Assembly: GCA_021287185.1 (NCBI GenBank)
Contig: JAJTAZ010000022.1
Coordinates: 1-64,000, forward strand
Source of the DNA: Burkholderiales bacterium
GTDB taxonomy: Bacteria > Pseudomonadota > Gammaproteobacteria > Burkholderiales > Burkholderiaceae
DNA: 64,000 nucleotides
Reading direction: 5' to 3'
The notes below the pieces were generated by a model. That model worked only from the letters and a program-made list of their open reading frames with translations, ran no database searches and was not told the origin of the DNA. Both the position numbers and the translations under genes were made by a program. Positions 1 to 64,000 of the stretch are shown here, piece by piece. Every line of letters starts with the position of its first letter. Position 1 is the stretch's first letter.

Positions 1-31
1 GCGGCTACTCTCTTCTAAACTGAGTTTATGA

Positions 32-259
32 TATCGGGATTTACGATACAATCCTCTACGAGGACTTCGGTCTATTTTTTTTAATGCTCAGTGGCTCTAC
101 TTTACTCCGTCATCTGGCTCAATTTTACTGTGCGATTTACAAACAGAAACTGACTTGCGCAAGCAAGGGCATTTGCTTGATTCAGGAATAGTGTACTTCA
201 CAACACCTGAAGAAATGAATCTACCAGACATCATGCTTGAAAGCTTGATTTATAATTGA
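32..259 (+). pseudogene. Broken or partial coding remnant at window edge
   Basis: An open frame of about 75 codons ends at TGA 257-259 and has coding-like composition (for example the stretch TDLRKQGHLLDSG). All three forward frames are closed by stops within bases 16-31, and there is no ATG until the last 20 codons. It is therefore a frameshifted or truncated 3' end of a gene, or uses an unusual start. The family is not recognised. The terminator directly after it supports a genuine gene end. Confidence 0.35.
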
Positions 260-264
260 ATGAC

Positions 265-297
265 AAAAGCCACCGAATTTGGTGGCTTTTGCTTTTT
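265..297. terminator. Rho-independent terminator
   Basis: A 10-bp perfect stem, AAAAGCCACC / GGTGGCTTTT with a GAATTT loop, is followed by a T-rich tail. It closes the plus-strand remnant and may also serve the minus-strand KfrA-like gene, whose stop is at 391. Confidence 0.85.
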
Positions 298-390
298 AGG
301 AGATGTACCTACACAAGGGGCTCGGACCCTCATCCTCGCTTGCCTTGCTACATCACTCTTATCATACCAAAGAACGAAGAAGTTCGCACA

Positions 391-1248
391 TCATTTTTCA
401 GAAATTTGTTTGTTTAATATTTGAATTTGTGAACGAAGTTGAGATTCCACCAATTTCGAAGCCTGTAATTGTCTTTCAAGAGCACCGATAGCCAACTGAA
501 AATCTGCTCTCGCCTGAGTGAGATTTTGTCGTTCATTCTCAACTTGCAAATTGGTTGCCTTCCATTGGCCATTGAGATACTCCTTATCGCTCTGACTACG
601 CGCAATTTCCTCCTGAAGGCGTTGTTCATGAGTTGCGATTAACTCGCTAATTTTTTCCTCGCGATTTTTCAGCTCTGTTTGTAGCGTATTAATTTTTTCA
701 TACTCAGCATGACTTTTTTCTTCACACACTGCTTTGTATTGTTCTTGTTTAGAATTTAGTTCAGCAACCTGACGCTCCAAACTTGATATTTGAGAACGTA
801 ATTGTCCTTCTGTCTCAGATAAAACATCTATCGTTTGCTTGGCTTCAACTTGTCTCTGATTGAATAAAAGTCTTTCGTTTTCAATTTCACGCATTGCCTC
901 AACAAATACACTATGAGCTTGCTCCGCAGCTTTGTCCCACAATGCATGTAGTTGAGTGCTAAACAAACTTGTGACCTCTTCAGGAACACCTGCGATATTT
1001 ACCGATACCTTAGATAGCTCTCGCAGTTCTGACCAAAATAACTGTACATCGCTGTGAATGTCGGTCATGCTCCCTTGCTTAATTAGATTGTGGACGGTAT
1101 TTGCGCCAGGTTGAATTCCATAATCATAAAAAAGTGTGCGGCACACTGCTAAAACCAAACCTTGACGGCCAAGTTTTTTGGTTTTTAGTGTATCAATCAG
1201 TTCTTTAAGCTGGATCTCAGTATCAGGAGTAATTTTTTTAGGGGGCAT
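391..1248 (-). CDS. KfrA-like DNA-binding coiled-coil protein
   Basis: 285 residues. Residues about 5-110 fit the plasmid KfrA N-terminal DNA-binding domain (helix-turn-helix with the pattern GANTVHNLIKQGS), and residues about 115-285 form a long Glu/Gln/Lys-rich coiled coil. KfrA proteins of IncP-like plasmids are autoregulatory DNA binders that help segregation or nucleoid-like organisation. The upstream small membrane gene (1259-1480) is on the same strand 10 bp away and may share its promoter. The DNA-binding assignment is strong; the role in ICE maintenance is inferred. Confidence 0.75.
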   Translation of the reverse strand: MPPKKITPDTEIQLKELIDTLKTKKLGRQGLVLAVCRTLFYDYGIQPGANTVHNLIKQGSMTDIHSDVQLFWSELRELSKVSVNIAGVPEEVTSLFSTQLHALWDKAAEQAHSVFVEAMREIENERLLFNQRQVEAKQTIDVLSETEGQLRSQISSLERQVAELNSKQEQYKAVCEEKSHAEYEKINTLQTELKNREEKISELIATHEQRLQEEIARSQSDKEYLNGQWKATNLQVENERQNLTQARADFQLAIGALERQLQASKLVESQLRSQIQILNKQISEK

Positions 1249-1258
1249 CGTTTGACTT

Positions 1259-1480
1259 TCAAGCTATCCAGCGTACTACGCCAGCTATGTTAATGAGTGA
1301 GAATATTAAATTGAGAGTGAAGTATTGCGCATCCTTTTGACGAACGGCAATAATCGCAAGGACAATACTGGCGATGAGAAACCCAATATAACCATATTTT
1401 GAATAAATAATATTCATGGAGAGAAGAAGGGCTGAAAATACGTTGACCATAACGGCCGCCCATTTAACCGAATCCATCAT
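1259..1480 (-). CDS. Small two-helix membrane protein
   Basis: 73 residues with two or three hydrophobic segments (about residues 6-25, 30-47 and 52-71) separated by short charged loops such as RQKDAQ. No family recognised. It lies just upstream of the KfrA-like gene in the same direction and is probably cotranscribed with it. The AT-rich stretch 1481-1739 between it and the divergent gene at 1740 probably carries promoters for both directions. Confidence 0.5.
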   Translation of the reverse strand: MMDSVKWAAVMVNVFSALLLSMNIIYSKYGYIGFLIASIVLAIIAVRQKDAQYFTLNLIFSLINIAGVVRWIA

Positions 1481-1739
1481 ATAAGCCCTAAAAATTCTAT
1501 GTCAGGCGAAATTTTAGCATTTTTGTCGCATTTTTGCATAAATTATTTATTATTTATTACGTTAATATCTTAATTAAATATTGCATTCTCTAACGATTAC
1601 TACTATAATCGTTATAAATGACGCAAAATGACAATTTTGAGTTATTCAACATAATTTTTCCGTGAAACATTGCTGAATAATTAAGGATAAAGTCCTATAT
1701 TCTCGTTTATAATCAATGGGTTAATTTTTTTAAAAATCG

Positions 1740-1964
1740 ATGCAAATTTCGCGTGAAACATTTTACTTCGGACAAAAGATGAGAAGTTATAGAGTCGATA
1801 CAAAGCAAATCAACGGAACCGAACGGTTTGTGGTTGCACTGTATGACGAAGGTTTAGAAATTTTTGATTTTGTATTGATCGACTGGAGTTCTGTATTGAA
1901 CACCATCGAATGCTGGGAATTAAGAGGGGACTCATGGCTTCAAGAGTCTCATCAAACTGAATAA
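1740..1964 (+). CDS. Hypothetical small protein, 74 residues
   Basis: A short soluble protein rich in aromatic and acidic residues (motifs such as YDEGLEIFDF), without a recognised domain. It starts at ATG 1740 after a long AT-rich upstream region and ends just before the structured leader of the ParB-domain gene. Isolated position, moderate coding character; function unknown. Confidence 0.45.
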   Translation: MQISRETFYFGQKMRSYRVDTKQINGTERFVVALYDEGLEIFDFVLIDWSSVLNTIECWELRGDSWLQESHQTE

Positions 1965-2043
1965 GGTACTCTCCTACCTTGCCTTTCGGGGCAACCCAGA
2001 GCCAGTCAGCTGTGAGGGCGGCTGACTGGCTCGCAAGATGGGT
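1963..2043 (+). ncRNA. Structured 5' leader of the ParB-domain gene
   Basis: Three stem-loops lie in a row: AAGGTA/TACCTT (1963-1980), a TGCC/GGCA hairpin (1980-1993), and a perfect 12-bp stem GAGCCAGTCAGC / GCTGACTGGCTC (1999-2010 with 2021-2032). The last is extended by AACCCA/TGGGTT (1993-1998 with 2038-2043). There is no T-run, so it is not a simple terminator. The element ends 40 bases before the ATG at 2083. The motif TCGCAAGATGGGT (2031-2043) recurs with one change in the ssb leader of this ICE. It could be a regulatory RNA of the radC type, a protein-binding leader or a single-strand promoter; these options are inference. Confidence 0.6.
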
Positions 2044-2082
2044 TATTTCATTAAGATTTGAGTCAATTTATTGGAGGTTGTA

Positions 2083-2982
2083 ATGGTACAAGCTGAATTA
2101 GAAAACTTTGAAGTACAGTTGGTCCAAGGCAGTACAAAAAAAGCGATGCACAGCGCAAACGCATCTTCTCGCGACCTCTGGCAAGTTGAAATTGAATCAA
2201 TCCGTGTGATTGACAATTTCAATGTCCGCATCAAAGATGACAAATACGATGCTCACATCCGTGCTTTGGCAGATTCGATGAAATCAGAAGGGTTTTATCA
2301 AGACAAACCGCTTGCTGGTTATGTCGCCAAAGATGGTGAAGCAGAAATCATCTATATTACCGATGGTCACTGCCGTTACGAGGCTGTGAAGCTGGCTATT
2401 TCTGAAGGCGCAGAGATTGCGCGTGTCCCAGTTGTTGTCGCTCCTCCTGGTAGATCCATGGAAGACTTGATTGTTGGCCTGGTGCGTTCCAACTCAGGGA
2501 AGCCGCTCGAACCCTACGAAATTGGCATTGTATGTAAACGTCTGGTCAATTACGGTTGGGAACTGGATGCCATTGCATCTCGGCTTGGATTCTCTGAAAA
2601 ATACGTCGAGGGCCTGCTCATGCTCATGGCAGCACCCATTGAAATCCGCAACATGGTACAGAATGGCGAGGTTTCAGCTTCAACAGCCATTGAAGCAATT
2701 CGCAAGCATGGCGGGCAAGCTTTGGCAAAACTTCAAAAGGGTTTAGACAATGCCAAAGCCGCTGGTGGCGAACGTGTAACCAAGAAGCACTTGCCCGAAG
2801 TGATTTTCAAGAAGAAGGTTGCAAAAGCCGCGCCTCAATTCTTCTCATCACTCCAGGCTGTGAAAGCCGATCCAGGTTACGAACACATTTCACCTGAACT
2901 CAGAGAAAAACTTGATGAGTTGATGGCTGAATTTAGCGATTTGGAATTGAGTTCCGAACAATTAATTGAGCAGGAGGACTGA
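2083..2982 (+). CDS. ParB/Srx-fold DNA-binding protein
   Basis: 299 residues. The ParB N-terminal fold spans about residues 33-125, with the characteristic TDGHCRYE box at 93-100, then a KorB/ParB-like helix-turn-helix around 144-182 and a Lys-rich C-terminal part. Start chosen at ATG 2083 because GGAGG sits 5 bases upstream; an in-frame TTG at 2071 has no such site. It is unlinked to the parA/parB pair at the element's end, so it is more likely an accessory regulator than the main partition protein. Preceded by a strongly folded leader RNA and followed 2 bases later by the YopX-like gene, probably as an operon. Confidence 0.75.
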   Translation: MVQAELENFEVQLVQGSTKKAMHSANASSRDLWQVEIESIRVIDNFNVRIKDDKYDAHIRALADSMKSEGFYQDKPLAGYVAKDGEAEIIYITDGHCRYEAVKLAISEGAEIARVPVVVAPPGRSMEDLIVGLVRSNSGKPLEPYEIGIVCKRLVNYGWELDAIASRLGFSEKYVEGLLMLMAAPIEIRNMVQNGEVSASTAIEAIRKHGGQALAKLQKGLDNAKAAGGERVTKKHLPEVIFKKKVAKAAPQFFSSLQAVKADPGYEHISPELREKLDELMAEFSDLELSSEQLIEQED

Positions 2983-2984
2983 TC

Positions 2985-3413
2985 ATGGTTATTCAGTCAG
3001 GTTTTCATACGTTTGTTCCTAAAGTTTGGCACATTCACCTCGGTTATATGGCACAAGTATTAAAAATTGATTACGTGGGACAGCAAGTTGAAATCAGTAG
3101 CCCCCCAGAAGCAAAATCATTTGATGATACTGATGGTTTTGCGGGATTTGAAGAATTGATTTTGTTGAAACCAACTGGAAAGTATGACGCTTCGGAAGAA
3201 ATGATTTACGAAGGTGATATTTTTGACTCGATCTACAAACTCGATGGTTGCCAAGGGCGTTATGTGGTTACATATTGTGAGAACAGGTGTATTTTTTTTC
3301 CGTTGAAAATTGGTAAGCACCAGCAAGTGAACGTCGGTGTTTCCATCAGTGATGTCGCTATGCGATGTAAAATTGGGAATAAATTTGAGAATCCTGAGTT
3401 GCTTATCGCTTAA
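2985..3413 (+). CDS. YopX-family protein
   Basis: 142 residues. The middle and C-terminus match the YopX pattern seen in many phage and plasmid proteins: a Thr-Gly motif, IYEGDIF at about residues 75-81, and a closing GNKFENPELL box. YopX proteins are small beta-rich proteins of mobile elements with no settled biochemical role. Translation starts two bases after the ParB-like stop with GGAGG upstream, so the two are coupled. Confidence 0.65.
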   Translation: MVIQSGFHTFVPKVWHIHLGYMAQVLKIDYVGQQVEISSPPEAKSFDDTDGFAGFEELILLKPTGKYDASEEMIYEGDIFDSIYKLDGCQGRYVVTYCENRCIFFPLKIGKHQQVNVGVSISDVAMRCKIGNKFENPELLIA

Positions 3414-3417
3414 TAGA

Positions 3418-3437
3418 ATTCCTTCGGTCAAATGATA
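3418..3437. repeat. 20-bp direct repeat, second copy at 4018-4037
   Basis: The 20-mer TTCCTTCGGTCAAATGRTAT occurs at 3418-3437 and again at 4018-4037, 600 bp apart, in the same orientation with one mismatch. The second copy codes for residues 8-14 of the 45-residue ORF before the integrase; the first lies after the YopX-like gene and would encode a truncated version of the same peptide. It probably records a partial duplication, or the insertion of the gene between the copies. Confidence 0.6.
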
Positions 3438-3523
3438 TAAACGCGAAACAGTAAAGTGCGGACTTGACGTGCCACTGCGCTGTAGGTTCGGCCAATACAT
3501 TCATCGTATTGAAAGGTAAGATA

Positions 3524-3994
3524 ATGAATATTCCACTAATTTCCCAACTGGTTGATGGGTTGGGTTTTGAACTTTTGAGTTGGAAGGACAGATACGGGAA
3601 AGGGACTTGGGTGGTCTGCTTGCCCAATGACTCCTTCGAACCACATGAAATTTGGGAGGCATCAGAGGATGCTGATTTTCCAATGTTTTTAGCTTCTGAA
3701 TACTTGCTTTCAACAACAGCAAATTGGCTTCCTGTTGTTACTGGCAACACACTTTTAGAGGCAATGAATGAACTTGAATCACGACTTCGAAACCTTGATG
3801 AGACCGAGTTATCGCATAACTCAAATTGGATGATCGCAGTTCAAGGTGCCTTAGCCCATTTTTGTCACGTTCGACGTAAGCAAGCTTTGAATAACAGTAC
3901 AAGAGGTTCGTTTTTGAAACTTCCTTCGGATTATTTGATTGTTGCCAAGGCTTATAAAGGCAATATGGACATTGTTTGGGACAACAATATATAA
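3524..3994 (+). CDS. Hypothetical protein, 156 residues
   Basis: No recognised family. ATG 3524 is the likely start; the frame is open back to 3464 but the extra residues look non-coding. The protein appears cytosolic, has a well-folded composition and ends IVWDNNI. It precedes the 45-residue ORF by 2 bases and the integrase by about 140 bases, so the three genes probably form one transcript. Confidence 0.5.
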   Translation: MNIPLISQLVDGLGFELLSWKDRYGKGTWVVCLPNDSFEPHEIWEASEDADFPMFLASEYLLSTTANWLPVVTGNTLLEAMNELESRLRNLDETELSHNSNWMIAVQGALAHFCHVRRKQALNNSTRGSFLKLPSDYLIVAKAYKGNMDIVWDNNI

Positions 3995-3996
3995 AA

Positions 3997-4134
3997 ATGA
4001 AACAAAACCTACTAACTTTCCTTCGGTCAAATGGTATCACTGTCCACGAAGTAGAAAATTTACCCGAAGCAGGATTCCTTGGTATCTGTAATAAGCGCGA
4101 TTGGCCTCGATTAATTCGATGGGTACAAATCTGA
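3997..4134 (+). CDS. 45-residue ORF coupled to the integrase
   Basis: ATG 3997 to TGA 4132-4134 encodes a 45-residue basic peptide with the motifs FLRSNGITVHEVENL and RDWPRLIRWVQI. It begins 2 bases after the upstream stop and ends 1 base before the integrase ATG at 4136, so its translation should deliver ribosomes to the integrase start. No family is recognised. Confidence rests on tight packing and non-random codon use; a small integrase co-factor is one possible role. Confidence 0.45.
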   Translation: MKQNLLTFLRSNGITVHEVENLPEAGFLGICNKRDWPRLIRWVQI

Positions 4135-4135
4135 A

Positions 4136-5248
4136 ATGAATGATGAACTGTCGTCTACCACAAAATCGGCTCTTAGCAACCACTTTGGTGATTCAACGCT
4201 TGTTTCGAACGATACGATAGCCATTGCAACGTGGTTGAATTCGTATCGTAACCGTTCAAAAGAAACGATACGTTCGTTTAGTAAAGAGGCCATTAGGTTT
4301 TTGATGTGGGTGGAACTGCGCAAAGGGCAGGGTGATTCGCTATTGCGTGGCGTGACCGCTGAAGATGCGAACGAATATTTGGACTTTTTGATTGCGCCAC
4401 AAATTTTCCCAACTTGGATACTTCAAAAATATGGTTATTCACGTCAGCCATTTCATGGCAAAGGCTTGTGCCGAGAGTCAATTCGTCAAGCAGTTATAAT
4501 TCTCAATCGAATGTTTTCCGTGCTACAAAACATTCAAATTGGACAACACATACCATACGTTCAGCTCAATCCATTTGTGCTGGTGAAGGCAATGCCAATT
4601 TCACAAGATTTTGACACCAAGAAAGCCCTCACAAAGGAAGAATGGTCAATGGTGCAAGACACGATTGAATTGCTACCTCGCAATACCAAACGTGAGCAAT
4701 TCCATTACTATCGTACTCGATGGATTTTTCAACTACTTTACCGCCTGTGGGTTCGACGTGCGACGTTAAGTTCACTCAAGATGGGCGATTTTTTTCCATC
4801 AAGTGACGGTTGGATGATCCAAGTTACCAGTAAAGGTAATAAAACCGCCTCTCTAATAGCTTCAACAAAGCTCATGAGTGCATTGATGGAGTATAGATTC
4901 GCATTGGAATTGCCTGAGTTGCCAACTCCAAACGATTCAAGACCATTGGTAAGTACATTGTATAATCCATATATGCCACTGAGCCCTGAATCCTTATATG
5001 CGGTTTGTCGAGTCATTTATCGTGCTACGGCTGAACGAGTTGCTGAGACACATCCATACACGGCAGAAAAGCTTAGAAAAGCAGGCCCGCACACCATGAG
5101 GCACACAGGCATTTCTCATGCAATCTACAGTGGTGTTTCTTTAACGCATGTGAACAAACAGGCAATGCACGCAAATATCCAAACTACAGTACGATACGTT
5201 CAAGCACAAAAGGATATTATGATGGACGAGTTCGAAAAATGTGACTAA
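4136..5248 (+). CDS. Tyrosine recombinase / phage-type integrase
   Basis: 370 residues. An N-terminal SAM-like DNA-binding part (about 25-150) is followed by the catalytic domain (about 165-360). The catalytic set is visible: Arg in WVRRATL (207/208), Lys in SKGNK (233/236), HTMR (H319, R322), H345 in MHANIQTT and the nucleophile Y354 in RYV. The acid usually three residues after the first Arg is absent. It could be the ICE integrase or an internal recombinase. Because the element ends in a dif site, XerCD could also serve, so which enzyme moves the ICE is unclear. Confidence 0.85.
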   Translation: MNDELSSTTKSALSNHFGDSTLVSNDTIAIATWLNSYRNRSKETIRSFSKEAIRFLMWVELRKGQGDSLLRGVTAEDANEYLDFLIAPQIFPTWILQKYGYSRQPFHGKGLCRESIRQAVIILNRMFSVLQNIQIGQHIPYVQLNPFVLVKAMPISQDFDTKKALTKEEWSMVQDTIELLPRNTKREQFHYYRTRWIFQLLYRLWVRRATLSSLKMGDFFPSSDGWMIQVTSKGNKTASLIASTKLMSALMEYRFALELPELPTPNDSRPLVSTLYNPYMPLSPESLYAVCRVIYRATAERVAETHPYTAEKLRKAGPHTMRHTGISHAIYSGVSLTHVNKQAMHANIQTTVRYVQAQKDIMMDEFEKCD

Positions 5249-5413
5249 ATTCTGTCACTATTGAAACTAAACTATTGTTCATTTGCACGTATAAACTCCC
5301 AGTTTGCCAAAATGCGCAAGTTGTGCAAACGCCTTAATTCATCTTTACCGTTTTACCTCACATCAAATTCATGTACACTGTTTGAAATTAGTTACTTTTT
5401 TCAATTGTGCGCC

Positions 5414-5872
5414 ATGAACCTATCAATTCCAACTCAACAAATTCTTTTCAAATGTACCGCAAATGCAGTCCATTTGCGAGTCCCGTTGTACCTTCAAAAC
5501 GTTCACGCTGGCTTTCCCTCACCAGCTGAGTCATACGTTGACAGTGCGCTTGACTTCAACGATTACCTGGTCAGTAACCCTAATGCCACGTTCGCTGTGT
5601 ACAGCTGTGGTGACTCAATGATTGATGTCGGTATCTATTCTGGTGACTTGCTTGTGTTTGACCGATCCATAACGCCGAACAACGGTGACATCATCGTTGC
5701 CAGTGTAGGAGGGGAGTTCACCGTGAAGCGACTGGTGGTCACAGCTCTGGGCATCGAGCTTCACCCTGAAAATTCCTCTGGCCAATACTCAATCGTTCGA
5801 CCTACCGATGGCGTTGAAATCACTTTGGTAGGTGTGCTGACGCATTCGATCAAGCGGTTCAGGAAAGCCTGA
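5414..5872 (+). CDS. umuD: UmuD-like S24 self-cleaving protein
   Basis: 152 residues from ATG 5414. The cleavage site reads HA-GFPSPA (A32/G33), the family-typical Ala/Cys-Gly bond before FPSPA. The catalytic Ser is in GDSM (S68) and Lys in TVKRL (K105). After RecA-stimulated cleavage, UmuD' joins UmuC as DNA polymerase V for error-prone translesion synthesis. It is followed 1 base later by umuC. A clear LexA box (CTGT-N8-ACAG) is not seen upstream, so SOS control is not shown. Confidence 0.9.
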
Positions 5873-5873
5873 T

Positions 5874-7244
5874 ATGTACGCACTCATCGACGGGAATAGT
5901 TTCTACGCATCATGCGAACGTGTGTTTCGCCCCGATCTCGCGGGTGTGCCTATCATCGTACTGTCAAATAACGACGGTTGCGTGGTCACGCGCACAGTTG
6001 AAGCCAAAGCCTTGGGAATCAAAATGGGTGAACCGTTGTTCAAGATAAAGCACCTAGTGCGACAGAACCGTGTGCAGGTGTTCTCATCAAACTACGAGCT
6101 GTATGCTGATATGTCCCGACGCATGATGAACACTGTGGCTACACTCGTGCCACGCATCGAGGTGTATTCAATCGATGAGTGCTTTGCTGACCTATCAGGC
6201 ATGGATCATTATTCTCAATTTATGGGGGCTGGGCAAAATGACGCAAGCCCATCATCAGCATTCATGCGCTTTGGGGAGATATCCAACCAAGCATCAGCAA
6301 GCTCTGGGCAAAACACTGGGCTACTCACGCTCGGATTCAGCATCCGTGCACGAGTACTTCAGTGGACAGGCATACCCACGTGCGTGGGCATCGCTCCTAC
6401 CAAAACCCTTGCCAAATTCTGCAATCACTTGGCCAAACGCCATGCCGTGTTCAAAGGGGTGGTGGACTGGAATGCCTGGACACCTGCCATTCAACAACGA
6501 GCTTTGGCCAGCGAAGACGTGACTGAAGTATGGGGCATCGGTCGGCAGATCGGGCGATCGTTGAATGCCATGGGCATTAAGACCGCTGCTGACCTTGCCA
6601 ATGCACCACCACACACCATACGCAAGATGTTCGGCGTGGTGGTTGAGAGGACGCAGCGCGAGTTGCAAGGCATCGAGTGCTTGGAGCTGGAGGACATTGC
6701 ACCGAAACGCCAACAGATTGTCCGCAGCCGAAGTTTCGGCCAACCGATTACAACTCTGGATGGTCTGTCTGCATCACTCGCTCACCACGTCGCTGAAGCT
6801 GCGCAAAGGTTGCGAGGGCAGGGTAGTGTGACCCATGCGATTCAGGTATTCATCCACACCAACCCGTTTAAGCCTGATTTACCTCAATACAGTGGCTCAG
6901 ATTGCATTGCAATCCCTGCGGGCACATCAGACACCCTCAAATTGAATCAAATCGCTCAGAAGGCGTTAAAATCGATTTTCAAAGGTGGGTTTGAGTACAA
7001 GAAATGCGGTGTCGTGTTATCAGGAATTGAATCATCATCAACCCAAGCACAGCTTGACTGGATCGATCCTGGTGACAGTGACAAACGGATTGAGTTGATG
7101 CGCTGCGTCGATACCCTGAACAGCCGCTTTGGTCGCGGCTCTATCAAGATGGGCACTGAAGCACTGAACCAGGCGTGGTCCATGCGCCGTGATAAACTCA
7201 GTCCAAAATACACAACACAGTTTACTGATCTGCTCAGAATTTAA
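5874..7244 (+). CDS. umuC: DNA polymerase V catalytic subunit UmuC
   Basis: 456 residues, longer than the usual 420 or so. Y-family catalytic residues are intact: D6 in the N-terminal [12 protein letters not shown] motif and D101/E102 in YSIDECF. The thumb and little-finger regions follow, with the C-terminal UmuC extension. The extra length comes from a Ser/Gly/Gln-rich insertion at about residues 114-152, between the catalytic SIDE motif and the [16 protein letters not shown] helix. Many plasmids and ICEs carry umuDC homologues (rumAB, mucAB), which raise mutation rate under stress. Confidence 0.9.
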
Positions 7245-7260
7245 CCGATTTAAAGAGAAT

Positions 7261-7331
7261 ACATGTGAGTAGCGGGGTCGCTGTAACATGTTTGTCATTA
7301 ACCACAGGATTATCCACAGACTTTGTGGAAA
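7261..7331. promoter_or_regulatory. Inverted repeat and paired DnaA-box-like sites
   Basis: Between umuC and the convergent HNH-like gene lies a hairpin with ACATGT ends and an AGCG/CGCT inner stem (7261-7291). Then come a perfect DnaA box TTATCCACA (7310-7318) and, on the opposite strand, TTTTCCACA at about 7323-7331. There is no T-run for a terminator. The DnaA-like sites could be functional or coincidental. Confidence 0.4.
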
Positions 7332-7336
7332 ACTAT

Positions 7337-8578
7337 TCATGTAATTTGTAAGTTTGTCTTTAACTTCGGCAAACTTTCTATGCGAGAAAGTATTAGTTCA
7401 ATGACCGTATCCGCATTGTTATTGTCATAGGTATGCCTATTATTTGCCTTGGGTAGCACAAACATAGCGACTTCTTTTGTGGTAATGAGTGCGGTAAACG
7501 CGCTATTTACGTACTCCTTTTCAATTATTTTGAAAGTCTCTTGTACTAATTTTTGTCCTGCCAAAAAACAATCATTGCATACATACAATCGTTCTTTGCA
7601 ATATGGCGAGTTTGAATTCCAGAAATATGAATTTCTGAGTAATATACTCCACTCACCTTTATTGTTTTTTCGTACCAGTTGCTCCTTGCTGCGATTACAG
7701 ATTGGACAACACCAAGATTCATCAACTTGCTTCCACGCTTTAGCGCGGACACTTTTAACATGAGCCACAACGTTCGCGGCTGGTTTGTCTCGCCCCTCAA
7801 TATTCTTTATTTTTCGCCACTCGGAGTGATGTTTAATTGGTTGTTCTCTTTTTGGACCAATTAGCAAATCAAACACTCTACCGCTCAGAAGATCCCTTTG
7901 TCTATGAAAGTAATCCGCTCTCTGTGTGAGAGGGACATTTTGATACCAGTGTTTATTAGTTGCACCGTAGTGTGCAATTCTTTCTGCAATTTTAAGTCTT
8001 AATTCAAAAGTACTTTTGTTTGCTTCCCAAATCCGTTGTGCATTTTCAATATTGATAGAGTGCGGGAGATTTGGTTTTGCAATAACAAAATCAGCAATTT
8101 CAAAAGAAGAAAAACTAAAATCGGGATGAGCGGAAATTAACTTTTTTGCATTCGCATCTGCACTATTGCAGTCTCCACAAATCGCAACGTTGTCAAATGC
8201 CAAAATCATTGAACAAGAGCGAATCGCAAATGCCTCGGCATCGCTATCTGCCACAATCTTGTGCTGTGCAACCGAAATTTCAAAGAATTTCTGCTTTATT
8301 ATCTCTTTCATATGGTCATGATGTTCGACAATCCAGCACCACAAGTTTTGGTGTTGATCTAACTTAACAATTTGAGACTTACTTCTTCCACATGCAGGAC
8401 AAACCCAGTTTTGAGGCGTTAACACCCAAAGTCTCGTAATATTGAAACCAATTGCATTGAACTCATTTTTTAAACGCTGTGACTGCTCAGAAATTACACC
8501 ATCAAATAATGAGTCTCCACAAACTACTCCATGAATTTTCTCAATTTCATATTCAGAAAATTGCTCCAACTCTTTCAT
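7337..8578 (-). CDS. Large HNH-like protein with duplicated zinc-binding module
   Basis: 413 residues from ATG 8578 (GGAG six bases upstream). The first module has CPAC (C60, C63), then EHHDH (H86, H87, H89) and CGDCN (C134, C137, N138), the layout of an HNH metal-finger nuclease with structural zinc. A second copy near the C-terminus repeats WCCPICNRSK (C291, C294) and VCNDC (C334, C337) but lacks the HH and Asn residues, so only the first should be catalytic. The gene begins 12 bases after the stop of the upstream partner on the same strand. DNA or RNA cleavage is inferred from motifs. Confidence 0.6.
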   Translation of the reverse strand: MKELEQFSEYEIEKIHGVVCGDSLFDGVISEQSQRLKNEFNAIGFNITRLWVLTPQNWVCPACGRSKSQIVKLDQHQNLWCWIVEHHDHMKEIIKQKFFEISVAQHKIVADSDAEAFAIRSCSMILAFDNVAICGDCNSADANAKKLISAHPDFSFSSFEIADFVIAKPNLPHSINIENAQRIWEANKSTFELRLKIAERIAHYGATNKHWYQNVPLTQRADYFHRQRDLLSGRVFDLLIGPKREQPIKHHSEWRKIKNIEGRDKPAANVVAHVKSVRAKAWKQVDESWCCPICNRSKEQLVRKNNKGEWSILLRNSYFWNSNSPYCKERLYVCNDCFLAGQKLVQETFKIIEKEYVNSAFTALITTKEVAMFVLPKANNRHTYDNNNADTVIELILSRIESLPKLKTNLQIT

Positions 8579-8590
8579 GCCATTCTCCAA

Positions 8591-9241
8591 TCACCACTTG
8601 AATTCTGGCCACTCAGTCCAGTCATGGAAATCTTGTGGGTGACTACCTTGCGCCTTAGCAAGTTCTTGAAGCTCCTTCTCAAACACCTTGTAATCGGCAC
8701 TTTGGGGAAATAGACGACTCAAAAAGCTTGGCAATTTTTTTAATCTGGCTTTCAGCGTGGTTCCTGAAAACACGAACTCACGACATTGTATAAAGACAAA
8801 CTCAGTTAAATAGTCTTTGGATACAAATCCGAACTCTTTGACCCAACCCATAACTTTCTGAGAAATATTTGAATCATGCTCATTAAGTGCATTTTCAATG
8901 CAAGCTTCTAAACGATACAGATCTGATTGAATAGCGCTATCTGTGGGTTTGAATGCTGCTAAATTGCGTAGCATACTGACCTGAGCAAGGAACTCTGGCC
9001 ACAAAATATCCACCGAGTAATAGGTTGATGGTTCATCATCCGAACCCTTCATAACAATCTCTCGTTGTCCTGATTTAGCCTTGCGTACTTCGTAGGCTAA
9101 GCCCAATACAAACTCTTGCATGTCAGAGTCTTCACCAACTAGATAATGTATCGTTTCATGTAGTCGATGAAAATCATAATAATCACCTGAGAGTCTTATT
9201 CCAGCTCCATGAGCGGTGCATTCGCCACGTAACATAATCAT
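8591..9241 (-). CDS. DUF6904-like partner of the HNH protein
   Basis: 216 residues. The N-terminus (LRGECTAHGAGIRLSGDYYD followed by LHETIHYL) resembles small bacterial proteins of the DUF6904 type, which have a beta-rich N-terminal part and helical C-terminus. The recognition is from memory and tentative. First gene of a two-gene operon with the HNH-like protein; its promoter would lie in the 57 bases shared with divergent vapB. Fixed pairing with a nuclease suggests a sensor, inhibitor or immunity role, but nothing shows this directly. Confidence 0.45.
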   Translation of the reverse strand: MIMLRGECTAHGAGIRLSGDYYDFHRLHETIHYLVGEDSDMQEFVLGLAYEVRKAKSGQREIVMKGSDDEPSTYYSVDILWPEFLAQVSMLRNLAAFKPTDSAIQSDLYRLEACIENALNEHDSNISQKVMGWVKEFGFVSKDYLTEFVFIQCREFVFSGTTLKARLKKLPSFLSRLFPQSADYKVFEKELQELAKAQGSHPQDFHDWTEWPEFKW

Positions 9242-9298
9242 CCTTTCATCGCTTGTTGTGATATACTTACCATATAGTACACGAAATCGGAGGTTAAT

Positions 9299-9553
9299 AT
9301 GGAAAAAGTTTTAGAAAAATCAACGAAATTATTTATGAACGGTCGAAGCCAGGCGGTGCGACTTCCAGCGTCGTTTCGCTTTGATTGCGATGAAGTCAAA
9401 ATCCGCAAGGATCCTATTTCAGGTAACGTTGTGATTTCACCTATGCGCAAAACTTGGGACAGTTTCATTCAACTTGCCAGCACAACCACAGTACCATCTG
9501 ACTTCCTCGATGAGCGCAACGATGATGCACCACAAACCCGCGAGGCGTTGTGA
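9299..9553 (+). CDS. vapB: VapB antitoxin
   Basis: 84 residues with an AbrB/SpoVT swapped-hairpin DNA-binding domain (FMNGRSQAVRLP at about 12-23) and a flexible acidic C-terminus that would neutralise the toxin. The GGAGG at 9289-9293 is a good ribosome-binding site. The stop codon overlaps the vapC start, the usual arrangement for coupled antitoxin-toxin translation and operator-bound autorepression. Confidence 0.88.
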   Translation: MEKVLEKSTKLFMNGRSQAVRLPASFRFDCDEVKIRKDPISGNVVISPMRKTWDSFIQLASTTTVPSDFLDERNDDAPQTREAL

Positions 9554-9957
9554 TGGGCACGTCGATTCGCTATATGCTGGACACCAATGCTGTCAGCGAC
9601 TTCATCAAAGGGCAGGGCAACGTGCGCACCATGGGCATGAGTTTGCCTACAACGTCTTTGTGCATCTCTGCAATCACTGAAGCAGAACTGTACTTCGGTT
9701 TGGCAAAGAAACCCGATGTCGTGGCACTGCACCACCTCGTACACGAGTTTTTAAGCAGGGTGGAGGTGTTGCCCTGGGATACAGAGTGCGCAATCCACTA
9801 CGGGACGCTCAGAGCCGATTTAGAGCGTCAGGGCAAACCCTTGGGCAACCTCGATATGCTCATCGCAGCACACGCGGTTTCAAATGGGTTGGTGCTCGTG
9901 ACCAAGGATAAGGCTTTTGCTCAGGTGTCTGAACTTCATACTGAAGATTGGTCATAA
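9553..9957 (+). CDS. vapC: VapC PIN-domain ribonuclease toxin
   Basis: 134 residues from ATG 9553, overlapping the vapB stop. PIN-domain acidic residues are present: Asp in YMLDTNAVSD near the start, Glu in ITEAELYFGL, and Asp in NLDMLIAAHA near the C-terminus. VapC toxins cleave tRNA or rRNA and stop translation when VapB is degraded. In an ICE the pair probably favours retention of the element. Confidence 0.9.
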   Translation: MGTSIRYMLDTNAVSDFIKGQGNVRTMGMSLPTTSLCISAITEAELYFGLAKKPDVVALHHLVHEFLSRVEVLPWDTECAIHYGTLRADLERQGKPLGNLDMLIAAHAVSNGLVLVTKDKAFAQVSELHTEDWS

Positions 9958-9991
9958 TATAGGAACACTTGAGTGCAACCTCACACACCGT

Positions 9992-10020
9992 ATATAGGTG
10001 AACAATTACGCACCTAATAT
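9992..10020. promoter_or_regulatory. Operator-like inverted repeat before the alarmone synthetase
   Basis: ATATAGGTG (9992-10000) and CACCTAATAT (10011-10020) form an imperfect palindrome with a 10-base centre, 15 bases upstream of the synthetase ATG. It overlaps the likely promoter or leader, so it may be an autoregulatory operator, as is common for toxin-antitoxin operons, or a leader hairpin. Confidence 0.4.
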
Positions 10021-10035
10021 GCATGGAGTAACTAC

Positions 10036-10596
10036 ATGAATAAAACAAGTCAAATCAAACAACTGGTTGCAGAAATTAATCGCTTGCATAGTGAATTCTC
10101 GAAAGATTATTTCGAAACAGGAGCAATTGAGAAAATCAATTTGTCCAGAACAATTACGCATATACCTATGCCTCATATCTATCAGTATCGTTTAACGCTG
10201 CATGAGAGCATCAATGATTATTTAATGACGGCGGAAATTGCTATTAGATACTTTTATCGCGTTAAAACCCGTGAAAGTATTGACGATAAAATATCTCGAT
10301 TTGGTACGCGAGAGGATCAATATCCTGTCAACAACTGGTTGAATGATATTTTTGGTGCACGGATTATTGTGGCCAATGATGAGATAAAGTCCGTTATGGA
10401 GGTTTTGGATGATTGGCAAGATGAGTTGAACCTTAAAAATTGGTATCTGCGGGATAAAGAAGGATATCGTGGTTTACACATCTATTTCAAAAATAAAAGC
10501 AACTTTTACTTTCCGTGGGAGTTACAAATTTGGGATGAGCAGGACTTGCTAAGCAATATTCGTAACCATGAAAAATTCAAACGTAATTTTATGTGA
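10036..10596 (+). CDS. Small alarmone synthetase (RelA/SpoT synthetase domain)
   Basis: 186 residues, a stand-alone RelA/SpoT synthetase domain without hydrolase or regulatory domains. Signature residues are present: R75-x-K77-x3-S81 in YRVKTRESI (ATP binding), D104/G107/R109 in DIFGARII, GYRGLH at 143-148 (substrate tyrosine and histidine) and E162/Q164 in WELQI. Such proteins transfer pyrophosphate from ATP to GDP/GTP, or, in toxic relatives, make ppApp or modify tRNA. Cotranscribed with the zinc-finger gene 15 bases downstream. Whether it is housekeeping-like or a toxSAS toxin cannot be told from sequence. Confidence 0.75.
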   Translation: MNKTSQIKQLVAEINRLHSEFSKDYFETGAIEKINLSRTITHIPMPHIYQYRLTLHESINDYLMTAEIAIRYFYRVKTRESIDDKISRFGTREDQYPVNNWLNDIFGARIIVANDEIKSVMEVLDDWQDELNLKNWYLRDKEGYRGLHIYFKNKSNFYFPWELQIWDEQDLLSNIRNHEKFKRNFM

Positions 10597-10611
10597 GTAG
10601 GTGGTGCATAT

Positions 10612-11394
10612 ATGAAAACTGTTATTCATCCTTACAAGGAAATTTCATTAAATGCCGCGCAATACATTGCTGAGTTTGGAGGCAAGCACGACACTCGATG
10701 GACTGACAAACGACGACCCGCCACTAGATGCCCTGCATGCTATGAACCAATGAAACTGGTGGGTGAAGATAGACCAGTCCACGATCAGTTTTTTTCGCAT
10801 ATAGGCAATTCTTCAGAACAACCCGTTTTCTGTCCATTACGTACAAGTACAACTGATTTCCGTTACGCTTTTTTGAGAGACTCGCCTCATGATTCTTCTG
10901 TTGGGGAGGCAATAAAACGAAGTTTCTTTAAAAATTGGACGAAACATTTCAGCATGATTAGAAAACATCTTGATGGCATGTTTGATGTCCAACAATTCAT
11001 TCAATTGATTCATTTAGGTAACGAGTCACGATTATGGAATCGAGGCAATTTATCTGAGTGGGAAATACCTTATGTTTTTCTAGTGTGGCAAGACTATCCA
11101 CCAATTAAGGACAAAAGAACTGGCAAGTATGTACGAAGGGAATGGTACAAGTTTTGGTTTGATTACCGAGTAAGAACGCTTGAAGACATCTGGATCCGCA
11201 CGCAAGGTAAGCCCCGAATCATACGAGCAACTTACTCCATTCCTCGTGATGGCTCATCGCCAGGAATTGACCAATTGAGAGATACAAAAGTGTTCGATTT
11301 GAATGAAAGTTTTCTTGCGTTGAGCTACGAACCAAAAATCCATGACTATGTTAAAAACTGTATGGCTCGTGAATTCCCAAATTTTATTCCTTAA
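10612..11394 (+). CDS. CoiA-like zinc-finger protein, partner of the synthetase
   Basis: 260 residues. A CPAC knuckle at 40-43, histidines around 57-63 (FFSHIG) and Cys74 form a zinc-ribbon like that at the start of CoiA-type proteins (CPxC...HFxH). The remaining 180 residues are rich in Trp, Tyr and Arg without a recognised fold. It lies 15 bases after the synthetase with its own AGGTGG site, and its end overlaps the convergent gene by 4 bases. It may be the antitoxin or cofactor of the synthetase, or an effector; this is inference from pairing. Confidence 0.55.
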   Translation: MKTVIHPYKEISLNAAQYIAEFGGKHDTRWTDKRRPATRCPACYEPMKLVGEDRPVHDQFFSHIGNSSEQPVFCPLRTSTTDFRYAFLRDSPHDSSVGEAIKRSFFKNWTKHFSMIRKHLDGMFDVQQFIQLIHLGNESRLWNRGNLSEWEIPYVFLVWQDYPPIKDKRTGKYVRREWYKFWFDYRVRTLEDIWIRTQGKPRIIRATYSIPRDGSSPGIDQLRDTKVFDLNESFLALSYEPKIHDYVKNCMAREFPNFIP

Positions 11395-12191
11395 TCTAAA
11401 ATTTCATACTGAATTGAGTTTTCAGGATTTAAATCAATTTTCCGAGTTTCAAAATCTTTCCACCACTTGTCATTAGGATTTCTGATGACAAATTTTAACT
11501 CCTCGTTACAATATACGGCGTACATTCCAAATGGACCACTACCAACCACAATCGTATATCTGTTATGGTTTTGCAAAGGTTCGTTGTTTGGCCAATTAGG
11601 ATACATTGTTTCAACAAATATTTCATTGATTCGGTGAGGTCGCCAGTTTCGACCTAACTCGTGCTGAATGTCTTTTGAACTGGCTTCATTTTCATCAAAC
11701 ACCTCAATCAATGGAAATTGACAGTCTGCATGATTCAAAACTTTGTCTAAACTTAATTGAAGTGTAATGGGGGGGAGTTCGTTTTCAATTTGTTTATCAG
11801 ACTCATTGGTCACGATTGAATTATTGGATTCTTTCATCAATGATGTATTGAAGCTGTCTGAGTGAACAAGTTTCATTGTGAGAAAATTCACCAAATCATG
11901 AGCATCTTTAGCGTCGAACACTTGGAAAAAGTACTCTGGTGCATCTTTAGCGTCAGGTAAAACAGTCTGCCCATCAATTGCAATAGTGATGTTAATCGAA
12001 CCATTTGCACCATCTGCATCCAAAACCGCGTAACAACAACCACTCGAACGGTAATACCAGGAGTTAGTTTTGTCGCATCCTCCAAGTTGGTTTTTCATAG
12101 AGGTTACGAGTGCTTCAATTTTTTCTTTGTACTCAATTCTCATCAAAGCCACACCATTACTTTGGTTAAATAGATGAATTTCATTTTTCAT
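11391..12191 (-). CDS. Hypothetical protein, 266 residues
   Basis: Last gene of the long minus-strand run downstream of topB. The sequence looks soluble, with an acidic middle and a C-terminal beta-rich part (RYTIVVGSGPFGMYAVY). No family recognised. Its start overlaps the stop of the previous gene, so it is translationally coupled. Confidence 0.5.
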   Translation of the reverse strand: MKNEIHLFNQSNGVALMRIEYKEKIEALVTSMKNQLGGCDKTNSWYYRSSGCCYAVLDADGANGSINITIAIDGQTVLPDAKDAPEYFFQVFDAKDAHDLVNFLTMKLVHSDSFNTSLMKESNNSIVTNESDKQIENELPPITLQLSLDKVLNHADCQFPLIEVFDENEASSKDIQHELGRNWRPHRINEIFVETMYPNWPNNEPLQNHNRYTIVVGSGPFGMYAVYCNEELKFVIRNPNDKWWKDFETRKIDLNPENSIQYEILD

Positions 12192-12778
12192 TATTTTTTT
12201 ACCTTAGTCAAAAATTCTTCCGCCTTAATCACTGCCTCTTGCCAATTTCTTCCGATACGTATTGGCCCTTGATCGGAATGATAGAAAAGACCATAATCAT
12301 TCCAAAATGCCACAATTTCAGGTACGTTCCTTAAATATGACCGCATTGGAAATCCTACTTTGCCATCCTTTGAAGTATTGAATTTTGCAATTTCTGATTG
12401 CAAAGCATCAATAAAAACCCTGTCTGCATATTCAATGTAGGCTTCTCGATTTCGACGAAGAGCGGCCACATAAAACCATATTGATGCTTCACCATGAATA
12501 TCATCTTCAAAGAACCAACCAAGCCAATCCATCACATGAGAATATCCTTTTTGCGCCCATTTTCGACAAAGTTTAAGAGTGCTCGGGTAATCTTTAGCTT
12601 CGAGCATCTGAACGAATTGCCCGATTTTGATGTACTGTTTCTTTCCAGTTCTTCGATTAGCGGTCCAAATGTAGTCATTGTTTTCACCAACCCAGCAGTT
12701 ACCAAGAACAACGACAGGGGTCTTTTGAGAACTTATTTGCCACACTTGTCCGTCTTCAATGAAGTTTTTGTCTGTCAT
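12191..12778 (-). CDS. Hypothetical protein, 195 residues
   Basis: Unrecognised soluble protein rich in Trp and Tyr; the motif WAQKGYSHVMDWLGWFFEDD at mid-length resembles a helical-repeat (Sel1/TPR-like) surface but this is weak. It overlaps both neighbours by one to four bases, so belongs to the same operon. Confidence 0.5.
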   Translation of the reverse strand: MTDKNFIEDGQVWQISSQKTPVVVLGNCWVGENNDYIWTANRRTGKKQYIKIGQFVQMLEAKDYPSTLKLCRKWAQKGYSHVMDWLGWFFEDDIHGEASIWFYVAALRRNREAYIEYADRVFIDALQSEIAKFNTSKDGKVGFPMRSYLRNVPEIVAFWNDYGLFYHSDQGPIRIGRNWQEAVIKAEEFLTKVKK

Positions 12779-13326
12779 GATTTGTCTTCAAGATGTTTAT
12801 CAAGATTTTCTGCAAGTATCTCGAAATCCGTAGGGTTTTTTCTGACTCGTATGCCAATATCTCTGGTTACCCAGTCTTCTAATGATGGTTTATCATTGGC
12901 TTGCCAGTTATCGAAAATCACCTTGTAAATGCGAAGCAAGCCCACATCAATCACATCTGCTACGTGAACCTTATCGCACATTGTGCAGTAGCCAGTGTCC
13001 CAAAGGTCAATCCCGATTAGCAGTTTTTCCTCAGTAACTGTATCAACGTTATATGGCAAATCTTTTGGATTGATCAAGGAACAGACGAAATCTAAATATG
13101 GGGAAGTTTTGAGTGCTTTGAAGCAGTAAATGTGCTGATTTTTCAACATTTGACCTGCGTACTCTCCATGGTCAACATGAATATGTAAGGCTTTGAGGAG
13201 TTCTAATTTGTCATTGTATAAAACTTGATTCTTTCGCTCTATTTTATAAATTTTTCTGAATAGCAAAACTATCGCAATCAAAACCAACACCAACGAACCA
13301 ATCATTCCTAATTTCATTTCAACCAC
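12775..13326 (-). CDS. Membrane-anchored hypothetical protein, 183 residues
   Basis: One N-terminal transmembrane helix (about residues 5-23) followed by a Lys/Arg-rich stop-transfer and a cytoplasmic domain containing a Cys pair, GYCTMCDKVH, that could bind metal. No family recognised. Overlaps both neighbours. Confidence 0.5.
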   Translation of the reverse strand: MVEMKLGMIGSLVLVLIAIVLLFRKIYKIERKNQVLYNDKLELLKALHIHVDHGEYAGQMLKNQHIYCFKALKTSPYLDFVCSLINPKDLPYNVDTVTEEKLLIGIDLWDTGYCTMCDKVHVADVIDVGLLRIYKVIFDNWQANDKPSLEDWVTRDIGIRVRKNPTDFEILAENLDKHLEDKS

Positions 13327-13552
13327 CTATATATAATTTATTCAAGTTTTCCAAAACCCACTGTACGGCCCCAGTGGACTCCAACCACCTCCAAGCCGTT
13401 GTCACATCATCAACAAGCAAAGAGAAGGGCGGCAGGGTGTTGTGTTGGCTCCAATAAGCCCCTACGCGAACGAGTAGGGCAAAAATCACCAGTTTCATCG
13501 CTGCATTTATCACGCGACGAGCCACGTACCAGGCTGCAAAGTATTGGATCAT
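13319..13552 (-). CDS. Small hydrophobic protein, 77 residues
   Basis: One likely membrane helix (about residues 16-32) and an amphipathic C-terminal helix. No family recognised. It overlaps the following gene by 8 bases and the preceding one by 4, consistent with an operon of tightly coupled genes. Confidence 0.4.
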   Translation of the reverse strand: MIQYFAAWYVARRVINAAMKLVIFALLVRVGAYWSQHNTLPPFSLLVDDVTTAWRWLESTGAVQWVLENLNKLYIGG

Positions 13553-13926
13553 TTGCTTACCCTAACGGTTTGAAAATTTGCCTTTGAAAGGTTTTCAATT
13601 CTCTTTATTCGCTTGCCTGGTTTGGTCAAAACAAAAGCAATAATTGAATCGAAATCCGTGTCTTTACTTAAAACATAAAACTCATTAAATTTATCAATCA
13701 TTTGTCCCAATTTAAATGCAATTTGCATATCTGCTGCATTTTTACCTGATTGGCTTACTACATTCCACCCTATTGTTGCATACTCAAATTCTTGAAGTTG
13801 CTCGCCAGAGATTTTTTGGTTAGGACCAAGAAACACTTCACAAACAACCTGTTTTCCAAGCTGTCTGATACCTGTAATATTCTGGATATTTTGATAGTCG
13901 ATCAAAATTAGTTTTTTTGCATCCAT
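13549..13926 (-). CDS. PIN-like nuclease-fold protein
   Basis: 125 residues. The start LILIDYQNIQN and the later LSKDTDFDSI are the paired acidic motifs of PIN-like (NYN/LabA or PIN_7) domains, in which Asp residues hold a metal for RNA cleavage. The neighbouring DUF2726 gene ends 3 bases upstream. RNase function is inferred; a regulatory RNA-binding role is possible. Confidence 0.6.
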   Translation of the reverse strand: MDAKKLILIDYQNIQNITGIRQLGKQVVCEVFLGPNQKISGEQLQEFEYATIGWNVVSQSGKNAADMQIAFKLGQMIDKFNEFYVLSKDTDFDSIIAFVLTKPGKRIKRIENLSKANFQTVRVSK

Positions 13927-13929
13927 CCT

Positions 13930-14553
13930 TTATTTCTCCAAAACAATTTGATTAAAAATATCTCGATCTGTTAGATTTTCTATTTGAGCTATTTTCCATC
14001 GCACCAAATGGATTCCCGCGCTTTTAAATACGTGATTTTTGATTCTGTCGGCCCTCACCCTGTCAGCTCGTTGGTGAGTACTGTCATCAATCTCAATGCC
14101 ACACACAAGTTGATAGTTTTGATCGCACACGACAAAATCAACAGACATCCTTGCATACCGACCAAACAGACTGTATTGCCTAGAGGTACTCTGCCCACTT
14201 TTGACTTTAATTAATTGTGCCAATGACACTTGTGGGAAAATATAATGTTCAGGTAACGCAGCGCGTAAAGCATCAAAGACCTTGACCTCAATCCTTGTCA
14301 TAATAGAATTGGAACGTAATGGCCAAGTGGTTTTTAATTCGCGTTCCAATGCATCGTCACTCGATTCGGATTTTTCTGACTTGAATAACCCATATAAGTC
14401 TTCTGTCTTATCATCGTAGATAATTTTGTCTTTATTTAGCGATGGTTTGCTGGACACATCAAATGACTTTAACCGTTTTTCAGCATCAGATACTTTTTTC
14501 AAATATATACCAGCCACAACAAGACCAACGCAAAGCACAAAAATGAACTCCAT
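13930..14553 (-). CDS. Membrane-anchored DUF2726 nuclease-like protein
   Basis: 207 residues: an N-terminal transmembrane helix (about 2-18), a linker, then a DUF2726 domain (about 80-205). That domain is related to very-short-patch and PD-(D/E)XK-type endonucleases, with the typical VDFVVCD...GIEIDDSTHQ core and following DR..AD..K residues. Proteins of this type occur widely in ICEs and plasmids. Activity is not established for the family. Confidence 0.65.
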   Translation of the reverse strand: MEFIFVLCVGLVVAGIYLKKVSDAEKRLKSFDVSSKPSLNKDKIIYDDKTEDLYGLFKSEKSESSDDALERELKTTWPLRSNSIMTRIEVKVFDALRAALPEHYIFPQVSLAQLIKVKSGQSTSRQYSLFGRYARMSVDFVVCDQNYQLVCGIEIDDSTHQRADRVRADRIKNHVFKSAGIHLVRWKIAQIENLTDRDIFNQIVLEK

Positions 14554-14554
14554 G

Positions 14555-14839
14555 TTAGTCTTCTCCTCGGCTCGGAAGTGTTGCGGTCAAGTGCCCCACC
14601 CAAACAACTACCATACCGATGCTATAAATTATCATCGTGAGCTTCGAATCCTGATGTTGCACAGCCAAGCCAACCCCCATCAACAGTGTAATCGCAACAA
14701 TCGAATGCCTTTGTTTGCACCACAACATAAATTTAGAATTGCGGGATGGTGTTGCTGAAGGAAAATACAAATTGCCTAAAACAACTAACATCCCTACGAA
14801 TGCTCCAATCAGCATGAAATCAAATAATGATAAATTCAT
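14555..14839 (-). CDS. Small membrane protein, 94 residues
   Basis: Three predicted membrane segments (about residues 8-26, 47-62 and 67-85). No recognised family. It abuts the DUF2726 gene (1-base gap) and overlaps the preceding gene by 4 bases. Confidence 0.45.
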   Translation of the reverse strand: MNLSLFDFMLIGAFVGMLVVLGNLYFPSATPSRNSKFMLWCKQRHSIVAITLLMGVGLAVQHQDSKLTMIIYSIGMVVVWVGHLTATLPSRGED

Positions 14840-15060
14840 AACAAATTTTCCAAAATAATTGCAATGTTTCCTATGTTTGCGGCTATGAATATTGCAATTG
14901 CCGCAACAACGCCTTTCAAAGCAAATATTGAAAGTATCTTCACTTTTAGCGCCGTTGACTTACCAAATAACCCCTCTTGACACAACCAAAATCTCCACAT
15001 CAAAAGTAACCAAAAGCCGAAAAGTACAAGACAAAAACCGAGTTCTGCAATATTTTTCAT
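14836..15060 (-). CDS. Small membrane protein, 74 residues
   Basis: Two or three hydrophobic segments (about residues 5-22 and 45-72) around a short polar loop. No recognised family. Coupled by a 4-base overlap to the next small membrane gene. Confidence 0.45.
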   Translation of the reverse strand: MKNIAELGFCLVLFGFWLLLMWRFWLCQEGLFGKSTALKVKILSIFALKGVVAAIAIFIAANIGNIAIILENLL

Positions 15061-15090
15061 TGCTATCCTTTTTTACTATTCCAATATTCA

Positions 15091-15651
15091 TCAATAACCC
15101 CCTCGCCACTGACGTACGCGCCCTGTATCAACGTGGGTAAATGAATCATAAAACCCAACTCCGCCAATTCGGTAGTATTTTGCCATTTGCCCAACTTGGT
15201 CGGGATTTAGCCCACGCACCGATAAATCTGCCGCCATCCCTTTGACGTGCAATGAATTTTTTGCTGCGCCTTCAAGGTTGCTATTGTGTGCTTGCGTTCG
15301 GTAGCCAGAATTGATTGTAATAATTGGATTCACAACGCCAGCATCTCTTGCCCATCCTTGTATCCCATACATGAGATTGAATACCCCAAAATCGATACTT
15401 GATGTACGTCCGCGGTCTACCACATCACGCATCATGTAGCATAGTTGCTGGTATGCATCTGGGATGTACTGACCGTTTTGAAAAAAAGAAATGCGAGCTC
15501 TTTCACCCGTTTGTGCACGACGAATATCAACCCATCTATCTCTGTACCAAAAGTTGCGATCACTCGCAGCGGCCAAATCTGGCAGAAGGATACCCGCAGC
15601 TCCAACTGCCACAAACCCCAAGCCTTTAGTTAAAAATTCACGACGGTTCAT
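15091..15651 (-). CDS. Tat-exported M15/DUF882-type peptidase
   Basis: 186 residues. A twin-arginine signal peptide (NRREFLTKG at residues 2-10, cleavage near AAA-SD) precedes a peptidase M15A/DUF882 domain. Zinc ligands fit the family: His and Asp in SLHVKGMAADL, and His in THVDTGR. The E. coli relatives (MepK/YcbK) cut peptidoglycan crosslinks. In an ICE such an enzyme probably opens the cell wall locally for the transfer apparatus. Encoded in the run of small genes downstream of topB. Confidence 0.8.
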   Translation of the reverse strand: MNRREFLTKGLGFVAVGAAGILLPDLAAASDRNFWYRDRWVDIRRAQTGERARISFFQNGQYIPDAYQQLCYMMRDVVDRGRTSSIDFGVFNLMYGIQGWARDAGVVNPIITINSGYRTQAHNSNLEGAAKNSLHVKGMAADLSVRGLNPDQVGQMAKYYRIGGVGFYDSFTHVDTGRVRQWRGGY

Positions 15652-15664
15652 TTATCAGCCTACC

Positions 15665-15910
15665 TTATCCCATGACCAAGAGGGTATTTAGCGAATCCAA
15701 CACAGCGCAAACCATGAATATCAAGCCTATAGCAAATAATTTTATGGATGTTTTAATGTACTTTCTCGCCAAAACTATTTCAGAATCTATTCCATCGGGT
15801 AATCGACGCAATCTTAATCGTGATTTTTTAAGATATTTGATTATCAAATAAATCCCAATACAATTGACCAACACATTGAAAAGATTGGCATACACAATAA
15901 AATCTTTCAT
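15665..15910 (-). CDS. Small membrane protein, 81 residues
   Basis: Two transmembrane segments (about residues 4-25 and 56-76) separated by a very basic loop. No recognised family. Starts inside the stop region of the preceding gene (4-base overlap) and precedes the exported peptidase. Confidence 0.45.
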   Translation of the reverse strand: MKDFIVYANLFNVLVNCIGIYLIIKYLKKSRLRLRRLPDGIDSEIVLARKYIKTSIKLFAIGLIFMVCAVLDSLNTLLVMG

Positions 15911-16164
15911 TTACACTCCTCACTTTTCTCAATCACTTGTACAGTCAATTTCAATTCAATGGTGCTGTCTTTAGACTGATATCTAAACGTCTTTGACTCC
16001 ATGTTCATTAATCTCATTGCAACCAATTTACAAGCCATTTGAGTGACATCCTGCTTGTCGTCCAAGTCTTGGCCATCACCTCGTGCGTGGCCAACGTAGA
16101 TTGTGTTTGTGAGCGGGGAAATACCCATCCCAAACATACTTCTTTTCGTCTCAAAATTTCCCAT
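15907..16164 (-). CDS. DUF7446-like small protein
   Basis: 85 residues. The core GMGISPLTNTIYVGHARGDG...KQDVT resembles the phage protein family DUF7446, which has the same SPLTxxIxxGxxx...DVT pattern. Recognition is tentative and function unknown. Its first five residues (MGNFE) and the preceding bases are identical to those of the upstream gene. Confidence 0.5.
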   Translation of the reverse strand: MGNFETKRSMFGMGISPLTNTIYVGHARGDGQDLDDKQDVTQMACKLVAMRLMNMESKTFRYQSKDSTIELKLTVQVIEKSEECK

Positions 16165-16177
16165 TTAATTTCCTAAC

Positions 16178-16474
16178 CTAATTAACTTGACACCAATCCA
16201 AAGCGGTTTTTGGTATCAACACAGGGCGTTTAGACCTACCTACAGTTACCATCTTAAAAAAAGTTGCCTCAAAGTCGTCCTTACGCCAAGAAAGACCTTC
16301 ACCAGAGTGTTTGTCCCAAGTAAGTGGCTTTGGCATAAGCCCTTTGTTTTCAAGATAATTTCTAGCCTGTTCACTGAAACCAAAACTTTCTAAATCGGAC
16401 ACATCAACAACATCGTTACTTCCCAACACTTTTTTGAATTTCGTAACACTGAGCAATAATTCAAAATTTCCCAT
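16178..16474 (-). CDS. Hypothetical protein, 98 residues
   Basis: A small soluble protein beginning MGNFE, with a Leu/Phe-rich helical first half and a basic second half. No family recognised. GAGG lies 8 bases before the start. Directly downstream of topB in the same direction. Confidence 0.45.
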   Translation of the reverse strand: MGNFELLLSVTKFKKVLGSNDVVDVSDLESFGFSEQARNYLENKGLMPKPLTWDKHSGEGLSWRKDDFEATFFKMVTVGRSKRPVLIPKTALDWCQVN

Positions 16475-16497
16475 TTAAGCAACCTCAAATTACCCGT

Positions 16498-18414
16498 TTA
16501 AACCTTTGCACCTGCACTTGTGTTATGAGCTTTTAACCATTCACGTTGACGCTCATCTGCAATTTTCTTACCCTCGGCAACCATATCCCTTACCTGTTGC
16601 TCCAATTCACCCATAAAACGTTCATACGTCATATTCTTGGTGCCTTTTTCAATTTGACTCAATTGGAATTCCCATAGGGCTGTAGTTTCTGGCTGTGTCA
16701 ATTCGGCAGGTAGCTTTTTAACAACCATTCTTCCTTTATCTGTGGAAATGATTTTGGTACCCTTTTTAATAACGTAATTCACTTCCAACAAACGCTCAAT
16801 AATTGCAGCTCGCGTTGCAGGGGTGCCCAAACCATTTGATTGGCTTAAAATCTTCTTGAGCACTGGATCTGTCACTGAACTGGCCACAGATTGCATCGCT
16901 TCAAGCAGTGAAGCTTGTGTATACGGCTTAGGTGCGGTTGTTTTACCCGCAGTCACATCGAAAGCAATCCCTCTCACTTCGTCATCTTTAGATACCTCAG
17001 GTAGTTTCTGCTGAGGATCTTTGGTATTTGAATCATCCTCTACGACTTTGAAAATTCCTTTCCAGCCCAAAGCACGTTCAACATTCCCTTTGGCAACAAA
17101 TCGCTCTGACTCACACTCAATCTCAATTATTGAAGTATCGTATTCATAATCAGGTGCAAACTGCATCATGAATCGATCACGAACCAATTTGTAGATTGCT
17201 TTCTCATGCGCCGACAGTATCGACCAATCAAATTTGTTTGGAACTGCCTTGGGCATGATTGCATGGTGATCGCTCTTTGCGACTTGCACATCGTTCCAAG
17301 CACGTCCTTTCTTAGACAAGTTCAATTTAGCTACGACCTCAGACATAGTTGGATCCATCGCAACAATAGTGGCCATAATAGACGGGACATCCTCGAACTG
17401 GCTTTCAGTTAAATATCGGCTATCACCGCGAGGGTACGAAATCAGTTTATGCTTCTCGTACAGAACCTGTGCGCAATCCAAAACCTGTTTGACAGATATT
17501 TTGAGCAATTCAGAAGCTTCCTTTTGCAACTCCAGTAGATCATGGGGTAGGGGAGCAGCCGTTGCTTTTGCTTCAGTACTCGCTTCCACAATCCGTCCTA
17601 CCTGATTTCGACATTTATCAGCTACCATCTGTAATAGTTTTTCGTCAGTACAATGTCCCTCAGCATCGCGTTTTGCATCAGGGATTTTGTAGCTTGTTTT
17701 AATGGCTCCGTTTAAATGCTCGAACACGCCTGTCAAATTGAAAAACGACTTTGCTTTAAAATTTTCAATTGCAAGATCACGTCTGACAATGAGGGCTAAA
17801 GTTGGCGTTTGTACTCGCCCAACTGATATCGGACCCTCTTTGGACTTTGGTTCTTTTGACCCATACGCGGCTGTGAAAACACGGCTGCAATTCATGCCAA
17901 CCAACCAGTCAGCACGTTGTCTTGCCAACCCAGCCATATACAAACCTTGCTTTTTCTCTCCAGGCATGATGTTTTTCAAACCGTCTCGAATGCTCTTATC
18001 ATCCAATGCTTGTATCCACAATCGACTCAGTTTCTTGCGCCCGTAATCAAAATTGCTGTATGTCAATAATGATCGACCTATCAGTTCGCCTTCGCGTCCC
18101 GCGTCAGTCGCTAAGACAACTTCATCACATCGATTAATCAGCCCTCGTATAGCATTCATTTGCTTATCGAAGCCCTTAGCCACCTTGAACTTCCATTTAT
18201 CTGGAAAGAGCGGCAGTGGCTCTAAATTCCAATACTTATTTAGTTCTTCAACATATTCTTCTGGTTTTGCTGATTCTAAAATATGACCAACAGCCCAAGT
18301 CACACAATCATTGTCATGCTCGTAATAAAACCCCATGTTTCGAGGTAATTGCCCAAACAGCACTCGAGCAATATCTTTAGCTTGACCAGGTTTTTCGCAA
18401 ATAAACAATCTCAC
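16498..18414 (-). CDS. topB: DNA topoisomerase III
   Basis: 638 residues, start GTG overlapping the previous stop. Toprim domain at the N-terminus (ICEKPGQA at 5-12; acidic motif TDAGREGE at 103-110), the RVQTPTLAL motif near 200, and the active-site Tyr327 in LISYPRGDSRYL. Type IA enzyme that passes single strands and decatenates replication intermediates. ICEs of this class carry their own topB next to ssb, as here. Confidence 0.93.
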   Translation of the reverse strand: MRLFICEKPGQAKDIARVLFGQLPRNMGFYYEHDNDCVTWAVGHILESAKPEEYVEELNKYWNLEPLPLFPDKWKFKVAKGFDKQMNAIRGLINRCDEVVLATDAGREGELIGRSLLTYSNFDYGRKKLSRLWIQALDDKSIRDGLKNIMPGEKKQGLYMAGLARQRADWLVGMNCSRVFTAAYGSKEPKSKEGPISVGRVQTPTLALIVRRDLAIENFKAKSFFNLTGVFEHLNGAIKTSYKIPDAKRDAEGHCTDEKLLQMVADKCRNQVGRIVEASTEAKATAAPLPHDLLELQKEASELLKISVKQVLDCAQVLYEKHKLISYPRGDSRYLTESQFEDVPSIMATIVAMDPTMSEVVAKLNLSKKGRAWNDVQVAKSDHHAIMPKAVPNKFDWSILSAHEKAIYKLVRDRFMMQFAPDYEYDTSIIEIECESERFVAKGNVERALGWKGIFKVVEDDSNTKDPQQKLPEVSKDDEVRGIAFDVTAGKTTAPKPYTQASLLEAMQSVASSVTDPVLKKILSQSNGLGTPATRAAIIERLLEVNYVIKKGTKIISTDKGRMVVKKLPAELTQPETTALWEFQLSQIEKGTKNMTYERFMGELEQQVRDMVAEGKKIADERQREWLKAHNTSAGAKV

Positions 18415-18800
18415 TTTGTGATACTCCTATTACGTTTCCTTTTGTATGAAGCCGCTTCAACATCTGCTGACTGACACGCCAAATTCCATTGCTCCAATGT
18501 GATGTAACCACGCTCCCAAACCATGTCTCTCCAAACATCCGACAAACTTGCTCCAACAAACTGAATGTTTTCGACACCGAAAAATTCAAAATCATACTTT
18601 GCACGATAGTACGCATACCACATGGCACCCCAACCAGCCAAAAGCAACAATGAATAAAATACTTTTTTCACCAATGAATCATCGTTAAACAACAATAAAA
18701 CTCCACCAAGGGACAACGCTAAATACACCCACTTCATAACACGGATTGTGTGAATTAGACCTTGAGCATTAGCATCAGTTAATTTCGCCTTCATATTCAT
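18411..18800 (-). CDS. Membrane protein, 129 residues
   Basis: Start taken at ATG 18800 (a longer frame to 18869 would overlap the neighbour). Two transmembrane helices (about residues 22-37 and 47-64) and a C-terminal cytosolic helical domain ending in a very basic tail (RKRNRS). Coupled to topB by a 4-base overlap. No recognised family. Confidence 0.5.
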   Translation of the reverse strand: MNMKAKLTDANAQGLIHTIRVMKWVYLALSLGGVLLLFNDDSLVKKVFYSLLLLAGWGAMWYAYYRAKYDFEFFGVENIQFVGASLSDVWRDMVWERGYITLEQWNLACQSADVEAASYKRKRNRSITK

Positions 18801-18837
18801 AGCAATCAATTCTCCAACGCAAGAAATAAAGCAAACA

Positions 18838-19053
18838 TCATCTTTTGATCCAAGCGAGTAACTGCTCAAACAACCCAGATACCAACCAAGAACTCATCCA
18901 TAGAAACCAAACAGCAATCAACCCCACCCAAAATATCAATTTCAAAATTGACCACAACTCTTTTAACAGAACCCCTGTCCAAATTCTCAATTCTTCGAAC
19001 CAACTTAACTCTTCTTTTTCCATACCATTATTTGTCCAATTTTGTTGTGTCAT
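18838..19053 (-). CDS. Small Trp-rich membrane protein, 71 residues
   Basis: One or two transmembrane segments in the second half, many tryptophans. No recognised family. Lies between ssb and topB in the same operon direction. Confidence 0.4.
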   Translation of the reverse strand: MTQQNWTNNGMEKEELSWFEELRIWTGVLLKELWSILKLIFWVGLIAVWFLWMSSWLVSGLFEQLLAWIKR

Positions 19054-19132
19054 TTAATTTCATCACTATTGCTCTAACCACTTGTTATCAGTTTGGGTTT
19101 TGTGACAAGAGCCACAAAACCCTCAAGACACT

Positions 19133-19552
19133 TTACAGAGGAATGTCATCATCAAAAGGCACTGATGGTTCTCCATGAGGTGTACCTTGTGCTAAATCAT
19201 CCGCCGAGTTACCAGATTCCTTTTTATCCAACAACAAAAACTCTTCACCGATCACTTCGGTTGTCCAGCGATCTACGCCTTTACTATCGGTCCATTTGCG
19301 AGTACGTAAGCGTCCCACAATCGTCACATGGGAACCCTTTTTTAAGAGATCCAAAATATTTTCAGCACGCTTTTCAAAGAACACGACTCGATGCCACTCA
19401 GTCGCAGTTTCCTTTTCACCTGATGTTTTGTTTTTAAAATGAGAATTTGTAGCCATGTTAAACGTGGCAACCAATGTCCCATTTTGAGTAGATGCTCGCT
19501 CTGGATCTTTACCCAAATGCCCAATTAAATTTACACTGTTTTCAATACCCAT
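19133..19552 (-). CDS. ssb: Single-stranded DNA-binding protein
   Basis: 139 residues starting MGIENSVNLIGHLGKDPE, with AGGAGG 7 bases upstream fixing ATG 19552 as the start. OB fold over residues 1-110, with the EWHRVVFF and GSHVTIVGRLRTRKW motifs, and the short acidic tip FDDDIPL that recruits partner proteins. It coats the transferred strand and probably works with TopB during element replication. Expression may be controlled by the leader just upstream. Confidence 0.93.
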   Translation of the reverse strand: MGIENSVNLIGHLGKDPERASTQNGTLVATFNMATNSHFKNKTSGEKETATEWHRVVFFEKRAENILDLLKKGSHVTIVGRLRTRKWTDSKGVDRWTTEVIGEEFLLLDKKESGNSADDLAQGTPHGEPSVPFDDDIPL

Positions 19553-19564
19553 CGTTATCCTCCT

Positions 19565-19623
19565 AAAAAAGCCCCGCAGGGCATTAAACAAAGTTTGTGG
19601 CTCTCCCGCCACCCGTCTTGCGA
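19565..19623 (-). promoter_or_regulatory. ssb leader with terminator-like hairpin
   Basis: Reading on the minus strand: TCGCAAGACGGGT (19623-19611), then a hairpin GTGGC-GGGAGA-GCCAC (19612-19597), then GCCC-TGCG-GGGC (19582-19571) directly followed by six T. The last is a textbook intrinsic terminator placed only a few bases before the ssb ribosome-binding site. That suggests transcription attenuation of the ssb-topB operon. The motif TCGCAAGAYGGGT is shared with the leader at 1963-2043. Confidence 0.6.
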
Positions 19624-19751
19624 CCTAAAAATTACTACATTCATTAACAATGTTTTTTATTACAAATATCGTTAATAAATTATCATTAAGTTGCGTGGTT
19701 TGGTGAGCTACTTGCAGCCACGTTGTGAATGACTGCTTTCGCTCATTAACT

Positions 19752-20315
19752 TCAAATTTCTTTGAACCAAGTTGGTTGTAAAGGAATTTCTACACTGGCA
19801 TTTCTGACCATCTCCAACATACTGGCCACCAACAACAGATGCTCTCTAACCTGATTAACTTTATTCATTACATTGATACGTTGATACTCAATAATCTTGT
19901 ACACCCATCTTTCTTCAACTGAGAAACGCAACGTAACCAACTCATCAAAAATCGTTGAAATCTGCATCATCTTTTGTGGCTTGGTACGTGTTTTCCAATG
20001 CAAACTGTATTTGATAACTTCAGTTCCTTCATCCAAGTGATCGTTCAAATAAGCAGCTACAATCGGTCGGTTTATTTTCGCCACACTGAAAGGGTGAACT
20101 GAGCCGACTTGACGCAATAGTGTCTCGTTGGCCCACAAGACAAACTCATTGACTAAAAACTCCATGTTCTTTTGAGTGTCAATTGCATTCTTCAAATCCT
20201 GCTGTAAAGACTCAACGCTTCTAACAGTCAATACCTCTCGGTTTGAATCACCCAAATATCCACCATGATCTGGAAAGAGCAATTTGTGAATTGACTTCTC
20301 ATCAAGCATTGACAT
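19752..20315 (-). CDS. DUF3158 ICE protein
   Basis: 187 residues, overlapping the upstream gene by 14 bases. The LHWKTRT..KMMQISTIF stretch and the later YQRINVMNKVNQVREHL fit the DUF3158 family, which in PFGI-1-type elements sits between the PFL_4669 gene and ssb, exactly as here. Function unknown. Confidence 0.65.
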   Translation of the reverse strand: MSMLDEKSIHKLLFPDHGGYLGDSNREVLTVRSVESLQQDLKNAIDTQKNMEFLVNEFVLWANETLLRQVGSVHPFSVAKINRPIVAAYLNDHLDEGTEVIKYSLHWKTRTKPQKMMQISTIFDELVTLRFSVEERWVYKIIEYQRINVMNKVNQVREHLLLVASMLEMVRNASVEIPLQPTWFKEI

Positions 20316-21429
20316 TACTTACTCCATTCAAAGCAGTAACAGCCTTACGAATCTTCTCATTAACTTGTAGCAAAACATCCGCGTCGCTTTGTTTGAACTC
20401 ACTTACATTCGAAACCGCAAACCTTGGTTGCAACTTTCTAACCAAAACTCTGTCATCTACAACACCCCAACCGCTGACCGCAATCTTTGCAAGAGTTTCA
20501 ATCATTGCTTCATCTGCATTCAACCAATGCTCGTAATGCAGACTCTTGTTAAAATCATCCTTAGTCAACACCTTTGTTTGGATACTCACTTCAAAGAATA
20601 AATTTCGCAACTTGGACATGTATGCTGTTTTCGACTTGTGAAACTCATCACGAGTCAATTCACCACCGTAGTATAAAGTTGCCAACAACCGACACAATCC
20701 ATCGAACTTGTGTACCAACTTAACGAACTGAGTTGCGTATTGACAAGTGAAATCCATGCTATAAAATTTCGGCCCGCTGCTCTCTACTTCATTAAAGACA
20801 AACCCCTCGTTCTTAGACTGCTCCAATTTCTTATTTAACTGTGCAGACTGTGTTTCAATGGACTTAAATATCTCATCGTATTTAAGTCCAATATTGATAA
20901 GTGCTTGGTCAACATACGGATTAGGTTTTTTGTTTTCATAAAACAACTTACTTACATTGTGAGCAGCCTGAATACATCCGACAGCTCCATCAGTTTTGTT
21001 CTCTGCGTAATTACCTACAAACACATCACGAGCCTCACCAGAATGTAACCAAACACCATTCACACCCGATGGTCGATAAGAGCCGTGTTCGCGCTTTGAT
21101 GCAGAACTGTTTTTCAATACGATTTGATAATCATCTAAATTTAGGTTTTTGATGGATGCGTTGGTTCTGAGTAAACCGTTATCTTTCAAATGTTGAAACA
21201 CCCACATTTTCAGAACACTAATTCGACCTTCATACTCAATAATCCGCGCATACTCTTTGGAACCAGCATCAATTCCAGACGTAATCAATTCATCGACAAC
21301 ACGTTCTTCTTGTAACCAATCATATCTGTCACGAAAGGGCGATTGCTCATCCGTTAAAAAACCTGAAAATTGAGATCGGAATGCGATTGAGCCTGGTCTC
21401 AAAAAAACACGAGTGCGATTGTCTTTCAT
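20302..21429 (-). CDS. PFL_4669-family ICE protein
   Basis: 375 residues from ATG 21429 (GGAG six bases upstream). The C-terminal half has the pattern KFDGLCRLLATLYYGG...LRNLFFEV...LTKDDF seen in the TIGR03761/PFL_4669 family of integrating conjugative element proteins. Context on both sides (rep-like gene, DUF3158, ssb) supports this. Function unknown. Confidence 0.65.
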   Translation of the reverse strand: MKDNRTRVFLRPGSIAFRSQFSGFLTDEQSPFRDRYDWLQEERVVDELITSGIDAGSKEYARIIEYEGRISVLKMWVFQHLKDNGLLRTNASIKNLNLDDYQIVLKNSSASKREHGSYRPSGVNGVWLHSGEARDVFVGNYAENKTDGAVGCIQAAHNVSKLFYENKKPNPYVDQALINIGLKYDEIFKSIETQSAQLNKKLEQSKNEGFVFNEVESSGPKFYSMDFTCQYATQFVKLVHKFDGLCRLLATLYYGGELTRDEFHKSKTAYMSKLRNLFFEVSIQTKVLTKDDFNKSLHYEHWLNADEAMIETLAKIAVSGWGVVDDRVLVRKLQPRFAVSNVSEFKQSDADVLLQVNEKIRKAVTALNGVSNVNA

Positions 21430-21552
21430 AAAAAACTCCAAAATAAATATTGCATCACTTAAACTCCCCCTTACCCATTAAAGGCTTTTGTTCGAACAAA
21501 ATCGTTCTTACAATTACAAAGCACTTTTTCACAACCATAAAACCACCAACTT

Positions 21553-21685
21553 CATTACACCAACCCACATCCTCGGACTACCAACCACTTTGCCTCGGAC
21601 TGTAATGAGTCATTACACCAACCCACATCCTCGGACTACCAACCACTTTGCCTCGGACTGTAATAGGGTATTACGCCAACCCATC
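21553..21685. repeat. 58-bp tandem repeat made of 21-22-bp iteron-like units
   Basis: Two almost perfect 58-bp copies (21553-21610 and 21611-21668) and a degenerate third start. Each copy holds two units of the form ACCAACC-N6-CCTCGGACT, giving four units in all, and is bounded by ATTACA/TGTAAT. It lies between the stop of the rep-like gene and the PFL_4669 gene, so it may be an operator array or part of the replication origin. No spacers, so not CRISPR. Confidence 0.75.
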
Positions 21686-21698
21686 AGCCCTTAACCTA

Positions 21699-23252
21699 CT
21701 AAACCGATAAATTTTCCTTTTGATTACGTTTTCTTAATAAAGCATCCAAATATTGTTTGGCTGTTTCTCTTGATGAAACTTGTCTCTCAACAATAGGTTC
21801 TGCAACAGCCACAACTTTATTTTTAATACACTCTCTTTTTTTCCTTACCTTATGAGCCACCTCGGGAATGAATTGACCACTTCTATCCAACTCCAAAAGC
21901 TTTTCGAAATATCGAATAGGCTGTTTGATAGTTTTGCCTGACTGTTCAAAACCGCTCATCTCGTCTAAAAAAACTTGTAATTGTGTTTTTCGGTCAAGTG
22001 CGTTGAACTTTAAGTTTGCTATGTTTCTATCGTCATGATCACTAAAGCACATTGGCCAAACCAAATCTGAATCTGTAATATGGTTTACCGTTGCAGGCTC
22101 TTTATCGGTTAATTCATTCACCACAACCACATTTTCACAAGCCCGCGTTTCTTTGCTATTTACTTGTTCATCGCTCGAATGTTTTTGTTGTTGTTGTGGT
22201 ATTTTTAAGTATTCTTTATCTGTAGTATTTTCCTTAGTAATCTTCTCTTTATAAACAATTTCACCTTTCGGTACGACAGTATTTGACGTTTCGGTACGAC
22301 TGTATTCGACCTTTGGGGACGACAGTATTTCACCTTTCGGTACGACAGTATTTAACCTTTCGGTACGACAAGAAAAGCCCTTTTTTGTATCAGAAAAGCC
22401 CTTTTTAGGTTCTTTCTTATTAACTAAGTATGTCTCACGTTGTTTCATCAACTCAGTAAAAGCCGCAAAACATTGTTTGAAGTTTATTTCAATAAAAATA
22501 TCACGTGACAAGAATAAATGCCGTTCTGAAATCAGACCGCGTTGCTTCAAATACTCACGCGCTTTGAATTGTTCCTTGTAAGACAAACCTGTTTGTTCAT
22601 GCCATTGCTCAATTGATTTAGTAATAAATCCTTGAACTTTTTGGCTATTGCCTTTGAACAGGTTTTGAAGCATCATAGACAGCATCAAACCAGCGTTGAC
22701 ACCACCACCTATATTTGCCAAAATAGTGTGATAGGGCAGTCTGTAGGATAGAAATTCTTCAAAATTACCTTGTCGATTTCGAATGTCGTTTAGTGTCAGT
22801 CGTGATGATTCCGTATTAATGTCAAAAGTCTGAAACAACAAGTTGCTCAAACCGTTCAAATTAATGCGGTAGAAGGGCGCAGCAGGAATACCAGCCACTT
22901 TAAATTCCAACAAATTCAAATCTTTCAATTGTTTCTTTGCCGTCAACTGCTCTTTCCTGCTAAGACCAGTTTCGAACGAAAAATCCTCGGTTGTTTTAAA
23001 AAACCAACCGTGGTTCTGTTCAATATTGATACCGCTCCGTGTCCAATAGATCATTTGAGAAAATAGCACTGCTGACTTAACGCTACCGAGCATATCTATC
23101 AAGCCTTTATAAACAGATATTGGGCGGTTTTGAGTGGTTAAGCTTCGCCAAATGTATTGCGCCTTATCTTCATCATCTTTTTTTGGAACAAGAGGATTGG
23201 ACTGAGAGGATTTCATCTCAGTTCTAAATCCTAAAGTTCTTTTAGAGCTCAT
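21699..23252 (-). CDS. Replication-initiator-like protein with tandem winged helices
   Basis: 517 residues. Residues about 40-135 read AVLFSQMIYWTR...GWFFKTTEDFSFETGLSRKE, the winged-helix pattern of plasmid and phage initiators (RepA/lambda O-like). A second, similar winged-helix block follows at about 165-275. The C-terminal 240 residues are low complexity and then helical. The middle of the gene carries five 23-bp iterons, as in lambda O. It starts in a 4-base overlap with the related gene upstream. Initiation activity is inferred from fold and iterons. Confidence 0.65.
   Translation of the reverse strand: MSSKRTLGFRTEMKSSQSNPLVPKKDDEDKAQYIWRSLTTQNRPISVYKGLIDMLGSVKSAVLFSQMIYWTRSGINIEQNHGWFFKTTEDFSFETGLSRKEQLTAKKQLKDLNLLEFKVAGIPAAPFYRINLNGLSNLLFQTFDINTESSRLTLNDIRNRQGNFEEFLSYRLPYHTILANIGGGVNAGLMLSMMLQNLFKGNSQKVQGFITKSIEQWHEQTGLSYKEQFKAREYLKQRGLISERHLFLSRDIFIEINFKQCFAAFTELMKQRETYLVNKKEPKKGFSDTKKGFSCRTERLNTVVPKGEILSSPKVEYSRTETSNTVVPKGEIVYKEKITKENTTDKEYLKIPQQQQKHSSDEQVNSKETRACENVVVVNELTDKEPATVNHITDSDLVWPMCFSDHDDRNIANLKFNALDRKTQLQVFLDEMSGFEQSGKTIKQPIRYFEKLLELDRSGQFIPEVAHKVRKKRECIKNKVVAVAEPIVERQVSSRETAKQYLDALLRKRNQKENLSV
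22263..22370. repeat. Five 23-bp iterons inside the rep-like gene
   Basis: Units start at 22263, 22286, 22309, 22332 and 22355, each 23 bp, consensus ACCTTTCGGTACGACAGTAT; the last is truncated. A further pair of 21-bp repeats (AGAAAAGCCCTTTTT at 22371 and 22392) follows directly. Since 23 is not a multiple of three, the repetition is preserved at DNA level rather than as a protein repeat. Such regularly phased repeats inside an initiator gene are typical binding sites of a lambda-type origin. Confidence 0.85.
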
Positions 23253-24004
23253 GCGAAGGCTCTCATCGGCTCGATTGAAAACTCATTTGTTCGAGCTTTG
23301 GAATGTTTGGTTTGCTCCACAGCCCTTGCTGACTTTTGCGCATATGACCAAGTAATATCCATAAGATATTGGATATTAATTCGCATAAGAACTTGTGCAG
23401 GGAATCCTTCTTTCCTAAGTTCAACCAAGCCAAGTTTTTTCAGAACCAGTTTCGCATTGCGAATCTCTTTTGATGTCATCCCTGATAAACCTGTCCACAG
23501 TGTGTCATGAGACTCGAACCAGTCTGAATATTGTTTACTCCGATCTAATTTGTCGTCATCAGACAAGTTAGATAATAAAAAAGACAATAAAATGACCGCA
23601 TTTATACTGCCACCTGCGTCTCTTATTGCTTTGAGATGCAATCGATTAATATCGACCGATCTCAATAAGTCAAATTCGAGATGGTTTTCAATATGGCCAC
23701 AACCCTCTGAAATATAGGTTATGGTATCCATAAAGAAGGGATCGATTTCAATCGTACCGAGCTTCGATTTAAGAATTCCAGCATTAAAGAGCTTAGTTAA
23801 AACTGTCTCAACTTCATGAGAACTCATGCTTAGTTCTGTACCCAATTGCTTGCGCGATACATGGTATCTTTGATTACAGTTTAAAAAATCCAAAACAATT
23901 GCTGACTTTGTAGAGCCTAAAGCACGAGCAATTAATGGGTTATAACTGATAGGATTATCATTGAACTGCATCACAGCATTTGGTAAGTGTTCCATTGTGT
24001 ACAT
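23249..24004 (-). CDS. Second winged-helix protein related to the initiator
   Basis: 251 residues, GGAGG five bases before ATG 24004. Two winged-helix blocks: residues about 20-75 (LGSTKSAIVLDFLNCNQRYHVSR...) and about 120-225 (INAVILLSFLLSNLSD...). The pattern parallels the next gene downstream, suggesting duplication. In related ICEs this position holds pathogenicity-island replication or STY4528-like proteins. Exact role unknown. Confidence 0.55.
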   Translation of the reverse strand: MYTMEHLPNAVMQFNDNPISYNPLIARALGSTKSAIVLDFLNCNQRYHVSRKQLGTELSMSSHEVETVLTKLFNAGILKSKLGTIEIDPFFMDTITYISEGCGHIENHLEFDLLRSVDINRLHLKAIRDAGGSINAVILLSFLLSNLSDDDKLDRSKQYSDWFESHDTLWTGLSGMTSKEIRNAKLVLKKLGLVELRKEGFPAQVLMRINIQYLMDITWSYAQKSARAVEQTKHSKARTNEFSIEPMRAFA

Positions 24005-24013
24005 GTAAACCTC

Positions 24014-24613
24014 CTACATCAAATCAAAAAGTTTGAGAACGGCATACAACTGAGTTAAGTTGTATTTGCCTTCATATGCCAAGTACAACTCTCTAACTTG
24101 TTCGTATGGCTTAAGTTTTAGTTGTTTAGACAAAGCGAACCACTTTTCACTGATTTCCTGTTGAATCGCTTCATCACTGATTAGAACGACGCGTTTAAAC
24201 TCGGAGTTTTCGACACTTAGTCCTTTACGGTATACAGCGTTCGTCACCGAGTTTGAAAGTGCAGGAAAAAACCTGTCCAGCATAGAATTGCTCGCACCTG
24301 TTGCAATCATCCACTCAAAATAATCTTGCTCTGATGATAAAATTCTCTGTTTTCTTACAGAGTCGTTAAAACGTTGTTCATTAAAGTGAACATGCACCTC
24401 AATTGTCTCAGTAGCAACATGTAAAGCTTGCGAGAAGGGCATTGATGCCAATCCCTGAACAATACGTTTTGTGCTCTCATCAAGTTGGATGCTTTTATTG
24501 TTCGCAATATTTCGATGTTTGGTAACAACTTGCTCAAGAGCCAACAAGGTTAGCTGACTATCATTAATAATCACGCCGTGTAGAGGTTTGGTTTTCGTAT
24601 TAGTTTTGCTCAT
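24014..24613 (-). CDS. DUF2857 ICE protein
   Basis: 199 residues from ATG 24613, whose start overlaps the end of parB by 14 bases. The central motif IATGASNSMLDRFFP followed by a basic R..GLS stretch matches the DUF2857 (STY4526-like) family that follows parB in PFGI-1-class elements. Function unknown; a regulator is often proposed. Confidence 0.65.
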   Translation of the reverse strand: MSKTNTKTKPLHGVIINDSQLTLLALEQVVTKHRNIANNKSIQLDESTKRIVQGLASMPFSQALHVATETIEVHVHFNEQRFNDSVRKQRILSSEQDYFEWMIATGASNSMLDRFFPALSNSVTNAVYRKGLSVENSEFKRVVLISDEAIQQEISEKWFALSKQLKLKPYEQVRELYLAYEGKYNLTQLYAVLKLFDLM

Positions 24614-26222
24614 TTTGTAAATCCGTTTGGTTAATTTCACGCACGCGCTTGAGAACATCATTGAGTAGCTGTATGAATTTCTCATCTGGTGAATACAAAT
24701 ACCAGTTTTCCATTGCGAACGGAGTTTGAGGTCCTAAATGTTCAGATATATAGGACTGCCAACGTGGTGTATCGCTGAATACCTGCATAAACAGACTTTC
24801 GTTGGGAATGTCAAAATAAGCATCTTCCATGGGGTCGATTTGACGACATATGCTTGCTAACATCCACCAGACATCCCGTGCATACGGATGAATCCTATCA
24901 ATTGGATAAAATTCACCATCAAAGTGGTCTGAAATATCGGGTAATTCCAAATAGAATTGGAAGGGCTTCGTCCCAGCTTCTCTAAAATATTGTTCAATCC
25001 CGCAATATTTGAGTAAGTCAATGACTAATTCATGCAAGGTTCTGTCTTCATAGTTTGTTTGCGTGAATTGTCCTAAAGTAACGATTGTCGATGAGGTTGG
25101 AATACTTGTTGAACCAAGATTATTTTGTTGGCTTACGCCAGACTCCGCAGTTCCCACAACTTCCACGTGTTGTTGTGACGGACTTGGCTCTAATACCTCT
25201 GAATTTTTGTTGTCTTCAGTTTCTGTATGTTGAACCTTATTGGCTGACGCATCTAAACCCAGATTTGTGGGGGTTGAAGGCAATTTTGCTTTTTGTTGTA
25301 TCAATTTTAAAGCTGCTTCTGGGAATTGCTCGAAGAAGTCTTTTCTAATAGCTTTGAGTAATGCTGGCACGTTTAATGTTGGTTCAATCGGACTTGTGTT
25401 GCTTGTCCCGTCACCGTCGCTGTGCAATGAATTTGCATCAGAAAATGTTTGAAGTGTATTTGACCAAAACTCATCAAACTCAGCATCTTGATTTGCCACA
25501 AGTTTTTGTAGTTCGTAATATGCTTTGCGTAATTCAATTGTCTTTGGACCAGAGAGGTCATAACATAGTTGCCCCAACTCTTTTAATTTGGTATTTGCAA
25601 AAAAGTACAGTGACAAGTTATTGTGCGACACAGAAGCACCCCGTGATCTGAATGTATCTGATATTTCACGAGTACTATTCTCATCTATGCCCATTAACTC
25701 TGCAAGTCGATGGTAAGAATTTGCCTTGTCCCAAAACACCACATCAGAACGTATATCATTTTCAACAATATGCTTAAGCATCATTGAAATGTCGGCATCA
25801 CCGAGTTCCGAAAAGGCCACGAAAATCACAGGAATTGCAGCAAATTTTTCATCATTGGTTTCTTGATACAATTCCTTCAGGATTGCCAAACGACTATTAC
25901 CACCTGAACAAATTTCATAGCGGTCACTTCCTGGACGCTGAGTTACTTTGACAGGGTTTTCAATACCGATAGCGCGGATAGAGTCCTTTAAGTAATTCCA
26001 ATCTTCTTCAGTACGTTTGCGACGCGGATTATGTTCGAAGCTATCAACACGATCTATGGCCACGCGCATGAGCCTATCGTGGCGATAATCGATCTTGACA
26101 TCACCTTGCTTGGGATTCTCAACATCTAATGATGCCCTGATGTCAATTCCTTTAGACGGAGCTTCAGGAGCACCAATATCTGTCAATGTGCTTAAATTGA
26201 AGCCTTTGGGTGCGGTTGCCAT
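24600..26222 (-). CDS. parB: ParB-family protein of PFGI-1 class
   Basis: 540 residues from ATG 26222, overlapping the parA stop (TGATG). ParB N-terminal domain at about residues 45-150, including NPRRKR and the GGNSRLAILKEL box, followed by a helical DNA-binding region and a long variable C-terminal part with a Gln/Ser-rich linker. It fits the ICE-specific ParB type, which acts with ParA in stable inheritance of the excised circle. Confidence 0.85.
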   Translation of the reverse strand: MATAPKGFNLSTLTDIGAPEAPSKGIDIRASLDVENPKQGDVKIDYRHDRLMRVAIDRVDSFEHNPRRKRTEEDWNYLKDSIRAIGIENPVKVTQRPGSDRYEICSGGNSRLAILKELYQETNDEKFAAIPVIFVAFSELGDADISMMLKHIVENDIRSDVVFWDKANSYHRLAELMGIDENSTREISDTFRSRGASVSHNNLSLYFFANTKLKELGQLCYDLSGPKTIELRKAYYELQKLVANQDAEFDEFWSNTLQTFSDANSLHSDGDGTSNTSPIEPTLNVPALLKAIRKDFFEQFPEAALKLIQQKAKLPSTPTNLGLDASANKVQHTETEDNKNSEVLEPSPSQQHVEVVGTAESGVSQQNNLGSTSIPTSSTIVTLGQFTQTNYEDRTLHELVIDLLKYCGIEQYFREAGTKPFQFYLELPDISDHFDGEFYPIDRIHPYARDVWWMLASICRQIDPMEDAYFDIPNESLFMQVFSDTPRWQSYISEHLGPQTPFAMENWYLYSPDEKFIQLLNDVLKRVREINQTDLQNEQN

Positions 26223-27121
26223 CAATCATTCTCCGTTTTAGAGGATTCTGTTTGAGTATCGGAGTCAACAATTGAAGAAATATCTGACTCAGATAATTGA
26301 CCAAAACAATTAACGTAGGCACCGTGGAAGTTGGGAAACAATTCCCAAGCTAAATGGTGCATTGCAATATATGCAGAATCTGATTTATTCTGAGTTGTGA
26401 TTTCACGGCAATGAGCAGGAATTCGCTCTGTTGCAGCCTCTTTGTAAGCAACTGCCGAGCGAATGACTGTCTTGAGCATTTCTACTTTGCCATTGAACTT
26501 GAAGTAGGCTTGGTTCACTTCGGCCGCGATTGCCTTTGCATCGCGTGTTTGATCCATTTTGTATATGAGTGCTTTGATTTGCCCATGGATCAAACCAAGA
26601 GGGCGACCAGAATCCAAACGTGAAAGAAGGGCTTGTGTGCCATCCTCAAACTCACGTGATGACAGAATATCAGGCGAAATAGGGGAGAGCATCATGTCAC
26701 ATGCGAATGCTGCTGAATCTTGAATAGTGCCTTCTGCACCCTGTGTGTCTATGATTACGATGTCAAAGTTGTTGTCAACGTAATCATTATTGATTGCCAT
26801 TTTGATACGCGCAGGTGCGTCAATCATTTTTGGGAGTGTGTTTTGTATTTCTCGTGTTTTATCGTTCCAAAGAACGATGGACATATTTGGAAACACAATT
26901 GTTGAGACCATTGATTCATTCAAATTGCCGTCATGAATCATTTCTATCATGCCACCCGTGGCTTCATTTCTTAATGGGTAGTATTTCGATAAACTGGCTT
27001 GAGGGTCAGCATCGATCAATAAAACTCTTGCTCCAAAATCTGCAAGAATTGCGCCTAAATTTGCAGCAAGTGTTGTTTTTCCAACACCACCTTTTTTTGA
27101 AATTAAGCCGAAAACATACAT
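26222..27121 (-). CDS. parA: ParA/Soj partition ATPase
   Basis: 299 residues from ATG 27121. The deviant Walker A motif KGGVGKTT lies at about residues 10-17, the A-prime motif LIDADPQASLS follows near 40, and Walker B IVIIDTQGAEG near 115. It is the outermost gene of the element, 90 bases from the dif site, as soj is next to the attachment site in pKLC102-like ICEs. In that family Soj is needed to keep the excised form. First gene of an operon reading away from the chromosome. Confidence 0.92.
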   Translation of the reverse strand: MYVFGLISKKGGVGKTTLAANLGAILADFGARVLLIDADPQASLSKYYPLRNEATGGMIEMIHDGNLNESMVSTIVFPNMSIVLWNDKTREIQNTLPKMIDAPARIKMAINNDYVDNNFDIVIIDTQGAEGTIQDSAAFACDMMLSPISPDILSSREFEDGTQALLSRLDSGRPLGLIHGQIKALIYKMDQTRDAKAIAAEVNQAYFKFNGKVEMLKTVIRSAVAYKEAATERIPAHCREITTQNKSDSAYIAMHHLAWELFPNFHGAYVNCFGQLSESDISSIVDSDTQTESSKTEND

Positions 27122-27212
27122 ATAAATCCCAATCAATAAATTATTTACGAGTTATTCGTATCAAAACTTATCAACTTGAAACTCAGTCTTTATAAGGCTT
27201 TCCGACTATCAC

Positions 27213-27240
27213 ACTTCGTATAATTTATATTATGTTAAAT
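27213..27240 (+). other. dif-like XerC/XerD recombination site, ICE boundary
   Basis: The 28-mer starting ACTTCGTATAA and ending TTATGTTAAAT matches E. coli dif at 23 of 28 positions by my alignment, with the XerD half (TTATGTTAAAT) perfect and the XerC half ending CGTATAA. The centre is TTTATA. It lies exactly between the outermost ICE gene and chromosomal genes, so it is the element's attachment site. The other dif copy expected at the far end is outside the window. Confidence 0.85.
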
Positions 27241-27350
27241 TATATATTCGATAGTTCCTGTTATGTGAATCATGTCAATTATTGCTGCAAATTATTTCCC
27301 CCTCTGCGATGCCACTCTATCAATACAAATCCACTGTTTGATTTGAGCAC

Positions 27351-27380
27351 AAAAAATCCCACACAGTTGTGGGATTTTTT
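27351..27380. terminator. Bidirectional intrinsic terminator
   Basis: Stem TCCCACA/TGTGGGA with a CAGT loop, flanked by A6 and T6, so it can act in both directions. It closes the DUF3126 gene on the minus strand and insulates the ICE boundary. Confidence 0.85.
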
Positions 27381-27410
27381 ACGGTGTGATTAGTAACCAA
27401 CAACGCTGAA

Positions 27411-27614
27411 TTATTCCAAATCAATGTCCAGAATCGACATGGTTAATGTGTAGGATACTTCGCCATCTTCCTCATCTTTATAAACGGTGCCAATGAATTC
27501 ACCATTGAGCAACACTTCGGTGCAATCATCGTTCTTGCTGGGTTTGAGTTTGATATCCGCACCAAATTGGTTGACGAGGTAGTTTTCGAGTTTGATGATT
27601 TCTTGTTTGTTCAT
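27411..27614 (-). CDS. DUF3126-family small protein
   Basis: 67 residues. The pattern EIIKLENYL...SKNDDCTEVLLNGEFIGTVYKDEEDGE and the ending ILDIDLE match the DUF3126 family, small acidic proteins best known from Alphaproteobacteria. Function unknown. First chromosomal gene next to dif. Confidence 0.65.
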   Translation of the reverse strand: MNKQEIIKLENYLVNQFGADIKLKPSKNDDCTEVLLNGEFIGTVYKDEEDGEVSYTLTMSILDIDLE

Positions 27615-27716
27615 ATCGCGTCCTTTATGCGTTTGTGTGGATTTCGATGCGGTATGATACCCGATTTAATTGTGAGTTTTCACGGATTTGTCCGAAAGCC
27701 GTACGAATATGCTGAT

Positions 27717-27751
27717 AAAAAATCGCTCACGAATAACCGCAAGCGATTTTT
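27717..27751 (-). terminator. Terminator of the pnt operon
   Basis: AAAAATCGCT / AGCGATTTTT stem with a 14-base loop and a T-run on the minus strand, 20 bases after the pntB stop. Confidence 0.8.
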
Positions 27752-27772
27752 ATTCAGGGCTTTTGGGTACAA

Positions 27773-29164
27773 TTATTCCAATGTTTTGAGATTTTGAATA
27801 ATTTCACCCGCCATCGGCTGTGCATCACCGTAGAGCATACGGCAGTTGTCGGTGTAAAACAGCGCGTTTTCAACGCCCGAATAGCCCGTACCTTTGCCGC
27901 GTTTGATGACAATGACGTTTTGCGCCGCATCGGCATTTAAAATCGGCATACCGTAAATCGGGCTGGATTTGTCGGTACGCGCGGATGGATTGACCACATC
28001 ATTTGCACCGATAATCAACGCCACATCTGCCTGCGCAAACTCCTCATTGATTTCATCAAGGTCAAATATTTTGTCATACGGCACGCCTGCTTCGGCGAGC
28101 AATACATTCATGTGCCCTGGCATGCGTCCTGCCACGGGATGAATGGCGAATTTAACCTCCACCCCCGCTTTTTCGAGCAAACCTGCCATTTCCCAAACTT
28201 TGTGTTGCGCGTGTGCCACCGCCATGCCGTAACCTGGTACGATAATGACTTTGCTGGCGTAACGCATCAGTGCTGCGGCATCCATCGCGTTGAGCTCTTT
28301 CATCGTGCCTTCGATGGCGGCTCCGCCCTGCGCCTCGCCTGTGATGGGGCTAAACAATATATTGCTAATCGGGCGGTTCATGGCTTTTGCCATCAGCTGG
28401 GTCAACAGTGTGCCTGCCGCGCCAACCACAATCCCAGCGATAATCAGTGCAGGATTGCCCAACACATAACCTTCAAAGCCGACCGCCAAACCTGTAAACG
28501 CGTTGAACAAAGAAATCACCACAGGCATGTCTGCGCCGCCAATCGGCATGGTCACGACCACGCCCAAAACCAGCGCAACCACAAAAAACGCCACGACCAA
28601 GCCGATGCCCGCAGGCGCATTGATGACCATCAATACGCCCAAAATCACGGCCAACACTGCCAAACCGATGTTCACGATGTTTTGCGCAGGCAATCGATGG
28701 GCTTTTTTCATCAAACCTTGTAATTTGGCAAACGCCACGCATGAACCCGTGAACGACACCGAACCAATCAATGCGCCCAACACCGCCAATACTACCGTCA
28801 CAGTGTCATGCGATTCATGCAATCGCCCTGCTTTGGCAAATTCAATCGCCGCAATCGCCGCCGCCGCGCCGCCACCCATACCATTGTAAATCGCCACCAT
28901 CTGCGGCATGTCGGTCATTTGTACTTTTTTGCCCGAAATCCATGCGGCAGAAGCACCCACCACCAAAGCCAGTAAAATCAAAGCGATGTTGTTCAAATCA
29001 GGGACTAAAAATGTGCCGATAATCGCGACCAACATCCCCACACCCGCCCAAACAATCCCTTTGCGTGCAGTGGTCGGCGAGCCCATGCCTTTGAGCCCAA
29101 ATATAAACATCACCGCGCCAATGAGCCACGCGCCTTGTACGTATAGAGGTAAGTGCAACATCAT
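27773..29164 (-). CDS. pntB: NAD(P) transhydrogenase subunit beta
   Basis: 463 residues. About nine membrane helices in the first 260 residues (domain II), then the soluble NADP(H)-binding domain III from about 285 (VIIVPGYGMAVAHAQH; later KRGKGTGYSGVENALF). With PntAA and PntAB it moves hydride between NADH and NADP+ coupled to proton entry, supplying NADPH. Last gene of the pntAA-pntAB-pntB operon; its start overlaps the pntAB stop. Confidence 0.96.
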   Translation of the reverse strand: MMLHLPLYVQGAWLIGAVMFIFGLKGMGSPTTARKGIVWAGVGMLVAIIGTFLVPDLNNIALILLALVVGASAAWISGKKVQMTDMPQMVAIYNGMGGGAAAAIAAIEFAKAGRLHESHDTVTVVLAVLGALIGSVSFTGSCVAFAKLQGLMKKAHRLPAQNIVNIGLAVLAVILGVLMVINAPAGIGLVVAFFVVALVLGVVVTMPIGGADMPVVISLFNAFTGLAVGFEGYVLGNPALIIAGIVVGAAGTLLTQLMAKAMNRPISNILFSPITGEAQGGAAIEGTMKELNAMDAAALMRYASKVIIVPGYGMAVAHAQHKVWEMAGLLEKAGVEVKFAIHPVAGRMPGHMNVLLAEAGVPYDKIFDLDEINEEFAQADVALIIGANDVVNPSARTDKSSPIYGMPILNADAAQNVIVIKRGKGTGYSGVENALFYTDNCRMLYGDAQPMAGEIIQNLKTLE

Positions 29165-29448
29165 TTACCCCCTTCTTTTTTCTTGAACATCGCCAGCATC
29201 CGTTCTGTCACCACATAGCCGCCCGCTGCGTTCGCCGCGCCAAGAGCAACAGCAAAAAACCCGACCGCTATTTCAAAAGGTGTCTGCGCGCGTCCCAAGG
29301 CCACCATTGCGCCCACCACGACCACGCCGTGGATGAAATTCGCGCCCGACATCAGTGGCGTGTGCAAAATTACAGGCACTTTGGCAATCAACTCGTAGCC
29401 CAAAAACGCCGCGAGCAAGAATATATATAAAGCCAACATTCCATCCAT
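29161..29448 (-). CDS. pntAB: NAD(P) transhydrogenase subunit alpha part 2
   Basis: 95 residues from ATG 29448 with GGGAG upstream. Three membrane helices (VILHTPLMSGANFIHG motif between the first two) form the alpha-chain membrane domain. In this organism the alpha chain is split in two genes, as in many Betaproteobacteria and Alphaproteobacteria; E. coli has a single fused PntA. Confidence 0.93.
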   Translation of the reverse strand: MDGMLALYIFLLAAFLGYELIAKVPVILHTPLMSGANFIHGVVVVGAMVALGRAQTPFEIAVGFFAVALGAANAAGGYVVTERMLAMFKKKEGGK

Positions 29449-29449
29449 T

Positions 29450-30586
29450 TTATTCTCCCAAAACCTGTTTGACCATAGCGTGAGCGGTCGCGCCATCTTT
29501 ACACAGCAGCGCACCCGCGACCACTTCGTCTGTCCAATCAATGTTTAACTCGCCCTCCTTAATCCACGGCGAGAGGAAATTGTATAAATTTTTCGCGTAC
29601 AACTCAGATGCGTGTGTCGGCATACGCGAGGGCAAGTTGACAGGCCCATAAATATGTACATTGTGTGCACTGACATAAGTGTCTTGCAATGGATTAGACT
29701 CGGTCAAAGCACAGTTACCGCCCGATTCCGCCGCCATATCGACCACCACCGCGCCGTACTTCATGCCTGCAATCATAGCCTCGGTGATAATCACAGGGGC
29801 TTTTTTCCCTGGAATCGCCGCTGTGGTAATCAATACATCGGCAGTGGCCACCGCTTTGGCGAGTTTTTCCGCTTGCAGGGCTTTTTCCTCGTCGGTCAAC
29901 TCACGCGCATAGCCACCTGCTCCATCGGCAGTCACGCCTGTATCAACGAATTTCGCGCCGAGTGATTCAACCTGCTCGCGTGCTGCACTGCGCACATCAT
30001 AGGCCTCAACCATTGCGCCCAAACGTTTACATGTGGCGATTGCCTGTAAACCTGCAACCCCTGCGCCAATCACCAAAGCGCGTGCGGGACGAATCGTGCC
30101 CGCCGCCGTGGTCAACATGGGGAAAAATTTAGATGAGTGCGACGCAGCAATCAGAGCGCATTGATAACCCGAACACGCACCTTGCGAACTCAGTGCATCC
30201 ATGCTTTGTGCACGCGAGATACGCGGTAACAATTCCAAAGCAAACGCAGTGATGCGCCGTGCATTCAAAGCCTGTAAACGCGCTTTATCTTCATAAGGCT
30301 TGAGCAAACCAATCAACACCGCACCTTCGGGCATGGCGTTGATTTCATCGACTGTCGGCGGTGTGACGCGCAAAATCAATTGCGCACCTTCGTAGGTTTG
30401 CACCAAACTTGCGGCGGTGGGCACATCTAAATACTCATTATCTTTAAATTGGCTGTGCTCGCCCGCGCCCTGCTCCATGCGGATATTTGCTCCCAAACCT
30501 ATGAATTTCTTAGCGGTTTCGGGAACCAATGCAACCCGACGCTCACCTGCAAGGGTTTCGCCAGCCACGGCAATGGTGATGGGCAT
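29450..30586 (-). CDS. pntAA: NAD(P) transhydrogenase subunit alpha part 1
   Basis: 378 residues from ATG 30586 (GGAG seven bases upstream). Domain I, the NAD(H)-binding unit: two Rossmann-like halves similar to alanine dehydrogenase, with ALVIGAGVAGLQAIATCKRL near 170 and the mobile RQD-type loop before it. First gene of the operon. Confidence 0.95.
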   Translation of the reverse strand: MPITIAVAGETLAGERRVALVPETAKKFIGLGANIRMEQGAGEHSQFKDNEYLDVPTAASLVQTYEGAQLILRVTPPTVDEINAMPEGAVLIGLLKPYEDKARLQALNARRITAFALELLPRISRAQSMDALSSQGACSGYQCALIAASHSSKFFPMLTTAAGTIRPARALVIGAGVAGLQAIATCKRLGAMVEAYDVRSAAREQVESLGAKFVDTGVTADGAGGYARELTDEEKALQAEKLAKAVATADVLITTAAIPGKKAPVIITEAMIAGMKYGAVVVDMAAESGGNCALTESNPLQDTYVSAHNVHIYGPVNLPSRMPTHASELYAKNLYNFLSPWIKEGELNIDWTDEVVAGALLCKDGATAHAMVKQVLGE

Positions 30587-30739
30587 AGATTTTCTCCAAA
30601 AGAAGGCATCATTCAATAAACGGTATCCATTGTGCCACTATTTCGTGCTTTGGGCTATAAAAATGCAGGCCCGTCACAGATAAAATTTAGTGATGACTGA
30701 TGCAATCCAATTGATGAATGCCTGTGTTATAGTTCGACC

Positions 30740-31885
30740 ATGAATACACACCTCCATTGGCTTGAAAATCAAGCCACGCAGACTGCTTTGTGGGTTTCCG
30801 AATCAGGCGCGATTCCACCCAAGCACATTACCCTTGCCGATGACACTTTGTCCGCGGAAACTGCGCATCGTTTGGCTTCAGAAGGACACGTTTTGCTCTG
30901 GCGTGGCGACTTTCAAAATGCGCGCCATTTGTTGCAAGCATTGACCCGTAGATTGGATAAATCAAAGTCAAAAAAATCAAATAAAAACAAAATATTAAAA
31001 TCAAATTTAGAAGTATTTCATCAACACAGAATGGCGCAAGCACAGCGTGCCCACATCCTCAATGCCATTGTGATTGTGGTCGAAAAAGACCATCATATTA
31101 ATCTGCGTCGAGCACCCGATGTGCATGATGCGTGCTTCGAAGTTTTGGGGAAGTCAACCGAACGTTATGCTCTGCCATTGCGTCAATTGCTCGCATACAT
31201 TTCCGCCCACGAATGGCGCAAAAAAGGTGTTTTGATTGCCGCACTCAATTCAAAAATCCACCCACACTATGGCGTATTCTCACCCATCCGTGGTGAATAT
31301 TTGGAACTCATTCACTCCGCACCGTTGCCGAATCCATGCGCCACTGCGTGGGACATCGGCACAGGTACGGGGGTCATTTCGGCTATGTTGGCAAAGCGCG
31401 GGGTGAAAAGCATCATCGCGACCGACACAGACCCACGCGCATTGGCGTGTGCTCAGGAAAATTTTGAGCGGCTCGGCATCACTGAGCAAGTTCAATTGCA
31501 GCAGGCGGATTTATTCCCCAAAACAGATACCAAAGCCAATTTAATTGTCTGCAATCCGCCGTGGTTGCCCGCCAAAGCCGCCGCGCCAATAGAACGCGCG
31601 GTGTTTGATGAAAAAAGTCAAATGCTCAAAAGATTTTTGCTTGGTGTGGGTGCGCATTTGAATGTGCACGGTCAGGCGTGGCTGATTATGTCGGATTTTG
31701 CCGAACATTTGGGTTTACGCGCACACAATGAAATTCCTGATTTGATTAAGCAGGCAGGTCTACGCATACTCAAAAAATACGATGTGCGTCCCAAACACAG
31801 CAAAGTGTTTGATACAACCGATGCGCTGCACACCGCACGCATTTCGGAAACCACCTCACTGTGGTGCTTGGTGCTTGACACTTGA
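30740..31885 (+). CDS. Class I SAM-dependent methyltransferase
   Basis: 381 residues. The C-terminal half is a Rossmann methyltransferase: motif I WDIGTGTGVISAMLAKRG at about 208-225, then ATDTDPRAL and the catalytic NPPW of N-methyltransferases acting on planar nitrogen (PrmC/RsmC type). The N-terminal 140 residues are unassigned and contain a Lys/Ser/Asn-rich low-complexity stretch. It could modify a ribosomal protein, release factor or rRNA; the substrate cannot be read from the sequence. Confidence 0.8.
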   Translation: MNTHLHWLENQATQTALWVSESGAIPPKHITLADDTLSAETAHRLASEGHVLLWRGDFQNARHLLQALTRRLDKSKSKKSNKNKILKSNLEVFHQHRMAQAQRAHILNAIVIVVEKDHHINLRRAPDVHDACFEVLGKSTERYALPLRQLLAYISAHEWRKKGVLIAALNSKIHPHYGVFSPIRGEYLELIHSAPLPNPCATAWDIGTGTGVISAMLAKRGVKSIIATDTDPRALACAQENFERLGITEQVQLQQADLFPKTDTKANLIVCNPPWLPAKAAAPIERAVFDEKSQMLKRFLLGVGAHLNVHGQAWLIMSDFAEHLGLRAHNEIPDLIKQAGLRILKKYDVRPKHSKVFDTTDALHTARISETTSLWCLVLDT

Positions 31886-31966
31886 CCTTTTGTAGCATCT
31901 GACGTTTTGATGCTTAATCCTTGACACGGCACCCTATCAACCCGAAGCAACAAATTTTCCAAAGGA

Positions 31967-31995
31967 TTGCCCACGCCAGTCCAATCCGCTACAAT
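31967..31995 (+). promoter_or_regulatory. Sigma-70 promoter for the zinc-ribbon/ubiC/recX operon
   Basis: TTGCCC (31967-31972), a 17-base spacer and TACAAT (31990-31995), about 38 bases before the first start codon of the operon. Confidence 0.6.
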
Positions 31996-32032
31996 GCAGA
32001 CTTTCAACGGTTATGAGCACACAAGGTACGAT

Positions 32033-32659
32033 ATGACTGCATTCGGCGCGAGTTGCCCTCATTGCGACACATTGTTTAAGGTTTATCCAGACCAATTGCG
32101 TTTGCACAATGGTTTCGCCAACTGTGGTTCGTGTGGGCGAACATTTGATGTCCAAGCCGTGTTGATTTTTTTACCACCGCATGAAACCTCATTTTTAGAA
32201 CGAAACACCCCGATGGTGGACGGCTTACCCGTTCTAAACGCTGTGGCGCAGGTGGTTCGCAACGATCGAGCAGCGAATAAAACTCAAACATCGGGCGCAA
32301 CAGAACATGCCGCCCAACCAAGCACCGAGCCAGCGGCACAACAAGTATCAACGACCAGTGAAAGCACTACCGATTTGCCTGAATCGGATGGGCAGGCCAC
32401 TCAAACAGTTGGCAAACAGGCATCCACTGTCAACCCATCAACCACCACAGAGCCCGATGTCATACCACGCACACGCACTTTCAACCCAGTGAAGTGGTTT
32501 CTCTATGTTGCCATTGCTACCTGTGCGCTGATTGTGGTGCTTGCCATCGTGCGACCTGAGCAATTGCGCTCGTTCACACACACGCTGAAACAAAAAATGG
32601 TTCAAGTGCAGCCATTGGCACAGTATATGAGTACCGCCATCCCCTCTTTTTTACCATAA
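32033..32659 (+). CDS. Zinc-ribbon membrane protein (MJ0042/DUF3426 type)
   Basis: 208 residues from ATG 32033. Residues 7-35 hold two CPHC/CGSC-type knuckles of an MJ0042 zinc ribbon (ASCPHCDTLFKVYPDQLRL and NCGSCGRTFD). A long Thr/Ala/Gln-rich linker leads to one transmembrane helix (about 158-178) and a short periplasmic tail, as in DUF3426 proteins of Burkholderiales. Role unknown. Confidence 0.75.
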   Translation: MTAFGASCPHCDTLFKVYPDQLRLHNGFANCGSCGRTFDVQAVLIFLPPHETSFLERNTPMVDGLPVLNAVAQVVRNDRAANKTQTSGATEHAAQPSTEPAAQQVSTTSESTTDLPESDGQATQTVGKQASTVNPSTTTEPDVIPRTRTFNPVKWFLYVAIATCALIVVLAIVRPEQLRSFTHTLKQKMVQVQPLAQYMSTAIPSFLP

Positions 32660-32672
32660 GGGGAATACACGG

Positions 32673-33272
32673 ATGAGTGCCAGCCAACAATCGCCTTGGC
32701 AAACCTACGTTCCGCGTATTGATAAACGCCACCAACATTGGCTGACCGATACCAACTCATTGACTTTAAAACTCAAACGCCATTGTCAGCAATTTCAAGT
32801 ACTGCGTGCGTTTCAAGGCAAACGCCCCTTGCATCTGAGCGAGTACCGAGCCATCGACCGTCCTTTGGGCCGTCCCGTCATGACGCGTGACGTGATTCTG
32901 TGTTGCGATGGACAGCCTGTTGTGATTGGGCACACCATCACGGCTTTAGACACATTAAAACGACATTGGCCTTTTTTCAATGCTTTGGGCAACAAAGCAC
33001 TGGGTTTGACCTTATTTTTCAACCCATTAATCACGCGAAAACCGTTTGAATACACACGTTTGGCACGCCATGATAAGTTGTATCAACTGGCTCAACAAAC
33101 TTTGAAAACACAGGGTTTTCAGATGGATTTGCCCGAATACCTTTGGGCACGGCGTGGGGTGTTTGTGCATCAACGTCAAAAAGGCAGTCGCATGATGGTG
33201 ACCGAAATCATGTTGCCATCGGTGTATGCCCTGACCGAATTGCGAAAGAGTTTACATTATGATCGACCATGA
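32673..33272 (+). CDS. ubiC: Chorismate--pyruvate lyase
   Basis: 199 residues. The family pattern is clear: WLTDTNSLTLKL near the start, VMTRDVILCCDGQPVV in the middle, LGLTLFFNP, and the late WARRGVF with MVTEIMLPS. UbiC turns chorismate into 4-hydroxybenzoate and pyruvate, the first step of ubiquinone synthesis. 13 bases after the zinc-ribbon gene; overlaps recX by 14 bases. Confidence 0.9.
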   Translation: MSASQQSPWQTYVPRIDKRHQHWLTDTNSLTLKLKRHCQQFQVLRAFQGKRPLHLSEYRAIDRPLGRPVMTRDVILCCDGQPVVIGHTITALDTLKRHWPFFNALGNKALGLTLFFNPLITRKPFEYTRLARHDKLYQLAQQTLKTQGFQMDLPEYLWARRGVFVHQRQKGSRMMVTEIMLPSVYALTELRKSLHYDRP

Positions 33273-33834
33273 TGATGAGCCATTCGAGCAGTTTGAGCAA
33301 TTTACAGCGACAGCGGACAAAAAAATCACGTTGACCGATGAGCAACTGCGCCAGCGCATCATGCATCGTGCAATCGCCTATTTATCACGGCGCGAATATT
33401 CGCAACACGAACTCAAGCAAAAACTCACACACGCCTTCGCTGACGCAGCACTTAGCCATGTGGAATCCGAGCGCGCGCCCAAATTAGATGAGTTGATTGA
33501 TGCGGTTTTGGAATATTTGGCCAAAAACAATTGGCAATCAGACGCGCGTTTTGCTGACAACTTCAGCAAAATCAAAGGTGAGCGTTATGGCAGCGCGCGT
33601 GTCAAGCAAACCTTGAGCCAAAAAGGCCTTGCACGTGAAATCGTTGAAGAAAAAATCAACGAATTGGCCGAAACTGAATTTCAGCGCGCCCATGAAGTAT
33701 GGCAGAAAAAGTTTGGGCAATTACCGCAAAATGCCACCGAATACGCCAAACAAAGCCGTTTTATGGCTTATCGCGGATTTTCGTTTGACATCATCAAAAA
33801 AATCCTCAAAGGTGATTTTGAGAACGACGAATAG
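33259..33834 (+). CDS. recX: Regulatory protein RecX
   Basis: 191 residues made of three-helix repeats; the typical AIAYLSRREYSQHELKQKL block is at about 35-53 and the later WQSDARFADNF and GSARVKQTLSQKG blocks follow. RecX binds RecA filaments and limits strand exchange. Here it is not next to recA but follows ubiC, with overlapping genes. Confidence 0.9.
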   Translation: MIDHDDEPFEQFEQFTATADKKITLTDEQLRQRIMHRAIAYLSRREYSQHELKQKLTHAFADAALSHVESERAPKLDELIDAVLEYLAKNNWQSDARFADNFSKIKGERYGSARVKQTLSQKGLAREIVEEKINELAETEFQRAHEVWQKKFGQLPQNATEYAKQSRFMAYRGFSFDIIKKILKGDFENDE

Positions 33835-33905
33835 AACTTTTCATCGATAAAAGAATCACCTCGAATCGGTATTCTGAGCATAAAACCCCTCATTAACAGT
33901 TATAA

Positions 33906-36707
<2,802 letters not shown>

Positions 36708-36711
36708 TGCG

Positions 36712-37251
36712 ATGACGACAACAGCGACAATGATGTGCTGGCTTAAAAAAACCTCCATGGCTCTTGGTGCGCTGGTGCTCACGATGAGCCTGTCTGCGTG
36801 TGGTTTTCACCTTTTGGGTGCAAGCAGTAACCAAAATCTGCCGAGTTCAGTCGCCCTCGTTGGCAACATCAACAACGAAATTGTTGAATCGCTCAAATTA
36901 CAAAAACCCGATGGCATCGTATCCGCAACGCCCGATAAAGCCGATTTGACCCTTGAATTTGGCGACATCAGTACAAACAAGACTGTGTTGTCAAAAACGG
37001 CATCAGGAACAGTCTCAGAATACCACGTGCGTTTATCGGTTGTGATTCAAGCGTATGACAAACATAAAAATCAGTTGCTCGCACCCACGCGTTTGAGCAC
37101 TTCACGCAATTTGATTGTCGGCACGGGCTATGCCACTGCAGAGGATGCGGAGCTTGAACGTCTCAATTCAGACATGGCGCGCGAATTGGCCAACAGCATT
37201 GTGTATCGTGTGCGTGCTGTTTGGCTCACGCATCAAAAAACCGCATTATGA
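36712..37251 (+). CDS. lptE: LPS-assembly lipoprotein LptE
   Basis: 179 residues. A lipoprotein signal peptide with lipobox LSAC (Cys about residue 31) is followed by the GFHLLG start typical of LptE. It plugs the LptD barrel and helps insert lipopolysaccharide in the outer membrane. Starts 4 bases after leuS and precedes holA, the order seen across Proteobacteria. Confidence 0.9.
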   Translation: MTTTATMMCWLKKTSMALGALVLTMSLSACGFHLLGASSNQNLPSSVALVGNINNEIVESLKLQKPDGIVSATPDKADLTLEFGDISTNKTVLSKTASGTVSEYHVRLSVVIQAYDKHKNQLLAPTRLSTSRNLIVGTGYATAEDAELERLNSDMARELANSIVYRVRAVWLTHQKTAL

Positions 37252-37261
37252 GTACACCCTC

Positions 37262-38266
37262 ATGAGCACATCGTTTGCCACACCGCTCGCACCGTTGTAC
37301 GTTTTGTGCAGCGATGAAGTGCTGCTGTTACAAGAATCAATTGACGCACTCCGTCAAGTCGCACGCGCCGAAGGTTTTTCTGAACGCGAAGTGTACACGG
37401 TTGAATCACACTTTAAATGGCATGAAGTGATTGCATCACAACAATCACTCTCATTGTTTGGCGATAAAAAAATTATTGAACTGCGCATTCCAACGGGCAA
37501 ACCGGGTAAAGACGGTGGCGATGCACTCAAAGAGATTGTGCGCAATCTGTCTGAAGATGTTTTGCTCATCATCTCGCTACCGCGTTTGGATAAAACCAGT
37601 AAATCCTCGGTGTGGTTTAAAGCCTTGGCAGATGCCGCTGGACGCAATGTGCACGACATTGCCAGTATTGAATTGAGCAAACTTCCTGTATGGATTCAAG
37701 CGCGTCTCAAACGCAACCAGCAAAGCGTATCTGCCGATACCGCGCAGTGGATGGCAACACAATTTGAGGGTAATTTACTGGCGGCGCATCAAGAAATTCA
37801 AAAACTTGCCCTACTGCACCCCGCAGGCGAAATTCCTGATGAGGTGGTACACGAGGCTGTGCTCAATGTCGCGCGCTATGATATGTTCAAACTCTCCGAA
37901 GCCGTACTGGCGGGCGATGTGGCGCGTACCTGTCGCATGATAGAAGGATTGAAAGCCGAAGGCGAATCCATCGTGCCAATTGTCTGGTCACTCACCAACG
38001 AAGTGCGCACCCTGCTCAGTCTGAAGCAGGAAACCGAAAAAGGTGGTTATCTGCCTTCGTTGATGAAACAAAACCGCATTTGGGGCGCACGTGAGCAGTT
38101 GATTCCACGTGCCCTGCCGCGCTTATCAAGCAAATTTCTCAACCGCTGTTTGGTACGCACAGCGGAACTTGACCGCATGAGTAAGGGTATGGACAAAGCC
38201 GACCCGTGGGATGCAACCTTGCGCCTTGCCAATCAAATGGCTGTACAAATCGCCAAAAGCCGTTAG
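37262..38266 (+). CDS. holA: DNA polymerase III delta subunit
   Basis: 334 residues from ATG 37262. Delta subunits of the clamp loader have an N-terminal AAA+-like part (PLYVLCSDEVLLLQESIDAL; LSLFGDKKIIELRIP) and a helical C-terminal collar (DPWDATLRLANQMA). It opens the beta clamp during loading. Eleven bases after lptE. Confidence 0.93.
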   Translation: MSTSFATPLAPLYVLCSDEVLLLQESIDALRQVARAEGFSEREVYTVESHFKWHEVIASQQSLSLFGDKKIIELRIPTGKPGKDGGDALKEIVRNLSEDVLLIISLPRLDKTSKSSVWFKALADAAGRNVHDIASIELSKLPVWIQARLKRNQQSVSADTAQWMATQFEGNLLAAHQEIQKLALLHPAGEIPDEVVHEAVLNVARYDMFKLSEAVLAGDVARTCRMIEGLKAEGESIVPIVWSLTNEVRTLLSLKQETEKGGYLPSLMKQNRIWGAREQLIPRALPRLSSKFLNRCLVRTAELDRMSKGMDKADPWDATLRLANQMAVQIAKSR

Positions 38267-38328
38267 AATAACGTCACTTAGTACACCTCTGGTTCGCTCA
38301 AATTAAAATCTCATTAAAAAAACATACA

Positions 38329-39603
38329 ATGACTTCTGTTACCGAATATATGCACGACCTTGGCAAAACTGCGCGTACCGCTTCACGTTCAATGGCGCGT
38401 GCCAGTACCGCGACTAAAAATCTCGCCTTGCGCCATATGGCCGATTTGATTGAGCTGCAAGCCAGCGCGCTCCAGTCAGAGAATACCAAAGACATCGTTC
38501 AAGCGCGCGCCAAGGGTTTGGATGATGCGTTCATTGACCGCCTGACGCTGTCTGACAAAGCCGTCGCCACCATGATTGCGGGTTTGCGCCAAGTCGCCGA
38601 GTTGCCCGATCCAATTGGGCAAATGAACAATTTCAAACCCCTGCCCTCTGGCATCACGGTTGGGCAAATGCGCGTGCCTTTGGGCGTAATCGGCATCATT
38701 TACGAATCACGCCCAAATGTAACCATAGATGCGGCCGCATTGTGCATCAAATCAGGCAATGCCACCATTTTGCGTGGCGGCTCAGAAGCATTACACTCAA
38801 ACCAAGCTCTGGCAAAAATCGTCCAAGCAGGTCTGGCGCACGCAGGTTTACCCGAATCGGCCGTGCAAGTGGTCAACACACCCGATCGCGCGGCGGTCGG
38901 TGAACTCATCACCATGACCGAGTATGTCGATGTGATTGTGCCGCGTGGTGGTAAATCTCTGATTGAGCGTCTGATGGCGGATGCACGCGTACCCATGATT
39001 AAGCATTTGGATGGCATTTGTCACACCTATATTGATGTTGCCGCTGACATCGCCAAAGCGATTAAAGTGTGTGACAACGCCAAAACCCAGCGCTACGCGC
39101 CGTGCAACACCATGGAAACCCTATTGGTGCACCGTGAAATCGCGCCCAATGTATTGCCGCAGTTGTGTCAAATTTATCAAGACAAAAGTGTTGAATTGCG
39201 CGTGGATGCGCCCACACGTGCGCTGTTGGAAAAAAATGGTTTAACGAACTTGGTTGATGCCACAGAAGAAGACTGGTCAACCGAATACCTTGCGCCCATT
39301 TTATCCATTAAAATTGTTGATGATTTGGATGCGGCCATTGAGCACATCAATCACTATGGTTCTGCCCACACCGATGCCATCATCACAGAAAACCACAGCA
39401 CGGCACAGCGTTTCTTGCGTGAAGTGGACTCCTCATCGGTAATGCTCAATGCCTCAACACGCTTTGCCGATGGCTTTGAATATGGCTTGGGGGCTGAAAT
39501 TGGGATCTCCAATGACAAACTGCACGCACGCGGCCCTGTGGGATTGGAAGGTTTGACCAGTTTGAAATACGTTGTGTATGGAGATGGCAGTGTACGGGTG
39601 TAA
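38329..39603 (+). CDS. proA: Glutamate-5-semialdehyde dehydrogenase
   Basis: 424 residues, usual length. ProA signatures: [11 protein letters not shown] near 125, [10 protein letters not shown] near 150, and the catalytic Cys259 in [14 protein letters not shown]. Reduces gamma-glutamyl phosphate in proline synthesis. No proB nearby; in Burkholderiales proA commonly follows holA. Confidence 0.96.
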
Positions 39604-40090
39604 GTCTCATTGGGGGCGTCATACCAACGATAAAAATGGCATTAAGGTTTGGCCATCTTTACTGGTTATCTCGCTTCTGTCTTCTTTTGTGTTGGGTTGT
39701 CAGCAAACCACGCCACCCACATCCGTTGGAAACAAAACCCTTGAGGTACTTACACCAATTGCTTCCTTACAATTGGAATGGGCAGATACACCTGAAGAGC
39801 GGCAAATAGGTTTGATGAATCGAACCTCACTTCCTGAAAATTCGGGTATGGTGTTTGTCTTTGAGCAAAATCAACCCCACTGCTTTTGGATGAAAAACAC
39901 CTTGATGCCTTTGGATATTGGTTTTATTGATGCACAGGGGCGTTTGGTACAAATTGAATCCATGCAAGCACAAAGCACCGATGTTCATTGCGCTAATCAG
40001 GCCATCCAATACGCCTTAGAAGTCAATCAAGGATGGTTCCATCGGCATCCGATTGCATTGGGTACACCCGTATTGAAAGTTCGCAATTGA
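39572..40090 (+). CDS. DUF192 lipoprotein
   Basis: 172 residues if started at ATG 39572, overlapping proA by 32 bases; the exact start is uncertain because no good ribosome-binding site is seen. A hydrophobic stretch ([18 protein letters not shown]) ends in a lipobox. The DUF192 domain has its usual [19 protein letters not shown] and [14 protein letters not shown] motifs. Exported proteins of unknown function. Confidence 0.8.
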
Positions 40091-40107
40091 ACCCATAGAA
40101 AATAAAA

Positions 40108-40133
40108 AAAGCCCTACTGCAAGGTAGGGCTTT
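40108..40133. terminator. Intrinsic terminator between convergent genes
   Basis: AAAGCCCTAC / GTAGGGCTTT with a TGCAAG loop and A/T-rich flanks, placed between the DUF192 gene and the convergent phosphatase gene; it can serve both. Confidence 0.85.
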
Positions 40134-40156
40134 AGACAACTATGGAGAAAACCGAA

Positions 40157-40642
40157 TTAAGCGGCATTGGATTCAAGCATACGACGCGTGACCGATTCGA
40201 CCAAACCACTGACCGCATCTTCCACGTAATCCACTACCACGTTAAATGCCGCTTGATCTGAGTAATAAGGATCGGGGACCTCGGCATCATCATAATTTTG
40301 AGCGTAACGCATTATCAATTCAATCTTATGGCGATGGTGCTCTGGAGCCATATTTTGCAATTGACGCAAATTCTTCCAGTCCATGGCCAAAATGAGATCA
40401 AATTGCGCAAAATCTTCAACTGTCACTTGACGTGCCACATGACCAATGAGGCTATAGCCACGAAAAGCGGCGGCATGTTGGCTGCGTGAATCTGCTTTTT
40501 CACCCACGTGACAAGCATGCGTACCCGCTGAATCCACGACCACTTTATCCGCATGGCCAGATGAAGTGATTTTTTTGATAAAGACGGCTTTAGCGACGGG
40601 TGAACGGCAGATATTACCCGTACACACAAATAAAACTTTCAT
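40157..40642 (-). CDS. Low-molecular-weight protein tyrosine phosphatase
   Basis: 161 residues from ATG 40642. The P-loop VCTGNICRSP (C7, R13) starts the protein, and the general acid is the Asp in VPDPYYSD near residue 130. Dephosphorylates phosphotyrosine or arsenate-like substrates; often linked to exopolysaccharide control. The neighbourhood with uvrB is Burkholderiales-like. The 180 bases before it (40680-40860) are AT-rich with no gene. Confidence 0.92.
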   Translation of the reverse strand: MKVLFVCTGNICRSPVAKAVFIKKITSSGHADKVVVDSAGTHACHVGEKADSRSQHAAAFRGYSLIGHVARQVTVEDFAQFDLILAMDWKNLRQLQNMAPEHHRHKIELIMRYAQNYDDAEVPDPYYSDQAAFNVVVDYVEDAVSGLVESVTRRMLESNAA

Positions 40643-40864
40643 CTTAGTTGAGTTGGGCTCAACCATCTCAAAACGCATACCATCCTCCTTAAGGACACCA
40701 AAAATACCGCAAGAAACACGGGCTGTATTTTAACAATCTACTCAAATAAAATCAAGTTTAAAAATCTATCTAAACATAGAATAACAATGAGAAATATTAT
40801 TTATAAATAATCAAAAAAGATTAAAATTTTCCGTCAGATATAAGCACAGTTTTTCATACTTATA

Positions 40865-42898
40865 TTAAACACCAAATAATACTGTTTTCAATTGATGAAT
40901 CAAATCGCGGGTTTGGGCTGCTTTTTCAAACTCCAAATTCTTTGCTAAATCAAGCATTTGTCTCTCAAGCTTGATAATTTCCTTGGATAATTGGGCTTCA
41001 GTCCAGTGCTGAAAATGTGTATCAGCACGGTCTGGTTGACTTGTTTTATTTATTTTTTTCTTGCCATCATTATACACCCCATCAATGATGTCTTTGACTT
41101 GTTTATTTATACCTTTAGGTATAATGCCGTTTTCTTGGTTAAACTTCAATTGTTTGTTTCTTCGACGCTCGGTTTCATCCATCGCCCGACGCATGGAATC
41201 GGTGACTCGGTCAGCATATAAAATGGCTGTGCCATTGATATTGCGCGCAGCGCGCCCGATGGTTTGAATCAATGACCGTTCGGAACGTAAAAACCCTTCT
41301 TTATCGGCATCCAAAATAGCCACTAAAGAGACCTCTGGAATGTCCAAACCCTCGCGCAACAAGTTAATCCCGACCAGTACGTCAAATTCACCCAAGCGCA
41401 AGTCACGGATGATTTCGACCCGCTCTACCGTATCAATGTCCGAGTGCAGATAGCGCACACGCACGCCATTGTCATTCAAATAGTCAGTCAAATCCTCCGC
41501 CATACGTTTGGTCAAAGTGGTAATCAGCACACGCTCGCCCACATCCACGCGCGCGCGAATCTCGGTGAGCACGTCGTCAATCTGCGTGACCGCTGGACGC
41601 ACTTCGATTTGCGGATCGACCAAGCCTGTGGGACGCACCACTTGTTCTGCAACCGCATCGGTTTTGTTTTTCTCGTAGTCTGCGGGTGTTGCCGAAACGA
41701 ACACCGTCTGGCGCAGTTTGCCTTCAAACTCTTCAAATTTCAGAGGACGATTGTCCAAAGCACACGGCAGGCGAAAACCATAGTCCACAAGGTTTTCCTT
41801 GCGCGAACGGTCACCCTTGTACATCGCGCCGAGTTGCCCAATCATCACGTGTGATTCATCCAAAAACATCAACGCATCTTTGGGCAAATAATCAATCAAG
41901 GTTGGTGGCGGCTCGCCGATTTTCGAGCCCGATAAATGGCGCGAGTAGTTTTCAATCCCCTTACAAAAGCCAATCTGCGCGAGCATTTCTAAATCAAAAC
42001 GTGTGCGCTCTTCAATGCGCTGTGCTTCCACCAATCGCCCGTTGTCATGAAAAAACTTCACCCGTTCGCGCAACTCGTCTTTAATCGCCTCAACCGCCCG
42101 CAGCAAGGTATCGCGTGGCGTGACATAGTGCGAAGCGGGGTAAATTGTGAAACGCGGGATTTTTTGCACCACTTTTCCTGTCAGTGGGTCAAACAATTGC
42201 ATGGACTCCACTTCGTCATCAAACATGCTCAAACGCAGCGCAAAATCAGCATTCTCCGCAGGAAAAATATCAATCGTATCGCCACGCACACGAAACGTCC
42301 CACGCGCAAAATCAATCTCATTGCGGTTGTATTGCATGACGGCGAGTTGCTTGATAATCTCGCGCTGTGGCATTTTATCGCCCGTGCGCAGCGTCAAGAC
42401 CATGCGGTGGTATTCCTGTGGATTACCTATCCCATAAATACACGAGACCGTGCCGACAATCACCACATCTCGTCGCTCAAGCAGACTTTTGGTTGCCGAC
42501 AGACGCATTTGCTCGATGTGCTCGTTAATCGCTGAATCTTTTTCGATGAATAAATCACGCTGCGGCACATACGCTTCGGGTTGATAATAGTCGTAGTACG
42601 ACACAAAGTATTCGACAGCATTGTTCGGGAAAAACTCGCGAAACTCGCTGTACAACTGCGCTGCCAAGGTTTTATTCGGCGCAAGCACCAAGGCAGGTCG
42701 TCCCGTTTGCGCAATCACATTGGCCATCGTGAAGGTTTTACCCGACCCTGTGACCCCGAGCAAAGTCTGAAAACTCAAACCGTCATTGACCCCTTCGACC
42801 AAAGTAGCAATGGCCGTTGGCTGGTCGCCCGCTGGCGCGAACGGCTGATGCAACTCAAACGGTGAATTGGGATAGGTGATGATGCGGTTTTCGCTCAT
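40865..42898 (-). CDS. uvrB: Excinuclease ABC subunit B
   Basis: 677 residues from ATG 42898. Walker A GVTGSGKT at 48-55, the beta-hairpin tyrosines in [14 protein letters not shown], helicase motif DESH, and the C-terminal UVR coiled-coil ([22 protein letters not shown]) that binds UvrC. Damage-verifying helicase of nucleotide excision repair. Confidence 0.97.
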
Positions 42899-43117
42899 AT
42901 TTATGCTCGTTTTTTTCTGTATCAACGCGTGATTATACCACCGCCACATTGAACATCCGACCATCATACCAACACCGCCCAAACCAACCCGTTGCTCGTA
43001 ACACCTTATCGGATTAAGAAAATTTTAAATCCAACACCATCCACTTAAGCCTTTTATTCAGCCTAAAACCTCGGTATAATCCACGGGTTATTTTGTCCAA
43101 CTCATTGAAAGCACATT

Positions 43118-44314
43118 ATGTTTGAACACGTTGATGCCTACGCTGGCGACCCGATTTTAGGATTGGTAGAAACCTTTAAAAAAGACCCTCGTGATAACGT
43201 TAAAGTCAATTTGGGGATTGGTATTTATTACGATGACCAAGGTCGTTTGCCTTTATTGCCCTCTGTCGTCAAAGCTGAAACAGCATTGGCACAGCATCTT
43301 GAGCCACGTCCTTACCTGCCAATGGAAGGTCTGGCCGCCTATCGCACTGCCATTCAAAACCTATTGTTTGGCGAGAACTCTGAGCCATTGACATCCAAGC
43401 GTGTCGCCACTGTGCAAACCGTCGGTGCATCAGGCGCATTGCGCGTGGGTGCGGACTTTTTAAAGCGTTACTTCCCTGCCAGCGACATGTACGTGTCTGA
43501 CCCAACTTGGGACAACCACCGTGCGATTTTCGAAGCCGCAGGATTCAATGTTAAAACCTATCCGTACTACGATGCGGTTACAGGTGGTGTGAAGTTTGAT
43601 GAAATGGTGGCCGCGCTCAAATCATTGCCAAAAAATTCTGTGGTCTTGCTGCACCCATGCTGCCACAACCCAACGGGCGTGGATTTAAGTAAAGAACAAT
43701 GGCAAACCCTCGTGCCTGTGATTAAAGAGCGCGAACTCATTGCCTTTTTAGACATCGCGTATCAAGGATTTGGCGATTCAATTGAAGAAGACGCTTATGC
43801 GATTCGTTTGTTTGTCGCATCAGGTTTGACTTTCTTTGTGAGCAACTCTTTTTCTAAAAACCTGTCTTACTACGGTGAGCGCGCGGGTGGATTGTCAGCA
43901 GTATGTGCCAATGCTGAAGAAGCCGAACGCATTTTGGGCCAACTTAAATTAACCATTCGTAAAACTTACTCCAGCCCTGCCTACCACGTGGCAACCGTGA
44001 CTGCCAACGTGATGAACACGCCTGAGTTGCGCGCGATGTGGGAAAATGAAGTGACTGAAATGCGCGTGCGCATCAAAGCCATGCGTCAAAAATTATATGA
44101 CGTATTGACGGCCAAAGTGCCTGGTAAAGATTTTTCATATTTGATTAAACAACGCGGTATGTTCAGTTACACGGGTTTAAGTCCTGAACAGGTTGATCGT
44201 CTGCGTGAAGAATTTGCGGTGTATTTGGTCAAATCAGGTCGCATGTGTGTGGCTGGTTTGAACAGCAACAACGTGGATTATGTCGCGGATGCGTTTGCGG
44301 CGGTGATGGCATAA
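43118..44314 (+). CDS. tyrB: Aromatic amino acid / aspartate aminotransferase
   Basis: 398 residues of the class I aspartate aminotransferase family. The PLP lysine is K247 in NSFSKNLSYYGERAG; HPCCHNPTGVDL is the substrate-site motif. The enzyme makes Phe, Tyr or Asp from their 2-oxo acids; exact preference cannot be read. TATAAT at 43075-43080 is the likely -10. Divergent from uvrB, a pairing common in Burkholderiales. Confidence 0.9.
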   Translation: MFEHVDAYAGDPILGLVETFKKDPRDNVKVNLGIGIYYDDQGRLPLLPSVVKAETALAQHLEPRPYLPMEGLAAYRTAIQNLLFGENSEPLTSKRVATVQTVGASGALRVGADFLKRYFPASDMYVSDPTWDNHRAIFEAAGFNVKTYPYYDAVTGGVKFDEMVAALKSLPKNSVVLLHPCCHNPTGVDLSKEQWQTLVPVIKERELIAFLDIAYQGFGDSIEEDAYAIRLFVASGLTFFVSNSFSKNLSYYGERAGGLSAVCANAEEAERILGQLKLTIRKTYSSPAYHVATVTANVMNTPELRAMWENEVTEMRVRIKAMRQKLYDVLTAKVPGKDFSYLIKQRGMFSYTGLSPEQVDRLREEFAVYLVKSGRMCVAGLNSNNVDYVADAFAAVMA

Positions 44315-44353
44315 CATAATTGTTGTGCTTAAATAATATTTAATGATGTTTTG

Positions 44354-44399
44354 AGGGTTGATGTTTTGGACGCTTGTCCGTATAGCATCAGCCCTTTTC
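44354..44399 (+). terminator. Terminator after tyrB
   Basis: AGGGTTGATG (44354-44363) pairs with CATCAGCCCT (44386-44395) with one G-T wobble; TTTT follows. The rest of 44315-44524 shows no gene I can support. Confidence 0.6.
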
Positions 44400-44524
44400 T
44401 ATTCATACGACATCAAGAAACAACTCAATGGTTATGTCAATGTGTATTGGCAAAATGTGCTGTAGCACATGACGATGTTGACGATGTGTTGTTGAATCAA
44501 AGATTTAAAGGCGATGCTTCGTCA

Positions 44525-45370
44525 TTAATCACAGGCAGTATTGGCAACTCGACGCAGTTCTTGGTATTTGTCATTCCATTTATAACATTGTTTGGCAATA
44601 GGTTTTAAATGCTGTTTTACCCATTGTAATCGCAGTACCAACACTTGCGAACCTGCACAGCATTGATTGGTGGAGGTCACTGTTTTGGTTTTGGAGTCAA
44701 AAGAAAGAGTGACATCGGTTAATTCATCACTGTATTCGTATTGCTGCGTTTTGGGATTGAATAAATAATAATTACGATTGGTATTTGGACCCGCGAAGCC
44801 TTCATTAAAAACTGAAAAGTCTTCGTAACCATCAAAATTATAATCGTCGACTTCCACCTCATCGGAAAGACACACACCCTCTGTTTGGATGGTTTGAATC
44901 AGGGCATTGCTCTGTTTTGAAAATAATCGAACAACTTTATCTTCTGAGCAACTCTTGCGAATATAAGCTTTTTTGAACACAGCAGATTGCAATGCACCCG
45001 CAGGTTCATCGTAGCGATTCAAATGTATGGGCAACTGCTGATAACTGTTTAAATTCTCCCAAATACCTGTCAACAGGTCGGACTGACCCAGTTTTTGTGA
45101 AAAAGTTAATTTTGCACGGGCAGGTTTTTTCAGAGGCTTCCAGTCCAAATCCTCATACAAAACGATACCTTCTTCTGTTTTTCCATCACTACTTAAAACA
45201 ATCGGCACACCCTGTGTATCGTAAATGTACACCGCATAACCATCGTTATCAAACGTTGATAAATGAATGGGATAAGTGCCTATCATCCCTCGGTATTCAT
45301 CGGCATGCACTTGAAATATTTGCAAGTTCAAGATAAAAAATACCCAGTATTTATAAGGTGTTTTCATCAT
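44525..45370 (-). CDS. Exported hypothetical protein with Asp-rich loop
   Basis: 281 residues from ATG 45370. A signal peptide ends near QVHA-DE. The mature part has a VDDYNFDGYEDFSVFNEG stretch, an EF-hand/FG-GAP-like calcium loop seen in XAC2610-type periplasmic proteins, and a Cys pair NQCCAG. Function unknown. A free-standing gene between tyrB and trpB. Confidence 0.6.
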   Translation of the reverse strand: MMKTPYKYWVFFILNLQIFQVHADEYRGMIGTYPIHLSTFDNDGYAVYIYDTQGVPIVLSSDGKTEEGIVLYEDLDWKPLKKPARAKLTFSQKLGQSDLLTGIWENLNSYQQLPIHLNRYDEPAGALQSAVFKKAYIRKSCSEDKVVRLFSKQSNALIQTIQTEGVCLSDEVEVDDYNFDGYEDFSVFNEGFAGPNTNRNYYLFNPKTQQYEYSDELTDVTLSFDSKTKTVTSTNQCCAGSQVLVLRLQWVKQHLKPIAKQCYKWNDKYQELRRVANTACD

Positions 45371-45438
45371 AATCACCTACCCCATCGCATCAGTTTTAAA
45401 CGGATCCAACCCACAGCCGAATCCACCCATTTTTGCCA

Positions 45439-46668
45439 TTACAACCCCAATTTCTCAATCACAAAATCAATGTCTTTGTCACCACGACCTGACAAATTCA
45501 CCAAAATCGATTGACCCTGCCCGCTCGTACCCAATTCGCGCGCGCGGCGAATCGCGTAGGCAACTGCGTGTGAACTTTCCAATGCAGGAATAATCCCCTC
45601 CTCACGCGAGAGTGTCATAAATGCGTCTAAGGTTTCTTCATCGGTGGCAGTTTCGTAATGCACACGTCCGAGGTCTTTGAGGTGGCAATGCACGGGACCG
45701 ACCCCTGGGTAATCCAAACCTGAGGCAATCGAGTGTACCGCAGCGGGTGAGCCGTCTTCGTTTTGTAAAAAATAACAGTAAAATCCTTGCAAATGCCCTG
45801 GTTTACCGAGTGTCAGGGTCGCCGCATGATGCCCTGTATCCAAGCCTTCACCTGCGGGTTCAACACCCACAATGCGCACGGATGCTTCGTCTAAAAATCC
45901 GCTGAACAAGCCAATCGCATTTGAGCCACCACCCACGCAGGCAACCACTTCATTGGGTAAACCGCCTGTGAGTGTTTTAAATTGCGCACGCGCTTCGCAG
46001 CCAACGATGGACTGAAAATACGCGACCATTTCTGGGAATGGTGAAGGTCCAACCACCGAACCAATTGCGAACATGGTGTTTTCAGGGTCTTGTAAATACG
46101 CGCCAAACGCGCTGTCCACCGCTTCTTTGAGTGTGCCTGCGCCTTCGGATACGGGAACAAGATTGCAACCCAAAATTTTCATACGCGAAACATTCGGATG
46201 CTCTTTGGCAATATCCACCACACCCATGTGAATTTCACACTCCAGTCCGACCAATGCGGCGGCGGTAGCCAATGCCACACCATGTTGACCCGCGCCTGTT
46301 TCTGCGATGACTTTCTTTTTACCCATTTTTTTGGCAAGCAAAACTTCACCAATACAGTGGTTGATTTTGTGTGCACCTGTGTGGTTCAAATCCTCACGTT
46401 TGAGGTAAATTTGCGCGCCATTGGGCGTGAGGTTCGAGAGATTTTTTGCGTGATAAATCGGACTGGGGCGACCGACATAGGTTTCTTGCAGACGCTGCAT
46501 TTCATTGATGAAATCGATATCACCAATGATGCTGTAAAAAGCGGCTTTAATTTTTTCCATTTCTGCGGCAAGTACGGGATGGTCAACCGAACCGCCATAA
46601 ACGCCATAAAAGCCCTGCTCATTTGGGCGCATCATTTTGGGTAAATCGTTGATATTGACACAGTTCAC
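45439..46668 (-). CDS. trpB: Tryptophan synthase beta chain
   Basis: 409 residues. The PLP lysine is K101 in [25 protein letters not shown] binds the cofactor phosphate. It condenses indole with serine. Unusually there is no trpA or trpF alongside; neighbours are unrelated genes. The N-terminal linker ([21 protein letters not shown]) diverges from typical TrpB1. It could be an extra TrpB working on free indole, or the main copy separated from trpA. Confidence 0.88.
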
Positions 46669-46719
46669 TACGAACTCCTTTTTTGGTTGAGGTTAAAAGT
46701 AACAATTTATGTTTTAAAG

Positions 46720-47211
46720 TTAATCTTCTTCGAGCCACTGTTTTGATGATAAGTCATACACAAACCATCGCATCATAGAATTTCTCTCATACTGAATACA
46801 AGTACCCCCTGAAAACTCAGCAAGATTAGGTTTTGAATGTTCATTTAGCCAAATAGTTCTTTCACCTTCACTTAAATTCATCAAATTTTCAGTGTTTACC
46901 TCGCACCAAGATCTTGCGCGAGATACATCCCAATAATTTACAATACCACCAAGCGGAAGTAATAATAAAATTTGTAATAAACTAAAAATAACAATTCTTA
47001 CGCCTAGTATTCGGTATGTGCTCCTGTTAAAAAAATAACCGAAAATCCAAATCAATGCACCTACTAACAAAACTGTAAAAAATAAGTACCACATCCCGAT
47101 TGAAACAAATAAATCTCCTCGAACAAATAGCGAAATGATAATTGCACTTGTTAACACTAAAAAAGCATAAATTCTATGATTTGATAAGAACGTCATCAGC
47201 CTCGTTCTCAT
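46720..47211 (-). CDS. Hypothetical membrane protein, 163 residues
   Basis: Four predicted membrane segments in the first 100 residues, then a soluble part with Cys residues. No family recognised. AT-richer than its neighbours. Its start directly follows the stop of the amidase gene on the same strand. Confidence 0.5.
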   Translation of the reverse strand: MRTRLMTFLSNHRIYAFLVLTSAIIISLFVRGDLFVSIGMWYLFFTVLLVGALIWIFGYFFNRSTYRILGVRIVIFSLLQILLLLPLGGIVNYWDVSRARSWCEVNTENLMNLSEGERTIWLNEHSKPNLAEFSGGTCIQYERNSMMRWFVYDLSSKQWLEED

Positions 47212-48048
47212 TTATAGCACCCGATGTTGTAAAGCAGGAATGCTCGTGCGCACTCGCTCGACCCGCGAAGGCTTGATGACCGACATGACCACGCCCTTGC
47301 CTGTCGCCTGAACGGCTTGGACAATGCCCCACGCATCGACAATCATACTGTGGCCAAAGGTGCGCCGACCATTTTCGTGCTCACCGCCCTGCCCGCAGGC
47401 AATCACATAGCATTGGTTCTCGACCGCACGCGCACGCATGAGCAATTCCCAATGCGCTTGCCCCGTGGTTTGTGTAAACGCGGCAACATTGACCCAAGCC
47501 AGTACATCTCGTGCAGCACGATACAGTTCAGGAAAACGCACATCGTAGCAAATCGACAAACCAATCCGTCCCCAAGGACTGTCCCACACCACAGGGGCTT
47601 GCGCCAATTCACCCGCCATAATGGTGGTCGATTCATCGTAGTACTCCAAACCATTTTGAAAACCAAATAAATGAATTTTGTCATAACGCGCCACCACCGC
47701 GCCATCGGGTGCATAGACCAGCGTGGTGTTGTACACTTTATTGGCATCCGAGGTTTTCAATGGCAGCGTACCACCGATGAGATACACGCCATGTTGCATG
47801 GCTTGTTGCTGTAAGAACCATTGTATCGGTGTGCTCGCATCTGGATTCGACGCGCGGTAGTCCTCAGCCACGGCAACTTTGTCGGTATCGTGTTGCCCCA
47901 TGATGCAAAAATATTCAGGCAATATGACCAAGTTCGCGCCTTGATTGGCCGCTTTGGCAATGCCTTGTCCCGCAGATTTGAGATTCTCTGCCACATTTGT
48001 GCCAGAGACCATTTGTACGCAGGCGGCAACGAGGGTTTCGGTTTGCAT
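47212..48048 (-). CDS. Carbon-nitrogen hydrolase (Nit1-type amidase)
   Basis: 278 residues from ATG 48048. The nitrilase triad is present: Glu in LPEYF, Lys in KIHLFGF and Cys in GLSICYDVRFPELYR. The DVRFPELYR form is typical of deaminated-glutathione amidases (Nit1/YbeM). It probably repairs deaminated glutathione made by transaminases. Confidence 0.87.
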   Translation of the reverse strand: MQTETLVAACVQMVSGTNVAENLKSAGQGIAKAANQGANLVILPEYFCIMGQHDTDKVAVAEDYRASNPDASTPIQWFLQQQAMQHGVYLIGGTLPLKTSDANKVYNTTLVYAPDGAVVARYDKIHLFGFQNGLEYYDESTTIMAGELAQAPVVWDSPWGRIGLSICYDVRFPELYRAARDVLAWVNVAAFTQTTGQAHWELLMRARAVENQCYVIACGQGGEHENGRRTFGHSMIVDAWGIVQAVQATGKGVVMSVIKPSRVERVRTSIPALQHRVL

Positions 48049-48118
48049 AATGAGCCTTTTCAAAGGTAATTCAAAAATAAAACCTGTGTACAACTATCCA
48101 CAGGTTGGGTAAAAATAC

Positions 48119-48727
48119 TTATCGCTTGCTGCGCGCCATCAAAGCCAAGTACATCAAAGCCACATTGATGGCATCATTGAGCGCGTCATGCCGAGGTAAA
48201 TCAGGAAATTTCAATTTTTCGATAATCGTCGCCATGCGCAAATCGACATGGCCATCGGGATTATTTTTCAACTCTTGGTCGTAATAGATGCCCGACACTT
48301 CGATGGCGCGGTTGGGCAATTTGATACCCATCATGGGTTTGAGAAACTTGTTGACCAAGGCCATATCGTACTCAAGATAATAACCCACCAAGGGACGACC
48401 ACCAATATAATCCAGCAATTGTCGCACCGCATCCTGCACGGGAACGCCACCCGAAACATCCTTCGGGCGCAGGCCGTGCACTTTGACATTGGAGGCCTGC
48501 ATAATGCCTTCGGGTTTGACCACCACATAAAATGCATCACTGGTCAACACCTTGTTGTCGCGAATTTTAACCGCACCAATCGACAAAATCTCAGCTTCTT
48601 TGACATTCAGACTGGTGGTTTCGCAATCAAAACTGACCAACTCATCGGGATGCTCGTCAAACAAATGGGCATACTGCGAATCTGAGAGTTTGCGTTGCGC
48701 CCACGTTTTTTTCAGCACATCAAACAT
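48119..48727 (-). CDS. DnaQ-like 3'-5' exonuclease
   Basis: 202 residues. DEDDh motifs: SFDCETTSLN near 33, then HGLRPKDV and YYLEYDMALVNKF, and the closing HDALNDA. Overlaps the DUF294 gene by one base. In many bacteria the same pair precedes the acetate permease gene; here it does not. Confidence 0.87.
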   Translation of the reverse strand: MFDVLKKTWAQRKLSDSQYAHLFDEHPDELVSFDCETTSLNVKEAEILSIGAVKIRDNKVLTSDAFYVVVKPEGIMQASNVKVHGLRPKDVSGGVPVQDAVRQLLDYIGGRPLVGYYLEYDMALVNKFLKPMMGIKLPNRAIEVSGIYYDQELKNNPDGHVDLRMATIIEKLKFPDLPRHDALNDAINVALMYLALMARSKR

Positions 48728-50538
48728 TAAAAATTCCCCAAATGAAAGTGCGAACGAATCATACCTTTAAAGCGTTTGACCACACTCAAAGCCTCTTTAA
48801 GCAAATCGCGCTCCAGTGTGGTGAGCGATTGCATATCCACTTGATTATGGTTGTCCTCCAAAGAGCAAACTGCCTGCGCCAACAAGCCTGCTTTAAGGCG
48901 AATATCAAGTAAATAAGTCAACGCTTCAGACAAATCTTTGGATAAATTTTCATCCAATACCCCCGCTTGCGACAAACGTGCGATGCGGTCAAAGGTATTG
49001 GTTTCAGATAAATGTGCCTCCAAACTCAGTGCACGCACCCCATGCACCACGGGAAATACCCCCATTTTTTTAATGTCCATGTGGCTGGAACTGTCACGAT
49101 GCAACAGTTGGGCAAAAAAGCCCGTGTTCTGATGGTCAAACAATTCAATGGCACTGGCAAAACGCCCAAGCGTACCCGCATCGTTGGTCATTGAGCGGTG
49201 TAGTAACTCTTTAGCCTCTTTCAACAAGGATTCATCCCCCGCCACGGCCTTGGCATCGACAAATATCGCCAAATTCATCAATGAATCACCATCGGGGGCG
49301 TAACACCACTGACGAATGGTTTCTTTAAATTCAGAGATGGGTTTACGCCAAAATGGATTGTTGACCATGATTTTGCCATTGCATGGCGGATAGCCCAAGC
49401 GTGCCAAAGTGCGTGAGAATTCATCACAAGCTTTTTCTGCGGCCAAGGTGTCCACATCCTCATGCATGATGAGTGCATTGTCTTGGTCGGTTTTGAGAAT
49501 TTGCTCACCGCGCCCTTCAGAACCCATCACAATCAAACAAGACCTGTCATACACCTCAGCAGGTGCAATCAAACGCCATGCCTTTTCAAATAAACTGGTG
49601 TTGAGTACCTGCATCAATTGTGCCAATTGCGGCGCACGCACCCCACTGCTGTGCAAAATCTGAATCGATTGCGTCATTTGGTCAGCAATATCAATCAATT
49701 CATCCACGTTCTGCGCCCTGTCCAAACGTTGCGCCACCAAATGCGTGTGATTTGAGAAATACGCCAATACATCAATTTGCTCCAAAGCCCCGATGGGCTG
49801 GCCATTTTCCGTGACCACCACGCGCTGAATTTTGAACTGAGTCATGCGCAATAAAGCATTAAAGACATAATCTTCAATATCAATCGAAATCAATTCAAAC
49901 GGTGACCACTTATAAATCGGCTCCTCCGTCGACGCCCCTGCAATCACAATGTCGCGAAACGCCGATTCAGTGAATAAACCCACGCGACCTTCGTGGCGCA
50001 CCAAAATCGATTTGGTTTTGTGCTGCTTCATGGTTTGTGCGGCAAGGATAATTGAATCCGAGCCATTGAGCCAAACCGCATTGTCACGATAAGCATCGCG
50101 TACCTTGGCGGTAAATAAATTCTCAAACTGCTGTGTGTCCTTGTTATGCGCCATGTTTGAGAGTTTGTCTGCCAAAGATGCATAAAAATACGCCCCAAAA
50201 CGTGGATTGGCTTCCATTAACTCAGTGATGGTTGCTTTGGGTAAGGTGTACACGAGCGCTTCTTCTTGTACGATGAAACGATGCGGGGTGTGTCCTTCGA
50301 CCAATGCACGTGCTTCAAAAGTGTCTTTGGCATGATACAAACCGACCACTTCACCTTCGGAGTTCATCTCGCGTACCAAACCTTTAATGACCACATACAG
50401 ATAGTCCACAGGTTGACTCGCTTCGATAATCACCGCTTCATCTTCAAAAAATGCAATGTCCACCGCACTTTGTAGTGTTGCTCGTTCGTTGCCTGCCAAG
50501 TATTCATAGGGCGGAAAATTAAAATCAAAACGCTCCAT
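48727..50538 (-). CDS. Cyclic-nucleotide/CBS-domain nucleotidyltransferase (DUF294)
   Basis: 603 residues: a cNMP-binding domain (about 20-125), two CBS domains (about 150-275), then a DUF294 nucleotidyltransferase core (VMGSEGRGEQILKTDQDNAL near 340) and a C-terminal substrate-binding part. By analogy with GlnD it may add or remove nucleotides on a protein partner; substrate unknown. Coupled to the exonuclease gene. Confidence 0.88.
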   Translation of the reverse strand: MERFDFNFPPYEYLAGNERATLQSAVDIAFFEDEAVIIEASQPVDYLYVVIKGLVREMNSEGEVVGLYHAKDTFEARALVEGHTPHRFIVQEEALVYTLPKATITELMEANPRFGAYFYASLADKLSNMAHNKDTQQFENLFTAKVRDAYRDNAVWLNGSDSIILAAQTMKQHKTKSILVRHEGRVGLFTESAFRDIVIAGASTEEPIYKWSPFELISIDIEDYVFNALLRMTQFKIQRVVVTENGQPIGALEQIDVLAYFSNHTHLVAQRLDRAQNVDELIDIADQMTQSIQILHSSGVRAPQLAQLMQVLNTSLFEKAWRLIAPAEVYDRSCLIVMGSEGRGEQILKTDQDNALIMHEDVDTLAAEKACDEFSRTLARLGYPPCNGKIMVNNPFWRKPISEFKETIRQWCYAPDGDSLMNLAIFVDAKAVAGDESLLKEAKELLHRSMTNDAGTLGRFASAIELFDHQNTGFFAQLLHRDSSSHMDIKKMGVFPVVHGVRALSLEAHLSETNTFDRIARLSQAGVLDENLSKDLSEALTYLLDIRLKAGLLAQAVCSLEDNHNQVDMQSLTTLERDLLKEALSVVKRFKGMIRSHFHLGNF

Positions 50539-50743
50539 TTACAGCCTTCTTTCTTGATGATGGTGTTGTCGTATTGTCGCACAAAGACGAATAAAAGAGA
50601 AATTGTGTACCCAATTATCAAACCTCAAGATTACGCCACTCTTGCAAAACGAAGGCCTCAAAGTGGATGTTGTACGCAATTGAAATGGCTCGTGTTATTT
50701 GGTCAAATTTTTTGCACAATGCCAAAACTTTTAGGAGACCATT

Positions 50744-52135
50744 ATGAGCGAGCCACACTCGAAAAGCATTTCATCCAACCGCGTTCAAGATATGATTGCA
50801 CGCGAATCTGCCACGTTTTTAAACCAGCACGAAAAATCCATCTCCCTTGCCAAGCAAACACAAAAAAACTTTCTCTTTGGCGTGCCTTTGCACTGGATGG
50901 CGGATTGGAATACGCCCGTCCCTCTTTTTGTAGAACGCGCTCAAGGTGCAGAGTTCACCTGTGTGGACGGACACCGTTTCATCGATTTTTGTTTGGGTGA
51001 TACGGGCGCGATGTTCGGTCACAGCCCCGCCCCCGTAGCCAAAGTATTGCAAAGCCAATCCACTCAAGGCTACACCACCATGCTGCCGACCGCCGATGCC
51101 GCTGCGGCAGGACGCGCGCTCAGTGAACGTTTTGGTCTGCCGTATTGGCAAATGGCCACCACCGCCACCGATGCCAATCGCTTTGCGCTGCGCTGGGCGC
51201 GTGCCATCACAGGACGGAAAAAATTATTGGTGTTCAACGGTTGTTACCACGGCACGATTGATGACGTGTTTGTTGATTTAGACGCCCACGATGCGAGTGC
51301 CCCCGCGACCATGCGCGCCAGTTTACTCGGACAGGTCTATGACTTGACAGAATTTAGTGATGTGGTTGAATTCAACGATATTCAAGCAGTCAAAGCCAAG
51401 TTGGCCACGAATGAGTTTGCTTGTGTACTCACCGAACCTGCGCTGACCAACTGCGGTATGGTATTACCCGCTGAAGGCTTTTTGCGCGAATTGCGTGAGG
51501 CATGTGATGCCACCAATACGCTGTTAATTTTTGACGAAACCCACACCATCAGTGCGGGTTACTCAGGTTACACAGGAATTTGTCACGCACAAGACGGCTT
51601 TTTACCCGATATGATTGTGGCGGGTAAAGCGATTGCAGGCGGCATTCCGTGCGCGGTGTATGGTATGTCTGAGAACGTTGCGCAACGCGCCCGCGCCGCC
51701 AAAGAAGCCGCGCCTGCTGGACATTCAGGCATAGGCACAACCTTGTCTGGCAATATGCTGACAATGGCACTGTTGGCCACCAATTTGACCGAGGTGGCCA
51801 CAGAGACTGCGTTTAATACCATGATTGCGCGTCAAACCCAATTGGCAGCTGGCATGCAAAAAATCATTGACCAGCATGAATTACCGTGGAATGTCACCCA
51901 ACTGGGCGCGCGCAGCGAATTTCAATTCTGTCCTGTGTCTCCACGCAATGGCTCTGAAGCCGAGTTGGCAATGGATGATGCCTTAGAGCGCGCAGTGCAC
52001 CTGTATCTACTCAATCGCGGGATTATGATTACACCGTTTCATAATATGACACTGGTTTGTCCAGACACCTCCGAAGCGCATATTGAGCAGTTTTTGGGCG
52101 CGTTTGCTGCGTGTTTGGGCGAATTGACAGCCTAA
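50744..52135 (+). CDS. Class III aminotransferase
   Basis: 463 residues. The PLP fold is of glutamate-1-semialdehyde/ornithine aminotransferase type. Visible motifs: FIDFCLGDTGAMFGH, FNGCYHGTIDD, IFDETHTIS with the cofactor Asp, and the PLP Lys in VAGKAIAGGIPCAVYG. The glycine-Gly-Ile-Pro after the lysine is common in GSA-like transaminases, but a second hemL-like enzyme for heme is unlikely to be told apart here. Substrate unknown. Confidence 0.85.
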   Translation: MSEPHSKSISSNRVQDMIARESATFLNQHEKSISLAKQTQKNFLFGVPLHWMADWNTPVPLFVERAQGAEFTCVDGHRFIDFCLGDTGAMFGHSPAPVAKVLQSQSTQGYTTMLPTADAAAAGRALSERFGLPYWQMATTATDANRFALRWARAITGRKKLLVFNGCYHGTIDDVFVDLDAHDASAPATMRASLLGQVYDLTEFSDVVEFNDIQAVKAKLATNEFACVLTEPALTNCGMVLPAEGFLRELREACDATNTLLIFDETHTISAGYSGYTGICHAQDGFLPDMIVAGKAIAGGIPCAVYGMSENVAQRARAAKEAAPAGHSGIGTTLSGNMLTMALLATNLTEVATETAFNTMIARQTQLAAGMQKIIDQHELPWNVTQLGARSEFQFCPVSPRNGSEAELAMDDALERAVHLYLLNRGIMITPFHNMTLVCPDTSEAHIEQFLGAFAACLGELTA

Positions 52136-52206
52136 TTGAGCACACTTGCACCACAAACACGCACCGAAATGGAGCAAACATCGATGAATTGGCATAGAAT
52201 AACCCT

Positions 52207-52950
52207 ATGAAACCTATATTAGTACTCCAACATGCTCATTATGATTGGCCCGGTTACTTCACAGACTGTCTGACCAACTGGGAAATCCCTTTTGAAGTGG
52301 TGAACATCGCCGCGGGTGATGCCTTACCAATGTCCATTGTTGATTACAGTGGCTTTGGCATCATGGGGGGCGGAATGAGCGTGCACGACACAGCCGAATA
52401 CCCGCACCTCAATCAAGCGATTGATTTAATTTACGAGGCCATGTCGGTGCACATCCCTGTGATTGGACACTGTTTGGGCGGGCAATTGCTCGCCAAAGCC
52501 AGTGGTGGTCAAGTCACCGCTGCCGCACACAAAGAAATTGGCTGGCATGATGTCACACCCATTGCCAACGCCGAAGCGTATCAATGGTTTGGTGGGCTCT
52601 CGCCCGTGACATTGTTTGAGTGGCACAATGAGTTTTTCATCCCACCGCACCGTGCACGGGTGATTGCCAACAGTTTATATTGTGAGAACCAAGCCTTTAT
52701 TTTGGATGACATCCACCTTGGAATGCAGTTTCATTGCGAAGCCCTACCTGAAAAAATCAACCATTGGCTGGACACAGCACGCGAGGATTTGGCAGACGCG
52801 AATGACATAAATATTCACTCCGCTGAACGCATTGGGCGTGAAAACTGGCTGCACATCGACCGTGCGATGGCCGTGGCACGCCAGTTGTATTTCAAATGGC
52901 TATCCAATGTCGAGATGGAAGAGAAAATTCGCAAGCAAATCAAACCTTAA
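52207..52950 (+). CDS. Class I glutamine amidotransferase-like protein
   Basis: 247 residues. The nucleophile elbow is GHCLGGQLL (Cys about residue 88) and catalytic His is in QFHCEALPE. It resembles GuaA/YfeJ-type stand-alone amidotransferases, here possibly acting with the upstream aminotransferase 70 bases away on the same strand. Partner synthase not identified. Confidence 0.82.
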   Translation: MKPILVLQHAHYDWPGYFTDCLTNWEIPFEVVNIAAGDALPMSIVDYSGFGIMGGGMSVHDTAEYPHLNQAIDLIYEAMSVHIPVIGHCLGGQLLAKASGGQVTAAAHKEIGWHDVTPIANAEAYQWFGGLSPVTLFEWHNEFFIPPHRARVIANSLYCENQAFILDDIHLGMQFHCEALPEKINHWLDTAREDLADANDINIHSAERIGRENWLHIDRAMAVARQLYFKWLSNVEMEEKIRKQIKP

Positions 52951-52984
52951 GGAAACACGAAAGGATTATTCCGTGTTTCCTTAA
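52947..52984. terminator. Intrinsic terminator overlapping the amidotransferase stop
   Basis: A perfect 13-bp stem TTAAGGAAACACG / CGTGTTTCCTTAA with a 12-base loop; the left arm includes the TAA stop. Confidence 0.75.
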
Positions 52985-53029
52985 ATCACAAGCCCAAGTG
53001 CTGGATGAACACAACTCTGGCACGCAACT

Positions 53030-53062
53030 GCGATACAATGCGTCATTCTTGCAATGTATCGC
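53030..53062. promoter_or_regulatory. Inverted repeat in the thyA promoter region
   Basis: GCGATACAATGC and GCAATGTATCGC form a 12-bp palindrome with one mismatch and a 9-base centre, ending 24 bases before the thyA start. TACAAT inside the left arm may be the -10 box, so this is either an operator or a leader hairpin. Confidence 0.45.
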
Positions 53063-53086
53063 CGTTGAACCTTTCTTGCATTCGAT

Positions 53087-53881
53087 ATGAAACAATACCT
53101 CGACCTCATGCGCCATGTGTACGAACATGGTACGGATAAAACTGACCGCACAGGCACGGGCACACGCTCGGTATTCGGTCATCAAATGCGTTTTGATTTA
53201 ACTGAAGGTTTCCCTTTGGTGACCACTAAAAAATGTCATTTAAAATCAATTATCTACGAACTGCTTTGGTTCATCCAAGGCAATACCAACAACAATTGGC
53301 TCAAAGCGCGTGGCGTGACCATCTGGAACGAATGGGCGCGTGAGGATGGCGAACTCGGCCCGATTTATGGGCATCAATGGCGTTCGTGGAGCGATGGCAA
53401 AGGCGGTGAAATCGACCAACTCGCCCAAGTCATTGAACAACTCAAAAACTCGCCCGACTCGCGCCGCATCATCGTATCGGCGTGGAATGTCGCCGACATT
53501 CCAAACATGGCACTGCCGCCCTGCCACGCATTTTTTCAATTTTATGTGGCAAACGGCGAACTCTCGTGCCAGTTGTACCAACGCAGCGCGGATATATTTC
53601 TCGGCGTGCCGTTTAACATTGCATCCTACGCCCTGCTGACCTACATGATTGCGCAACAAACAGGTTTGGTCGCCAAAGAGTTCATTTGGACGGGCGGCGA
53701 CTGTCACCTGTACAACAACCACTTCACACAGGTACAAACCCAACTCGCGCGTGAGCCATTGCCCTTGCCGCAATTGGTCATCAAGCGCAAACCCGACTCA
53801 ATATTTGATTATGAGTTTGAGGATTTTGAGATTGTGAACTATCAGCACCACGAGGCGATACGGGCGCAAGTGGCGGTTTAA
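53087..53881 (+). CDS. thyA: Thymidylate synthase
   Basis: 264 residues, the standard length. Catalytic Cys146 in [10 protein letters not shown] and the folate-binding and phosphate-binding residues ([16 protein letters not shown]) are present. Converts dUMP to dTMP with methylene-tetrahydrofolate. The integron's last attC lies just after its stop. Confidence 0.97.
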
Positions 53882-53892
53882 TTATTGATAAA

Positions 53893-53963
53893 TTATTAAC
53901 GTTCAAGCTCAGGGGCGCTGCGCGGCTTTATCGCGCTGCGTCCCTTGGAGCGCAGGGTTGGGC
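53893..53963 (-). other. attC: attC recombination site
   Basis: Minus-strand reading: R'' GCCCAAC (53963-53957), an imperfect stem pairing GCTCCAAGGGACGCAGCG with its partner GCGCAGCGCCCCTGAGC, a short central loop, L' ending CTTGAAC, and R' GTTAATA (53900-53894). The sequence can fold into the bulged cruciform that IntI recognises. It lies 12 bases after thyA. Confidence 0.82.
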
Positions 53964-54001
53964 CTGTTTTCGCCGTCTCGCCAGCGCCGACTTTTGAAGC
54001 A

Positions 54002-54316
54002 TCACTCTTTTCCAACTTTTGGCCACGTTTCAATGCACATGCTGTGCGATACATCCTGCGTGAAATAGAACTCCCACTTGCCGTCAACCTTTTTCAGGAA
54101 GGCTTGCTGATCTCCGGTATAGCCGCCCATGGAATTTTTGGCATTTACGGTCATGCAGGCGAGATTTTCGCCGACCTGAGTGAATTTGCCGAACTTTGCG
54201 GAATCTGGGTCTTTCAGGTTTGCGAGAACAGCTTTCTTTGCTTCAGACTCGGCGCCACCGCACCCAGCAAGCAATATGCAACCAGCAATTGCAGCGGCAA
54301 TTTCAATGTTTTTCAT
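54002..54316 (-). CDS. Cassette gene 2: small lipoprotein
   Basis: 104 residues. A signal peptide ends in lipobox LLAGC (Cys19), followed by an Ala/Lys-rich start and the motif LKDPDSAKFGKF found in many small cassette and phage lipoproteins. It ends the cassette; attC follows 39 bases beyond the stop. Ten bases separate it from cassette gene 1, so both are expressed from Pc. Confidence 0.75.
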   Translation of the reverse strand: MKNIEIAAAIAGCILLAGCGGAESEAKKAVLANLKDPDSAKFGKFTQVGENLACMTVNAKNSMGGYTGDQQAFLKKVDGKWEFYFTQDVSHSMCIETWPKVGKE

Positions 54317-54325
54317 ATGCAGTTC

Positions 54326-54829
54326 CTATGCTTTGTCTTTTGCTGCTCGGGTTTTTGCATACTTATAGAGCGCAGTCGTTGCGCCACCAATGGCCACGAC
54401 GCCACCCCCGATTGCAACAGGGACTGCCCACGCAGGTGCTGTGCCGATGCCCACAAGAGCGAGGGCTGGCCCTGCCCAACCGCCGATGGCTGCGCCAGCC
54501 GCCGCAAACGGAACTGTGGCCGCCATGCCCATGCCGCCTGTGGCTAAACCAACACCTGAGCCAAGCACACCGCCAGCCACACCACCAATTGCTGCTCCGG
54601 CGGCACTGATCGCCCCCGTTGCGGATGTGCCAGCGGCGATTACTCCGACCGTTGTTGCGGCTGAGCCTCCAACAATTGATGCGCCGATAGCCACATTTTG
54701 CGCGACTGCTTTCTTGTCACTGGTGCGGGCAGAACGGTGAATGCCGTGCCGCGCTAAGTCTTTCAGCGTGACCTTGGTGCTGGCGGGGATGTATTCGCCT
54801 TTGTCTTTATCTTCGTCATTTGCACTCAT
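54326..54829 (-). CDS. Cassette gene 1: glycine-zipper membrane protein
   Basis: 167 residues. A polar N-terminal part is followed by about 110 residues of Ala/Gly-rich hydrophobic sequence with repeated G-x3-G spacings, which could form two to four membrane helices or a glycine-zipper pore. AGGAGA six bases upstream. GC-rich compared with the chromosome. No family recognised; resemblance to holin- or bacteriocin-like zippers is only compositional. Confidence 0.7.
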   Translation of the reverse strand: MSANDEDKDKGEYIPASTKVTLKDLARHGIHRSARTSDKKAVAQNVAIGASIVGGSAATTVGVIAAGTSATGAISAAGAAIGGVAGGVLGSGVGLATGGMGMAATVPFAAAGAAIGGWAGPALALVGIGTAPAWAVPVAIGGGVVAIGGATTALYKYAKTRAAKDKA

Positions 54830-54849
54830 TTCGATCTCCTATGGAAAAG

Positions 54850-54911
54850 GCCCAACTATACTTATGCGTCAACATGACACATAACATGAAAAATAACTTG
54901 ACACATAACAT
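54850..54911. other. attI: attI site with direct repeats
   Basis: The core site on the minus strand is GTTGGGC (54856-54850), where the cassette was inserted. Two 13-bp direct repeats, TGACACATAACAT, lie at 54875-54887 and 54899-54911 with a 24-bp period. Class 1 attI has two such integrase-binding repeats, DR1 and DR2. Confidence 0.8.
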
Positions 54912-54966
54912 ACCATCCAATTACGATGGATGCGTACATAATATCCACATTGGTAATACTTGTCAA
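54898..54966. promoter_or_regulatory. Opposed integron promoters Pc and Pint
   Basis: Minus strand: TTGACA (54966-54961), a 17-base spacer and TATTAT (54943-54938), a near-consensus Pc that drives the cassette and overlaps the intI 5' end as in class 1 integrons. Plus strand: TTGACA (54898-54903), an 18-base spacer and TACGAT (54922-54927) as a weaker Pint. The palindrome CATCCA/TGGATG (54914-54932) overlaps the Pint -10 and may be an operator. No LexA box is visible. Confidence 0.7.
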
Positions 54967-54971
54967 TTTCA

Positions 54972-55961
54972 ATGGCCTGTAATATGAATATTACCCATAA
55001 TCCTCCAAAGCTTTTAGATCAATTACGGCAAAGACTGCGTTACAAACACATGAGTTACCGCACCGAGCAGGCGTATGTGGGTTGGGTTCGACGCTTTATT
55101 TTGTTTCACAATAAGCGTCACCCTCAAGAAATGGGTAAGTCTGACATAGAATGTTATTTGACTTATTTGGCAAACGATTGCGGCGTTTCTGCTTCTACGC
55201 ATCATCAGGCTTTGTCCGCGCTTTTATTTTTGTACAAAGAGGTTTTGGGGGTGGCGTTACCTTGGTTAGATGAGGTCAGTCGCCCCAATCGCAGCAAGCG
55301 TTTGCCCGTTGTGTTGTCTGCGAACGAGGTGCTGGCCGTACTCGCACATTTGGAGGGCGTGCATCATTTGATGGTGCGCCTGCTGTATGGCACGGGTCTG
55401 CGTTTGCATGAAATGTTGATGCTGCGGATTAAGGATGTCGATTTTGAGATGAATCAATTGGTGGTGCGCTCGGGTAAGGGTGATAAAGATAGAGTCACGG
55501 TGTTGCCCAAGTCGCTCGTCGCTGAACTGCAACAACAGATCACACAAGCACGGGCTATTTTTGAGCAGGATCGTGCCACCCAACGCAATGGCGTGATGTT
55601 GCCTGATGCGATTGAACGCAAATACCCAAACGCGGGACAGGAATGGGGGTGGTTTTGGTTGTTTCCCGCCCCAAATGAATCCACTGAACCGCGCGCGGGT
55701 GTCGTTCGACGTCACCACATGCACCATCAAGCGATTCAACGCGCATTTAAGATGGCGGTCGCGCGTGCTCAGATTGCCAAACCGGCTACTTTGCACACAC
55801 TGCGCCACAGTTTTGCCACTCATTTGTTGCAATCAGGTACGGATATACGCACGATTCAAAGTTTATTGGGTCATGCCAGTGTAAAAACCACGATGGTGTA
55901 TACTCATGTCATTTCGCAGGGGGGCTTTGGCGTCATCAGCCCTTTGGATCGTTTGTTGTAA
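54972..55961 (+). CDS. intI: Integron integrase IntI
   Basis: 329 residues from ATG 54972 (an in-frame ATG at 54984 is also possible). Tyrosine recombinase with R144 in GTGLRLHE, H275 and R278 in LHTLRH, H301 in LLGH and nucleophile Y310 in MVYTHV. The integron-specific extra patch is present at about 210-232 ([20 protein letters not shown]), which marks IntI apart from XerC/XerD. It ends SPLDRLL like class 1 IntI. The catalytic frame looks intact. Confidence 0.95.
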
Positions 55962-56012
55962 TTTGAAATTGCAATACGCCCACTGTCATTTTTTATTGAT
56001 CACTCAAACTTT

Positions 56013-56588
56013 ATGCACTCAACACATCCAACGCTTATGGGTCAGTATATCTCTTTGCGTACTATTTTAAAAACCGATTTCACGCCGTTACACGCGCTGA
56101 TTCAAGCCCACCCTCAGGCGTATTTTTACTCCAATATTGGCGAATCTCATGAGAAATTCACTTTGTGGTTTGAACAGGCTTTGGCCGACAAAGCATATGT
56201 GGTCGTGGATAATCCGACAGGCAAACTGCTCGGTAGTTCACGTTTTTACAACCACAATGCCCTTGTGCCACATGCCTACATCGGTTATACATGGTATGAC
56301 ACCGATGTCATGGGTACGCACGTCAATCCTGAAACCAAATTATTGATGCTCAGTTATGCGTTTGAAACTTTGAATTTATTGCGTGTCGGTTTTGAAGTCG
56401 ATGTCGATAATTTGCGTTCACGCGCAGCGGTATTGAAACTGGGTGCAAAACACGAGGGGATTTTGCGCCACCACCGTCGCCGTTGGAGCGATGGGGCTTT
56501 ATCAAATACTGACTCGTTCAGTATCTTGATGGATGAGTGGGCTCAAGTGAAAGAAAAATTATTGCAGCGGTTGTCGTTGCATCCTTAA
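56013..56588 (+). CDS. GNAT acetyltransferase (RimJ/RimL-like)
   Basis: 191 residues. The family pattern LLGSSRFYNHNA...YIGYTWYD and FEVDVDNLRSRAAVLKLGAKHEG fits RimJ/RimL N-acetyltransferases, which acetylate N-termini or small amines. Starts 50 bases after intI on the same strand; it is not a cassette, since no attC brackets it. Confidence 0.82.
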   Translation: MHSTHPTLMGQYISLRTILKTDFTPLHALIQAHPQAYFYSNIGESHEKFTLWFEQALADKAYVVVDNPTGKLLGSSRFYNHNALVPHAYIGYTWYDTDVMGTHVNPETKLLMLSYAFETLNLLRVGFEVDVDNLRSRAAVLKLGAKHEGILRHHRRRWSDGALSNTDSFSILMDEWAQVKEKLLQRLSLHP

Positions 56589-56674
56589 AACACCTTGATG
56601 CCTAAAAATCACTCACATCTTGTTGTGTGAAATCACCGACATGCTTTTTAAATCTGTTCGTACTGTTTTTCCTT

Positions 56675-57622
56675 ATGTCTAAACCATTGACCCGAACCCA
56701 AGCCAATCTTATTCTACTCATCGCTGCCTGTGCGTGGGGTTGCGCGTTTGTACCACAATCCATTGTTGCACCATTTATTGGGCCAATGACGTTTACAGGA
56801 GCGCGTTTTTTACTCGGTGCAGTGGTGATTGCGCCATTGGTTTGGATGGAGTGGAAAAACTTGCGCATACACCAAGCCAATGATGACCACCCTGCACCGC
56901 CAATAACCCCGCGTGATTGGCTACATATTGCGTTGATGGGGGTATTGCTCTGCGCGGGAACGGTACTGCAACAAGTCGGGATGAAATACACATCGGTAAC
57001 CAATGCTGGATTTCTCACGGGTTTATACGTGCCTTTAGTGCCGATTTTGGGAATTATTTTATACCGTCGCCGTGTGCATTGGGTGGTTTGGCCTGCTGCC
57101 TTGGGTTGTTTAATCGGTACATGGTTGCTCACAGGCGCAGGGAAAATTGATTTAAATGTGGGTGATTTGTGGGTGCTTGCCACCGTCATCCCGTTCACAC
57201 TGCATGTGCTGTGGATTGGTGGCTTGGCGGAGCGTTTGCACGCACCATTGCTGGTCGCTTGGGGACAATTTATTGTGTGTGGACTGTTGGCAACGGCTTT
57301 TGCCTTGCCGATGGAAACGTTTAACTGGGACAACTTACCTCATGTGGTGTGGCCTTTGGCGTATATGGTGTTTATCTCGGTCGGTATCGGTTTCACGGGG
57401 CAAGTGATTGGGCAACGCTACGCCCGCCCTGCTGAATCTGCGATTATTTTATCCAGTGAAACAGTGTTTGCGGCTTTGGCGGGCGCGGTGTTTTTGAGCG
57501 AACGTTTGCCGATGTTGGGCTATATCGGCGGTGCTTTGATTGTCTTGGGCATCGTGGTGGTGCAAATTTTACCCGACCCAAAAAATGCCCCCAAACCTGT
57601 CGTTGAGCCATTTCAACTATAA
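56675..57622 (+). CDS. EamA/DMT-family permease
   Basis: 315 residues from ATG 56675, ten predicted membrane helices in two EamA repeats (AACAWGCAFVPQS near 20; LSSETVFAALAGAVFLSERL near 265). Drug/metabolite transporters export amino acids or similar solutes; substrate unknown. Confidence 0.87.
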   Translation: MSKPLTRTQANLILLIAACAWGCAFVPQSIVAPFIGPMTFTGARFLLGAVVIAPLVWMEWKNLRIHQANDDHPAPPITPRDWLHIALMGVLLCAGTVLQQVGMKYTSVTNAGFLTGLYVPLVPILGIILYRRRVHWVVWPAALGCLIGTWLLTGAGKIDLNVGDLWVLATVIPFTLHVLWIGGLAERLHAPLLVAWGQFIVCGLLATAFALPMETFNWDNLPHVVWPLAYMVFISVGIGFTGQVIGQRYARPAESAIILSSETVFAALAGAVFLSERLPMLGYIGGALIVLGIVVVQILPDPKNAPKPVVEPFQL

Positions 57623-57652
57623 GACTAAAACTCAGAAATGGCTCACACACGT

Positions 57653-57689
57653 AAACGGTTAGAAGTTTTTCCAAACATTCTAACCGTTT
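57653..57689. terminator. Intrinsic terminator after the permease
   Basis: A perfect 12-bp stem AAACGGTTAGAA / TTCTAACCGTTT with a 13-base T-rich loop, between the permease gene and the convergent BON gene. Confidence 0.75.
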
Positions 57690-57732
57690 GCTCAAGTTGA
57701 CTGAATTTTAGTCAGTTAACGTGACGAAGGCT

Positions 57733-58050
57733 TTATGGGCGAACAATGATGTTGTTGCGAACATCGCGCACACCACTGACACTGCGGGCAATGCGATCTG
57801 CTTCGTTTCTTTCCGATTGGCTATTGGCAAAACCCGAGAGTTGTACAACGCCTTTCAAGGTTTCGACATCAATCGCTTGCATGCTGACCATTGGGCTTTC
57901 AACGAAGCGCATGCGGATTGAGTTGCTGATGGCAGAATCATCAACGTATGAACCAACGGATTGTTGATCGCGCATTACCGAGCAACCTGAGGCAACAGTG
58001 GTCAATGCAATCAGCACGGCTATAGAGATTTTTGTGGCTGTATTTTTCAT
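57733..58050 (-). CDS. BON-domain lipoprotein
   Basis: 105 residues. Lipobox ASGC (Cys23), then one BON domain (AISNSIRMRFVES...VETLKGVVQLSGF...VSGVRDVRNNI). OsmY/YraP-like proteins that act at the periplasmic face of the outer membrane and support envelope stress resistance. Confidence 0.85.
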   Translation of the reverse strand: MKNTATKISIAVLIALTTVASGCSVMRDQQSVGSYVDDSAISNSIRMRFVESPMVSMQAIDVETLKGVVQLSGFANSQSERNEADRIARSVSGVRDVRNNIIVRP

Positions 58051-58094
58051 GGTAAATTCCTTTATGAATGGTTATTTATTGAGTTAGAATGTCA

Positions 58095-58172
58095 CAGTGC
58101 GTTGACTGCTTCCAATGCAGGTGTGAACGCCAAGTTTTGCGCAGTCGCTGCACTCTTTGCGCGGTGCATTTT
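58095..58172 (-). pseudogene. ald: Decayed 3' fragment of alanine dehydrogenase
   Basis: On the minus strand the bases code AATAQNLAFTPALEAVNAL and stop, against DAQNLAFTPALDAVNSL and stop at the end of ald at 63510. Only the last 20 or so codons remain; upstream the similarity ends. Thirty-two bases are identical to the ald end (58111-58142 with 63529-63560). Confidence 0.75.
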
Positions 58173-58316
58173 ATTTTATGTGCTGGTGCGCGCACTGTTG
58201 GCGAAAAAGCGGCGCATATTCGCTGGATGCGCGTAAAAATTAAATCCCCATTTTCGCAATAGTGCACTTAAAACTGTAATAATATCGACCAACTTCAACT
58301 CAATAGGTGCCCATCC

Positions 58317-58916
58317 GTGAGCATGTACGCCCTCAAACCCAATTTTCAAGCACTGCTACGCCCCATCACTCAAAAATTATTTGATTTGGGTGTGACCGCC
58401 AATCAAGTCACGGTCCTTGCCTGTGCGATTTCCATCGTTTTGGGACTTGGTTTGTATGCTTCGGGTCAACCCTCTGTATATTTTGCGTTGATTCCGCTTT
58501 GGATGCTGGTGCGCATGGCTTTAAATGCCATTGATGGTATGCTGGCACGCGAATTTCATCAAGAATCACGCTTGGGTGCGTATTTAAACGAAGTCACCGA
58601 TGTGGTCTCGGATGCGGCACTGTATTTGCCTTTCGTGTGGATTGCCCCGCTGAGCGCGATGCAAATTGCACTGGTGATTTGGCTCTCGGCCTTGAGTGAA
58701 TTGGTCGGGATTTTGGGGCAAGTGATTGGCAAAAGCCGCCGTTATGATGGTCCAATGGGCAAAAGTGACCGCGCTTTTGTGTTTGGATTCATGGGTTTGA
58801 GTGTCGCAATTTTCGGTCATTTGAGCAGTTTTGTGTATGGTTTGATGTGGTTGGTGGTGGTTTTAATTGCTTGGACAACGGTACGGCGCGCCCGCGCAGG
58901 TTTGCGCGAGGTTTGA
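58317..58916 (+). CDS. ynbA: CDP-alcohol phosphatidyltransferase (YnbA-like)
   Basis: 199 residues from GTG 58317 (AGGTG seven bases upstream). Five or six membrane helices and the CDP-alcohol motif, here NAIDGMLAREF...GAYLNEVTD, in which the first and third of the usual four Asp are Asn. Family members join a CDP-linked lipid to an alcohol. First gene of an operon with ynbC, ynbD and ynbB homologues, as in E. coli ynbABCD. Confidence 0.82.
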   Translation: MSMYALKPNFQALLRPITQKLFDLGVTANQVTVLACAISIVLGLGLYASGQPSVYFALIPLWMLVRMALNAIDGMLAREFHQESRLGAYLNEVTDVVSDAALYLPFVWIAPLSAMQIALVIWLSALSELVGILGQVIGKSRRYDGPMGKSDRAFVFGFMGLSVAIFGHLSSFVYGLMWLVVVLIAWTTVRRARAGLREV

Positions 58917-58942
58917 ATTTCAAATTGATTGGGAAAATATTC

Positions 58943-60682
58943 ATGAGCGAATTACAAAAAACCTTCATCACCCACGATGGTACAGAACTGTTTTATCGCT
59001 ATCGCCCCGCTGTCTCTGGTGCGACGGATAAAGCCATTGTGTTGTTTCACCGTGGACATGAGCACTCTGAGCGCATGATGTGTGTCGCCGATGAATTGGG
59101 TTTGGATGACTTTGCATATTTTGCTTGGGATGCACGCGGTCATGGCCACAGCCCAGGAGAACGTGGTGACAGTCCGAGTTTGGGTGCATCGGTTGCTGAT
59201 ATTGAAGCCTTTGTTCAGCACATTCAAAGCGCGTATCAGATTGAGATTAAAAACATCGCGGTGATTGCCCAAAGCGTCGGTGCGGTTCTGGTCAGTACTT
59301 GGTTGCATGATTACGCCCCGAAAATTCGCTGCGCCGTGCTCGCCTCGCCTGCATTTAAAGTCAAATTGTACGTGCCATTCGCCCGCGCGGGCCTAAAATT
59401 GATGCAACGCTTTCGCGGCAATTTTTTTGTTAAAAGTTATGTCAAAGCCCATTATTTGACCCACGATCAACAGCGCATTGACTCATACAACCAAGACCCT
59501 TTGATTGCACGCGCCATTTCGGTGCGCATTTTACTCGGCTTGTACGATGCCGCTGACCGTGTGGTTGCCGATGCGCCGGCAATTACCACACCGATTCAAT
59601 TGTTGATTTCAGGCAGTGACTGGGTGGTGCATCATGCCCCGCAACATGATTTTTACAATCGCTTGGGCAGCCATATTAAGGAACGTCATATTTTTGAAGG
59701 TTTTTACCACGACACCTTGGGTGAAAAAGACCGTGCCCTTGCACTGGCTGAAGTCAAACGTTTCATTGGCGAACGATTCGCCGCAGCCCCTGCCGTCGTT
59801 GATTGTACGCAAGCGCATATTTATGGCGCATCACGCACCGAGTCGGATGAGTTGGCAACGCCTTTATCAGTATTTACGCCGCGTGGCGCGTACTGGGCAT
59901 TCCAACGTGCCTCCCTCAAACTCGGTGCCAAATGGTCTATGGGTTTGAAATTGGGGCATGACACAGGTTTTGATTCTGGCAGTACTTTGGATTATGTTTA
60001 TCGCAATGTGCCCCAAGGCACCAACCCGATCGGCGATGTGATTGACAAACAATACCTGAACGCCATCGGTTGGCGCGGCATACGTCAGCGCAAACTGCAC
60101 ATACAGCAATTGATTCAAGTGGCGATGCAACAATTGCGCACTGCCGACAAACCTGTGCATGTATTGGACATTGCGGCGGGTCATGGTCGTTATGTGCTGG
60201 ACGCACTGACCAGCACGGACAAACCCGATGGCATTCAGTTGCGTGATTACAGCCCCACCAATGTGCAAGCAGGCACAGCCATGATTGCACAGCGTGGGCT
60301 CGGTGACATCGCTACATTTAGCGAGGTTGATGCATTCAATCGTCAAAACTACGCTGAACTCAACCCCGCGCCAACGTTGGGCATCGTCTCTGGTTTGCAT
60401 GAGTTATTTCCCGATAATGATTTGGTCATGCAATCTTTGCTTGGACTGGGCGATGCCATCACCACAGGCGGATATTTAATTTACACCTGCCAGCCATGGC
60501 ATCCGCAGTTAGAAATGATTGCCCGTTGTCTGACCAGTCACCGCCAAGGTCAAGCGTGGGTGATGCGCCGCCGCAGTCAACAGGAAATGGATCAATTGGT
60601 TGAACGTGCAGGTTTTCGCAAACTCAAACAACTGATTGACGAGGACGGAATTTTCACCGTGTCTTTGGCCATCAAAACCTGA
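58943..60682 (+). CDS. ynbC: Hydrolase-methyltransferase fusion (YnbC-like)
   Basis: 579 residues (E. coli YnbC is about 585). Residues 1-300 form an alpha/beta hydrolase with AWDARGHGHSPGERGD and the nucleophile in IAQSVGAV; residues about 330-579 hold a SAM methyltransferase-like fold with VLDIAAGHGRYVLDAL. The hydrolase part looks like lysophospholipase/monoacylglycerol lipase relatives. It may act on lipid intermediates of the operon; the substrate is unknown. Confidence 0.85.
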   Translation: MSELQKTFITHDGTELFYRYRPAVSGATDKAIVLFHRGHEHSERMMCVADELGLDDFAYFAWDARGHGHSPGERGDSPSLGASVADIEAFVQHIQSAYQIEIKNIAVIAQSVGAVLVSTWLHDYAPKIRCAVLASPAFKVKLYVPFARAGLKLMQRFRGNFFVKSYVKAHYLTHDQQRIDSYNQDPLIARAISVRILLGLYDAADRVVADAPAITTPIQLLISGSDWVVHHAPQHDFYNRLGSHIKERHIFEGFYHDTLGEKDRALALAEVKRFIGERFAAAPAVVDCTQAHIYGASRTESDELATPLSVFTPRGAYWAFQRASLKLGAKWSMGLKLGHDTGFDSGSTLDYVYRNVPQGTNPIGDVIDKQYLNAIGWRGIRQRKLHIQQLIQVAMQQLRTADKPVHVLDIAAGHGRYVLDALTSTDKPDGIQLRDYSPTNVQAGTAMIAQRGLGDIATFSEVDAFNRQNYAELNPAPTLGIVSGLHELFPDNDLVMQSLLGLGDAITTGGYLIYTCQPWHPQLEMIARCLTSHRQGQAWVMRRRSQQEMDQLVERAGFRKLKQLIDEDGIFTVSLAIKT

Positions 60683-60694
60683 TGAACCGATTGT

Positions 60695-62047
60695 ATGACT
60701 GATTTAAAGTCACCTTCTCACCCATCCACGGCGGTATCTGAGGCATCGGAACAAAAATCACCACAGGCAACAATACCGCTGAAACTGTATGCAGCCCAGT
60801 GTCTGTTGTTGCTCGGTGTGGTGTTTTATGCCTCCTATGGCTTTGCCAATTGGCTCAGTGCGCAGCGCGCGCCTTTGCCCGAAATCGCGTTTGCTTGGGA
60901 ACAGCATATTCCTTTTTGGGCATGGACCATCGTGCCCTATTGGTCACTCAATTTATTTTATGCGTGCTCGGTTTTTGTCTGCAAAGACCGAGCCGAATTA
61001 CAGGGGTTAACCAAAAAACTCTTGCTTGCACAAGCAATTGCCATCACCTGTTTTATCGTGTTTCCTTTGCAGTTTACTTGGGTAAAGCCGCAAGCAACGG
61101 GCATTTCAGGTGCATTGTTTCAAGCCTTGGCAGGGTTTGACCAACCGTACAACCAAGCCCCCTCTTTGCACATTATTTTGCTCATCATCATCGGTCATTT
61201 TTACTACAGTAAATTTCCAAAAATCCTCCGTGCTGTTTGGCTGGTTTGGTTGGGGGTGATTGCGTTATCGGTTTTAACCACGTACCAGCACCATTTCATC
61301 GACATCCCCACAGGTGTGGCGGTGGGGGCTTTAATTTTATGGGCTCTGCCCATCAATTCACCCCCCATTTGGCGCGCATCGGCGCGCAGCGCAGCACGAC
61401 ACCCCAGACTCATGCGGTATTATTTATTTGGTGCAGCGAATTTGCTTGGATTGGCATGTTTGGGGGGGTGGTTTTTGTGGCTTCTGTGGGGCGCACTGGC
61501 ATGTCTGTTGGTGGCAATCAATTACGGTTTTTTAGGGGCAAAAGGCTTTCAAAAAAACACCGATGGCCGTATGCGTTTCGCCGCATTTACAGTGTTTGCC
61601 CCGTATTTATTGGGGGTTCGGATCAATATGGCGTATTGGTTACGCGCTGTGCCCAAAGCCGTTGCCATCACCGAACGGGTTTGGGTAGGCAGTATCCTGG
61701 CACAGGCTGATTTTGATGCGGTGTTGGATGTGTGCGCTGAATATCCGTGTACGCCCACACCCGCGCATTATATTTTCATACCGTTATTGGATATGGTCAC
61801 ACCCAATATCGACGATGTGCGCCATGCCGCCGATGCCCTACAAACGCAATTGAATGTCTCAGGCAAACCAGTTTTGGTGTGTTGCGCGCTCGGTTATAGT
61901 CGCAGTGTCGCGGTGGTGGTCACGTGGTTGGTGCGCCATCAACACTGCGCCAGTTTGAATGATGCCATTGCATTGGTTCAAGCAGTACGCCCTCAAATGG
62001 TGTTGTCCAAACCCATGTTCAACCTTATTTCTCAAGCCGTTTTATGA
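60695..62047 (+). CDS. ynbD: PAP2 phosphatase fused to a dual-specificity phosphatase (YnbD-like)
   Basis: 450 residues. Several membrane helices with the PAP2-type motifs PSLHIILL and YQHHFIDIPTGVAVG at about 150-210, then a cytosolic C-terminal dual-specificity phosphatase whose active site is C397-x5-R403 (CALGYSRS). A lipid phosphatase and a phosphoprotein/phosphoinositide-type phosphatase in one chain, as in E. coli YnbD. Confidence 0.88.
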   Translation: MTDLKSPSHPSTAVSEASEQKSPQATIPLKLYAAQCLLLLGVVFYASYGFANWLSAQRAPLPEIAFAWEQHIPFWAWTIVPYWSLNLFYACSVFVCKDRAELQGLTKKLLLAQAIAITCFIVFPLQFTWVKPQATGISGALFQALAGFDQPYNQAPSLHIILLIIIGHFYYSKFPKILRAVWLVWLGVIALSVLTTYQHHFIDIPTGVAVGALILWALPINSPPIWRASARSAARHPRLMRYYLFGAANLLGLACLGGWFLWLLWGALACLLVAINYGFLGAKGFQKNTDGRMRFAAFTVFAPYLLGVRINMAYWLRAVPKAVAITERVWVGSILAQADFDAVLDVCAEYPCTPTPAHYIFIPLLDMVTPNIDDVRHAADALQTQLNVSGKPVLVCCALGYSRSVAVVVTWLVRHQHCASLNDAIALVQAVRPQMVLSKPMFNLISQAVL

Positions 62048-62475
62048 ACCCTACACATCCACCATCCAGTCAAAACACCGATGCCGATGCTGACTTGGCA
62101 CGCACCACCGCGCATTTACTCCATACCAGCCGCTATATCTGGCATTTTAATTTGATGGTGTGTGTCATCAGCCTATGGCTTTCATCACAAAGCCCCGTAG
62201 TTTATTGGGCGGTTTTGGAGGTATTGCTCACAGTTTTGATATTGTTTTTCCTTGTCCGCATTCAATTCGATGCACGGTTATTGGCAGAGATTGCTCAGGG
62301 TCGTTTGACTTTAAATCATTTAGACAACGCACTGATACAACTCAAATTGCGCCCAACCTCTACGGTCATGCGTTCAATGCACGCGCGATGTTTGGCGTGT
62401 ATGCGTTTGTTTTATATTTTTTGTGGGCTCACAGCAGTGCATGCGTTGATGCCCTTAACTCCACTTTTCATTTAA
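62044..62475 (+). CDS. Small membrane protein of the ynb operon
   Basis: 143 residues with three membrane helices, the first two about 34-50 and 53-72 and the third near the C-terminus. Start overlaps the ynbD stop (ATGA). No counterpart is known to me in the E. coli ynb operon; function unknown. Confidence 0.6.
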   Translation: MNPTHPPSSQNTDADADLARTTAHLLHTSRYIWHFNLMVCVISLWLSSQSPVVYWAVLEVLLTVLILFFLVRIQFDARLLAEIAQGRLTLNHLDNALIQLKLRPTSTVMRSMHARCLACMRLFYIFCGLTAVHALMPLTPLFI

Positions 62476-62488
62476 ATTGATAATTTCT

Positions 62489-63463
62489 ATGAGCATTCAA
62501 AATATAAAAACATTGCTGCAACACTCTTTATTTGCCCAAACTTTAAGCGGTATTTTGTTGTTGCTCATCATCAGCAGCACCCTTGCGTGGTTACTCAAAT
62601 CACGCGCACGCTCGGAGCATGCACGTGCTTTATTTGACCACATCATCGTGCGCATCAACGCATGGTGGATCATGGCGGGGGTTTTGGCAGTGGCTTTTTA
62701 CGGTGGTCTCATCACGACGGTGGTGCTGTTTTTTGTGCTATCCATCATTGCTTTGCGTGAATTTTTGCGTTTGATACCTTTGCATGATGCCGATAAACGC
62801 CTTGCCCTGCTCGCATTTTGTGTCTTTACGCCTTTGCAATATTGGTTTGTCTATGATTTATGGTATGGCATGTTTGCGATTTTGATTCCAGTGTATGCCT
62901 TCATGGTAGTGCCTTTTGTCTCGGCTTTAGCGGGTGATACTAAAAATTTTTTGGCGCGCACCGCCAATTTTCAGTGGGCATTGATGTTGTGTGTGTATTC
63001 GATTAGTTATTTACCCGCACTGTTGATGTTGCCGTTTACCCATCATTACGCTGACCGTAATATTCAATTGATTTTGTATTTTGTGATTGTGGTGCAATTA
63101 TCCGACGTGTTGCAGTTCATTTATGGCAAATTATTGGGCAAACACGCACTCGCACCGAATGTCAGCCCGAATAAAACTTGGGAAGGTTTGGTGGGCGGCA
63201 TTACCACCGCAACCCTTTTGGGCGTATTTTTGCGCGGACTCACACCGTTTAGTGCAACTCAAGCAGCTGTGATTTGCTTGGTCATATTAATTGCTGGCTT
63301 TGCAGGCGGTTTGTGCATGTCGGCAATTAAACGTGATCGTGGGGTCAAAGATTTTGGCAACTTGATTCAGGGACATGGGGGTGTTTTGGATCGGTTGGAC
63401 TCGGTCGTATTCTCAGCCCCCTTGTTTTTTCATATTTGTCGGTATTGGTTTCTCAATGCATAA
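62489..63463 (+). CDS. ynbB: CDP-diglyceride synthase homologue (YnbB-like)
   Basis: 324 residues from ATG 62489. Eight to nine membrane helices and the CdsA signature, here SPNKTWEGLVGGITT near 225 and the final AIKRDRGVKDFGNLIQGHGGVLDRLDS. CdsA makes CDP-diacylglycerol from phosphatidate and CTP; YnbB is its second copy and would feed the YnbA-type enzyme. Last gene of the operon. Confidence 0.88.
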   Translation: MSIQNIKTLLQHSLFAQTLSGILLLLIISSTLAWLLKSRARSEHARALFDHIIVRINAWWIMAGVLAVAFYGGLITTVVLFFVLSIIALREFLRLIPLHDADKRLALLAFCVFTPLQYWFVYDLWYGMFAILIPVYAFMVVPFVSALAGDTKNFLARTANFQWALMLCVYSISYLPALLMLPFTHHYADRNIQLILYFVIVVQLSDVLQFIYGKLLGKHALAPNVSPNKTWEGLVGGITTATLLGVFLRGLTPFSATQAAVICLVILIAGFAGGLCMSAIKRDRGVKDFGNLIQGHGGVLDRLDSVVFSAPLFFHICRYWFLNA

Positions 63464-63490
63464 AAAATGGGCAAATAATTTGCCCATTTT
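63464..63490. terminator. Bidirectional terminator between ynbB and ald
   Basis: A perfect 12-bp stem AAAATGGGCAAA / TTTGCCCATTTT with a TAA loop and T-run, serving the operon and the convergent ald gene. Confidence 0.85.
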
Positions 63491-63509
63491 TGATAAACAC
63501 CCATGAATA

Positions 63510-64000
63510 TTACAATGAATTAACCGCATCCAATGCAGGTGTGAACGCCAAGTTTTGCGCGTCTGCCACCGCTTTGTAAGTGAGTTTTCCTTTGCAAACA
63601 TTCAAACCGTTGAGCAAGTGCACATCGTCCAACAAGGCTTGCTTGATGCCCTTGTTGGCAATCGCCAAAGCGTACGGCAAAGTGGCATTGTTCAAGGCAT
63701 AGGTTGAGGTTCTCGGCACGCCACCTGGCATATTCGCCACACAGTAGTGCACCACATCATCAACCACATAAGTTGGGTTTTCATGCGTGGTGGCTTTAGA
63801 GGTTTCGGTACAACCGCCTTGGTCAATCGCCACGTCAACAATCACCGCGCCTTTTTTCATTTTTTGCAGCAAAGTGCGTGGAATCAATTTCGGTGCGTTG
63901 GCACCTGGAATCAACACGGTACCAATCACCAAATCGGCTTGCACCACGGCTTTTTCCACCGCATCTGCGGTTGAATAAACGGTTTTAATTCGCCCCGCAA
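63510..64000 (-). CDS. ald: Alanine dehydrogenase, C-terminal part (runs off window)
   Basis: The last 163 codons of ald; the frame stays open to base 64000, so the 5' part is outside. Typical sequences: VIGTVLIPGANAPKLIPR, VDVAIDQGGC, MPGGVPRTSTYALNNATLPY. Ald makes pyruvate and ammonia from alanine with NAD+. Its 3' end is repeated at 58.1 kb. Confidence 0.93.
   Translation of the reverse strand, partial: AGRIKTVYSTADAVEKAVVQADLVIGTVLIPGANAPKLIPRTLLQKMKKGAVIVDVAIDQGGCTETSKATTHENPTYVVDDVVHYCVANMPGGVPRTSTYALNNATLPYALAIANKGIKQALLDDVHLLNGLNVCKGKLTYKAVADAQNLAFTPALDAVNSL

Follow-up and report, generated by a model that had tools for sequence, protein, structure and literature searches.

The dif site is needed for chromosome dimer resolution, and an element located there must therefore keep resolution working and yet escape excision. 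Among large conjugative-type islands, the gonococcal genetic island (GGI) of Neisseria is the one case we found in which this conflict has been analysed: FtsK crossing difGGI removes XerCD and blocks excision (PMC5357621). The border module from parA to topB has been described for the GGI as well as for the PAGI-2/3 and clc islands (PMC3334931), and a 2014 survey of GGI-like systems identified no insertion site that those outside Neisseria have in common and, among GGI-like T4SSs, reported a parA region only in Neisseriaceae (PMC4207684).

In the present study, we analysed 64,000 nucleotides (the window) of contig C31 in the genome (G000) of a soil-type betaproteobacterium of the Burkholderiaceae. 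Xer-dependent integration as in the GGI, outside Neisseria, was the best reading of this locus. We estimate at roughly 0.7 the probability that the site at 27213-27240 is the dif of the host and that the island to its left is a GGI-like mobile element, or the parA-proximal part of one, integrated by host XerC/XerD.

The dif site and the break in homology at its edge

An earlier note on this DNA drew attention to a 28-bp sequence that matches dif at 23 of 28 positions and lies between parA and ordinary chromosomal genes. The 28-mer is a genuine dif (23 of 28 positions identical to that of E. coli), with parA on one side and the pnt operon and other chromosomal genes on the other, as follows.

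26222-27136, - strand: parA, a MinD/ParA ATPase (304-aa ORF; Pfam AAA_31; likely ATG at 27121), the outermost island gene, its start 91 bp from dif
27213-27240, + strand: dif, ACTTCGTATAATTTATATTATGTTAAAT, comprising XerC arm 27213-27223 (ACTTCGTATAA), central region 27224-27229 (TTTATA) and XerD arm 27230-27240 (TTATGTTAAAT)
27773-29164, - strand: start of the pnt transhydrogenase genes, the right chromosomal flank, collinear with G001

The better dif elsewhere that the earlier note had named as a point of refutation was not found: the 28-mer is the sole match at three or fewer mismatches in the whole 2,025,903-bp assembly of G000, zero matches being expected from a shuffled-sequence control, and its XerD arm occurs once in the genome. 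In G001, a same-genus soil Burkholderiaceae MAG, the 28-mer is letter-identical. The inner 26 bases are shared by 47 public contigs, most of them gamma- or betaproteobacterial, among them a Hydromonas MAG in which the neighbouring genes differ. The skew reversal that had been proposed as a check was observed in G001; KOPS on the window's contig number 4+/0- in the island to the left of dif and 0+/11- to its right (p=7e-4), those in G001 number 16+/1- on the left and 0+/4- on the right, and the GC skew of G001 switches sign at dif. Since the site is unique, identical in G001 and the point at which KOPS and, in G001, GC skew reverse, window 27213-27240 is the chromosomal dif of the host, located at the replichore polarity switch. 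Regarding the recombinases of the host, a tblastn search with an XerD query (tblastn only, no family models) matched C19 at 58% (XerD-like) and C12 at 36% (XerC-like). An Rfam scan of the window gave zero matches. At the dif locus of G001 (L007, about 1230-1500), two further exact XerD arms lie within approximately 250 bp to the left of dif and are possibly scars of nested insertions.

Homology between G000 and G001 breaks off exactly at the 5' edge of dif, the change falling within the first base or two of the site. Identity is 80-90% to the right, where collinearity extends over tens of kilobases (pnt genes), and 51-52% to the left, which is the value of shuffled sequence; on that side, the genomes bear unrelated islands. 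Regarding the suggestion in the earlier note that a related genome should have a single dif between the flanking genes, the identical dif and the break at its edge were found, whereas G001 carries an unrelated 14-kb island and a partial dif at this position. The G001 island encodes FhaC/FhaB, a two-partner-secretion pair, together with an IS481-type transposase, and no integrase is evident in it. Its far end reads ACTTCGTATAATTTATATTAT followed by unrelated sequence; these bases are the XerC arm and the central region, the XerD arm contributing four bases. This arrangement of partial and full dif is the pattern described for difGGI (PMC5357621). With different islands in G000 and G001 on the same side, dif is in this genus a one-sided hotspot for insertions.

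Two-partner-secretion genes (FhaC/FhaB) lie at or near dif in three genera (L025:6288-17636; L008:1000-1500; G310:C1:1330093-1342995), and dif may be a hotspot for FhaC/FhaB islands too. Contig C5 was considered as the left neighbour of the window island; on visual inspection its start matches the tail end of the IS481-type transposase that adjoins dif in G001, which is suggestive only. A 22-kb chromosomal block (window 56668-64000 and onward in C31) is inverted and on the opposite side of dif in G001. A full-length integron integrase (window 54960-55961, + strand; TIGR02249, 458 bits) lies in 2.2 kb of DNA that is inserted between thyA and a GNAT gene and is absent from G001.

The parA-topB module and the far end of the island

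Leftward from dif, the genes are arranged in the order parA-parB-DUF2857-x-x-AcaB/DUF1845-x-ssb-x-topB-M15, in which we take AcaB (PF08900) to be the family formerly named DUF1845. The same order from parA to M15 is present in the dif modules of G310, a genome that was assigned to Neisseria by its density of the DNA uptake sequence (DUS). Apart from parA, the features of the island are listed below, with matches in G310 and in G254, a genome of the same order and another family.

24600-26225, - strand: parB-like gene (TIGR03764 PFGI-1 ParB, 122.8 bits, below the cut-off of 143.75)
24014-24685, - strand: DUF2857 protein at the yfeB position, below the Pfam cut-off
23249-24004, - strand: 251-aa ORF at the yfeA position, with a weak match to the G310 cluster
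21699-23252, - strand: 517-aa ORF conserved in border modules, matched on both sides of the G310 dif and also, among others, in G254 and G222
20302-21441, - strand: AcaB/TIGR03761 protein at the yfb position (TIGR03761, 50.4 bits, below the cut-off of 110.7)
19133-19612, - strand: ssb, island single-strand binding protein (TIGR00621)
16498-18414, - strand: topB, DNA topoisomerase III (NF005829, 666.5 bits, above cut-off), 42% identical to the G310 copy
15091-15651, - strand: peptidase M15/DUF882 protein, 51% identical to its positional counterpart in G310
5261-7244, + strand: umuD-umuC pair (5261-5872 and 5874-7244), also found in the G254 dif-ICE
4136-5248, + strand: divergent plasmid-type tyrosine recombinase, 370 aa (Pfam Phage_integrase; 34-51 bits with the XerC/XerD models, far below cut-off; at most 41% to plasmid integrases)
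1-4000, no strand: plasmid-like end of the assembled island (KfrA 391-1248, ParB-type protein 2071-2982)

Considering its predicted genes and their order, the left side of dif is a border module of the GGI/PFGI-1/clc type. The likeness to the GGI that the earlier note had mentioned proved to be more than an analogy; the parA-topB order matches, and the window ParA clusters with Neisseria ParAs in a tree (support 93/94), its long branch being a reason for caution. The label of a PFGI-1 class ICE was not upheld: the module is common to the GGI, clc and PAGI-2/3, the PFGI-1 models stayed below cut-off, the first approximately 9 kb of the window, with the divergent tyrosine recombinase and umuDC, is plasmid-like, and the whole G000 assembly gave no match to TIGR03760 or PF07514 as models of the MOBH relaxase. 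A tblastn search with G310 and G254 proteins detected no T4SS or transfer genes in 1.08 Mb, about half of G000.

The other end of the island lies beyond the contig, window base 1 being the contig start. A second dif copy, which the earlier note had proposed to look for there, is absent from the assembled G000 genome, the far end of the island being unassembled, and present in relatives with the same module. Two candidates were rejected: a site on C14 is AT-rich, conserved in G001 and G002 and unrelated to dif, and an XerC-arm-like match at C15:623 is inside a coding ORF. The window base 1 end shares an exact 141-bp overlap with contig C2, which runs into a tRNA-Met island beside holB, with no dif copy there. 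As proof of the far end, this join is ambiguous; it rests on one assembly k-mer, and approximately 100 bp of the overlap also occur on C17 (C17:29081-29182) inside an IS3-type transposase. With respect to tRNA attachment, also named in the earlier note as a point of refutation, the 64-kb window contains no tRNA genes, and a tRNA is reached only across this ambiguous join. The island at tRNA-Met next to holB (G000 C2:77632-80768 and C17:23015-29320) has a P4-type integrase on its C17 end, and in G002 different DNA follows the same tRNA-Met attachment sequence. The repeat of approximately 100 bp, which is present in three places (C2 end, window 1-144 and C17:29081-29182), is possibly a small mobile repeat.

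Relatives with parA beside dif

We searched for ParA in 399 genomes of the order and in 369 of the class and obtained 41 loci for which sequence was available for scanning. Four of them have dif or a half-dif about 90-180 bp upstream of parA; these sites score 20-29 bits, and the control stretches do not exceed 10.3. Of the two half-sites that looked weak at first, at the ParA loci of G111 and G254, the latter was later confirmed, by a second copy and by KOPS; the former was not.

Complete, flanked examples exist among these relatives. G254 has an element of 74 kb with VirB4/VirD4. It is bounded by a full dif (667063), where KOPS change polarity (p=5e-12), and by a half-dif (741515); the pair is in direct orientation, and parA is at the half-dif end. 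This dif-ICE encodes an XerD-grade recombinase (361 bits, XerD cut-off 329.6; G254:C10:727003-727911, L201) near umuDC, and some dif-ICEs may bring their own Xer. In G310, parA modules are present on both sides of the dif at 1300848. The left cluster, which spans from an XerC-arm remnant (1272988, beside ruvB) to this full dif, carries F-type T4SS genes (TraC-F, TraH-like) and coincides with a DUS desert, and on the right side a second, imperfect dif (1355882) is followed by another parA fragment. A second, imperfect dif at the far end is thus present in G254, G310 and G001. In G392, parA at a contig edge is adjoined by a partial dif that retains the XerC arm, the central region and a few XerD-arm bases. 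The full dif, whose XerC arm is different, is on another contig, 100 bp short of its end, and this is the layout expected for Xer integration.

In the islands that flank dif, all 19 KOPS are directed toward the intact site (4 in the window, 8 in G254, and 2 and 5 in G310), a polarity that may partly reflect strand composition. The orientation of parA varies among the relatives, the gene being on the XerC side in some and on the XerD side in others, which counts against the best reading.

Mode of integration and relation to known elements

In the mechanism that we favour, host XerCD would recombine dif with an attachment site next to the parA of the element. The 28-bp site at the parA end would remain intact and still serve dimer resolution, and the other end would carry a degenerate copy that consists of the XerC arm and part of the central region. 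Since the KOPS in the islands are all directed toward the intact dif, FtsK would cross the degenerate copy en route and, by analogy with the GGI, strip XerCD from it, such that an island that is presumably mobile would be retained. Several observations count against this mechanism: the assembly contains no second dif-like copy and no MOBH relaxase, the far end and the transfer functions are unseen in G000, and the XerC arm at 27213 is the chromosomal XerC arm, so that the insertion left no scar.

The island may instead have arrived by another route, for example through an integrase of its own acting at a tRNA, through an IS or through homologous recombination, with a rearrangement of the terminus then placing it beside dif, in which case the adjacency would not be Xer-mediated. 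Large rearrangements around dif are found in this genus, including the moved and inverted 22-kb block and reordered blocks, and C2, with its 141-bp overlap with window base 1, ends in the tRNA-Met island, the other end of which, with the P4-type integrase, is on C17; this lead to a tRNA also counts against integration at dif by Xer. However, the breakpoint is exact to the edge of dif, the same distance between parA and dif is found in other families, and the C2 join amounts to a single k-mer with a repeat in a transposase on C17, and we consider such a route unlikely.

The tyrosine recombinase gene at 4136-5248 is a further point against host XerCD, and integration at dif may have been catalysed by this element-encoded enzyme; an XerD-grade recombinase is, after all, encoded by the G254 dif-ICE. 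We regard this as quite improbable because the recombinase of the window reaches only 34-51 bits against XerC/XerD and resembles plasmid integrases, and the G001 island is also at dif with no integrase evident in it. KfrA, the ParB-type protein and the plasmid-type recombinase at 391-5248, together with the absence of a relaxase from the G000 assembly, would also suit a plasmid that was fused into the chromosome by XerCD via a plasmid dif-like site, in place of an ICE-type island. We give very little credence to this fusion since the module at 15-27 kb is an island border module that is collinear with Neisseria dif islands, and it differs mainly in name from the XerCD-mediated integration of a GGI-like element, which we continue to prefer.

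A more general proposal is that a broad class of gammaproteobacterial (sensu GTDB) conjugative islands attaches at dif, with the parA end abutting dif, T4SS types that vary (F-type in Neisseria, VirB-type in G254) and, in some members, their own XerD, the GGI being one instance; we regard the chances of this proposal as evenly balanced. If true, the GGI would be an instance of a wider class and not a peculiarity of Neisseria. Parking beside dif appears to be commoner than reported. Considering the parA module at dif across families, the pairs of intact and degenerate sites and the KOPS directed toward the intact copy, FtsK direction combined with a weakened second site is testable as a general rule, and a dif or half-dif within about 200 bp of the ParA start provides a search signature for more cases.

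Similar to the GGI of Neisseria, the window island borders dif with parA outermost beside it, has the order parA-parB-DUF2857-x-x-DUF1845-x-ssb-...-topB (PMC3334931, PMC4207684) and encodes a ParA of the Neisseria group. It differs from the GGI in that its host is not Neisseria, an F-type T4SS was not found, the far-end imperfect dif is not assembled, and the remainder of the window carries umuDC, KfrA and a tyrosine recombinase. The parA-parB-DUF2857-AcaB-ssb-topB border module is shared with the PFGI-1, PAGI-2 and clc-type ICEs; unlike PFGI-1, the window has NCBIfam PFGI-1 matches below cut-off, lacks the TIGR03760 relaxase and contains no tRNA attachment. The IMEX (CTXphi, TLCphi, EludIMEX-1 and Legionella LME-1) likewise exploit Xer at dif and have one intact and one modified site, as seen here in relatives, but none of them, whether phage, resistance island or Legionella element, has been described with the parA-topB module. 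The G254 dif-ICE, in which both ends are resolved, resembles the window in its parA end beside a dif half-site and in umuDC, and differs in its VirB4/VirD4-type T4SS, its own XerD and a ParA that is only 40% identical. Against the 2014 survey, which had no insertion site outside Neisseria (PMC4207684), the island in the window is an additional dif element of the GGI kind outside this genus; what is new beyond it is that such elements recur in several families and with secretion systems that differ.

Follow-up and report, generated by a model that had tools for sequence, protein, structure and literature searches.

Integron arrays hold from 1 to more than 200 cassettes, and two-ORF cassettes are known as well (PMC8618304). 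Sedentary chromosomal integrons, as in Vibrio and Xanthomonas, sit in the chromosome beside a housekeeping gene, and in the mobile class 1 integrons IntI1 and attI1 are carried by a Tn402-type element or a plasmid. Here we analyze a 64,000-nucleotide stretch of a Burkholderiales genome (the window), in which we find a genuine but ordinary integron of a well-known kind in a small-genome host. With a probability of about 0.93, we read it as a chromosomal integron that is complete, carries one cassette and probably functions. The family of its integrase, its attC site, the complementarity of the cassette ends, a conserved attI box and its absence from two sister species are shown by the sequences; its recombination is predicted. 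A preliminary description had proposed a complete single-cassette chromosomal integron beside thyA, and all of the parts it named were found in place.

The integrase gene intI (54984..55961, + strand) encodes 325 aa from the ATG at 54984, with an alternative in-frame ATG at 54972. Profile searches matched its product to the integron-integrase family TIGR02249 with 458 bits against a cut-off of 265 (E=1.2e-137) and also to the Pfam phage integrase family. The closest solved structure is that of V. cholerae IntI4 (2a3v, 289 bits); in the alignment to it the catalytic R, K, HxxR, H and Y are all in place and the IntI-specific additional domain, a stretch of 25 residues, is kept, bearing out the specific patch noticed earlier. 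By these sequence features IntI is a true integron integrase, an IntI-type tyrosine recombinase. It is the sole integron integrase found in the genome (2.03 Mb, 98% complete), where the remaining integrase matches are partial and weak and would fit Xer-type recombinases. In an integrase tree, IntI falls into a set of five (support 100/98), the others being from G022 (same genus), G056 (same family, another genus), G147 (which carries a class 1 integron) and L011.

The attC site (53894..53963, − strand) comprises R'' GCCCAAC, a hairpin and R' G^TTAATA, and was recognized by a covariance model, by identity to the attC of a blaOXA-2 cassette and by folding. The covariance model, trained on 17 attC sites taken from other integrons and not on that of the window, replaced a strict GTTRRRY pattern scan, which overlooked the sites adjoining intI in G022 and G056 and, because of the variant boxes, would overlook that of the window as well. 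Across the 64-kb window the model returned exactly one match, at 53895-53963 on the − strand (38.3 bits, E=1.6e-7), in agreement with the attC named in the preliminary description. Genome-wide, with 150 of 344 first-look candidates scored over 2.03 Mb, this was the only credible match, the next having E=2. A BLAST search against plasmids found the attC of the blaOXA-2 cassette to be 79% identical to the window site across all 70 bases, and an Rfam scan of 50-60 kb gave zero matches. Folded as DNA, the bottom strand (the window's + strand) was stabler than 200 of 200 shuffled sequences (z=-3.5), and its hairpin reached -21.2 kcal/mol compared to -17.5 kcal/mol for the top strand, in line with the use of the attC bottom strand in integron recombination (PMC2727003). 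One of the usual extrahelical bases, a T, can instead pair with a G, which may weaken strand choice here relative to textbook sites.

The attI region (54850..54911, − strand) was delimited by a repeat search and by comparison with G056 and G022. It contains the crossover point G^TTGGGC (between 54856 and 54855), an L-box, TTGACGCATAA, and the direct repeats indicated in the preliminary description, three copies with a 12-base period (54871-54911). The L-box lies upstream of the crossover, at a distance of 6 bases that the G056 integron shares exactly, and a close variant of it occupies the same position in the integron of G022. The cassette start G^TTGGGC (− strand, 54856-54850) is exactly complementary to R'' GCCCAAC (− strand, 53963-53957), confirming that the cassette ends obey the complementarity rule; since the cassette start pairs with its own R'', the cassette is delimited as the 956 bases lying from one crossover point to the other (53900..54855, − strand), in agreement with the two junctions of the preliminary description. 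Its G+C content is 56% compared to 45% for the window. We propose that IntI would bind attI as double-stranded DNA and attC through its folded bottom strand, and would integrate or excise the cassette as a 956-base circle with junctions at 53899/53900 and 54855/54856.

Two putative promoters face each other. The probable cassette promoter Pc (TTGACA-17-TATTAT, 11/12 consensus positions; 54966-54938, − strand) has the right position and points into the cassette, and the possible integrase promoter Pint (TTGACA-18-TACGAT, 10/12) lies at 54898..54927 on the + strand. Both had been named in the preliminary description; the consensus matches exist, but a scan of the region gave no more promoter-like sites than shuffled sequence, so we regard the two as plausible only. 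If Pc is used, it would drive both cassette genes through attI as a two-gene message. Near intI there was no match to a LexA box with fewer than three mismatches, and a search for the LexA DNA-binding domain, positive in 10 of 14 control genomes, found none in the window genome (G000), G022, G042 or G056, of which G022 and G042 are incomplete.

The cassette contains two open frames with apparent ribosome-binding sites, separated by a gap of 9 bases, in agreement with its earlier reading as a two-gene cassette. ORF 1 (54326..54829, − strand; ribosome-binding site AGGAGA) encodes a glycine-rich, hydrophobic, probable membrane protein of 167 aa. It belongs to no family in Pfam, NCBIfam, PHROG or PADLOC, and among 399 genomes of the order it has no convincing relative, only weak glycine-rich matches; its structure model was set aside as too poor (pLDDT 49). 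ORF 2 (54002..54316, − strand) encodes a 104-aa lipoprotein with the lipobox LLAGC. It matches phrog_2320, a phage family of unknown function (E=5e-19), and shows weak similarity to proteins of Klebsiella phages and plasmids, with no convincing relative among the same 399 genomes. The structure model of ORF 2 is moderate (pLDDT 65) and matched no solved structure below E=0.001; against a viral structure library it gave two matches below 0.001, both to entries that are uncharacterized or unnamed. Searches of viral contigs with both cassette proteins returned zero matches. Judged by their sequences, the two proteins most likely have a membrane or envelope role. That the cassette is a new unit of membrane protein and lipoprotein from or against phages (e.g. 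for phage exclusion), carried by an integron working without LexA control, strikes us as quite improbable.

The element lies between thyA on the left (53087..53881, + strand; TIGR03284/NF002497), which is outside the integron, and a GNAT acetyltransferase gene on the right (56013..56588, + strand; PF13302). Our comparison within the genus covers three genomes: that of the window, the one genome of its species, and those of the two sister species G042 and G022. In both sisters only about 300 bases separate thyA from the GNAT gene downstream, with no integron between, and G022 has a different integron elsewhere, between genes reading as parA/parB and yidC. The arrangement is thus not identical and fixed among all relatives. 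Since the thyA-GNAT site is empty in both sisters and G022 has its own, different integron, integrons appear to come and go within the genus, and this one does not appear to be a fixed sedentary integron. Upstream, the window is mostly 75-90% identical to G042, but identity rises to 97-100% from about 52.3 kb (52296) to the thyA stop (53881) and again to 99-100% from about 57.3 kb (57309-58086). These flanks suggest recent homologous exchange with G042 that did not include the integron; given the high identity on either side, integron and GNAT would form an unexchanged island. Over the first ~100 bases of GNAT (56013-56110), identity with the sister genes is only about 42%, while the remainder reaches 77-88%. 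An 8-base repeat flanking the element, TTATTGAT, might be read as a target duplication, but we discarded this idea; being short, A+T-rich and missing from the sister sites, the repeat is likely due to chance.

An integron with these parts could nonetheless be decayed or silent, its integrase unexpressed or its attC recombination-dead, with the cassette merely fixed in place. The lone cassette in a genome with no other credible attC would fit this, as would a host with neither a LexA gene nor a LexA box for IntI induction, and an R' that reads GTTAATA and not GTTRRRY; yet the intI frame is open over its full length and retains every catalytic residue, and the complementarity of the cassette ends is still exact. 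The right half of R' in the last cassette derives from attI, and non-GTTRRRY sequences are usual there, which argues against reading the variant box as decay. We consider a silent integron unlikely. Hardly credible is a second alternative, that the hairpin at 53894-53963 simply ends transcription, either of thyA or of the cassette genes, and that the locus is a lone integrase (In0) with unrelated genes beside it. A strong, G+C-rich hairpin just past the thyA stop codon invites such a reading, but a terminator scan made no call there, the attC model does match the site (E=1.6e-7), its likeness to the blaOXA-2 attC extends over the full length, and its complementary partner lies some 950 bases off, exact in sequence and at the intI-proximal end.

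For the complete integron that we favor, the history of the site carries its own alternatives. The whole platform would have been gained in the lineage of the window, or lost or replaced in the sisters, at the thyA-GNAT gap, and the three genomes compared fit either direction. That the genus had a sedentary integron from the start, lost at thyA-GNAT in the two sisters, is conceivable but doubtful. It would agree with the clustering of the G000, G022 and G056 integrases, weak as this is (91/76), and with the identity of GNAT between G042 and G022, which at 88-99% exceeds what these two genomes generally share and would suggest an exchange of this tract between them. Against it, the G022 integron is located elsewhere (parA/parB - yidC), its integrase is nearer in the tree to that of G056, from another genus, than to that of the window, and the G+C content of the cassette is far from that of the host.

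Among described systems, a class 1 integron with a blaOXA-2 cassette (L097 in G147, and the plasmids matched by BLAST) resembles the window integron in its anatomy of intI, divergent attI, cassette and attC, and the two are linked by related integrases in the same supported tree group and by attC sites 79% identical over 70 bases. The window element is nevertheless not a class 1 mobile integron: IntI and the G147 integrase are only about 60% identical, attI is different, there is no resistance gene, and, unlike class 1 integrons, it is chromosomal (neighbors thyA and GNAT), with no transposon parts among the typed neighbors. Nor is it a sedentary chromosomal integron as in Vibrio and Xanthomonas. 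It shares their chromosomal position beside a housekeeping gene, but with one attC it holds one cassette, not a large array, and is not conserved in the genus, the site being empty in G042 and G022. The integrons of G022 (L095) and G056 (L096) have the nearest integrases in the tree and a related attI box, but differ in carrying other cassettes and in the extra attC-like sites scattered in their genomes; the surroundings of L095 are different as well.

The window thus adds a clean minimal integron that comes with natural empty-site relatives and whose integrase belongs to a group holding a class 1 integrase. These relatives, its minimal form and the absence of a detectable host LexA make it a compact system in which to test how cassettes are captured without SOS control. 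It leaves the general picture of integrons unchanged. The preliminary description had called the single cassette rare, and this we could not sustain, since one-cassette arrays and two-ORF cassettes are already described (PMC8618304); L096, L002, L007 and L010 likewise each have a single attC match beside intI, with the reservation that the model may miss divergent attCs.

Matches to the attC model away from intI were seen in G022 (C8:72888, C4:82861 and C4:83841) and at several places on C1 of G056; these may be attC sites standing alone or clusters of cassettes that lack an integrase. In the class 1 locus of G147, an attI1-like sequence adjoins intI, and the first cassette is presumably blaOXA-2, judged by its N-terminus and in agreement with the BLAST search against plasmids.
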